Assembly (NCBI GenBank): GCA_012513855.1
Contig: JAAZBK010000327.1
Location: 1 to 35,221 of the forward strand
Source: Acidimicrobiales bacterium
GTDB lineage: Bacteria > Actinomycetota > Acidimicrobiia > Acidimicrobiales > Iamiaceae
Direction: 5' to 3'
DNA: 35,221 nt
Shown: positions 1 to 35,221 of the stretch, in pieces
Position numbering within the stretch: the first letter of the stretch is position 1
Layout: each line of letters begins with the position of its first letter
Made by a program: the position numbers and the translations under genes
The notes under the pieces: generated by a model
Database searches by the model: none
What the model saw: only the letters and a program-made list of their open reading frames with translations
What the model was told of the DNA's origin: nothing

Positions 1-932
1 GCGACCCACCACGCCAACAGCTTCGCCACGCACAGCACGGCGATCGTGCCGACGGCGAGGCGACTCTGCAGGACATCGCTGATGACGCCGTAGCCCACGC
101 CCAGGGCCCGGGGCGCGACCAGACCGACCAGCGAGAAGCCGAGGGCCCCGATCGGTGGATGCCAGAAGGGGTTGACGGGAAGACGCCGGAACCCGGCCTC
201 GAACATGAAGAGCCCCCGGTTGACCACCACCGCGAGGATTCCGCAGGCCAAGCCGAGCAGCGCGTAGAAGGGAAGCTTGTCCAACCCGGCGTAGTCGTGG
301 GGCGGAACGTCGAACAGCGGGCCCTCATCGAACACCCAGTGGTGGACGCCGGCAGCGAGGCTCGATGCCACGACCAGCGGCACGAACGCCCGCGACGACA
401 TCTCGAAGAGGAGCAGCTCGATGGCCAGGATCACCGCGGCCAGCGGTGATCCGAAGGTGGCCGACATCCCGGCCGCCGCTCCGCAGGCCAGGAGGATCTT
501 CCGCTCCGATGGCGATGTCGGGACGACCTGTCCGATCAGGGATCCGAGGGCCCCGCCGGTCACGATGATCGGGCCCTCGGCTCCGAAGGGGCCACCGGTG
601 CCGATGGCCACGGCGGCCGACACGGGCTTGGCCAGGGCCGTCCGAGGGCTGATGCGGCTCTGGTTGGTCAGTACGGCCTCCATGGCCTCGGGGATGCCGT
701 GGCCGCGGACCTGGGGCGACCACTGGGCGATCAACGACACGCACACCCCGCCGAGGACGGCTGCGACCACCAGCCACGGCCCTCGGGTCACCTCCGCCAG
801 GTCTGGGGTCGACCACTCGAAGCGGTGGAACAGGGCCAGGTTCGTGAGCAGGCCGATGAGGTGGACCAGCGCCCAGGCAGCAGCTCCGCCGATCAGCCCG
901 AGCGCGGCGGCGAGGAGCGTGAGGAGCGCCAT
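1..932 (-). CDS. ClC-family voltage-gated chloride channel/transporter (C-terminus cut by window edge)
   Basis: Minus-strand frame read by hand (absent from the ORF track because it runs off the window): MALLTLLAAALGLIGGAAAWALVHLIG...GGPFGAEGPIIVTGGALGSLIGQ...; glycine-rich G-x-x-G-x-E-G-P type selectivity motif. Open to base 1. Confidence 0.85.
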   Translation of the reverse strand, partial: MALLTLLAAALGLIGGAAAWALVHLIGLLTNLALFHRFEWSTPDLAEVTRGPWLVVAAVLGGVCVSLIAQWSPQVRGHGIPEAMEAVLTNQSRISPRTALAKPVSAAVAIGTGGPFGAEGPIIVTGGALGSLIGQVVPTSPSERKILLACGAAAGMSATFGSPLAAVILAIELLLFEMSSRAFVPLVVASSLAAGVHHWVFDEGPLFDVPPHDYAGLDKLPFYALLGLACGILAVVVNRGLFMFEAGFRRLPVNPFWHPPIGALGFSLVGLVAPRALGVGYGVISDVLQSRLAVGTIAVLCVAKLLAWWV

Positions 933-1054
933 CCGGCGCGGCGGGGTGCTGCGGTCACCGGCGATCGAGATGTCCTCTCAACCCGGCAGTGGGTCAAAAA
1001 CATCGTAGAACGATCTTTTGGCCGGTGCTCGGGAGCGCGGCAAGGCCCCAGAGG

Positions 1055-1930
1055 TCAGGGTTCTCCGGCGTCGCCCGTCTCGTAGGTGAAGCTGGAGATG
1101 TCGTCGCGCGATGGGTCGATCAGGCCCTCGGCGTTCAGGTGCGGGAAGTGGTCGTTGTCGACGAACCTCTTGCCCGGCGCGAGACCGAACTGGTCGTAGT
1201 GGGGGTGGGTCAGCCCGATGTAGATGGTGTCGCTGCGGATGTAGCGGAACGCCACCGCCTCCCGTCGCCCGGGCCCGTCGTTGCGGCGGGACCCGTGGAG
1301 GGTCAGCTCCCAGTGAGCTTGGGCGTCGCCGGCCTTCATGGCCTTGCCCCCCACGATCTCGTTGTCTGCGAGGTGGGGGTAGGCGTCGCGGATGTCGCGC
1401 TGCTCGATCAGGCCGAGCGGACCTTCCAGGTGTGAGCCCTTCAGGTAGCGCAGCGGCCCCATCTCCGGGGTCATGTCGACGAGGGCGATCCAGAGGGTGA
1501 CGCAGCCCTTCCGGTCGAACGGCCAGTACGAGTAGTCCTGGTGGTACGGGATGGCGCGGGCGCCCTCGGGCTTGAAGAAGCTGATGTCCTGGCAGAACAC
1601 GGCGTCGAGCTGCTCGAGCAGGCCGACGACGGCGCTCGACAGTCGCCGGGAGGTGGCCACGCTGCGCACGAAGGGATCTCGCCAGGCCACGCCTTCGTGG
1701 CTGAGCAGGGCGTTGGGGTCGGCGGGGGGCTTGTCGGGACCGCTGATGGTGGTCCGTGGCTCGGCCGCCAGCAGGGCGTCTCGGAGCTTCTCCACGGTGT
1801 CGAGGTCGAGCAGGCCAGGGATCGATGCCCAGCTGTCCTGGTGGAGGCTGCGCACCTGCTCGCCGGTGATCGGGTACGCCGTGTCGAGGCTGCGGTCGCT
1901 CAAGTCGGGACGCTCGTCGGTCAGGCTCAC
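1055..1930 (-). CDS. Phytanoyl-CoA dioxygenase (PhyH) family Fe(II)/2-oxoglutarate oxygenase
   Basis: Translation with ...IPYHQDYSYWPF... and ...LRYLKGSHLEGPLG...; GTG start at 1930 preferred over track start 1966, because the promoter/operator at 1938-1966 lies between them. Confidence 0.85.
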   Translation of the reverse strand: MSLTDERPDLSDRSLDTAYPITGEQVRSLHQDSWASIPGLLDLDTVEKLRDALLAAEPRTTISGPDKPPADPNALLSHEGVAWRDPFVRSVATSRRLSSAVVGLLEQLDAVFCQDISFFKPEGARAIPYHQDYSYWPFDRKGCVTLWIALVDMTPEMGPLRYLKGSHLEGPLGLIEQRDIRDAYPHLADNEIVGGKAMKAGDAQAHWELTLHGSRRNDGPGRREAVAFRYIRSDTIYIGLTHPHYDQFGLAPGKRFVDNDHFPHLNAEGLIDPSRDDISSFTYETGDAGEP

Positions 1931-1941
1931 GCCACCGAAAA

Positions 1942-1958
1942 TAGACCGATCGGTCCAA
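1942..1958. promoter_or_regulatory. TetR-type operator copy 1, inside the PhyH promoter
   Basis: Minus strand TTGGACCGATCGGTCTAT; -35 TTGACC (1961-1966) and -10 TATTTT (1938-1943) with 17-nt spacer flank/overlap it. Confidence 0.75.
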
Positions 1959-2027
1959 AGGGTCAACCGGCCCGCCCCAGCCCCGTCCCACGCACCGGAC
2001 CCGGGCCCGGCGGGTTCTGGGGTCGGA

Positions 2028-2153
2028 CTCGTTCTGGTAGTGATCCGTGCCCTGTGAGAGCAGGTTCGGTGACCAGAACGAGTTGAGTTGGGGCCTTCCT
2101 CGTTCTGGTAGTGATTCAGGCTCCGTGGGAGCAGGTTCGGTGACCAGAAGCCG
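2028..2153. repeat. Two direct copies of a 55-bp element (2028-2082 and 2099-2153), period 71 bp; copy 1 has 11-bp terminal inverted repeats
   Basis: CTCGTTCTGGTAGTGAT...GAGCAGGTTCGGTGACCAGAAC/GCCG in both; copy 1 ends CTCGTTCTGGT / ACCAGAACGAG. Confidence 0.85.
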
Positions 2154-2167
2154 TTCGGCGTCTCGGC

Positions 2168-3214
2168 TCAGAGGGATCGGGCGAAGGCGACGATGTCGCT
2201 CAGGGTGGCGCGGACGACGTCGGGGATGGCGGCGAAGTAGTTGTTCTCGGCGGCGTGGAAGGTGCCGTTGACGGTGCGGCACCGGGCGGGCACGCCCGCG
2301 GCCAGGAGCTTGCGGTAGTAGGCGAGGCCTTCGTCGCGCAACGGATCGAGCTCGTTGACCGAGATGGCGTGGGGCGGCAGGTCGGCCACGTCTTCGCCGC
2401 TGGCGTGGTGGGGCCACGCCAGCGGGTTGTCGGCGTCGGCGTCCTCGGGCGTGTACGCCTTGGCCATGGCGCCGAGCATCGCCACCGACACCAAGAGGCC
2501 GTCGTTGTCGGTGAGCGACGGCAGGTCTTCGGTTGGGGCCGCGTATGCGTTCGACACGTAGGGGCAGAGCGCGTAGACGCCGTCGACGCGAGCGAGAACA
2601 CCGTCGCGCTTGGCCTTCAGCGCGGTGGCGAGCGACAGGTTGCCGCCACCGGAATCGCCCGACACCAGCACGGCCGACAGGCCCAGCTCGCTGCGGTTGG
2701 CGTCGATCCACTCCAGACCGGCCGCGCAGTCGTTCAGGCCTGCCGGGAACGGGTGGGTACCCAACCGTCCGGCACCGTTGCGGAACTCGACTCCCACCAC
2801 CACGGTTCCGAGCGCCGCCAGCTCGTCGCGCCAGCGCACGTAGCCCACGTCGGCGGCCGACAACATCACGCCACCGCCTCCGTGAAGGTGGAGGATCCCG
2901 GGGACGGGTTCGTCGACCGTCGATGGACGGTGGACGTAGAGGGTGACCTCGTTGCCGTCGGCACCGGTGACGGTCTCGGTGGATCGATCCACCCCGGTGA
3001 CCTCCGGCAGGCCCGCGGTGGAGAACTCGAGCATCTTGGCCGAGCCGGCTTCGAGCTTGCCCAGCACCTTGCGGATGACCTCGAGGTCGGTGCCGGCGTC
3101 GATGGTCGACGGCGGCAGCGGGTCGGCGAGGCCCATGGGCGCGACCGCCGCTACGAGGCGGGGGTCGACCCGCGGGTCGTCGCGGAGGGCTGGGCGATCG
3201 GTGGTGTCGGTCAT
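2168..3214 (-). CDS. Alpha/beta hydrolase, HSL-type carboxylesterase/lactonase-like
   Basis: HLHGGGGVML oxyanion motif and GDSGGG nucleophile elbow; start MTDTTDRP overlaps (ATGA) the upstream SDR stop. Confidence 0.85.
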   Translation of the reverse strand: MTDTTDRPALRDDPRVDPRLVAAVAPMGLADPLPPSTIDAGTDLEVIRKVLGKLEAGSAKMLEFSTAGLPEVTGVDRSTETVTGADGNEVTLYVHRPSTVDEPVPGILHLHGGGGVMLSAADVGYVRWRDELAALGTVVVGVEFRNGAGRLGTHPFPAGLNDCAAGLEWIDANRSELGLSAVLVSGDSGGGNLSLATALKAKRDGVLARVDGVYALCPYVSNAYAAPTEDLPSLTDNDGLLVSVAMLGAMAKAYTPEDADADNPLAWPHHASGEDVADLPPHAISVNELDPLRDEGLAYYRKLLAAGVPARCRTVNGTFHAAENNYFAAIPDVVRATLSDIVAFARSL

Positions 3215-3975
3215 GCGGAGGCTCCTCCGTCGATGGGGATGGCGAGGCCGGTGAGGTAGGCGGAAGCGTCGGAGGCCAGGAAGAGGGCGGTGCCGGCCAC
3301 GTCGTCGACCGTTCCGACCCGGCGCATCGGGTTGTGGGCCGCGATCTGTTCGAGGGTGCCGCGGACCGTGCCGTCTTCGATGTCTCGTCGCAGGGCCGGG
3401 GTGTCGGTGGCGCCGGGGCAGATGGCGTTGGCCCGGATCCCGTGAGGAGCCACCGACACCGCGAGCGACTTCACGAACTGGATCAGTGCTGCCTTGCTCG
3501 CCGCGTAGGTGAACATCCCCGGCACCGGCCGCAGCCCCGCAGTGGAGGCGGTGTAGATGAGCGACGCGCTCTCTGCCGCCTTGAACCGTGGCATGAGCCG
3601 CTTGGTGAGCTCCATGGGTGCCCACACGTTCACGACCATGGTCTGGTTCCAGTCTTCGGCGTCCCACTTCCAGCCGCCGGTGCCCGGGAGGCCGGCGTGG
3701 TTCAGGAAGACATCGATCACCTCGTGATCGAGCCCGTCGGCCCAGGGGCCGAGGCCCGCCTGGTCGCCCACGTCGACGATGTGGATCTCTACCGATCCGC
3801 CGGCCGCGGTGATGGACGCGGCCGTCTCTGCCAGCGCCGCCTCGTCACGGTCGGCGATGATCACCAGCGCGCCGTTGGCGGCGAACAGCTCCGACGCGGC
3901 CCGGCCCATGCCGGAAGCGCCGCCGGTGACGAGGGCGGTCCTACCCGATAGCTGCGGGCTGCTCGCCACGGTCAC
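3211..3975 (-). CDS. Short-chain dehydrogenase/reductase
   Basis: TGGASGMGRA Rossmann motif, YAASKAALIQF active site, C-terminal AIPIDGG; GTG start with GGGAGG nearby. Confidence 0.9.
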   Translation of the reverse strand: MTVASSPQLSGRTALVTGGASGMGRAASELFAANGALVIIADRDEAALAETAASITAAGGSVEIHIVDVGDQAGLGPWADGLDHEVIDVFLNHAGLPGTGGWKWDAEDWNQTMVVNVWAPMELTKRLMPRFKAAESASLIYTASTAGLRPVPGMFTYAASKAALIQFVKSLAVSVAPHGIRANAICPGATDTPALRRDIEDGTVRGTLEQIAAHNPMRRVGTVDDVAGTALFLASDASAYLTGLAIPIDGGASA

Positions 3976-5596
3976 CTCCCGAGGGCTCGCCCGGACTCGG
4001 GGCCAGGTGGAGGGCCGACCAGTCGCCCGCCTTCAGCTCGTCGATGTAGCGGAACAGGACCGGCCGGCCACCCGGGTTGAGCAGGTACTTGATGGGCTTG
4101 CCGGGGATGTTGCCCCCGAAGAAGTAGCTGCTCTCGTTGAACAGCGCGTGGCGAGCCAGCTTGTCGACCATGGCGGTGAAGTCGGACTCCAGCTCCTCGG
4201 GTACGTCGACCACGCCGAGGCCTCGATCGCGCATGACCCTCAGGAGTTCGGCCACGTAGTCGACCTGATCGGAGTTGTAGCGGGGGACGTTGGCGCTGGC
4301 GCCGTGGGGCCCGCCGGGGAAGAAGAAGTTGGGGAAGCCCGTGGTCTGGACGCCGAGGTAGGTCTTGGGGCCGTCGACCCAGTGGTCCTCGAGCACCTTG
4401 CCGTCCACCCCTCGCACGCCCAGCCGGCAGAGCTGGCCGGTGCCGTAGTCGAAGCCGGTGGCCCACACGATGAGGTCGAACTCCTCGTGGCCGGCCGTGG
4501 TCTCGATGCCGGTCTCGGTCACCCGGACCATGGGCGTGTCGACCAACGAAACCAACGACACGTTGGGCTGGTTGAACACCTCGAAGTAGCCGTTGACGAA
4601 CGGCGGCCGCTTCTCGCTGAAGCCGTGGTCGGTGGGGATCAGCTTGCTGGCCGTGGCGGGATCGTCCACGATCGAGCGGATCTTCTCGGCGATGAAGTCG
4701 CACCACTCCCGGTTGAGCTCGGGGTTGTAGGTGAGGTCCTTGTAGCTGTCGAGCAGCTTGGCGAAGCCGGGGCTGTTCCACATCTGCTCGTAGAACTCGC
4801 GGCGCTCCTCCGGGGTGGCGTGCGCCTCCCGGCTCGGGGCCGGCGCCAGGAACCCGGTGGCCGAGGTGTTCAGCGTGTCCCGGATCCACTCGTAGCGGGC
4901 TCGCAGGTCGGCCTGCTCCTCGTCGGTGATCGGGCTGTTGTTGAGCGGCGTGCACCAGTTGGGCGTGCGCTGGTAGACGGTGAGCGACGCGGCCTCGGCG
5001 GCGATGGCCGGGATCACCTGCACCCCGCTCGACCCCGTGCCGATCACCGCCACCCGCTTGCCCGCCAGCTCGACCGGCTCCTGGGGCCAGCGTCCGGTGT
5101 GGTGGGACTCGCCGCGGAAGTCTTCCCGCCCGGCGACGTCGGGGAAGTAGGGCAGCGACAGCATCCCGGTGGCGGCCACCACGAAGCGAGCGTTCCAGGT
5201 TCGACCGTCGGCCGCGGTCACCAGCCAGGTCCCCGTGGCGTCGTTCCACACCACCGAGGTGACCTCGGTGCCGAAGCGGATGTGGGGCTCGAGCTCGAAC
5301 TTCTCGGTGAAGCGCTGGAAGTAGCGCTCGATCTCGGGCTGGGCCGCGAAGTGTTCGGTCCACTCCCACTCCTCGAACAGCTCCTGGTCGAACACGTAGA
5401 CGTACGTGTAGCTCTCCGAGTCGAACCGGGCGAGCGGGTAGCGGTTCCAGAACCAGGTGCCGCCGACGCCGTGCCCCGCCTCCAGCAGAACAGCCGAGAA
5501 CCCGTCTGCTCTGGCCTTCTGGAGCTGGTAGAGCCCGGTGACGCCGGCCCCTATCACCAGGACGTCGACCTCTTCTGGTGCGTTGTCTGCTTCCAT
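3941..5596 (-). CDS. Flavin-dependent Baeyer-Villiger monooxygenase (cyclohexanone monooxygenase type)
   Basis: GAGVTG and GTGSSG dinucleotide-binding motifs; BVMO fingerprint FRGESHHTGRWP (FxGxxxHTxxW). Confidence 0.92.
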   Translation of the reverse strand: MEADNAPEEVDVLVIGAGVTGLYQLQKARADGFSAVLLEAGHGVGGTWFWNRYPLARFDSESYTYVYVFDQELFEEWEWTEHFAAQPEIERYFQRFTEKFELEPHIRFGTEVTSVVWNDATGTWLVTAADGRTWNARFVVAATGMLSLPYFPDVAGREDFRGESHHTGRWPQEPVELAGKRVAVIGTGSSGVQVIPAIAAEAASLTVYQRTPNWCTPLNNSPITDEEQADLRARYEWIRDTLNTSATGFLAPAPSREAHATPEERREFYEQMWNSPGFAKLLDSYKDLTYNPELNREWCDFIAEKIRSIVDDPATASKLIPTDHGFSEKRPPFVNGYFEVFNQPNVSLVSLVDTPMVRVTETGIETTAGHEEFDLIVWATGFDYGTGQLCRLGVRGVDGKVLEDHWVDGPKTYLGVQTTGFPNFFFPGGPHGASANVPRYNSDQVDYVAELLRVMRDRGLGVVDVPEELESDFTAMVDKLARHALFNESSYFFGGNIPGKPIKYLLNPGGRPVLFRYIDELKAGDWSALHLAPSPGEPSGGDRGEQPAAIG

Positions 5597-5608
5597 CGGC
5601 GCTGATAT

Positions 5609-5625
5609 TAGACCGATCGGTCCAA
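5609..5625. promoter_or_regulatory. TetR-type operator copy 2, in the BVMO promoter
   Basis: Minus strand TTGGACCGATCGGTCTAATAT; -10 TAATAT (5605-5610) then 8 nt to ATG 5596. Confidence 0.75.
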
Positions 5626-5703
5626 TGTCGGGTCAACAGCTCTTCGAGCGGACCCGATCTCTGCCATCGGCGGTCCGCGATACCGAACTGATACCGTCGG
5701 GGC

Positions 5704-5907
5704 ATGGCCATGACCCTTCGCCTCACCGAGCAGGAACAGCAGGCGCTTCGCGAGAGCGCGGCAGCAGAGGGGATCTCCATGCAGGACGCTGCCCGTCGGG
5801 CGATCCGCGACTACGTCGCCCGACAGGACCACCGCAACCGGGTGGTGGCGGCGAGCGATCGCATCGCCGAGGTCCACGCTGACGCGCTCGACCGCCTGGG
5901 TAGGTGA
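5704..5907 (+). CDS. Ribbon-helix-helix-like antitoxin
   Basis: 67 aa MAMTLRLTEQEQQALRESAAAEGISMQDAARRAIRDYV...; GTGA overlap with the downstream Fic/Doc gene. Confidence 0.8.
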   Translation: MAMTLRLTEQEQQALRESAAAEGISMQDAARRAIRDYVARQDHRNRVVAASDRIAEVHADALDRLGR

Positions 5908-6287
5908 CGGATCCAGTCGAGTTCCTCGACCTCGACGACATCTTGTGGTTGGTCGGGCGGCACCTCGGAGATCCCCCGCCGATCCGCGACGTCGGGCTTC
6001 TGGCATCTGCGGTGGCGCGGCCCCAGACCACGGTCCTCGGGGAGGATGCCTATCCGACGATCTGGACCAAGGCAGCTGCCCTCCTCCAGTCGGTCGTCAA
6101 CAACCATGCACTGGTCGACGGCAACAAGCGGCTCGGTTGGCTGGCCACGGCCACGTTCCTGGAGCTCAACGGCGCCAGCGTCGCGGGCGCAGACAACGAC
6201 GGCGTCTACGACCTTGTCATCGACGTGGCGACGAACGATCCGTCGTTGGACGAGATCGCGGGACGGCTGGAGGCGTTCGCCGGGTAG
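5904..6287 (+). CDS. doc: Doc-type (Fic fold) toxin of a type II toxin-antitoxin system
   Basis: 127 aa with HALVDGNKR, matching the Fic/Doc motif HxFx(D/N)GNKR. Confidence 0.88.
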   Translation: MTDPVEFLDLDDILWLVGRHLGDPPPIRDVGLLASAVARPQTTVLGEDAYPTIWTKAAALLQSVVNNHALVDGNKRLGWLATATFLELNGASVAGADNDGVYDLVIDVATNDPSLDEIAGRLEAFAG

Positions 6288-6293
6288 CCGGGG

Positions 6294-8267
6294 TCAGACG
6301 GCGGCCAGGCGGCGGAGGGCTGCGGCGATGTCTTCGCGGTCGGGGAGCCAGGCCTGCTCGAGGTCGGGCGCGTACGGCGCCGGGGTTGGGGCCGCTCCGA
6401 TTCGCTCGATGGGGGCGTCGAGGTCCCAGAACGCCTCTCTCGCCACCACCGCGGCGATCTCGGCGCCGATGCCGAACGGGAGCGTGGCCTGGTGGGCGAT
6501 GAGCAGACGGCTGGTGCGGGCCACCGACTCCAACACCGGGCCGAGGTCGAGCGGGGCGACGGTGCGGAGGTCGATCACCTCGACCGAGACCCCCTCCTCG
6601 GCCAGGGCGTCGGCGGCTGCGAGGCACTCGACCACCATCTTGGAGACCGACACCAGCGTGACGTCGGTGCCGGGCCGGATAACGGCCGATCGACCGAGCG
6701 GGACCAGGTGGTCGGCGGGCGGACGGGGGCCCTTCATGCCGTACTGGAGCCGGTTCTCCACGAACACCACCGGGTTGGGATCCTGGATGGCCGCCCGGAG
6801 CAGGCCGTAGGCGTCGGCGGGGTTCGAGGGCATGACCACCGTGAGTCCCGGGATGTGGGCGAGGAGCGCCTCCAGGCTCTGGGAGTGCTGGCTGCCCGAC
6901 GACCGGCCGGCGCCGAACTGGGTGCGCACGGTGAGGGCCATCTCGGCCGCGCCACCGGTCATGAAGGGGAGCTTCGCCGCCTGGTTCAGGAGTTGGTCGA
7001 GGCAGACGCCGACGAAGTCGAAGTACATCAGCTCCACCACCGGCTTCATGCCGGCCATGGCCCCTCCCACGCCGAGGCCCATGATGGCGGTCTCGGAGAT
7101 CGGCGTATCGCGAACCCGGTCGCCGAAGCTGTCGCGCAGGCCACGGGTGAGGCCGAAGACGTTGCCGCCCTCGCCCACGTCGATGCCCGCCACGAACACG
7201 CTCGGATCGTTCGTCAGCTCGTGCTCCAGCGCGTCGTGGATGGCATCCATCATCCGGAACACCGGCGCATCGGCCAGCGGGGCCGGAGGTTCGGGTATCT
7301 CGGGACGGGGCCTGAGCACGAAGTCGAACAGAGCGCTGACAGGAGGCTGGACGGTGGCCCGGGCCGACTCGACCGCCGCGTCGAGCGCGCTGTCGACGGC
7401 GTCCTCGATCGCCTTCAGATCGCCCTCGGCGACGCCGGCAGCGACGAGGCGGGCGTGGTGGATCACGATCGGGTCGCGCTGCTTCCACTCGGCGAGCTCG
7501 TCTGCCTCCCGGTAGCTCTCGGGGTCTCCCTCGTAGTGGCCGTGCCAGCGGTATGTGGTGGCCTCCACCAGTACCGGCCTGCTCCCGGAGCGCAAACCCT
7601 GGGCGACGCCGGCCATGGCCGCGGCGCACGCCACCACGTCGTTGCCGTCGACGGCCACGTAGTCGATGCCGTAGCCGGCAGCCCGCTGCTCCAGCGTGGC
7701 GGCGTGCTGGGTGGAGGCGGGGGAGAACTCGGCGTACCCGTTGTTCTCACACCAGAACACCACCGGAAGCTCCCAGACCGCGGCCAGGTTCACCGCTTCG
7801 TGGAAGGCCCCTTGGGCGACGGCACCGTCGCCGAAGAACGCCACCGCCACGTTGCCGTCGGCCCGGAGCTGGTTGGCCGCAGCGGCCCCGACGGCGATGG
7901 GCAGGCCGGCGCCGACGATGCCGTTGGCACCGAAGATTCCGAGGGTGGGGTCGGCGATGTGCATGGAACCGCCCCGGCCCCGGTTGGTGCCGCTGTCGCG
8001 AGCCATCAGCTCGGCGAACATGCCCAGCGGGTCGAGCCCCTTGGCCAGGCAGTGCCCGTGGCCGCGGTGGGTCGAGGTGATGGCGTCGCCCGGCCCGAGC
8101 GGCCAGCACGCCCCGACGGCGGACGCCTCCTGTCCTGTCGACAGGTGCACGAAGCCGGGCACCTCGCCCGCCTTGTACATCTTCGACACCCGCTCCTCGA
8201 AGCCCCTGATCACCAGCATCCGCCGGTGCATCTCGAGCAGGTCGCTCACCTGCGGTTCGGCACTCAC
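6294..8267 (-). CDS. Fused thiamine-diphosphate dehydrogenase E1 alpha-beta (2-oxo acid/acetoin dehydrogenase type)
   Basis: N-half E1 alpha (RRMLVIRGFEERVSKMYKAGEVPGFVHLSTGQEA...GDGAVAQGAFHEA...NNGYAEFSP), C-half E1 beta (DAIHDALEHELTNDPSVFVAGIDVG...PISETAIMGLGVGGA...); GTG start 8267 overlaps the TetR stop (GTGA). The track start at 8831 is in the TetR gene, out of frame. Confidence 0.88.
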   Translation of the reverse strand: MSAEPQVSDLLEMHRRMLVIRGFEERVSKMYKAGEVPGFVHLSTGQEASAVGACWPLGPGDAITSTHRGHGHCLAKGLDPLGMFAELMARDSGTNRGRGGSMHIADPTLGIFGANGIVGAGLPIAVGAAAANQLRADGNVAVAFFGDGAVAQGAFHEAVNLAAVWELPVVFWCENNGYAEFSPASTQHAATLEQRAAGYGIDYVAVDGNDVVACAAAMAGVAQGLRSGSRPVLVEATTYRWHGHYEGDPESYREADELAEWKQRDPIVIHHARLVAAGVAEGDLKAIEDAVDSALDAAVESARATVQPPVSALFDFVLRPRPEIPEPPAPLADAPVFRMMDAIHDALEHELTNDPSVFVAGIDVGEGGNVFGLTRGLRDSFGDRVRDTPISETAIMGLGVGGAMAGMKPVVELMYFDFVGVCLDQLLNQAAKLPFMTGGAAEMALTVRTQFGAGRSSGSQHSQSLEALLAHIPGLTVVMPSNPADAYGLLRAAIQDPNPVVFVENRLQYGMKGPRPPADHLVPLGRSAVIRPGTDVTLVSVSKMVVECLAAADALAEEGVSVEVIDLRTVAPLDLGPVLESVARTSRLLIAHQATLPFGIGAEIAAVVAREAFWDLDAPIERIGAAPTPAPYAPDLEQAWLPDREDIAAALRRLAAV

Positions 8268-8893
8268 CGTTCGATTCCTCCCAGGAAGATGCGGGCGAAG
8301 TGGTCGGCCACCTCGCGGGCCGACAGGTCTCCGCCCGGCCGCAACCACAGGTACGTGTAGTTGTGGGTGCCCAGCCACGCCCGGGCGGTCAGCCGGGCGT
8401 CGTGGACCTCGAAGGCGCCGCTGGTCGCGCCGTCGGCGATCACCTGCTCCACGATGTCCTCGAACGCCCGACGCCGGGCCCGCAGCGCGACCGCGTTCTC
8501 GCCGGTGACCGCGGTGAACTCGTGGAGGAAGACCCGCACGTGATCGGGGTAGTGGAAGATCACGTCCAGGTACTCCCGGCCCAGCTCCCGGAGCCGGTCG
8601 CCGGGGGTGCCCTCGGCCACCGCGGCCCGCTCGGCGCCGGCCAGCACCTCGTCCATCACCCGGTCGATGATGAGCGCCAGCAGCTCCTCCTTGGAGCCGA
8701 TGTAGTAGTAGAGCGCCCCCTTGCCCAGCTCGTTCGCCTCGCACAGCTCGGTGGTGCTGGTGGCGTGGAAGCCCTGTTCGGCGAACAGGCGGGCGGATCG
8801 GTCGATCACCTCGTCCCGGCGGCGGTGCCACTTGGCGCTGCGCCGATCATCGGGCGGGGCGGACGCGGTTGGGGTCTCTTGCGCAGCGGCCAC
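8264..8893 (-). CDS. TetR/AcrR family transcriptional regulator
   Basis: HTH RDEVIDRSARLFAEQGFHATSTTELCEANELGKGALYYYIGSKEELL; GTG start at 8893 (not 8959), since operator copy 3 and a TATGAT box lie between. Confidence 0.88.
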   Translation of the reverse strand: MAAAQETPTASAPPDDRRSAKWHRRRDEVIDRSARLFAEQGFHATSTTELCEANELGKGALYYYIGSKEELLALIIDRVMDEVLAGAERAAVAEGTPGDRLRELGREYLDVIFHYPDHVRVFLHEFTAVTGENAVALRARRRAFEDIVEQVIADGATSGAFEVHDARLTARAWLGTHNYTYLWLRPGGDLSAREVADHFARIFLGGIER

Positions 8894-8908
8894 GAGGCGA
8901 TCATATTC

Positions 8909-8926
8909 TTGGACCAAGCGGTCTAA
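8909..8926. promoter_or_regulatory. TetR-type operator copy 3, between tetR and the acyl-CoA synthetase gene
   Basis: TTGGACCAAGCGGTCTAA; 16/18 identical to copy 2. Confidence 0.75.
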
Positions 8927-9070
8927 GGAGGCGAGCCGATAGGCGAGCCGACCAGACAAGCATCGTGGGTAAACCGAGGCGCCAGCCGAGGTCCGAACAA
9001 CATCGACGCGACGACGGCTGGACCTGTCCGCTCGAGTCCTAAGAACCGCCCATCCGCGGCGGAGAGGGAG

Positions 9071-10678
9071 ATGCCCGTGTCTGCACCAGGAACCACCAGC
9101 CCGACGTGGTCATCAGCCGAGACGACACCGGCCGACACGCCGTCGACCGGCGGCGACCTGAGCTGGGTGGCGGTGCTGGAGCACCACGCCCATCGGTTCC
9201 CCGACCACGTGATCGCCCGCTGCGGCGACCGGTCGGTCACCTACGCCGAGATGGTCGACTGGAGTTCACGGGTGGCCACGGGCCTGGCCGAGCGTGGCGT
9301 GGTGGCGGGCGACGTGGTGGGCTTGCTCTCCTACAACAGCGCCGAGTTCCTGGCGACGATCTTCGCCGCCAACTCCCTCGGGGCCACGGCCATGCCGGTG
9401 AACTGGCGACTGGCCGCCCCCGAGCTGCGCTACCTGCTGGAGCACTCCGGTGCCCGCGCCTTCGTGTGCGACGGCGAGCTGATCGAGCTCGGCGAAGCCG
9501 CCAGCAGCGGGCTCGACCAGCCCCTGGCGCGGGTGGTCGTGCCCACGCCCGAAACGCAGGAGGCCCCCGGTTGGGACCTCTTCGAGGACCTGGCCGCGTC
9601 GCCACCGCTCGCCGAGCGGCTGCCGGCGCGGGCCGACGACGTGCACCGGCTCATGTACACCTCGGGCACCACCGGCAGGCCCAAGGGCGTGATGATCACC
9701 CACGCCAACCTGGCCTGGAAGAACACTGCCCACGTCGCCGAGTTCGGGTTCACGTCGGCCGACATCGGCCTCGCCTGCGGCCCGCTCTACCACGTGGGTG
9801 CGCTCGACCTGGTCACCACCACGATGATCGCGGTGGGCGCCACCACCCTGATCCATCGCACCTTCGACGCCGCCGCGGTGATCGACGAGATCGAGCGATC
9901 CAAGGTCTCCCTGGTCTGGATGGCGCCCGCCATGTTGCGGGCGGTGCTCGACGAGCCGGGCGTCGACGAACGTGACCTGTCGTCGGTCCGGGTGATCATC
10001 GCGGGCGGCGAGAAGCTGCCGATCCCCTTCATCGACCGCTTGGAGCGCACCTTCCCGTCGGCGTGGCTGGCCGACGCCTACGGGCTCACCGAGACGGTCT
10101 CGGGAGACACGTTCCTCGACCGGGCCAACGTGCGGGCCAAGCTCGGCAGCGTGGGCCGGGCCTGCCTGTACCTCGACCTGGAGATCTGGGACGAGACCGG
10201 AAGCCCGGTGCCGCCCGGCGAGAAGGGCGAGGTGGTGCTGCGGGGGCCGAAGGTGTTCGCCGGCTACTGGCGAGACCCCGACGCCACGGCCCGTGCGTTC
10301 GCCGGCGGTTGGTTCCACACCGGCGACGTGGGCATCGAGGACGACGACGGCTACGTCTACATCGTCGACCGCCTCAAGGACATGATCATCTCGGGCGGGG
10401 AGAACATCGCCGGTTCCGAGGTCGAGCGGGTTCTGTACGAGCACCCCGCTGTCCTGGAGGCGGCGGTGGTGGGCCGGTCCCACGAGCGGTGGGGCGAGGT
10501 GCCGGTGGCCCACGTGGTGGTGCGACCGGGGTCGGAGGTGTCGGCCGATGAGCTGATCGAGCACTGCCGGGGACAGCTCGCCAAGTTCAAGGTGCCCGCC
10601 GCGGTCGAGTTCCTCGACGCGCTGCCCCGCAATCCGTCGGGCAAGGTCCTCAAGCGAGAGCTGCGGGCAGGCTCGTGA
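9071..10678 (+). CDS. AMP-dependent acyl-CoA synthetase/ligase
   Basis: YTSGTTGRPKGVMITHANL, ADAYGLTET, GWFHTGDVG, DRLKDMIISGGENI, C-terminal NPSGKVLKRELR; SD GGAGAGGGAG directly before ATG. Confidence 0.93.
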   Translation: MPVSAPGTTSPTWSSAETTPADTPSTGGDLSWVAVLEHHAHRFPDHVIARCGDRSVTYAEMVDWSSRVATGLAERGVVAGDVVGLLSYNSAEFLATIFAANSLGATAMPVNWRLAAPELRYLLEHSGARAFVCDGELIELGEAASSGLDQPLARVVVPTPETQEAPGWDLFEDLAASPPLAERLPARADDVHRLMYTSGTTGRPKGVMITHANLAWKNTAHVAEFGFTSADIGLACGPLYHVGALDLVTTTMIAVGATTLIHRTFDAAAVIDEIERSKVSLVWMAPAMLRAVLDEPGVDERDLSSVRVIIAGGEKLPIPFIDRLERTFPSAWLADAYGLTETVSGDTFLDRANVRAKLGSVGRACLYLDLEIWDETGSPVPPGEKGEVVLRGPKVFAGYWRDPDATARAFAGGWFHTGDVGIEDDDGYVYIVDRLKDMIISGGENIAGSEVERVLYEHPAVLEAAVVGRSHERWGEVPVAHVVVRPGSEVSADELIEHCRGQLAKFKVPAAVEFLDALPRNPSGKVLKRELRAGS

Positions 10679-10688
10679 GGGTGTCGTC

Positions 10689-11609
10689 GTGACCGGATCG
10701 AGGGTGGCGATGCTGTACCACCCCAGCCACCACGTGCCCGATCTCGACGAGGCCGAGGAGTTCTTCGCCCGGGTGTTCGGCCGCTCCAGCACCCGGCTGT
10801 CGACGCTCTCGGACCGTGAGCCACCGGAGGGCTGGTCGAACGACTACGCCACGTTCACCCCCATCGCTGACCTGCTGTTCGACAGCATCGATCCCCGCCG
10901 CTACCAGGTGGCCGGGCGGCACCTGTACGAACCCGTCGATGAGCCACAGCTGAAGGGAATGGGCTGGTACGTCGACGATCCGGTCGAGCTCTACCGGTCG
11001 CTGATCGGTGCGGGGTACGTCCTCGTCGACCAGATGGGGGCTCGGGTCGACGGCGACGATCCGCCCACGGCCGCCGGTGCCCGCATGCCCCTGTTCTTCA
11101 CATCGCCTCACGACGCCGGGTTGCGCCACGAGCTCCTGCCCCGAATCCCGTTCCCGCTCGACCACCGCCTCGCCGAGGGCTGGACGCCCGGCGTGGTCGA
11201 CCCCGCCGATCCGCTCGGCATCGTCTGCTGCGCCCACCACACCATCCGCACCACCCAGCCCGACCGGGCGCTGCGCCTCCTGGTCGAACTCCTCGGCGGA
11301 ACCGTCGTCCACCAGGGACACGACGACCTGCTCGACGCCAGGGCCACCTACGTGCACCTGGCTGACACCATCATCGAGCTGGTGGAGGACGACGACGCGG
11401 TGGCGGAGGGTCACGACCTCTACACGTCGATCGCGTTCCAGGTGGTCGACGTCGACCGCGCTGCAGCTCACCTGGAGGCGAACGGGGTCCACCTGTCGGC
11501 TCGCACCGAACGATCCCTGATCACCGTCCCGCAGACCAGCCTCGGCATCGCTTGGCGCCTCGCCGATGGCCCTGTCCCCGGCGACCCACGGCCCCTCCCG
11601 CGGCCGTGA
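10689..11609 (+). CDS. VOC (glyoxalase/bleomycin resistance) superfamily protein
   Basis: 306 aa with two beta-alpha-beta modules (YHPSHHVPDLDEAEEFFARVFG..., ...CCAHHTIRTTQPDRALRLLVELLGG...ADTIIELVE). Confidence 0.72.
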   Translation: MTGSRVAMLYHPSHHVPDLDEAEEFFARVFGRSSTRLSTLSDREPPEGWSNDYATFTPIADLLFDSIDPRRYQVAGRHLYEPVDEPQLKGMGWYVDDPVELYRSLIGAGYVLVDQMGARVDGDDPPTAAGARMPLFFTSPHDAGLRHELLPRIPFPLDHRLAEGWTPGVVDPADPLGIVCCAHHTIRTTQPDRALRLLVELLGGTVVHQGHDDLLDARATYVHLADTIIELVEDDDAVAEGHDLYTSIAFQVVDVDRAAAHLEANGVHLSARTERSLITVPQTSLGIAWRLADGPVPGDPRPLPRP

Positions 11610-11729
11610 GCCTCCCGGGCCGGTGCGAGCCGGTCCGGTCTCCATCGGAGCGTTCTGCCGCTGGCCCACTCCCGCCGGCGGGGCGGGTACCTTGTCGGCC
11701 ACCATCGTCGACGACAGGACACCCACTCG

Positions 11730-12572
11730 ATGTCGAGACCGCTTCCGGCGAACCTGAAGGACCTCTACGGGGTCATGACCCCGGAGTCCGCAGCGCAGAT
11801 GTACGGGGGTGGCTCGCTGGTGATCGACGGCGTGGAGTTCGTGTCGGGCTATGCACCCGACTCGACCCCGGACCGCTTCTACATCGTCAAGTCGGCCGAG
11901 CTGATCGCCATGTACCGGGAGTTCCTCGACGCGGTGCGCCCGGCCCGCGTGTTCGAGCTCGGCATCGCCGAGGGCGGCAGCGTGGCGCTGCTCGCCCTGA
12001 TGTCCTACGTCGAGCAGCTGGTGGCGATCGACAACGAACCCAACCGACTGCCGGCCCTCGACGACTTCATCGGGGCCCGAGGTCTGGAGGGATCGGTGTC
12101 GGCGCACTACGGGATCGATCAGGCCGACGGGGCGACCCTGGCGGGCCTGGTCGAGCGCCACTTCGACCACGGCGAGGTCGACCTGGTGATCGACGACGCG
12201 TCGCACGTGTACGACCTGAGCGTGGCCTCGTTCGAGGCGCTCTTCCCCCGCTTGGCCCCCGGCGGCTGGTACCTGCTCGAGGACTGGGCGCAACCGCTGA
12301 AGTTCGCGGCCGCGGTGGTCAGGGCCTCCACGGACGACGCTGGTCCTCCCGCCGATGCACCCGACCTGCCGGTGCCGCTCAGCCGGCTGGGATTGGAGCT
12401 CACCATCGCTACGTGCACCGCGAGCGGCGTGGTCGACCGCGTGATGGTCAACCACGAGTTCATCGCCGCCCGCCGCGGGCCCGAGCCCGTCGATCCGGCA
12501 TCGTTCCGGCTCGCCGACCTCACCGCCGGCCCGGTGCCGGGGTTCCTGGCCGAAGGAGCCGGCCGGGCCTGA
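11730..12572 (+). CDS. Class I SAM-dependent methyltransferase-like protein
   Basis: RVFELGIAEGGSVALLALM...VAIDNEP...LVIDDASHVYDLSVASFEALFPRLAPGGWYLLEDW. Confidence 0.7.
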   Translation: MSRPLPANLKDLYGVMTPESAAQMYGGGSLVIDGVEFVSGYAPDSTPDRFYIVKSAELIAMYREFLDAVRPARVFELGIAEGGSVALLALMSYVEQLVAIDNEPNRLPALDDFIGARGLEGSVSAHYGIDQADGATLAGLVERHFDHGEVDLVIDDASHVYDLSVASFEALFPRLAPGGWYLLEDWAQPLKFAAAVVRASTDDAGPPADAPDLPVPLSRLGLELTIATCTASGVVDRVMVNHEFIAARRGPEPVDPASFRLADLTAGPVPGFLAEGAGRA

Positions 12573-12621
12573 TCCTGCTGGCGCGTGGCCGGTTGGTCGC
12601 CGTCGATCAGGGGCGGCCCGG
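12563..12621. terminator. Possible bidirectional terminator between convergent genes
   Basis: CCGGGCC-TGATC (12563-12574) pairs with GATCA (12605-12609) ... GGCCCGG (12615-12621), with a 5-nt bulge. Confidence 0.35.
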
Positions 12622-12623
12622 TA

Positions 12624-13130
12624 TCAGCGGGGGACCCAACCCTCTTCGTGCCAGTAGGTGAGCAGCGATGGCAGGGGAGCGGGCCACGTCTCGATGTAGG
12701 TGACGCCCTCGCTGCCGGCGGTCATGGTGTAGGGCGTGCCGGCCCGGCTGATGAAGTACTCGCCGGGGCCGATGCGCACGGTGTGGGGGTGGGGGCCGCC
12801 CTGGGACTCGGCGCCGTGGGAGATGTGGTACTCGCCCTTCAGCACGATGACCATCTCGTCGAGGCTGTGGTGGTGGCGGGGCACCACGAAGTCGCCCCGG
12901 ACCCGCAGCGGGTTGCGGTTGAACCGGAAGATCCGGATCGGCTTGCGGGTCATCCACATGGCACCGTCGAAGGTGGCGGCGAAGTCGACCGGAGCGTCGG
13001 TGAGCGGCCGCCCGTCGTGCCAGAAGTAGGTGGGGTTGTCCTGCTGGTCGAGGGCGAGCGGAACCCAGTCCTCGTCGTCGAGCAGGTCGGCAACCACGAT
13101 CCCCATCGGGTGGATCATGGCGCACCCCAC
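12624..13130 (-). CDS. Cupin-domain dioxygenase-like protein (3-hydroxyanthranilate dioxygenase-like fold)
   Basis: PRHHHSLDEMVIVLKGEYHI...IGPGEYFISRAGTPYTMTAGSEGVTYIETW. Confidence 0.75.
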   Translation of the reverse strand: MGCAMIHPMGIVVADLLDDEDWVPLALDQQDNPTYFWHDGRPLTDAPVDFAATFDGAMWMTRKPIRIFRFNRNPLRVRGDFVVPRHHHSLDEMVIVLKGEYHISHGAESQGGPHPHTVRIGPGEYFISRAGTPYTMTAGSEGVTYIETWPAPLPSLLTYWHEEGWVPR

Positions 13131-13217
13131 CGAACCCGGCCACGACCCGTCCCGTCCGCCGGGACGTGGGACCTACGACCCTCGACACCACCGCGGGACG
13201 CAGGCAGAGTGCGACCC

Positions 13218-13667
13218 GTGCCCATCGAGTTCCTGGACATCCTCGCCGACGACGGCTGGGTCGCCCGTCCGGTCGATCCGGCTGCGCCGGACGCTCTGTG
13301 GAGCGAGGGCGGGTCTCTCGCCGACGCGCCGGTCGACGTGGCCGCCACCTTCGCGGGCCGGTCGGTCTCGACCGCCATGGACCCGACGTTCGCGCTCGAC
13401 GGGATCCGCCTGGCGCCCGGCTTCGCCATCCCGCGGCACCGCCACGACCAGCAGGTCCTGCGCATCGTCTTCGGTGGCACCCTCGAGGTGCGGTCCGACG
13501 ACGAGGTCGCCCAGCTCCGCGCCGGTCAGTTCTGCGTGATCGACGCCGGCACCGTGCACTCCGTGGTGGCCGGTCCCGACGGCGCCACCTACACCGAGTC
13601 CTGGCACCTGGAGGCCCCACCCGTGCAGACCACCTGGCATCCGGACCCCGCGTGGGTCACGCCATGA
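13218..13667 (+). CDS. Cupin-domain protein, paralogue of the 12624-13130 gene
   Basis: GTG start VPIEFLDILADDGWVARPVD...PRHRHDQQVLRIVFGGTLEV...AGQFCVIDAGTVHSVVAGPDGATYTESWH; stop overlaps the next ATG. Confidence 0.75.
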   Translation: MPIEFLDILADDGWVARPVDPAAPDALWSEGGSLADAPVDVAATFAGRSVSTAMDPTFALDGIRLAPGFAIPRHRHDQQVLRIVFGGTLEVRSDDEVAQLRAGQFCVIDAGTVHSVVAGPDGATYTESWHLEAPPVQTTWHPDPAWVTP

Positions 13668-15289
13668 CCGCGCCCGGCCCTACAGGCATCGAAGCGGTGG
13701 ACCCTGCAAACCCGGGGGAGCGCTTCGACGTCATCGTGGTGGGCACCGGCGGTGGGTTGATCGGCGCCTTCGCCGCCGCCAGCCGCGGCCTGCGCACCCT
13801 GGTGATCGAGAAGGCGTCCCACGTGGGCGGTACCACCGCCTACTCCGGGGCCGGGATCTGGCTGCCGGGCAACCCCGCGATCCTGCGCGCCGGGCTCGAC
13901 GACTCCCCGGAAGCAGCACGTCCCTACCTCGACGAGATCATCGGCGACAGCGCCCCGGTCGAGCTCCGCGAGGCCTACCTCCACGCTGGCCCACCGATGA
14001 TCGAGGAGCTGGAGAAGGATCCGTCGTTCGGCGAGTTCTTCTGGCGCAGCATCCCCGAGTACTACGCGGGCCGTCCCGGCTTCTCCAAGGCCGGCCGGAC
14101 CATCTTCCCGAGGGACCTGCCGCGCGCCGAACTGGGCGACCTGGAGCCGTTGGTTCGCCGCCCGTTGTGGACAGAGCGGTGGGGTACCCCCGAGGGCGAC
14201 GTCATGGTGGGCGGTCAGGCGTTCGCCGGCCGGGCCCTGGCCGCGGTGATGGGCACCGGCAACGTCACGCTGTTGACGTCGACGGCTCTCGAATCACTGG
14301 TGGTCGAGGACGGCCGGGTGGTCGGCGTCGATGCCGTCCGCAGCGGTGAACCGGTGCGCTTCCTGGCCGACCGTGGCGTCCTCCTGGCCGCTGGCGGGTA
14401 CGACCACAACGCAGAGATCCGACTCGAGCACCAGGCCCCCCTGGACGGCGAGTGGTCGTCGGGCGTACCCGAGAACACCGGCGACGCGCTCAGCGCCGCG
14501 GTGGCGGTGGGGGCCGACACGGCCCTGCTCGACGAGGCCTGGTACGCCCCCGGCGTGGTCACGCCGGTGGGTGGCCCGGTCTTCTACACCATGGTGTGGG
14601 GTGGGGTCTGGGTGAACTCCGCGGGCGAGCGGTTCATGAACGAGCGCCTGCCCTACGACCGCGCGGGCCACGAGCTGATGCGCCTCCACGGCGTCGACGG
14701 CAACGACACCATCCCGGCCCACTGGGTGTTCGACCAGCGCCAGGTCGACGCCAAGGCGTTCACCTTCCTGCCGGTCGACCCGCAGGTGCCCGACTGGTTC
14801 GACGTCGACCGCTGGGTCGAGGCCGGCGCCCTGGTCAAGGCCGACACGTTGGAGGACCTGGCCGATCGGATCGGAGTGCCCGCCGAGAACCTGGCCGCCA
14901 CCGTCGACCGCTACAACGGGTTCGCCCTCGCAGGCGTCGATGAGGACTTCCACCGTGGCGAATCGCCGTGGGACCGCGTGATCGCCGGGGTCGTCAAGCC
15001 GCACACCGACGGACCCAACAAGTGCCTCGGCGTGCTCGACCAGGCCCCCTACTACGCGGTGAAGGTGGTGGTGACAGACCTGGGCACCAAGGGAGGCGTG
15101 CGCACCGACGCCAACGGCAGGGTGTTGCGGTCCGACGATTCGGTGATCGAGGGCCTCTACGCGTCGGGCAACACCATGGCCCCCGCGCTCGGACGCATCT
15201 ACCCCGGGGCCGGTGGACCGATCGGCTCGGCCATGGTCTTCAGCTGGCTCGCCGCGCTCGACATGGCCGGCGAGACCTTCCAGGCCTGA
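13664..15289 (+). CDS. FAD-binding dehydrogenase, 3-ketosteroid-delta1-dehydrogenase/fumarate-reductase-like
   Basis: FDVIVVGTGGGLIGAFAAASRGLRTLVIEKASHVGGTTAYSGAGIWLPGN...; C-terminal GLYASGNTMAPALGRIYPGAGGPIGSAMVFSW. ATGA coupling to the cupin. Confidence 0.88.
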   Translation: MTAPGPTGIEAVDPANPGERFDVIVVGTGGGLIGAFAAASRGLRTLVIEKASHVGGTTAYSGAGIWLPGNPAILRAGLDDSPEAARPYLDEIIGDSAPVELREAYLHAGPPMIEELEKDPSFGEFFWRSIPEYYAGRPGFSKAGRTIFPRDLPRAELGDLEPLVRRPLWTERWGTPEGDVMVGGQAFAGRALAAVMGTGNVTLLTSTALESLVVEDGRVVGVDAVRSGEPVRFLADRGVLLAAGGYDHNAEIRLEHQAPLDGEWSSGVPENTGDALSAAVAVGADTALLDEAWYAPGVVTPVGGPVFYTMVWGGVWVNSAGERFMNERLPYDRAGHELMRLHGVDGNDTIPAHWVFDQRQVDAKAFTFLPVDPQVPDWFDVDRWVEAGALVKADTLEDLADRIGVPAENLAATVDRYNGFALAGVDEDFHRGESPWDRVIAGVVKPHTDGPNKCLGVLDQAPYYAVKVVVTDLGTKGGVRTDANGRVLRSDDSVIEGLYASGNTMAPALGRIYPGAGGPIGSAMVFSWLAALDMAGETFQA

Positions 15290-15304
15290 GATCGGCCGCA
15301 AAGC

Positions 15305-15335
15305 CTGACCTCCCCGGTGGGGATCCGGAGGTCAG
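15305..15335. terminator. Hairpin after the KstD-like gene (terminator or 5' element of the lipoprotein gene)
   Basis: CTGACCTCC-CCGGTGGGGATCC-GGAGGTCAG, perfect 9-bp arms. Confidence 0.5.
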
Positions 15336-15348
15336 TTAGCGTTCTCGC

Positions 15349-15939
15349 ATGGCGATGAGACGTGAGATCAGCACGGTCCTGGTGGTAGCGGCACTGGCCC
15401 TGGCGGGCTGCAGCGACGGAGGAGGAGACGACGATGCCGCACCCGATGCCTCCGACGGCTCTGAGCAGACCGTCGACGACGGCACCGAGACCCCGTCCGA
15501 CGCGGATGGCGGCGGCGATGTGAGCGAGGTCGATGCGGGCGACACCGATGCCGGCGAGGTCGATGGCGGCGAGGTCGACTGTGCAGCCATGGAGGCGGCC
15601 CTGTCGGAGTTCACCAGCGTCCAGTTGCTCGCCCAGATCCGGGACCCCGGCTCGATCGAGACGCTGAAGCTTGGTTCGCTGACCGTTGTCGAGCTCGACG
15701 CCCTCGAGCAGGCCCTCACCGAACTGGAGGTGCTCGACGGCTACTCCAACGACATGGGCGATCCCGCCGAGGCCATCGACAACCTGCAGGCAGCGGTGGC
15801 CGAGGCCCGAGGTCTGTTCGAGGCCGACCCCGTCACCCAGGAAGCGATCGACGCCTACAACGAGAGCATCGGGACCTTGGCGGAGTTCCTCGGCAACCAG
15901 GTGCCAATCAGCGCGGCGCTCGACGAGGCCGGCTGCTGA
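15349..15939 (+). CDS. Small acidic lipoprotein
   Basis: Signal peptide and lipobox LALAGC, then Asp/Gly/Glu-rich linker (DAGDTDAGEVDGGEVD) and a helical domain. Confidence 0.75.
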   Translation: MAMRREISTVLVVAALALAGCSDGGGDDDAAPDASDGSEQTVDDGTETPSDADGGGDVSEVDAGDTDAGEVDGGEVDCAAMEAALSEFTSVQLLAQIRDPGSIETLKLGSLTVVELDALEQALTELEVLDGYSNDMGDPAEAIDNLQAAVAEARGLFEADPVTQEAIDAYNESIGTLAEFLGNQVPISAALDEAGC

Positions 15940-15969
15940 TCCCGCCGTCGATCGGTCCCTCGGCCAGCG

Positions 15970-16995
15970 CTACCTGGCGGCCTCGGCCAGACCGACCGCG
16001 ATCTCGATGATCTGGTCCTCCTGGCCGCCCACGAGGCCGCGCTCGCCGCAGGCCAACAGGATGTCGGCGCCCGAGACGCCGTAACGATCTGCTGCCCGGT
16101 AGGCGTGGCGCAGGAACGAGGAGTACACGCCCGCGTAGCCCATGATCAGCGCCAGCCGGTCGAGCTTGGCCTCGCCGTCCATGATCGGGTGGACCACGTC
16201 CTCGGCCACGTCGAACATCTCCAGCACGTCGATGCCGGTGCGGATTCCGAGTCGCTCGCACACGGCAGCGAACGCCTCGGTGGGCGTGTTGCCGGCACCG
16301 GCACCGAACCGGCGGGTGCACGCGTCGATCTGCACCGCCCCGGCGCGGATCGCGTAGAGCGAGTTGGCGATGCCGAGCGCCAGGTTCTCGTGACCGTGGA
16401 AGCCCACCTGAGCGTCGTCGCCCAGCTCGGCCACCACCGCCGATACGCGATCGCTGACCTCCTCGAGGATCATCGCCCCCGCGGAATCGACCACGTACAC
16501 GCACTGGCAACCCGAGTCGGCCATGATCCGGGCCTGTTCGGCCAGCAGTTCCGGTGGCTGGGAGTGGGCCATCATCAAGAACCCCACCGTCTCCAGACCC
16601 TTCTCGCGGGCCAGGCCGAAGTGCTGGACGGCGATGTCGGCCTCGGTGCAGTGGGTGGCGATGCGGATCACCGAGGCGCCCAGGTCGGCCACCGCGGTGA
16701 TGTCCTCCTTGGTGCCCAGCCCCGGCAGCATGAGCGCGGCGATCTTGGCGCGGGTGGCGGTCTCCACCGCCGCGGCGATCAGCACCCGCTCGTCCTCGAG
16801 GCCGAAGCCGTAGTTGAACGACGATCCGCCCAACCCGTCGCCGTGGGTCACCTCGATCACGGGGACCCCGGCGCGGTCCAGTCCGCCGACGACGTCGCGC
16901 ACCATCTGGGTCGTGAACTGGTGGCCCTTGGCGTGGGAGCCGTCGCGGAGCGACGAGTCGGTGACCCTGATGTCGAGCTCTTCGGAGTACGGCAT
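15970..16995 (-). CDS. 4-hydroxy-2-oxovalerate aldolase (DmpG/HsaF family)
   Basis: [20 protein letters not shown]...[17 protein letters not shown]...[14 protein letters not shown]...; 1-nt overlap with the acetaldehyde dehydrogenase gene. Confidence 0.93.
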
Positions 16996-17906
16996 CAGAC
17001 GGTGACCTCGGTGGTGGCGGGCGACTTGGCGATGTGGCGGGCGATCTCCTCGCCGACCTTGGTGGCCGCCGCCGTCATGATGTCGAGGTTGCCGGAGTAC
17101 GGAGGGAGGTAGTCGCCCGCCCCCTCGACCTCGATGAAGATCGTGACCCGGGCCGGTCGGCCCTTCTCGGCGGGGTCGAACTGGGGACGCTGGCGCAGCC
17201 GGTAGCCGGGGACGTACTGCGCCACCCCGGATGCCACGTCGTCGATGGATGCCTCGATGGCCGCGTGGTCTGCGTCGTCGGGGATCTGGCAGTAGATCGT
17301 GTCGCGCATGATCAGCGGCGGCTCGGCCGGGTTGAGGATGATGATTGCCTTGCCCCGCTCCGCTCCGCCGAGCACCTCGACGGCCGACGACGTGGTGCGG
17401 GTGAACTCGTCGATGTTGGCTCGGGTGCCCGGGCCCGCCGACTTGGAGGCCACCGTGGCCACGATCTCGGCGTAGGGCACGTCGACCACCCGGGAGACGG
17501 CGTGGACCATCGGGATGGTGGCCTGTCCGCCGCAGGTGACCATGTTGACGTTCATCTCGTCGATGTGCTCGGTGAGGTTCACCACCGGGATCGTGTACGG
17601 GCCGATGGCCGCTGGCGTCAGGTCGACGGCTCGGATGCCGGCCTCCTGGTAGCGGGGGGCGTTGGCGACGTGGGCGTAGGCCGACGTGGCCTCGAAGACG
17701 ATGTCGGGTAGCTCGCCGTGGTCGAACATCCAGTCGACTCCCTGGTCGACGGCCTCCACCCCGTGCTCACGGGCGATGGCCAGCCCCTCGCTGCGGGGGT
17801 CTATGCCGACCATGTAGCGGAGTTCGAGATCGGTCGAGCGGAGGAGCTTGAACATCAGGTCGGTGCCGATGTTCCCAGTTCCGACGATGGCGGCTGTCGG
17901 CTTCAT
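16995..17906 (-). CDS. Acetaldehyde dehydrogenase (acylating), DmpF/HsaG family
   Basis: [20 protein letters not shown]...[20 protein letters not shown]...[14 protein letters not shown]. Confidence 0.94.
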
Positions 17907-18008
17907 GGATCCATCGTGCAGCTTTGCGTTGTGTGGTGCGACAACCGCATCCCACCCGGCGAGACGAGGTCAGGCTGGGTCCATGGGCCGCTGGTACCTT
18001 CGCCGGCG

Positions 18009-18869
18009 ATGAGAGTGCGCTCACTTGCCTACCTCCGACTGGGTTCGCCCGACGTCGACGCCTGGCGGGTCTTCGCCGGCGACTTCCTCGGGTTGATGCC
18101 CGTCGACGGCGGCAACTCCGACGCCGCGTACTTCCGCATGGACGACTTCCCCGCTCGCCTCGTCGTGGAGCCGTCAGCTGAGGCCGCGGCAACCGCCATC
18201 GGCTTCGAGGTCATGGACCGGCGGGAGCTGGCCGCCCTTGCCGAGGCCGTCAGCGCGCACGGCATCGAGGTGGTCGCGGGTACGCCGGAAGAGTGCGTCG
18301 AGCGACAGGTCACCGGCTTCGTCCGCTTCGCCGATCCCGGCGGAAACCCCATCGAGCTCGCCTACGGGCCGATCCTCCAGCACGATCCCGTGCAGACCCC
18401 CAACGTGTCGGGCTTCGTCACGGGTGGCCTCGGTCTCGGTCACGTGATCGTGAGCGCGGAGGACGGAGAGGCCCAGTACGACTTCTACACCGGCGTCCTC
18501 GGATTCGTGGAGCGCAACACCATGGCCGGCGGCCGGGTGGTGTTCATGGGTTGCAACCCCCGTCACCACACGCTCGGCATCAACACCCGCCGGGGTCCGG
18601 GGCGGCTCATGCACCTCATGTTGGAGGTGGCCACGCTCGACGACGTCGGACGCGGCCTGGATCGTGCCCACCGCCTGAAGATCCCGATGATGCACACGCT
18701 GGGCAAGCACACCAACGACCGCATGGTGTCGTTCTACGTGTACTCACCGGAGAACTACGCCATCGAGTACGGCTGGGACGGCCTCCTGGTGGAGGACGAG
18801 GTTCCCACCTATGAGATCTCCGCCGGCGCCTTCTGGGGCCACAGGTTCACGCCCCCGCCGGAGCGGTGA
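18009..18869 (+). CDS. Type I extradiol (VOC) dioxygenase, BphC/HsaC-like
   Basis: GLGHVIVSAED...NPRHHTLGIN...RLMHLMLEVATLDDVGRGLDRA...VSFYVYSPENYAIEYGWDG, consistent with the His/His/Glu metal site. Confidence 0.9.
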   Translation: MRVRSLAYLRLGSPDVDAWRVFAGDFLGLMPVDGGNSDAAYFRMDDFPARLVVEPSAEAAATAIGFEVMDRRELAALAEAVSAHGIEVVAGTPEECVERQVTGFVRFADPGGNPIELAYGPILQHDPVQTPNVSGFVTGGLGLGHVIVSAEDGEAQYDFYTGVLGFVERNTMAGGRVVFMGCNPRHHTLGINTRRGPGRLMHLMLEVATLDDVGRGLDRAHRLKIPMMHTLGKHTNDRMVSFYVYSPENYAIEYGWDGLLVEDEVPTYEISAGAFWGHRFTPPPER

Positions 18870-19672
18870 CCGTCGCCGTGCCCGCCACCGACGTGACGCC
18901 CGCCCACGAGGAAGCCGCCGCCCGCCTGATAGAAGCGGAGCGCAGCGGCGTCCCCTGCGCGCCGCTGCGAGAGCTGATACCGCACGGCACCATCGACGAC
19001 GGCTACGTCGTCCAGCAACGGGTGATCGACCTCACCAGGGCCGGACAACGGCGGGTCGGCCGCAAGATCGGCCTCACCTCGCCCGCGGTGCAGACCCAGA
19101 TGGGCGTGGACACCCCCGACTTCGGTGTCCTGCTGGCCGACATGGCCTACGGCGACGACGACCCGATCCCGGCCACCCGGCTCCTCCAACCCCGCGTCGA
19201 GGCAGAGGTGGCGTTCGTGCTCGGGAGCGACCTGCCCGAGCGGCCGGTGGTGGCCGCCGACGTGCTGCGGGCCACCGAGTTCGTGGTGGCCGCCATCGAG
19301 GTGGTCGACAGCCGCATCGCCGACTGGGACATCTCGATCTTCGACACCGTCGCCGACAACGCCTCGTCGGGCGTGTTCGCGCTGGGGGGAGCACCCCGCC
19401 TGCTCACCGACGTCGACCTGAGCGCGGTGGAGATGACGCTCACGTCGGACGGGGAGACGTTGAGCACCGGCTCCGGGTCGGCTTGCCTGGGCCACCCGGT
19501 CAACGCGGTGGTGTGGCTGGCCAACGTGGTGGCCGAGCGCGGCGAGCCGCTCCAGGCCGGTGAGGTGATCCTGTCGGGAGCGCTCGGACCTCTGGTGCCC
19601 GTGCAGCGGGGGAAGACCTACGAGGCCACGTTCACCGGGCTCGGCACGGTGCGGGCCCGGTTCGACGCCTGA
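18866..19672 (+). CDS. 2-keto-4-pentenoate hydratase family (DmpE/HsaE-like)
   Basis: VGRKIGLTSPAVQTQMGVDTPDFGVL...RVEAEVAFVLG...EVVDSRIADWDISIFDTVADNASSGVF; GTGA coupling to the dioxygenase. Confidence 0.92.
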   Translation: MTVAVPATDVTPAHEEAAARLIEAERSGVPCAPLRELIPHGTIDDGYVVQQRVIDLTRAGQRRVGRKIGLTSPAVQTQMGVDTPDFGVLLADMAYGDDDPIPATRLLQPRVEAEVAFVLGSDLPERPVVAADVLRATEFVVAAIEVVDSRIADWDISIFDTVADNASSGVFALGGAPRLLTDVDLSAVEMTLTSDGETLSTGSGSACLGHPVNAVVWLANVVAERGEPLQAGEVILSGALGPLVPVQRGKTYEATFTGLGTVRARFDA

Positions 19673-20463
19673 CGGCCCTTCGGGTCGAAGCGCTCGTTCC
19701 AGATGTTGGCCGCGGTGAGCTGGACCGCGTTGGCCAGCTCGGTCAAGGAGATCTTGGAGACCGGTCCGGTGACCGACACCGCGCCGATGGCCCGACCTGC
19801 GTTGCGGATCGGCGCGGCGACGCAGGCCACCCCCTCGTAGGCCTCCTGGACGTCGAACGCCACGCCCGTGGCACGCACCCGCTCCAACGCCTCTCGCAGC
19901 TCATCCGACGAGGTGATGGTGGTGGCCGTGAGCTTCGGCATCTCCGACTCGAGGATGCGCTCGGTGGCCAGCTCGTCGAAGGCGAGCATGGCCTTGCCGA
20001 GACCGGTGCAGTATGCGGGCATCCGCGCCCCGGGATGGGTGGGCAGCCGGTACGGACCGACCACGATGCGCTCCAGGTAGACCACCTCGTCGCCGTCGAG
20101 CACCCCGAGCTGGACCGCGTGCCCGGCCTTGTTGGCCAGGGCGTGCAGGTGGGGGAGCGCCGCTTCGCGGAGCTGGCTGTGGCCCACGGCCAGGCCGCCC
20201 AGCTCGAACAGGCGGATCCCCACCCGGTAGCCCCGGTAGTCGCGCTCCAACCAACCCAGCTCGCGGAGCTGCTCGGCCAGCCGGTGGGCGGTCGACTTCG
20301 GGAGCCCCGATCGCCGGCTCAGCTCCACCAGCGTGAGCACCGAGGCGTCGCCGTCGAAGGAGTCCATGATGGCCGCGATGCGCCCGACCAGCGAGCGGCC
20401 CTCCTCGGCTGCCTTCACGACCTTGCGGTTGCCGGCGGTGTCCTGTGGTGAGCGCGTGACCAT
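19618..20463 (-). CDS. IclR family transcriptional regulator
   Basis: VLTLVELSRRSGLPKSTAHRLAEQLRELGWLERD...; start MVTRSPQ at 20463 preceded by GAAGGGGG. Confidence 0.9.
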   Translation of the reverse strand: MVTRSPQDTAGNRKVVKAAEEGRSLVGRIAAIMDSFDGDASVLTLVELSRRSGLPKSTAHRLAEQLRELGWLERDYRGYRVGIRLFELGGLAVGHSQLREAALPHLHALANKAGHAVQLGVLDGDEVVYLERIVVGPYRLPTHPGARMPAYCTGLGKAMLAFDELATERILESEMPKLTATTITSSDELREALERVRATGVAFDVQEAYEGVACVAAPIRNAGRAIGAVSVTGPVSKISLTELANAVQLTAANIWNERFDPKGRQASNRARTVPSPVNVAS

Positions 20464-20553
20464 GTCACAACCCCCTTCTCGTCCTGCGAGAAGCACGTTA
20501 TCACGATCGGCCGCCGGTGCCAGTGGGTGGGACACCAGCCCCGCAATCCCAAG

Positions 20554-20600
20554 AGGTGTGAGTACTTCGGTCGAATAATCAGACCAAGGTGCTCACACCT
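20554..20600. repeat. 47-nt imperfect palindrome/hairpin (19-bp stem, 9-nt loop)
   Basis: AGGTGTGAGTACTTCGGTC-GAATAATCA-GACCAAGGTGCTCACACCT; one mismatch and two G-T pairs; between the VOC stop and the IclR start, no T-tract. Confidence 0.85.
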
Positions 20601-20617
20601 GCCCGGGTTCGGGGTCG

Positions 20618-21145
20618 TCAGCGGGCGTTCGACTCGGCTTCCAGCTTGGCCAGGTAGGCCTCGAAGCCCGGTTGCAGTTCCATCACCTCGACGTGGTGGC
20701 CGAGCTCGGCGCTGAGGTCGACGTAGCCGAAGCGGATCGCCCCGTTGTCTCCGTGCAGCTCCCACCTGCGCCCGACCTGCTCGATGAGGGCGGTGGCCTC
20801 GTCGAAGTCGTCGACCCTCACACCGATGTGGTGGAAGGTGGCCGGCGCACCGGGCCGGATCGCACCCCGGTAGATGTCGACCGCGCCGCTCACCGGTTGG
20901 ATGATCTCCAGGTTGGTGGGACCCGCGTTGACGAGCGCGACGTCGATCACCCACTCGTCGACCACCTTCCCGTCGACGTGGGCGACGCCGCCCAGCGACG
21001 ACTTGTAGCGGGTGTGGCAGCTCGTCGTGCCGAGCGTTCCCTCGAACCAGGCGACCGCTGCGTCGATGTCGTCGGTGACGTAGGCGAGCTGGATGACGTC
21101 GCGGAGCAGATCGCTGAGCGAGTGGAGTCCCCGCGCCTCTGCCAT
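20618..21145 (-). CDS. VOC family protein
   Basis: VIQLAYVTDDIDAAVAWFEGTLGTTSCHT...TFHHIGVRVDDFDEATALIEQVG...GHHVEVMEL. Confidence 0.82.
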   Translation of the reverse strand: MAEARGLHSLSDLLRDVIQLAYVTDDIDAAVAWFEGTLGTTSCHTRYKSSLGGVAHVDGKVVDEWVIDVALVNAGPTNLEIIQPVSGAVDIYRGAIRPGAPATFHHIGVRVDDFDEATALIEQVGRRWELHGDNGAIRFGYVDLSAELGHHVEVMELQPGFEAYLAKLEAESNAR

Positions 21146-22569
21146 CAGTCCCAGAGGTAGCGGTCGGCCACCCGGTGGTGGTTCCAGATGGTCATCTCCT
21201 GCTCGGTGCTGAGCCGGTGACCGTCGAAGCTCGGGGAGTGCATGCCCACCGTGATGTTCTCGGTGTTGTCGAGGTCCTGGGTGAGGATCCGGCCGAGGTC
21301 GCCCTGGCGGTAGTCCTCGTGGAACTCGGGGACCACGTCGATCTTCTTGTCGTAGTCGGCCACGGGGACCTGCTCGAGGCACATGACCTCGAACAGCGAG
21401 CTGTCGGGGTCCATCCCGTTGGGTCGGGCCCGGTAGACCAGCGACGAGCCCTGGTTGGGCAGCACGATCATGTTGGGGAAGATGTGCCAGGCGGTGCCGG
21501 CGGCGGCCCACTGCTTGGGCTCGATCTCGGCCCAGTCGAGGCCCTCGTCGATGGCGAGCTGGCGGTAGATCTCCAGGTGGACCTGACCGGCGCTCTTTCC
21601 CTCCGGCAGCTCGGTCTCCCGCAGGATCTGCGCGGCGCGGACGCTGCGCTCGGTCTCCAGCGCTCGCAGCTCCTCGTAGATGTACTCCACCGCGTTGGCG
21701 ATGCCGGCCCGAGGGTCGTCGCCGCCTGCTCCCGGGCGTCGGGCGGGGTCCTTGTCGAGGCGGTTGGACTGCTTCCGCTTCACTCCCAGGCTCTGGTACA
21801 TGGAGTGGCGCTCGTAGACCGAGGTGGGCGACCAGGCCCGGATGTCGATCTCCTTCATGGTGGCCGGGTTGAGGTTGTCTCGAGTCGACCGGTTCAGCTG
21901 CGGGTGGGTTCCGGGGATGTGGTAGCCCTCGAGGAACCCGTCGAGCACCGTCTTCCAGTTGCAGTGGGCGATGGTGCTCTTGAACCAGCGGATCCGCATG
22001 TTCCCGAGACCGAACGGCGACACCACGTCGGGGATGGGCGACAGGTACTCCAGGAGCGGCGGGGCCTCGTCGTCCATGCAGATGAACACGAAGCCCTCCC
22101 ACTGCTCGCAGCGGACGGGCTGGAGGCCGAGGTCCTCCTCGGAGCGGGGAACGAACTCCTCGGCGTCGAGCTGGAGCTTGATGGAGCCGTCGAGGTTCCA
22201 GCGCCACCCGTGGAACGGGCAGATGATCGAGCCCACCCGGCCCCGGTCGGTGGCCAGCCGGGTGCCGCGGTGGCGACAGGCGTTGTGGTACGCCCGGATC
22301 GACTCCTTGGACTCGCGGACCACCAGCACCGACCGGTCGCCGATGCGGTACTCGACGTAGTTGCCGACGCTCGGCAGCTCCTCGAGCCGGCAGGCCATGA
22401 GCCACGTGCGGGGGAACACGAGGTCCAGCTCCCGCTTCATGAAGTCGAGGTCGAGGTACCGGCCCTTGGGCACGAACGCAGGGCCCAGTCGGTACTGCTC
22501 GGGGACCCGCTCAGGCGGTACGTCGCCCTCGAAGGATGGTGACGCTTGCTCCAACGACACATCGGCCAT
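21145..22569 (-). CDS. Rieske [2Fe-2S] aromatic ring-hydroxylating oxygenase alpha subunit
   Basis: CRHRGTRLATDRGRVGSIICPFHGW (CxH...CxxH) and mononuclear iron region DGFLEGYHIPGTHP; SD GGAG before ATG. Confidence 0.93.
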   Translation of the reverse strand: MADVSLEQASPSFEGDVPPERVPEQYRLGPAFVPKGRYLDLDFMKRELDLVFPRTWLMACRLEELPSVGNYVEYRIGDRSVLVVRESKESIRAYHNACRHRGTRLATDRGRVGSIICPFHGWRWNLDGSIKLQLDAEEFVPRSEEDLGLQPVRCEQWEGFVFICMDDEAPPLLEYLSPIPDVVSPFGLGNMRIRWFKSTIAHCNWKTVLDGFLEGYHIPGTHPQLNRSTRDNLNPATMKEIDIRAWSPTSVYERHSMYQSLGVKRKQSNRLDKDPARRPGAGGDDPRAGIANAVEYIYEELRALETERSVRAAQILRETELPEGKSAGQVHLEIYRQLAIDEGLDWAEIEPKQWAAAGTAWHIFPNMIVLPNQGSSLVYRARPNGMDPDSSLFEVMCLEQVPVADYDKKIDVVPEFHEDYRQGDLGRILTQDLDNTENITVGMHSPSFDGHRLSTEQEMTIWNHHRVADRYLWD

Positions 22570-22680
22570 GGCTATCTCCTAACCCCGAACCCATGAGGGG
22601 TCAACAACCCGTCTCACCGGCCGGGATCAGGTGGGGGATCGTCGGGCGGGGCGGTCTCGCCCGCCCTAGCTTCGCGGTCC

Positions 22681-23232
22681 ATGGCCGGCGAAGCGCTCGA
22701 TCCCCACGAGGTCGCGGCGCTGCGCGCGCTGCTCGACCGGCAGGCCATCGTCGACTGCGTGAACCGCTACGCCCGCGGCGTCGACCGCGACGACGCCGAG
22801 CTGATCGGCTCCGCCTACCACCCTGATGCCGTCGAGGACCACGGAGCCTTCATCGGCGGCGTCGACGACCTGGTGCCGTTCCTGGCCATGGCCCACCGGC
22901 CGTTCGACGGCTACCAGCGCTTCGTCACCAACTTCAGCATCGACGTGGCCGAGTCGGGCGACGAGGCCCACGCCGAGAGCTACTACCTCTGCATCCTCCG
23001 CCGCGACGAGAAGGGCAAGCTCCTCGCCAACGGCGGCCGCTACGTCGACCGGCTCGCCAAGCGCGACGGCGAATGGCGGATCGCGCGGCGGGTGGTGGTG
23101 ATGGAGTGGGAGGGCACGATCGAGGGCGGCGCCCCCCGCTTCGACCTCAACGTGCCCGCTCGCCGCGACCGCGACGACGTGTCCTACCAGCGCCCGCTCG
23201 AGGTCGTCCGCGAGAACCGCTCGCCGATGTAG
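22681..23232 (+). CDS. SnoaL-like (NTF2-fold) protein
   Basis: LLDRQAIVDCVNRYARGVDRDDAELIGSAYHPDAVEDHGAFIGGVDDLVPFL... Confidence 0.8.
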   Translation: MAGEALDPHEVAALRALLDRQAIVDCVNRYARGVDRDDAELIGSAYHPDAVEDHGAFIGGVDDLVPFLAMAHRPFDGYQRFVTNFSIDVAESGDEAHAESYYLCILRRDEKGKLLANGGRYVDRLAKRDGEWRIARRVVVMEWEGTIEGGAPRFDLNVPARRDRDDVSYQRPLEVVRENRSPM

Positions 23233-23281
23233 GACGCTCACCCCGTCGTCCCCGTCATCCCCCCATCGTGTGGGCAATCGC

Positions 23282-23390
23282 GTGGGCAGCGGACGGGCTC
23301 GTAGACCTCGTCCTGCCCATGCGTCGGTGAGGCCGCCATCGTGTGGGCAGCGGACGGGCTCGTAGACCTCGTCCTGCCCATGCGTCGGTG
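23282..23390. repeat. Two identical 48-bp direct repeats (23282-23329 and 23343-23390), period 61 bp
   Basis: GTGGGCAGCGGACGGGCTCGTAGACCTCGTCCTGCCCATGCGTCGGTG twice, each with an internal TGGGCAG...CTGCCCA inverted repeat. Confidence 0.92.
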
Positions 23391-23469
23391 GGTTGCGGGC
23401 TGGGAGCGCCGCGGAGGCGCGAGCCCGCCGAAGGGGTGAGCGCTGTTCCGGTCTGCGGAACGGCGGGCC

Positions 23470-23485
23470 CGGTGCCCGGGCACCG
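23470..23485. promoter_or_regulatory. 16-bp perfect palindrome at the expected -35 position of the C-C hydrolase gene
   Basis: CGGTGCCCGGGCACCG, followed by TAGCTT at 23502-23507. Confidence 0.5.
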
Positions 23486-23505
23486 ACCGGCAGTCGGGCG
23501 GTAGC

Positions 23506-24387
23506 TTGCGGCCCATCAGCACCGAGACCGACATCCAGAACGATCCCGAGTACGCCGCCACCAGCCGCACGGTCGAAACCCCGGTGGGTGAGCTGCACTA
23601 CCACGAGGCGGGCGACGGTCCGCCGCTGCTGCTCCTGCACGGCAGCGGCCCCGGCGTGAGCGCTTGGTCGAACTTCCGGGGCAACCTCGCCGCCTTCGCG
23701 GCCGGCTACCGGACGCTTGCACTCGACTTCCCGGGCTTCGGCGTGAGCGCCTCGTGCGATGGCAGCCCGCTGGCCGCGGCGGCCCCGGCCGTCACGGCCT
23801 TCCTCGACGCGCTCGGGTTGGAGTCGGTGGCCATCGTCGGCAACTCGATGGGTGGCAACGTCGCCTCCCAGGTCGCCGCGGCCCACCCCGACCGGGTCAG
23901 CCGGCTGGTCACCATCGGCGGTGTCGGCACTGCCCTCTTCGCCACCAGCCCGTCGGAGGGGGTGAAGCTCCTGGTCCAGTTCGTCGAGGACCCCACCCGC
24001 GAGCGCCTGGTCACGTGGATGGAGTCGATGGTGTTCGACCCGTCGATCCTCACCGAGGAGTTCGTCGAACTGCGGTGGCAGGTGGCGAGCAAGCCCGAGG
24101 CCCTGGCCGACGTGAAGCGCATGTTCAACTCCAAGGTCCTCGGCATGATGCGCCGCGCCCCGCTGGCCGCTCCCGACCAGGTGGCCACGCTGGCCAAGAT
24201 CAAGGCGCCCACCCTCATCACCTGGGGTCGTGACGACCGCGTCACCCCGCTCGACTCGATGCTGGTTCCCATGCGGGTGATCCGGAACTGCGAGCTCCAC
24301 GTGTTCCCCGACTGCGGGCACTGGGCCATGATCGAGCGCAAGGCCGAGTTCGAGCGGGTGACCCTCGAGTTCCTGGGTCGGCCGTGA
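23506..24387 (+). CDS. Alpha/beta hydrolase, meta-cleavage product (C-C bond) hydrolase type (HsaD/BphD/MhpC)
   Basis: LHYHEAGDGPPLLLLHGSGPGVSAWSNFRGNL, GNSMGG, DDRVTP, FPDCGHWAMIE. Start codon uncertain (TTG 23506, or ATC 23515). Confidence 0.88.
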   Translation: MRPISTETDIQNDPEYAATSRTVETPVGELHYHEAGDGPPLLLLHGSGPGVSAWSNFRGNLAAFAAGYRTLALDFPGFGVSASCDGSPLAAAAPAVTAFLDALGLESVAIVGNSMGGNVASQVAAAHPDRVSRLVTIGGVGTALFATSPSEGVKLLVQFVEDPTRERLVTWMESMVFDPSILTEEFVELRWQVASKPEALADVKRMFNSKVLGMMRRAPLAAPDQVATLAKIKAPTLITWGRDDRVTPLDSMLVPMRVIRNCELHVFPDCGHWAMIERKAEFERVTLEFLGRP

Positions 24388-25157
24388 CCGGCAGCGCAGC
24401 GGGCCGTCGGGTCGTCGCCATCCTGGGAGCCGGCGGAGCGCTGGGAGCGGCCATCACCGCCCGCCTCGCCGCCGAACCGGACACCGATCTGGTGTTGAGC
24501 GACCTGAGCGAGGCATCTCTCGCTGCCACGGTCGCCGGGATCGGCGCTGGCGATGGCTCCGGCGCTGGCGACAGTGCGGTCGAGACGGTGCTGGCCGACG
24601 TGAGCCGGTTCGAGCAGGTGGAGGAGGTCGTCGCCCGGGCGGTCAAGCGCTTCGGCCGGCTCGATGTGGTGATAAGCAACGCCGGGGTGCTGTCGCCCAA
24701 CGGGCGGATCCACAACCTGTCGACCGACGACTGGGAGCGGGCCTTCTCGGTCAACGTCATGGGCGCGGTCAACGCGGTGAAGGCGGCGGTCGCCGTGATG
24801 CGGCCCCAGGGCGGCGGGTCGATCGTGCTCACCGCGTCGGTGTCGGGCATGACCGCGTGGAGCCACGCCGCGCCGTACTGCGTCACCAAGGCCGGTGTGA
24901 TCCAACTCGCCAAGGTGGCCGCGGTCGAGTACGCCCGCGATGACATCCGCGTCAACTGCGTCTGCCCCGGCACCTTCCGCTCGGCGATCCACGACGACCT
25001 GCCCGAAGGAGCGCTCGATCCGGTGGCCGCCCGCCACCCGTTGGGCCTGGGCCAGGCCACCGACGTGGCCGGTGCCTACGCGTACCTGGCCAGCGATGCC
25101 GCCCGGTGGACCACCGGCAGCGCACTGGTGGTAGACGGCGGCTACTCGGCCCCCTAG
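24384..25157 (+). CDS. Short-chain dehydrogenase/reductase
   Basis: ILGAGGALGAAITARLA (variant Rossmann motif), SNAG, YCVTKAGVIQLAK; GTGA coupling to the hydrolase. Confidence 0.88.
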   Translation: MTGSAAGRRVVAILGAGGALGAAITARLAAEPDTDLVLSDLSEASLAATVAGIGAGDGSGAGDSAVETVLADVSRFEQVEEVVARAVKRFGRLDVVISNAGVLSPNGRIHNLSTDDWERAFSVNVMGAVNAVKAAVAVMRPQGGGSIVLTASVSGMTAWSHAAPYCVTKAGVIQLAKVAAVEYARDDIRVNCVCPGTFRSAIHDDLPEGALDPVAARHPLGLGQATDVAGAYAYLASDAARWTTGSALVVDGGYSAP

Positions 25158-25171
25158 GCCAGAAGGTCGCT

Positions 25172-25609
25172 TCAGCTCACCGTGCGAACCCTGATCCCGA
25201 AGGCTGAGGCGGCGGCTAGGAGCGGATCGTTCTGATCCTCCTCTGCGAGGCAGATGTCCGCAGCCAGGTGCCGCGCGGCGGCGAGCGCTTCGAGCGACAG
25301 CAGGTTGAGGCGTACTCCGTCTGCGATGAGCTCACCCATGGCCCACCCCAGAGATCGGAGAGACAAGAGCTCGATGGCCTCGGGAAGTTCGATGACGGCC
25401 CCGACGACGCGAGCCGCCACCGGGTCATCGACCTCGCCCAGCCGCCGCGACATCGAGCCGATCACGCCGTCCTGGTTCAGTACCCGGCACAAGCGGTGGT
25501 ACCAGAGGCCCGTGGTGGCAACCTTCGCGCTGGTGGGTCGGAGGGAGGCTGGCTCGTCGTCGAGGAGGATGCGCAGGAGGAGGTGGTCGTCGACGAGGAC
25601 GGTGGTCAA
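25172..25609 (-). CDS. PIN-domain-like toxin (VapC-like)
   Basis: 145 aa MTTVLVDDHLLLRILLDD...DICLAEEDQNDPLLAAASAFGIRVRTVS; TTGA overlap with an AbrB-type antitoxin. Confidence 0.7.
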   Translation of the reverse strand: MTTVLVDDHLLLRILLDDEPASLRPTSAKVATTGLWYHRLCRVLNQDGVIGSMSRRLGEVDDPVAARVVGAVIELPEAIELLSLRSLGWAMGELIADGVRLNLLSLEALAAARHLAADICLAEEDQNDPLLAAASAFGIRVRTVS

Positions 25610-25848
25610 GCCAGCTCCGGGTCCTGCTCGATCGCCGCGGCGGCCAGGCTGGGGTAGCCGCCGGCGTCGTCGACGGCCTGCTTCAGCAGGGCGCGCACGC
25701 CGCCGTCGACAGCCGGGATGATGACCACAGCGTCACCCAGGTCCACCACGTCGACGGCTCCGCCGTCGACGATGTCCCAGCGGCGGCGGGTTTCGGCCGG
25801 AAGTGCCATCTGTCCACGTTCGGAGACCTTGTGCGTGACGACGCCCAT
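25606..25848 (-). CDS. AbrB/MazE/SpoVT-type antitoxin
   Basis: 80 aa MGVVTHKVSERGQMALPAETRRRWDIVDGGAVDVVDLGDAVVIIPA, swapped-hairpin motif. Confidence 0.82.
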   Translation of the reverse strand: MGVVTHKVSERGQMALPAETRRRWDIVDGGAVDVVDLGDAVVIIPAVDGGVRALLKQAVDDAGGYPSLAAAAIEQDPELA

Positions 25849-25937
25849 GGCGGGAACCTTACAAGGCGTACAGGCAGGACTACAAGGTGCGGTCCGACCG
25901 CGGGCATCGGGCCGCGGACCCGACCGGATGCCGTCTC

Positions 25938-27083
25938 TCAGCAGCCGAGGGCTCGGGCTATGACCACGTGCTGGATCTCGTTGGTGCCCTCGCCGATCTC
26001 GAGGACCTTGGAGTCGCAGTAGAAGCGGGCCACCGGTGAGTCGAGCATGTAGCCGACGCCGCCGTGGATCTGCACCGCCTCCGACGCTGCCGCGGCAGCG
26101 AGGCGGCTGGCCTTGAGCTTGGCCATGGCCGCCTCCTTGAGGAACGGCTGGCCCGTGTCACGCAGGTAGGCAGCCCGGTAGGTGAGCCAGCGGGCGGCCT
26201 CGAGCTCCGTGGCCATGTCGGCCAGCTTGAACTGGACGGCCTGGAACTGGTTGATGGGCTGGCCGAACTGCTTGCGCTCGGCGGCGTAGGCGAGCGACAG
26301 GTCGAGCACTGCCTGGGTGAGGCTCAGCGACAGGGCGGCGATGGAGATCCGGCCGACCTCGAGCGTGCGCAGGAACTGGCCGAGGCCGAGGGCGGGGTCG
26401 CCCACCAGGTGGTCGTCGGGCACCCAGACGTCGTCGAAGAACAGGTCCCGCGTGTCGAGGCCCTTCCAGCCGATGCCAGGGAGCTTGGGGCCCATGGTGA
26501 AGCCCGGCGTGTCCTTCTCGACCACGAAGCTGGCGAAGCGAGGACCCTTGTCGGTGGACTCGGTGCGGGCCAGGACCGTGACGCCGAACGACATGTCGGT
26601 ACCAGCGTTGGAGATGAACGCCTTGCGTCCGTTGATGAGCCAGCCGCCGTCCTTGCGCTCGGCCCTGGTGCTGATGCCGCGGGTGTCGGAGCCGGCGTCG
26701 GGCTCGGTCAGGCCGAACGCCCCGAGCATCCGCCCTTCGGCCAGGGGGCGCAGCCAGCGGTCCTTCTGCTCGTCGGTGCCGAACAGCAGCAGCGGCAGCG
26801 ATCCGATGGTGACGTGGGCCTGGAACGCGGCGGCCACCGACTGATCGGCGTGGCCGAGCCTCTCCAGCGCGGCCACGAAGCCGACCGTCGTCATGCCGAT
26901 GCCGCCCCACTCCTCGGGGATCAGCATGCCGAGCAGCCCGAGCTGGCCCATCTCCCGGAGGAGGTCGGTGGGGCACTCGGCCCGCTCCCACGCTGCCGGG
27001 GCCCGGCCGGCGATCTCGCGATCGGCGAAGTCGCGGCAGAGCTCGGACAGGTCCTGTTCGGCTTCGGTCAGAGAGAAGTCCAC
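25938..27083 (-). CDS. Acyl-CoA dehydrogenase
   Basis: FGLTEPDAGSDTRGISTRAERKDGGWLINGRKAFISNAG...YAAERKQFGQPINQFQAVQFKLADMATELEAAR...EIGEGTNEIQHVVIARAL. Confidence 0.95.
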   Translation of the reverse strand: MDFSLTEAEQDLSELCRDFADREIAGRAPAAWERAECPTDLLREMGQLGLLGMLIPEEWGGIGMTTVGFVAALERLGHADQSVAAAFQAHVTIGSLPLLLFGTDEQKDRWLRPLAEGRMLGAFGLTEPDAGSDTRGISTRAERKDGGWLINGRKAFISNAGTDMSFGVTVLARTESTDKGPRFASFVVEKDTPGFTMGPKLPGIGWKGLDTRDLFFDDVWVPDDHLVGDPALGLGQFLRTLEVGRISIAALSLSLTQAVLDLSLAYAAERKQFGQPINQFQAVQFKLADMATELEAARWLTYRAAYLRDTGQPFLKEAAMAKLKASRLAAAAASEAVQIHGGVGYMLDSPVARFYCDSKVLEIGEGTNEIQHVVIARALGC

Positions 27084-27134
27084 AGAGCCAGAGAATATAC
27101 TGTCCTATTTAACCCGGTAGCGCGGAAGGGCACG

Positions 27135-28412
27135 ATGGGCGCAGTCGAACGCTGGATAGAGGAGAACTGGGCGCCCGACCTCACCCTCGCGGAGTGGTGG
27201 CGCCTCCTCTTCGAGGCCGGGTACGCGTTCCCCACCTGGCCGGTTGGCCTCGGCGGATCCAGCGCCTCCGCGGCCGACGGTCGGGCGGTGGCCGCCGCCC
27301 TCGCCGCGGCCGGAGTGATCGTCGCCCCGGAGGGTCCCGGACCCAACATGGGCGGACCCACGGTGATCGAGCACGGCAGCGCAGAGCAGCGGGAACGGTT
27401 CGTGAAGCCGCTCGCTCTCGGGCAGGTCCAGTGGTGCCAGCTCTTCTCCGAGCCCGGGGCCGGGTCCGACCTGGCCAGCCTGTCGACCCGGGCCGAGCGC
27501 GACGGCGACCACTTCGTGGTGAACGGGCAGAAGGTCTGGAACTCCCGGGCGGGCACCAGCGACTTCGGCATGTTGCTGTGTCGTACCGACTTCGACGTAG
27601 CCAAGCACCGCGGCATCACCTATGCGCTGATCGACATGCGCCAGCCCGGGGTGGAGGTGCGGCCCCTGGTGCAGATGAACGGGGCCGCCGAGTTCAGCGA
27701 GGTCTTCCTCACCGACGCCCGCTTCCACGTCGACGACGTCATCGGCCCGCTCGGTGGCGGCTGGGACGTCGCCCGCACCACGCTCGCCCACGAACGGGCC
27801 TCCACCGCCGCCGGCGCGGGTAGGGGCGCGGTGGTGGTGGCCGCCGGTGCGCTGGGTGGCCATCTCGATCGCCCGGTGGGAGAACTGGTGGAGGAGCGTC
27901 GCTCGGTAGGTGGTGCCCCCAAGCGCCAGGCCCCGCTCCTCGGCGGCCGGGCCATGCTCGACCTCGCCCGGCGGTACGGAGCCCACGACCGGCCAGATCT
28001 CAGGGATCAGCTCATCCGCTTCTACGTCCACGCCGAGACCCACCGGCTCAACGGCCGGCGGATGCGGGACCTGGCCCGGGCCAGGGTCAGCTCGTCGCTC
28101 GACGGGTCGGCCATCAAGCTCGACCTGGCCGCGCTGGCGCACGAGTCGCGCGACCTGTCGCTGGCAATCGTCGGTGCCGCCGGGATGCTGGCGGGCGCCG
28201 ATTCACCCGACGGTGGTCGGGTGGTGACCACCGCGCTGTCGTCGTTCGTCCCCTCGCTGGGCGGCGGCACCAACGAGATCCAGCGCAACATCATCGCCGA
28301 GCGCACGCTCGGCCTACCCCGAGAGCCCGCCGCCGATGCCGACGTCCCCTTCCGCCAGGTGGCGCGGGGCGCGAGCGGCGGAGCGGGCCGACCGTCGGAG
28401 GAGAAGCCATGA
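27135..28412 (+). CDS. Acyl-CoA dehydrogenase family protein
   Basis: QLFSEPGAGSDLASLSTRAERDGDHFVVNGQKVWNSRA...GGGTNEIQRNIIAERTLGLPRE; SD GGAAGGG before ATG 27135. Track start 26064 is a spurious extension. Confidence 0.92.
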   Translation: MGAVERWIEENWAPDLTLAEWWRLLFEAGYAFPTWPVGLGGSSASAADGRAVAAALAAAGVIVAPEGPGPNMGGPTVIEHGSAEQRERFVKPLALGQVQWCQLFSEPGAGSDLASLSTRAERDGDHFVVNGQKVWNSRAGTSDFGMLLCRTDFDVAKHRGITYALIDMRQPGVEVRPLVQMNGAAEFSEVFLTDARFHVDDVIGPLGGGWDVARTTLAHERASTAAGAGRGAVVVAAGALGGHLDRPVGELVEERRSVGGAPKRQAPLLGGRAMLDLARRYGAHDRPDLRDQLIRFYVHAETHRLNGRRMRDLARARVSSSLDGSAIKLDLAALAHESRDLSLAIVGAAGMLAGADSPDGGRVVTTALSSFVPSLGGGTNEIQRNIIAERTLGLPREPAADADVPFRQVARGASGGAGRPSEEKP

Positions 28413-29449
28413 CCAGCGGAACGAGCCAGTCCTGGGGCATGAGGTGGCCAGGGGCGACGGTCGGCCAGCGGGCCGAAGCTGCAGGCTGCGCCGCGTTCTG
28501 CACCGGCGAGTTCGCCGACGGCAACGCCTACGTGGCGCTCGCCGAGATGGCGGCCAACACCACCACCGCCCGCGTCGGCACCGGCGTGGCGTACGCCTTC
28601 GCTCGTTCGCCGTTCGTGCACGCCTCCGGTCTGCGCCACGCCGACAAGATCGCTCCCGGCCGGATCTTCTGCGGCCTCGGCTCGGGCACCCGGCGCATGA
28701 ACGAGGACTGGTTCTCCGTGCCGGCTGACCGACCGCTCGGTCGCATGGCCGACCTGGTCCAGGCAATCCGGGCGTTCACCAGCGCACCCAACGGCAAGCC
28801 GATCCGCCACCACGGCGAGTTCTACGACATCGACGCCACCATCGCGGCGCCGGTGCTCGGCCCGCTCGACGTGCCGATCGTGTTGGGCGCCTTCAACCAG
28901 GGGATGCTCAAGGTGGTCGGCCGGGTGGCCGACGGCGTGATCGGCCACGGCATCTTCACCGACCGCTGGTGGGACGAGGTGGTCGACCCGAACCTGGCCG
29001 AGGGCGCAGCCACCGCCGACCGGGACCCGACAGATCTGCGCCGCTGGGGCTGGGTCATCACCGCGGTCGACGACGACGATCCCGAGCGCGCCGAGCGAGA
29101 CGCCAGGTTGATGATCGGCTTCTACGTCACCGTCAAGACCTACGACCCCCTCATCGCCCTCCATGGCTGGGAAGCCGGCGTGGCCGCTGTGCGGGAGGCC
29201 TTCAAGGCTCGCGACTTCGACGCCATGGCCGCAGAGGTGCCGGCCGACATGCTCGACGCCATCGCCATCCACGGCACCTCGGCCGACGCGCGGGACCAGA
29301 TCGCCCGGCGCCGGCGCCTACCGGACCTGCGGTTCCACTCGGCGCCGTCGTTCCTTGTGTCGCCCCGCCGCAGCGCCGCCTACTCCGAAGCCATCGTCGA
29401 CCTCTTCGCATCGAACGGCCCATCATCGAGCCCAGGAGCCAGCCAGTGA
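28409..29449 (+). CDS. LLM-class (F420/FMN-type) oxidoreductase
   Basis: HADKIAPGRIFCGLGSGTRRMNEDWF...VPIVLGAFNQGMLKVVGRVADGVIGH; ATGA coupling. Confidence 0.85.
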   Translation: MTSGTSQSWGMRWPGATVGQRAEAAGCAAFCTGEFADGNAYVALAEMAANTTTARVGTGVAYAFARSPFVHASGLRHADKIAPGRIFCGLGSGTRRMNEDWFSVPADRPLGRMADLVQAIRAFTSAPNGKPIRHHGEFYDIDATIAAPVLGPLDVPIVLGAFNQGMLKVVGRVADGVIGHGIFTDRWWDEVVDPNLAEGAATADRDPTDLRRWGWVITAVDDDDPERAERDARLMIGFYVTVKTYDPLIALHGWEAGVAAVREAFKARDFDAMAAEVPADMLDAIAIHGTSADARDQIARRRRLPDLRFHSAPSFLVSPRRSAAYSEAIVDLFASNGPSSSPGASQ

Positions 29450-30711
29450 CCGACGCAGTGACCGACACCGCCGACCCCGGCTACGGCAAGCTCACCGACG
29501 ACAGCTTCGAGCGCTCCCGCAAGCGCATCGGGGTGCCCATCAAGCTGCCGAACCCGCCCCACAACGACGAGGTGTCGCGGGACGGGGTCCGCCACTTCGC
29601 CTACGGCTACGGCGACGACAACCCGCTCTACTGCGACCCCGACCATGCCGCCGGCACCCGCTGGGCCGGCCTGGTGGCCCCGCCCGCGTTCCTCTACACC
29701 ATGGGCCACGACGCATCACCCAGGCCGCAGCCGCCCGAGAACAAGGCGGTGCTCAAGGGCGACCCGTTCGCCGGACTCGGTTCGTACCAGGCGGTGCAGG
29801 GCTTCGAGTGGTGGCGGCCGCTGCGCCTGGGCGACGAACTGCTCTGCCTGCGCTCGCAGGTCGGGGTGTCCGACCGCACCAGCGACTTCGGCGGCCGCAG
29901 CGCCCACGTCCACCACTCGTTCATCTACGCGCTGCCCGAAGGGCCGTTGCACGCGATTCGTAGGGGGACGTGGATCAACGCCGAGCGATCCGCCACCAAG
30001 GAGCGGAAGAAGGAACACGACCTGCCCGAGCCCTACACGCCCGAGCAGTTGGCCGAGATCGATGCCGCCTACGCGGCCGAGACCCGCCGGGGCGCGGAGG
30101 TCCGCTGGTTCGAGGACGTCGAGGTGGGCGACGCGGTGGACCCCAAGGTGAAGGGTCCGCTCACCACCACCGACGTGGTGGTCTGGCACCTCGGCTGGGG
30201 CATGCAGCTCACCCCGCCCGGCAGCTTCCGCCTGGCCTGGAAGGTCCGCCAGAAGGCGCCGGGCCTGTACCCGCCGAACGGCCTGAACGTCCCCGACACG
30301 GTTCAGCGCCTCCACTGGGAGCCGGCGCGCGCCCAGGAGCTGGGCCTGCCCACGTCGTACGACTACGGCGCGCTGCGCGAGGTGTGGCTCACCCACCTCG
30401 TCACCGACTGGATGGGCGACGACGCCTGGCTCTGGAAGTTCGAGTGCCAGCACCGCCGGTTCAACTTCATCGGCGACACGTCGTGGCTCACGGGCGAGGT
30501 GGTGTCCAAGGAGCAGGTGGAGACCGAGGCCGGCGTGCGCAGCGAGGTCCACCTGGAGCTGCGCATCACCAACCAGCGCGGCGTTGTCACCAGTCCGGGC
30601 ACCGCGGTGGTGCTGCTACCCAGCCGCGAGCACGGCGACGTCGTCCTACCGGACCCCCCGGCCGACTCGATCGACGCCATGCTGGCCCACGAGGTCGCCC
30701 GTCACGCCTGA
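29446..30711 (+). CDS. MaoC-like double hot-dog enoyl-CoA hydratase/dehydratase
   Basis: HFAYGYGDDNPLYCDPDHAAGTRWAGLVAPPAFLYTMG...RWFEDVEVGDAVDPKVKGPLTTTDVVVWHLGWG; GTGA coupling. Confidence 0.85.
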   Translation: MTDAVTDTADPGYGKLTDDSFERSRKRIGVPIKLPNPPHNDEVSRDGVRHFAYGYGDDNPLYCDPDHAAGTRWAGLVAPPAFLYTMGHDASPRPQPPENKAVLKGDPFAGLGSYQAVQGFEWWRPLRLGDELLCLRSQVGVSDRTSDFGGRSAHVHHSFIYALPEGPLHAIRRGTWINAERSATKERKKEHDLPEPYTPEQLAEIDAAYAAETRRGAEVRWFEDVEVGDAVDPKVKGPLTTTDVVVWHLGWGMQLTPPGSFRLAWKVRQKAPGLYPPNGLNVPDTVQRLHWEPARAQELGLPTSYDYGALREVWLTHLVTDWMGDDAWLWKFECQHRRFNFIGDTSWLTGEVVSKEQVETEAGVRSEVHLELRITNQRGVVTSPGTAVVLLPSREHGDVVLPDPPADSIDAMLAHEVARHA

Positions 30712-30729
30712 CCCCAGGCTCGGCCTCGT

Positions 30730-32265
30730 TCAGCCCGCATCTTCTGGGCAGCCGTCGCCCTGGCCCCGTCTCTCGTCCTCGAAGATCACGTGCTCCTTCT
30801 CGGCCAGGGTGTGGCCGAGGACCACCAGGTCGACCCCTCCGACCACCTCCATCCGTGCGTAGCCCGACTTGCAGATCGACGATGCTGCGAAACCGGCGGC
30901 CGGGTCACCCCATTCGAGCCGGGAACCGATCACCACGCCGGCGTGGAGGTGCGGGACGACGCCTTGGCCGAGGATCGACAGGGACACGCTCGGAAACGCC
31001 ACGCCGAACTGGGCGTCGACGTCGATGCCCATGGGAGCTGCTGAGTCTGCGGGGTCGGGGTCCATCTCGCCGATGTCGGTCGCCCCCGATGCGGAGACCC
31101 CCGCTCCCTCGAAGCTGAAGCCGGCGTCGCCGCTGTAGCTGAACGACGCCTTCGCGGTTGCGGACGCTTGGGCGGTGGCGCTGACGTTTCCGATGATGTC
31201 CGCTGATAGGTCGAGGGTGACGGGAACCGGGCCGACCAGCCACGTGTAGGTGAGCATCGGAACCGGAACCTCGAGCTCGACCGGTGAGACTCCCGCGGCC
31301 GCCACCGATATCGACAGGTCGAGGTTGCTCGTCAGGTCGTTGAGCTCGATGTCGGATCCGGTCAGTTCGCCCCCTGTGTAGGAGCTCGATGATGTCGACC
31401 GGAGACTGCCGATGCTGCCCTCGGCGCGGAACGCCATGGTCGGGTCGTCGCCACCTCGCGAGACCACGACGAGGATGTCGACGGAGTCTCCCTTGGCGGT
31501 GAGTCGGAACTGGTACTTGTTGCCGTGGGATCCGTAGGTCCACGCCACCGACCCGTCCTCGGGCTTCACCTCCAGCTCGGGGACGATGTCGCCGTCATCG
31601 CCTTCGCTGGATCGAACCGGGACGATGCGCCCATCGGGGTGGCGCATCGAGATCTGGGTCAACTGCGCCCGGGCCGGGGTGGCCGCCGGCACGACCGCAG
31701 GCGTGGCGTTGGACCTGAGCCCGTCGGGTCGCCTGCTGTCGCGGTCGGTCGGTTCGGTGAGGAAGTCGTCGAAGCTGAACTCGATCGGCACGTCCCACGC
31801 CACCGTGCCGTCCTCGATGACGTCGGCCAACGACGCCGGTTCGGTGTCGACCGCCGTCTCCGCGCCTTCCGAGCGGACCGAGGTGATCCGGCCCAGCGCC
31901 TGGCCGGCGACCAGGAGCACGCGGCCTTCGGCGAGGTCGAGGCCTGTGGCTTCGATGGCTGCGGTGTCGAAGGTGAACGTGCCCGCCGACCGGTCGGTGG
32001 CGACCAACGCGTCCAGTCCTTCACCGGCCACGAGCGTGGTGTCGTCGGAGTAGCTGACATCCCATGTCGTGTCTCCGTCGTCGAGGAGATGTCCCCGCTC
32101 CACCTCGGTGAGGCCCGGGATCGCAGCCGAGGCGTCGTCGGGTCCGGCGGTGTTGCCTTCGGGGGTGGGCGCGGGCGTTCTGGTGTCCACCCCTCCCGTC
32201 GAGCACGCAGCGAGGACCAGAGCCCCGACGACGGCGAATGCTGGCCAGGACCTCTTGCGCGACAT
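30730..32265 (-). CDS. Large secreted lipoprotein of unknown function
   Basis: Signal/lipobox ALVLAACS, Thr/Pro-rich linker, beta-rich domain; SD AAGGAG before ATG. Confidence 0.7.
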   Translation of the reverse strand: MSRKRSWPAFAVVGALVLAACSTGGVDTRTPAPTPEGNTAGPDDASAAIPGLTEVERGHLLDDGDTTWDVSYSDDTTLVAGEGLDALVATDRSAGTFTFDTAAIEATGLDLAEGRVLLVAGQALGRITSVRSEGAETAVDTEPASLADVIEDGTVAWDVPIEFSFDDFLTEPTDRDSRRPDGLRSNATPAVVPAATPARAQLTQISMRHPDGRIVPVRSSEGDDGDIVPELEVKPEDGSVAWTYGSHGNKYQFRLTAKGDSVDILVVVSRGGDDPTMAFRAEGSIGSLRSTSSSSYTGGELTGSDIELNDLTSNLDLSISVAAAGVSPVELEVPVPMLTYTWLVGPVPVTLDLSADIIGNVSATAQASATAKASFSYSGDAGFSFEGAGVSASGATDIGEMDPDPADSAAPMGIDVDAQFGVAFPSVSLSILGQGVVPHLHAGVVIGSRLEWGDPAAGFAASSICKSGYARMEVVGGVDLVVLGHTLAEKEHVIFEDERRGQGDGCPEDAG

Positions 32266-32327
32266 CTAACTCCTTGGGTGGGGCGGGTTCCGCTCGATCA
32301 GGCGGCGTCGGCCGAGCCGGGGCTCGG

Positions 32328-33353
32328 TCAGGAGTCCCCGGCCTCGCTGCTCTCCTGCATCTCGGCCAGCTGCTCCTCCAGCTCGGCCTGGAGGTCTTCG
32401 GCCGAACGGACGTGTCCGTCTCCGTTGAGGTCGACCCCCACGATCATCTCGTGGGCCAGGAGCGTGGCCTCCCACGTGCATTCGGGGAGGGTGAACGATT
32501 CCACGATCTTCTCGACGGTGGCCTGGTCGACCGGGGTCTCCGATGCGTCGAAGCTGATGGTGACCACCACGGAGTAGGGGACCAACGGGAACTCGCCGAG
32601 CCCCTGGTTCCGTGGTAGCTCGAGCACGCCCAGGCGCACCCGGTACTCGGTCTGGGACACGTGGTTGGGCGCCTGCGCGGGGTCCAGGTAGAAGAGGTCG
32701 GCTTCTTGGTCTCCGACCGTGACGGTGGCGACCTTCTCGAAGGTGATGGTGGCCTCGTCGTCACCCACGCTCGACTTGTAGTCGAAGGTCGTCCACGGTT
32801 CGCCTTCCCAATCGAGGACCTCGCCGTCGGGGCTCCTCGAATCCCAATCGACCGCGACCTCGATGGTCCCGCGCGAGCTGTTCTCGGCATCCCAGTCGAA
32901 CCTTCGATCCTCGTCGGTACCGGTGATGCCACCGCTTCCCGCGCTGCCTCGGCCCGCGGAGCCCCACTCCTCGGGCACCGCGTAGGTGAACCAGCTCGAG
33001 TACCGGTCTGCGCCGCCCTCGAAGTCAGGTTCCTCGCCGCGGTTCGGATCGTTGGGGTACCCGGGATCGCAGTTGGCCGCGCCTTGCCGGAACCCGTCCG
33101 GCACGCGGGCCTCCAGGGGGAGGAGCGCTACGGGGTCGGGAACGTCGGCGTCGGTCGGTTCCTGCCCGCCGGACGACTCGTCGGTGTCGCCACCGGACTC
33201 CGACGGCGTTGCTCCGCTCGTGTCCTGGGCCGCCGTCGTGTCCGGTGACGCATCATCGCCATCTGAGCCGCCGCAGGCGCCGAGCCCGAGGGTCGTGACC
33301 ACGGCCAGTGCCGTGAGTGCGCGCCAAAAGGTCGTTGAGGAATTTTCGCCCAT
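32328..33353 (-). CDS. Lipoprotein with C-terminal EF-hand/dockerin-like calcium loop
   Basis: Lipobox LGLGAC, Ser/Thr/Asp linker, C-terminal VDLNGDGHVRSAEDLQAELEEQ (DxNxDGxVxxxE). Confidence 0.72.
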   Translation of the reverse strand: MGENSSTTFWRALTALAVVTTLGLGACGGSDGDDASPDTTAAQDTSGATPSESGGDTDESSGGQEPTDADVPDPVALLPLEARVPDGFRQGAANCDPGYPNDPNRGEEPDFEGGADRYSSWFTYAVPEEWGSAGRGSAGSGGITGTDEDRRFDWDAENSSRGTIEVAVDWDSRSPDGEVLDWEGEPWTTFDYKSSVGDDEATITFEKVATVTVGDQEADLFYLDPAQAPNHVSQTEYRVRLGVLELPRNQGLGEFPLVPYSVVVTISFDASETPVDQATVEKIVESFTLPECTWEATLLAHEMIVGVDLNGDGHVRSAEDLQAELEEQLAEMQESSEAGDS

Positions 33354-33517
33354 GCGGTCGACCGTAACAGGCGTTTCAGGTGTCTCCCGACGGCCGGCTC
33401 GGTCGAAGGACCCGAAGAGGTCAGCCTGGCCGGCGACACACAGCGTCGCGGAAGGGTCACGGACCGTCGCCGAAATGGTCGGGTTCGACCCGCGAGGAGC
33501 CCCTGCCGAGCGGCTCG

Positions 33518-34099
33518 CTACCCGGTGAGCAGGGGGGTGGCGATGCGGATCAGCTCAGCTCGTAGGGTGGCGTCGTCGAGGTCGGCCACCAGCGGAAACG
33601 ACACCGTGCCGAGGATGGCCGCGATCACCGATGCCCGGATGCGGGCCTGAGCGCCGAGCCCGTCGCCCAGAAGCTCCCCGAACACCTCCCGCCACAACCT
33701 CTGCGACGGTGGGTGCTCGCCCAGCAACCGGAACAGCACCGGGTCGCTCTGGAGGGTGCTCAGCGACGACCGGTTGGTCACTGCCACCTCGATGAGCGAC
33801 GACAGCAGGCGAAGACGTCGATCGGGCCCGGGAGCCTGCTCGAGTGCGGTGGTGAGTGCAGCCTCGAGCGGGGCGAGCTGCACCTCGATCACGGCCAGCA
33901 CGATCTCGTCCTTGGCCCGGAACTGGTGGTACACGGCGGCCTTGGTGACCCCGAGGTCGTCGGCGATCATCTGCAGCGACGTGCCACCGACGCCGTGGGT
34001 CGAGAAGAGCTGGTGGGCGACGTCGATGGTTCGGCGCTTCGGTTCGCTGTACCGAGCGACCAGCTCGGCGAGGGTGGGAGTCGACGTGGGGCCGGCCAT
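33518..34099 (-). CDS. TetR/AcrR family transcriptional regulator
   Basis: RTIDVAHQLFSTHGVGGTSLQMIADDLGVTKAAVYHQFRAKDEIVLAVIE. Confidence 0.9.
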   Translation of the reverse strand: MAGPTSTPTLAELVARYSEPKRRTIDVAHQLFSTHGVGGTSLQMIADDLGVTKAAVYHQFRAKDEIVLAVIEVQLAPLEAALTTALEQAPGPDRRLRLLSSLIEVAVTNRSSLSTLQSDPVLFRLLGEHPPSQRLWREVFGELLGDGLGAQARIRASVIAAILGTVSFPLVADLDDATLRAELIRIATPLLTG

Positions 34100-34130
34100 C
34101 GGCCGACCTTACCCACACGCGTCGAAGTTC

Positions 34131-34171
34131 CTAGCCGAACAGCTAGCCAAGAGCTAGCCGTCTGGCTAGCC
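34131..34171. promoter_or_regulatory. Four CTAGCC motifs spaced 12/11/12 bp, with a perfect 7+4+7 palindrome (34153-34170)
   Basis: CTAGCC at 34131, 34143, 34154, 34166; GCTAGCC-GTCT-GGCTAGC at 34153-34170. Confidence 0.75.
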
Positions 34172-34178
34172 TGGATGC

Positions 34179-35221
34179 ATGGACCCGAACTCCACCGAAT
34201 CTCAGGAAGCGGTCGCCGGGATCGACGAGCTCCTGGCCATCCGCAAGCCCGGGGCCCACCTGGAAGCCGAGGAGGTGGTGGCCGACGACTTCGTCCTGAT
34301 GCTGGGCGTAGATCTCGTCAACTTCCCCAAGTTCCCCAAGGCGGTCGACGACACCGTCACCTTCCCGCTCGCCCGGATGGACGTCCGCCAGGAGACCGAC
34401 GTCGACTCCGGGGCGGAGCTGTCCGACTACAGCGGTGAGTTCCGGCCCGACTTCCGCTTCACCGACTTCTCGAGCGAGGCGCTGGCCACCCGCTACGTGC
34501 CCTACGTCGAGAACTACACGACGCTGTGCCTCGACGGGTGGTTCGCCGAGGTCTCCCGCCGCTACGGCGCCGACGTCACCGCCGAGATCGAGTGGACGGC
34601 GTGGAACGACCAGATCGTCCCCGAGATCGCCCGGATGCGCGGCGAGTACCTGCCCACGGTCGAGCCCTACGCAGACCCAAACGCGGCTGTGCCCGAAGCC
34701 GCGCGCGGCACCACGCGGGTCGACTACACGGGGGTGTTCAGCCCCGGACTCGACGCCGGAGAGCTCACCAAGCCCGAATTGGTGCAGTGGGTGCTCGGTA
34801 GCCACGAGTACCTGCTCCAGTGCATCGAGGCGTGGGCCACCCAGCTCACCGTCCGCTACGGGCTCGACACCATGTTCGACATCCAGTTCACGCTGTGGGG
34901 CGACACGGTCCTGCCCGGAGCCAAGAAGCTCAAGGAGGAGCACTTCGGCATCACCGGCAACACCGTGGCCGACTGGATGAAGGACCTCCACATCGACGCC
35001 ACCGCCCTGCCGGGCAAGGCGTTCGACCTCACCTTCGAGATGCCCGAGCCCGACGTCGGCATCATGACGTTCAACCGCTGCGTGGCCGTCGACCAGTGGG
35101 AGGCCATGGGGCGGCCCGACATCTTGGAGAAGAACTGCCACTCGACGTGCCCCAAGTCGATGATCGTGACCACCAAGTTCTACAACCCGAACATGTTGGT
35201 CGACATCCTGGCCATCCCGCC
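34179..35221 (+). CDS. Uncharacterised protein with C-terminal Cys-containing domain (3' end outside window)
   Basis: Hand-read open frame to the window edge (absent from ORF track): MDPNSTESQEAVAGIDELLAIRKPGAHLEAEEVVADDFVLMLGVDLVNFPKFPKAVDDTV...MTFNRCVAVDQWEAMGRPDILEKNCHSTCPKSMIVTTKFYNPNMLVDILAIPP. Confidence 0.75.
   Translation, partial: MDPNSTESQEAVAGIDELLAIRKPGAHLEAEEVVADDFVLMLGVDLVNFPKFPKAVDDTVTFPLARMDVRQETDVDSGAELSDYSGEFRPDFRFTDFSSEALATRYVPYVENYTTLCLDGWFAEVSRRYGADVTAEIEWTAWNDQIVPEIARMRGEYLPTVEPYADPNAAVPEAARGTTRVDYTGVFSPGLDAGELTKPELVQWVLGSHEYLLQCIEAWATQLTVRYGLDTMFDIQFTLWGDTVLPGAKKLKEEHFGITGNTVADWMKDLHIDATALPGKAFDLTFEMPEPDVGIMTFNRCVAVDQWEAMGRPDILEKNCHSTCPKSMIVTTKFYNPNMLVDILAIP

Follow-up and report, generated by a model that had tools for sequence, protein, structure and literature searches.

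What do three nearly identical palindromes, each lying just upstream of a gene start, do in the 35,221-nucleotide stretch of Acidimicrobiales DNA analysed here (the window), and which protein, if any, reads them? The sites and genes concerned are the following.

Operator 1, TTGGACCGATCGGTCTAT, 1941..1958, minus strand: 5' of PhyH, filling the spacer of TTGACC (1961-1966)-17-TATTTT (1938-1943)
Operator 2, TTGGACCGATCGGTCTAA, 5608..5625, minus strand: 5' of BVMO-SDR-esterase, overlapping TAATAT (5605-5610)
Operator 3, TTGGACCAAGCGGTCTAA, 8909..8926, plus strand: between the divergent TetR-E1 and ACS; weakest copy, with a non-palindromic centre, AAGC
1055..1933, minus strand: PhyH-type Fe(II)/2-oxoglutarate dioxygenase, whose GTG start is 7 nt away from operator 1
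2171..3217, minus strand: alpha/beta hydrolase of the HSL/brefeldin A esterase class, overlapping the SDR end
3211..3975, minus strand: short-chain dehydrogenase/reductase (SDR), overlapping the BVMO end; same transcript
3972..5596, minus strand: type I Baeyer-Villiger monooxygenase (BVMO) of the PAMO/CHMO/steroid monooxygenase class
6294..8267, minus strand: E1, a fused alpha/beta ThDP-dependent 2-oxoacid-dehydrogenase-type enzyme directly after tetR, the ends overlapping
8264..8893, minus strand: TetR-family regulator of 209 aa; GTG start; TetR_N and TetR_C_24 domains; predicted regulator of all three operators
9071..10678, plus strand: acyl-CoA synthetase (ACS), divergent from tetR; probable extra target of operator 3
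25941-27083: ACAD orthologue, counterpart of a strong target in relatives

Three palindromes at gene starts

The three palindromes are real. The pattern TTGGACC-N4-GGTCTAA is matched in the window without mismatch at 5608-5625 and 8909-8926 and with one mismatch at 1941-1958. Over the 18 positions, copies 1 and 2 differ at one, copies 1 and 3 at three, and copies 2 and 3 at two, both in the spacer; this last count agrees with that of the initial annotation, whose coordinates were right for 8909-8926 and one base late for the starts of sites 1 and 2 (true 1941 and 5608). The window's own operators read GGACCGATCGGTCTA in a single register. Site 3 is self-complementary at 12 of its 18 positions, and its matrix score is 14.9 versus 27.7.

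When up to three mismatches are allowed, the window holds 6 matches versus 1.28 expected, a number that 0 of 100 shuffles reached, and matches with at most one mismatch were absent from 60 first-order Markov windows. Pattern searches of the draft genome (3.75 Mb in 540 contigs, with a completeness of 88.7%) recovered only the three window palindromes at 0-1 mismatch; the scan thus yielded few matches, rather than the hundreds of genomic positions that had been named as the result that would speak against a local regulon. Genome matches with three mismatches are background, since a reversed control pattern yields more of them, and the 2-3-mismatch matches at C64 and C250 are members of a second operator class, which is considered below.

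The gap between operator and start codon is 7 nt at PhyH (GTG 1933), 11 nt at BVMO (ATG 5596) and 15 nt at TetR (GTG 8893). Within 800-9200, TTGACC-17-TATTTT at PhyH was the single sigma-70-like site reported; TAATAT, at BVMO, shares bases with the end of operator 2; and on the TetR side of site 3, TATGAT lies just downstream, adjacent to the operator and without overlap. The earlier description of the sites as upstream of gene starts and overlapping -10/-35 boxes is therefore right as to placement and, for sites 1 and 2, as to overlap, whereas site 3 is merely adjacent. In addition, a terminator-like stem is scored at operator 1.

This arrangement bears on the direction of control. The local TetR could be the right regulator and act as an activator, or have mixed roles, with repression at BVMO and PhyH and weak autoregulation at site 3; that site is weak and lies beside the -10 instead of over it, and many relatives have no TetR-proximal operator. 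On the other hand, sites 1 and 2 occupy the spacer or cover the -10, where a bound protein blocks RNA polymerase, and repression is usual for characterised TetR-family proteins, and activation or a mixed role is in our judgement very unlikely.

The local TetR and its nearest relatives

The protein encoded at 8264-8893 matches Pfam TetR_N (7e-12) and TetR_C_24 (3e-31), and its predicted model, which is nearly all-helical (pLDDT 84), matches PDB TetR structures. By sequence and fold it stands nearest, among solved structures, to PfmR, AibR (structure with isovaleryl-CoA) and KstR2, the top Foldseek match being PfmR 3VPR (E 3.7e-10, 31% identity); the nearest relatives are acyl-CoA-responsive regulators. 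TetR-family proteins mostly repress, bind short palindromes and often autoregulate, and KstR2 and AibR are acyl-CoA-responsive repressors of catabolic or CoA-ester pathways, with late steroid catabolism under the control of KstR2. KstR2 (Mycobacterium/Rhodococcus) and AibR (Myxococcus) are close to the window TetR in sequence and fold, but the identity is 26% and the target set is different; in addition, the KstR2 operator is probably of a different type from the window operators. Similarly, PfmR (TTHB023, Thermus thermophilus, PDB 3VPR) is alike in its TetR fold and ACCG-centred palindrome but belongs to a different phylum and has different target genes, namely fatty-acid genes (PMC7022988); its published consensus operator is TACCGACCGNTNGGTN (PMC7022988). 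This consensus occurs in operators of relatives of the window TetR, with exact matches in 22 of 144 loci, some of them duplicates, and is absent from the three window sites.

The initial annotation had likened the sites to the E. coli NemR box, given there as TAGACC-N4-GGTCTA, and the half-sites GACC/GGTC would be similar to a box of that form. NemR, however, has a redox-sensing cysteine in its sensor domain, for which the window TetR has no counterpart, its single cysteine (position 51) lying inside the DNA-binding domain. Among the genes scanned, none was recognised as a NemA-type reductase. With PfmR, AibR and KstR2 as the best relatives, kinship with NemR was dropped.

Operators in related genomes

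Orthologues of the window TetR are 54-66% identical to it, and in Acidimicrobiia and Frankiales the same operator family precedes the orthologues of E1, acyl-CoA dehydrogenase (ACAD), BVMO and PhyH, and often TetR/acyl-CoA ligase. In locus L043, from a different family, the gene order is kept and operators stand at the same three places, 15084 (5' of PhyH), 11577 (BVMO) and 8900 (TetR/ACS gap); its PhyH orthologue, 82% identical, has its own operator. The literal TTGGACCN4GGTCTAA found no match in the first two orthologue loci, where the operators have drifted (GTACCGAYCGGTAC and variants) and were caught by the matrix alone.

Built from the window together with 16 loci, the matrix gave 70 matches versus 0-4 in Markov controls, and 125 versus 2-4 in 667 kb of later loci; of 33 independent loci held out of the training, 30 contained a match. 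Among held-out genes, an operator lay upstream of E1 in 14/18 cases, BVMO in 4/4 and ACS in 6/18 (each within 250 bp), ACAD in 12/17 and TetR in 11/32. E1 is the strongest predicted regulon member in the relatives, and autoregulation would not be universal, since an operator stands close upstream of only those 11 among the 32 TetR genes. The window ACAD was checked for an operator and none was found there, though the gene is a strong target in relatives. Several relatives share the divergent ACS-operator-TetR arrangement.

It might still be asked whether the palindromes are chance or non-regulatory structures, such as terminator stems or repeats, a view that the stem score of site 1 favours. 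The likelihood of this is negligible, as shuffles gave no match with at most one mismatch, the sites are unique in the genome, and orthologous promoters across two lineages keep them; the comparative results refute it.

At one mismatch or fewer, the family pattern is present in 15/17 TetR-positive genomes versus 1/18 TetR-negative ones (Fisher p 6e-7), a contrast that reflects co-inheritance of the cluster, because the TetR-negative genomes gave no E1 match either, in a search run without a positive control. G009 is TetR-negative, yet has one site, and in G140 (84% complete, 370 contigs) the operator is present and TetR was not found. The sharper argument for a tie between TetR and its predicted operator lies with three other genomes. 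In G038 (98% complete), E1, ACS and ACAD are kept, TetR is missing and the surroundings of E1 hold no operator, and in G102 and G218, whose TetRs are just 32-35% identical, E1 is kept and the operator is absent.

These genomes also bear on whether another TetR, such as a fatty-acid regulator with ACTTGACCGAWCGGTCTAGT as its site, owns the palindromes, with the local TetR as bystander or sharer. The genome that contains the window does hold a second class of operator, which shares the ACCGNNCGGT core and precedes ACS/thiolase, ACAD and other genes, and because this similar class exists, cross-binding by another TetR may occur; indeed, paralogous TetRs can share sites, as do PfmR and SbtR in Thermus (PMC7022988). 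However, at least 3 of 20 positions separate the local sites from this second class, site presence follows orthologues of the local TetR, and sites are lost where E1 persists without it, and we consider ownership by another TetR improbable.

A predicted regulon for a catabolic island

Based on the results presented above, the local TetR very probably docks as a repressor at the three palindromes, and it is highly likely that these, as predicted operators of TetR 8264-8893, serve to repress a catabolic island that a CoA thioester of the pathway would release. The earlier proposal of one regulator, this TetR, for the three units and perhaps for the ligase operon too is backed by the uniqueness of the sites, the conserved operators, their tracking of TetR and the operator losses. 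On the best reading, the protein would be an acyl-CoA-sensing repressor, and the island would comprise BVMO-SDR-esterase, PhyH, E1 and probably the ligase operon, for which synteny is the sole support as a target of operator 3. A TetR dimer would bind each palindrome, where it would cover or adjoin the core promoter of an mRNA that probably has no leader, and would thereby repress PhyH, the operon of BVMO, SDR and esterase and, by autoregulation, the tetR-E1 operon, probably together with the divergent acyl-CoA ligase operon. A CoA thioester from the pathway, most simply the ligase product, would then release the repressor, as the relatives of the protein and the divergent ligase gene suggest.

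A ketone, cyclic or in a side chain, may be the substrate; a steroid is plausible in view of the KstD/Hsa-type steroid-ring-degradation genes that neighbour the predicted regulon. The luciferase-like gene of the window is 23 kb from the BVMO-SDR-esterase operon. A BVMO of the pdc cluster of Caenibius tardaugens, a Proteobacterium, converts progesterone to testosterone acetate (PMC12239570); that cluster is small, with four genes, and the passages of PMC12239570 drawn on here describe no operator in it, whereas the window BVMO forms one operon with SDR and esterase.

As judged from sequence, the regulon is real, ordinary in kind and apparently undescribed; a literature search for it, and for the AibR operator, found nothing useful. 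We suggest tentatively, with rather more doubt than confidence, that it is common to Acidimicrobiia and Frankiales, and that a PfmR-like, acyl-CoA-sensing TetR there governs an undescribed degradation pathway with a core of acyl-CoA ligase, acyl-CoA dehydrogenase, SDRs and the fused ThDP-dependent E1 (no E2 gene was found near it), with BVMO, PhyH or Rieske modules added by lineage, and here feeding the KstD/Hsa-type steroid-ring pathway. A local palindrome guess made from raw sequence has led to a regulon in two bacterial lineages, and the conserved operator, by delimiting the pathway genes, gives a direct handle on the substrate. What results is a regulator-operator pair open to test, with over 100 predicted sites, for one catabolic module; its Acidimicrobiia carriers are mostly uncultured, and the Frankia and Pseudofrankia carriers are culturable.

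Probable operator palindromes and gene layout

The three near-identical palindromes (TTGGACC-N4-GGTCTAA) reported in the initial annotation are present in the window; its position for copy 3 was correct, and its starts for copies 1 and 2 lay one base late. The features of the region are as follows.

1055-1933, minus: PhyH, Fe(II)/2-oxoglutarate dioxygenase (family search)
1941-1958, minus: operator 1 (pattern search)
3972-5596, minus: BVMO, in a BVMO-SDR-esterase series
after BVMO, minus: SDR and esterase; gene ends overlap throughout the series
5608-5625, minus: operator 2 (pattern search)
5704-6287, plus: RHH-Fic pair, between the BVMO and tetR-E1 operons
6294-8267, minus: fused E1, overlapped by tetR
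8264-8893, minus: tetR, GTG start
8909-8926, plus: operator 3 (pattern search)
9071 (start): acyl-CoA synthetase (ACS), divergent from tetR
13583-15289: 3-ketosteroid dehydrogenase homologue (KstD; E 2e-134 to PDB 4C3X)
right of the regulon: VOC protein and cupin (homology)
right of the regulon: HsaF-, HsaG-, HsaC- and HsaE-like genes, IclR regulator, Rieske oxygenase, acyl-CoA dehydrogenase (ACAD), luciferase-like gene

The palindromes differ pairwise at 1, 2 and 3 of 18 positions, and copies 2 and 3 differ, as first described, in the spacer only (2/18). Six window matches were found at up to three mismatches, a level reached by 0/100 dinucleotide shuffles, and 60 Markov windows gave zero matches at up to one mismatch. 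In keeping with the proposed local regulon, only the three window sites match at up to one mismatch in the 3.75 Mb draft genome (540 contigs, 88.7% complete); at up to three, the reversed control pattern gives more matches than the real one, so most of these are background.

The operators had been said to overlap -10/-35 boxes. This holds for PhyH, where the operator occupies the spacer of TTGACC-17-TATTTT (the sole sigma-70-like promoter detected in 800-9200), and for BVMO, where it overlaps TAATAT, but not for TetR, where TATGAT lies just downstream. Operators end 7 nt (PhyH), 11 nt (BVMO) and 15 nt (TetR) before the start codons, gaps too short for a usual leader, which suggests that the mRNAs are probably leaderless.

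Operator conservation and co-occurrence with TetR

The same family and class contain TetR orthologues with 54-66% identity, and 16 of their neighbourhoods were searched with a matrix iterated from five sites in the window and L043, a locus from another family of the order. The 16 loci and the window contain 70 matches, against 0-4 in Markov controls, upstream of E1, BVMO, TetR/ACS and ACAD and of a few cyclase/amidohydrolase, Rieske, SDR and AcuI-like genes. In L043, the order ACS, TetR-E1, BVMO-SDR-esterase, PhyH is identical to that of the window, and all three corresponding positions carry an operator.

Scanning genome contigs with the TetR alignment gave 47 loci, some of them from Frankia, Pseudofrankia and Trebonia; 33 were left as a held-out set once those common to the training set were dropped. 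At least one operator occurs in 30/33, lying within 250 bp upstream of E1 in 14/18, ACAD in 12/17, BVMO in 4/4, TetR in 11/32 and ACS in 6/18. Across the 667 kb of all later loci, the matrix matches 125 times, compared with 2-4 times in controls.

At up to one mismatch, TTGKACYGRYCRGTMCAA occurs in 15/17 genomes with TetR versus 1/18 without (Fisher p = 6e-7); since E1 was not found in the latter either (a search without positive control), this comparison alone shows co-inheritance. Sharper cases came from an E1 search across 395 genomes. One genome (G038, 98% complete) keeps E1 (74%), ACS and ACAD; TetR was not found in it, and the operator is absent from the stretch around E1. Two others (G102, G218) have E1 at 62-66% and TetRs only 32-35% identical, and the operator is again absent around E1. 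The operator is present in G163, whose TetR is truncated by a contig end, and in G140, a fragmented 84% assembly in which TetR was not found.

Genome-wide uniqueness, conserved operators and TetR co-occurrence thus support the prediction that the local TetR regulates the three units, in a conserved and apparently undescribed TetR regulon. Control of BVMO and PhyH is more certain than autoregulation of tetR, because site 3 is a weak copy and not every relative has an operator close to its tetR. The cluster looks accessory, and is possibly a transferred island, since TetR is found in 0/11 congeners (G001-G011) and is present in distant families and Frankiales.

Relatives of the regulator and a second operator class

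The AlphaFold model of the local TetR (pLDDT 84) is nearest to PfmR, AibR, 3DCF and KstR2, and the sequence search concurs; kinship with NemR, whose box the initial annotation likened to these sites, is not supported. AibR structures have been solved with isovaleryl-CoA and operator DNA. The PfmR consensus is TACCGACCGNTNGGTN (PMC7022988), found exactly in 22/144 examined loci, some of them duplicate copies of one locus. Many operators in relatives match it as two overlapping palindromes with registers 4 bp apart (TACCGACCGGTTGGTC; for example L057:2014-2037, L050:7945-7968, L055:12549-12572), which suggests two TetR dimers per site, whereas the window operators have a single register. Given these nearest regulators and the PfmR consensus in relatives, the ligand is likely an acyl-CoA.

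A distinct class in the same genome, ACTTGACCGAWCGGTCTAGT, shares a ACCGNNCGGT core with the local sites and occurs at C64:2611, C250:4098 and 480, C422:1589 and C106:5777 (loci L059, L060, L117, L118), beside ACS/thiolase, acyl-CoA dehydrogenase, P450-like and hydrolase/enoyl-CoA hydratase genes. This class probably marks a further lipid-catabolic TetR regulon, and its existence makes cross-talk possible.

Candidate substrate and neighbouring elements

BVMO, esterase and SDR chemistry converts a ketone to an ester, an alcohol and again a ketone. A KstD/HsaF/HsaG/HsaC/HsaE-like block for steroid- or aromatic-ring degradation (13583-19669) adjoins the regulon; it is syntenic in L043 (73-86% identity), the sole locus of the first set to share it. 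In Caenibius tardaugens, progesterone is turned into testosterone acetate by a BVMO encoded next to a TetR-like regulator (PMC12239570). Because of this precedent and the BVMO-esterase-SDR genes beside KstD/Hsa, a steroid side-chain ketone is a plausible substrate in this genome. KstD/Hsa genes are absent from the examined stretches around the core regulon (ligase, ACAD, E1, SDRs) elsewhere. An E2 gene was not identified near the fused E1, and the two E2-type PF00198 matches in the genome lie on other contigs.

The toxin-antitoxin-like RHH-Fic/Doc pair looks inserted between the BVMO and tetR-E1 operons, because the same junction in L043 is only ~130 bp. An element of ~50 bp whose ends are inverted (GTTCTGGT...ACCAGAA) occurs as two direct copies at 2027-2151, in the gap that separates the end of the esterase gene from the PhyH promoter.
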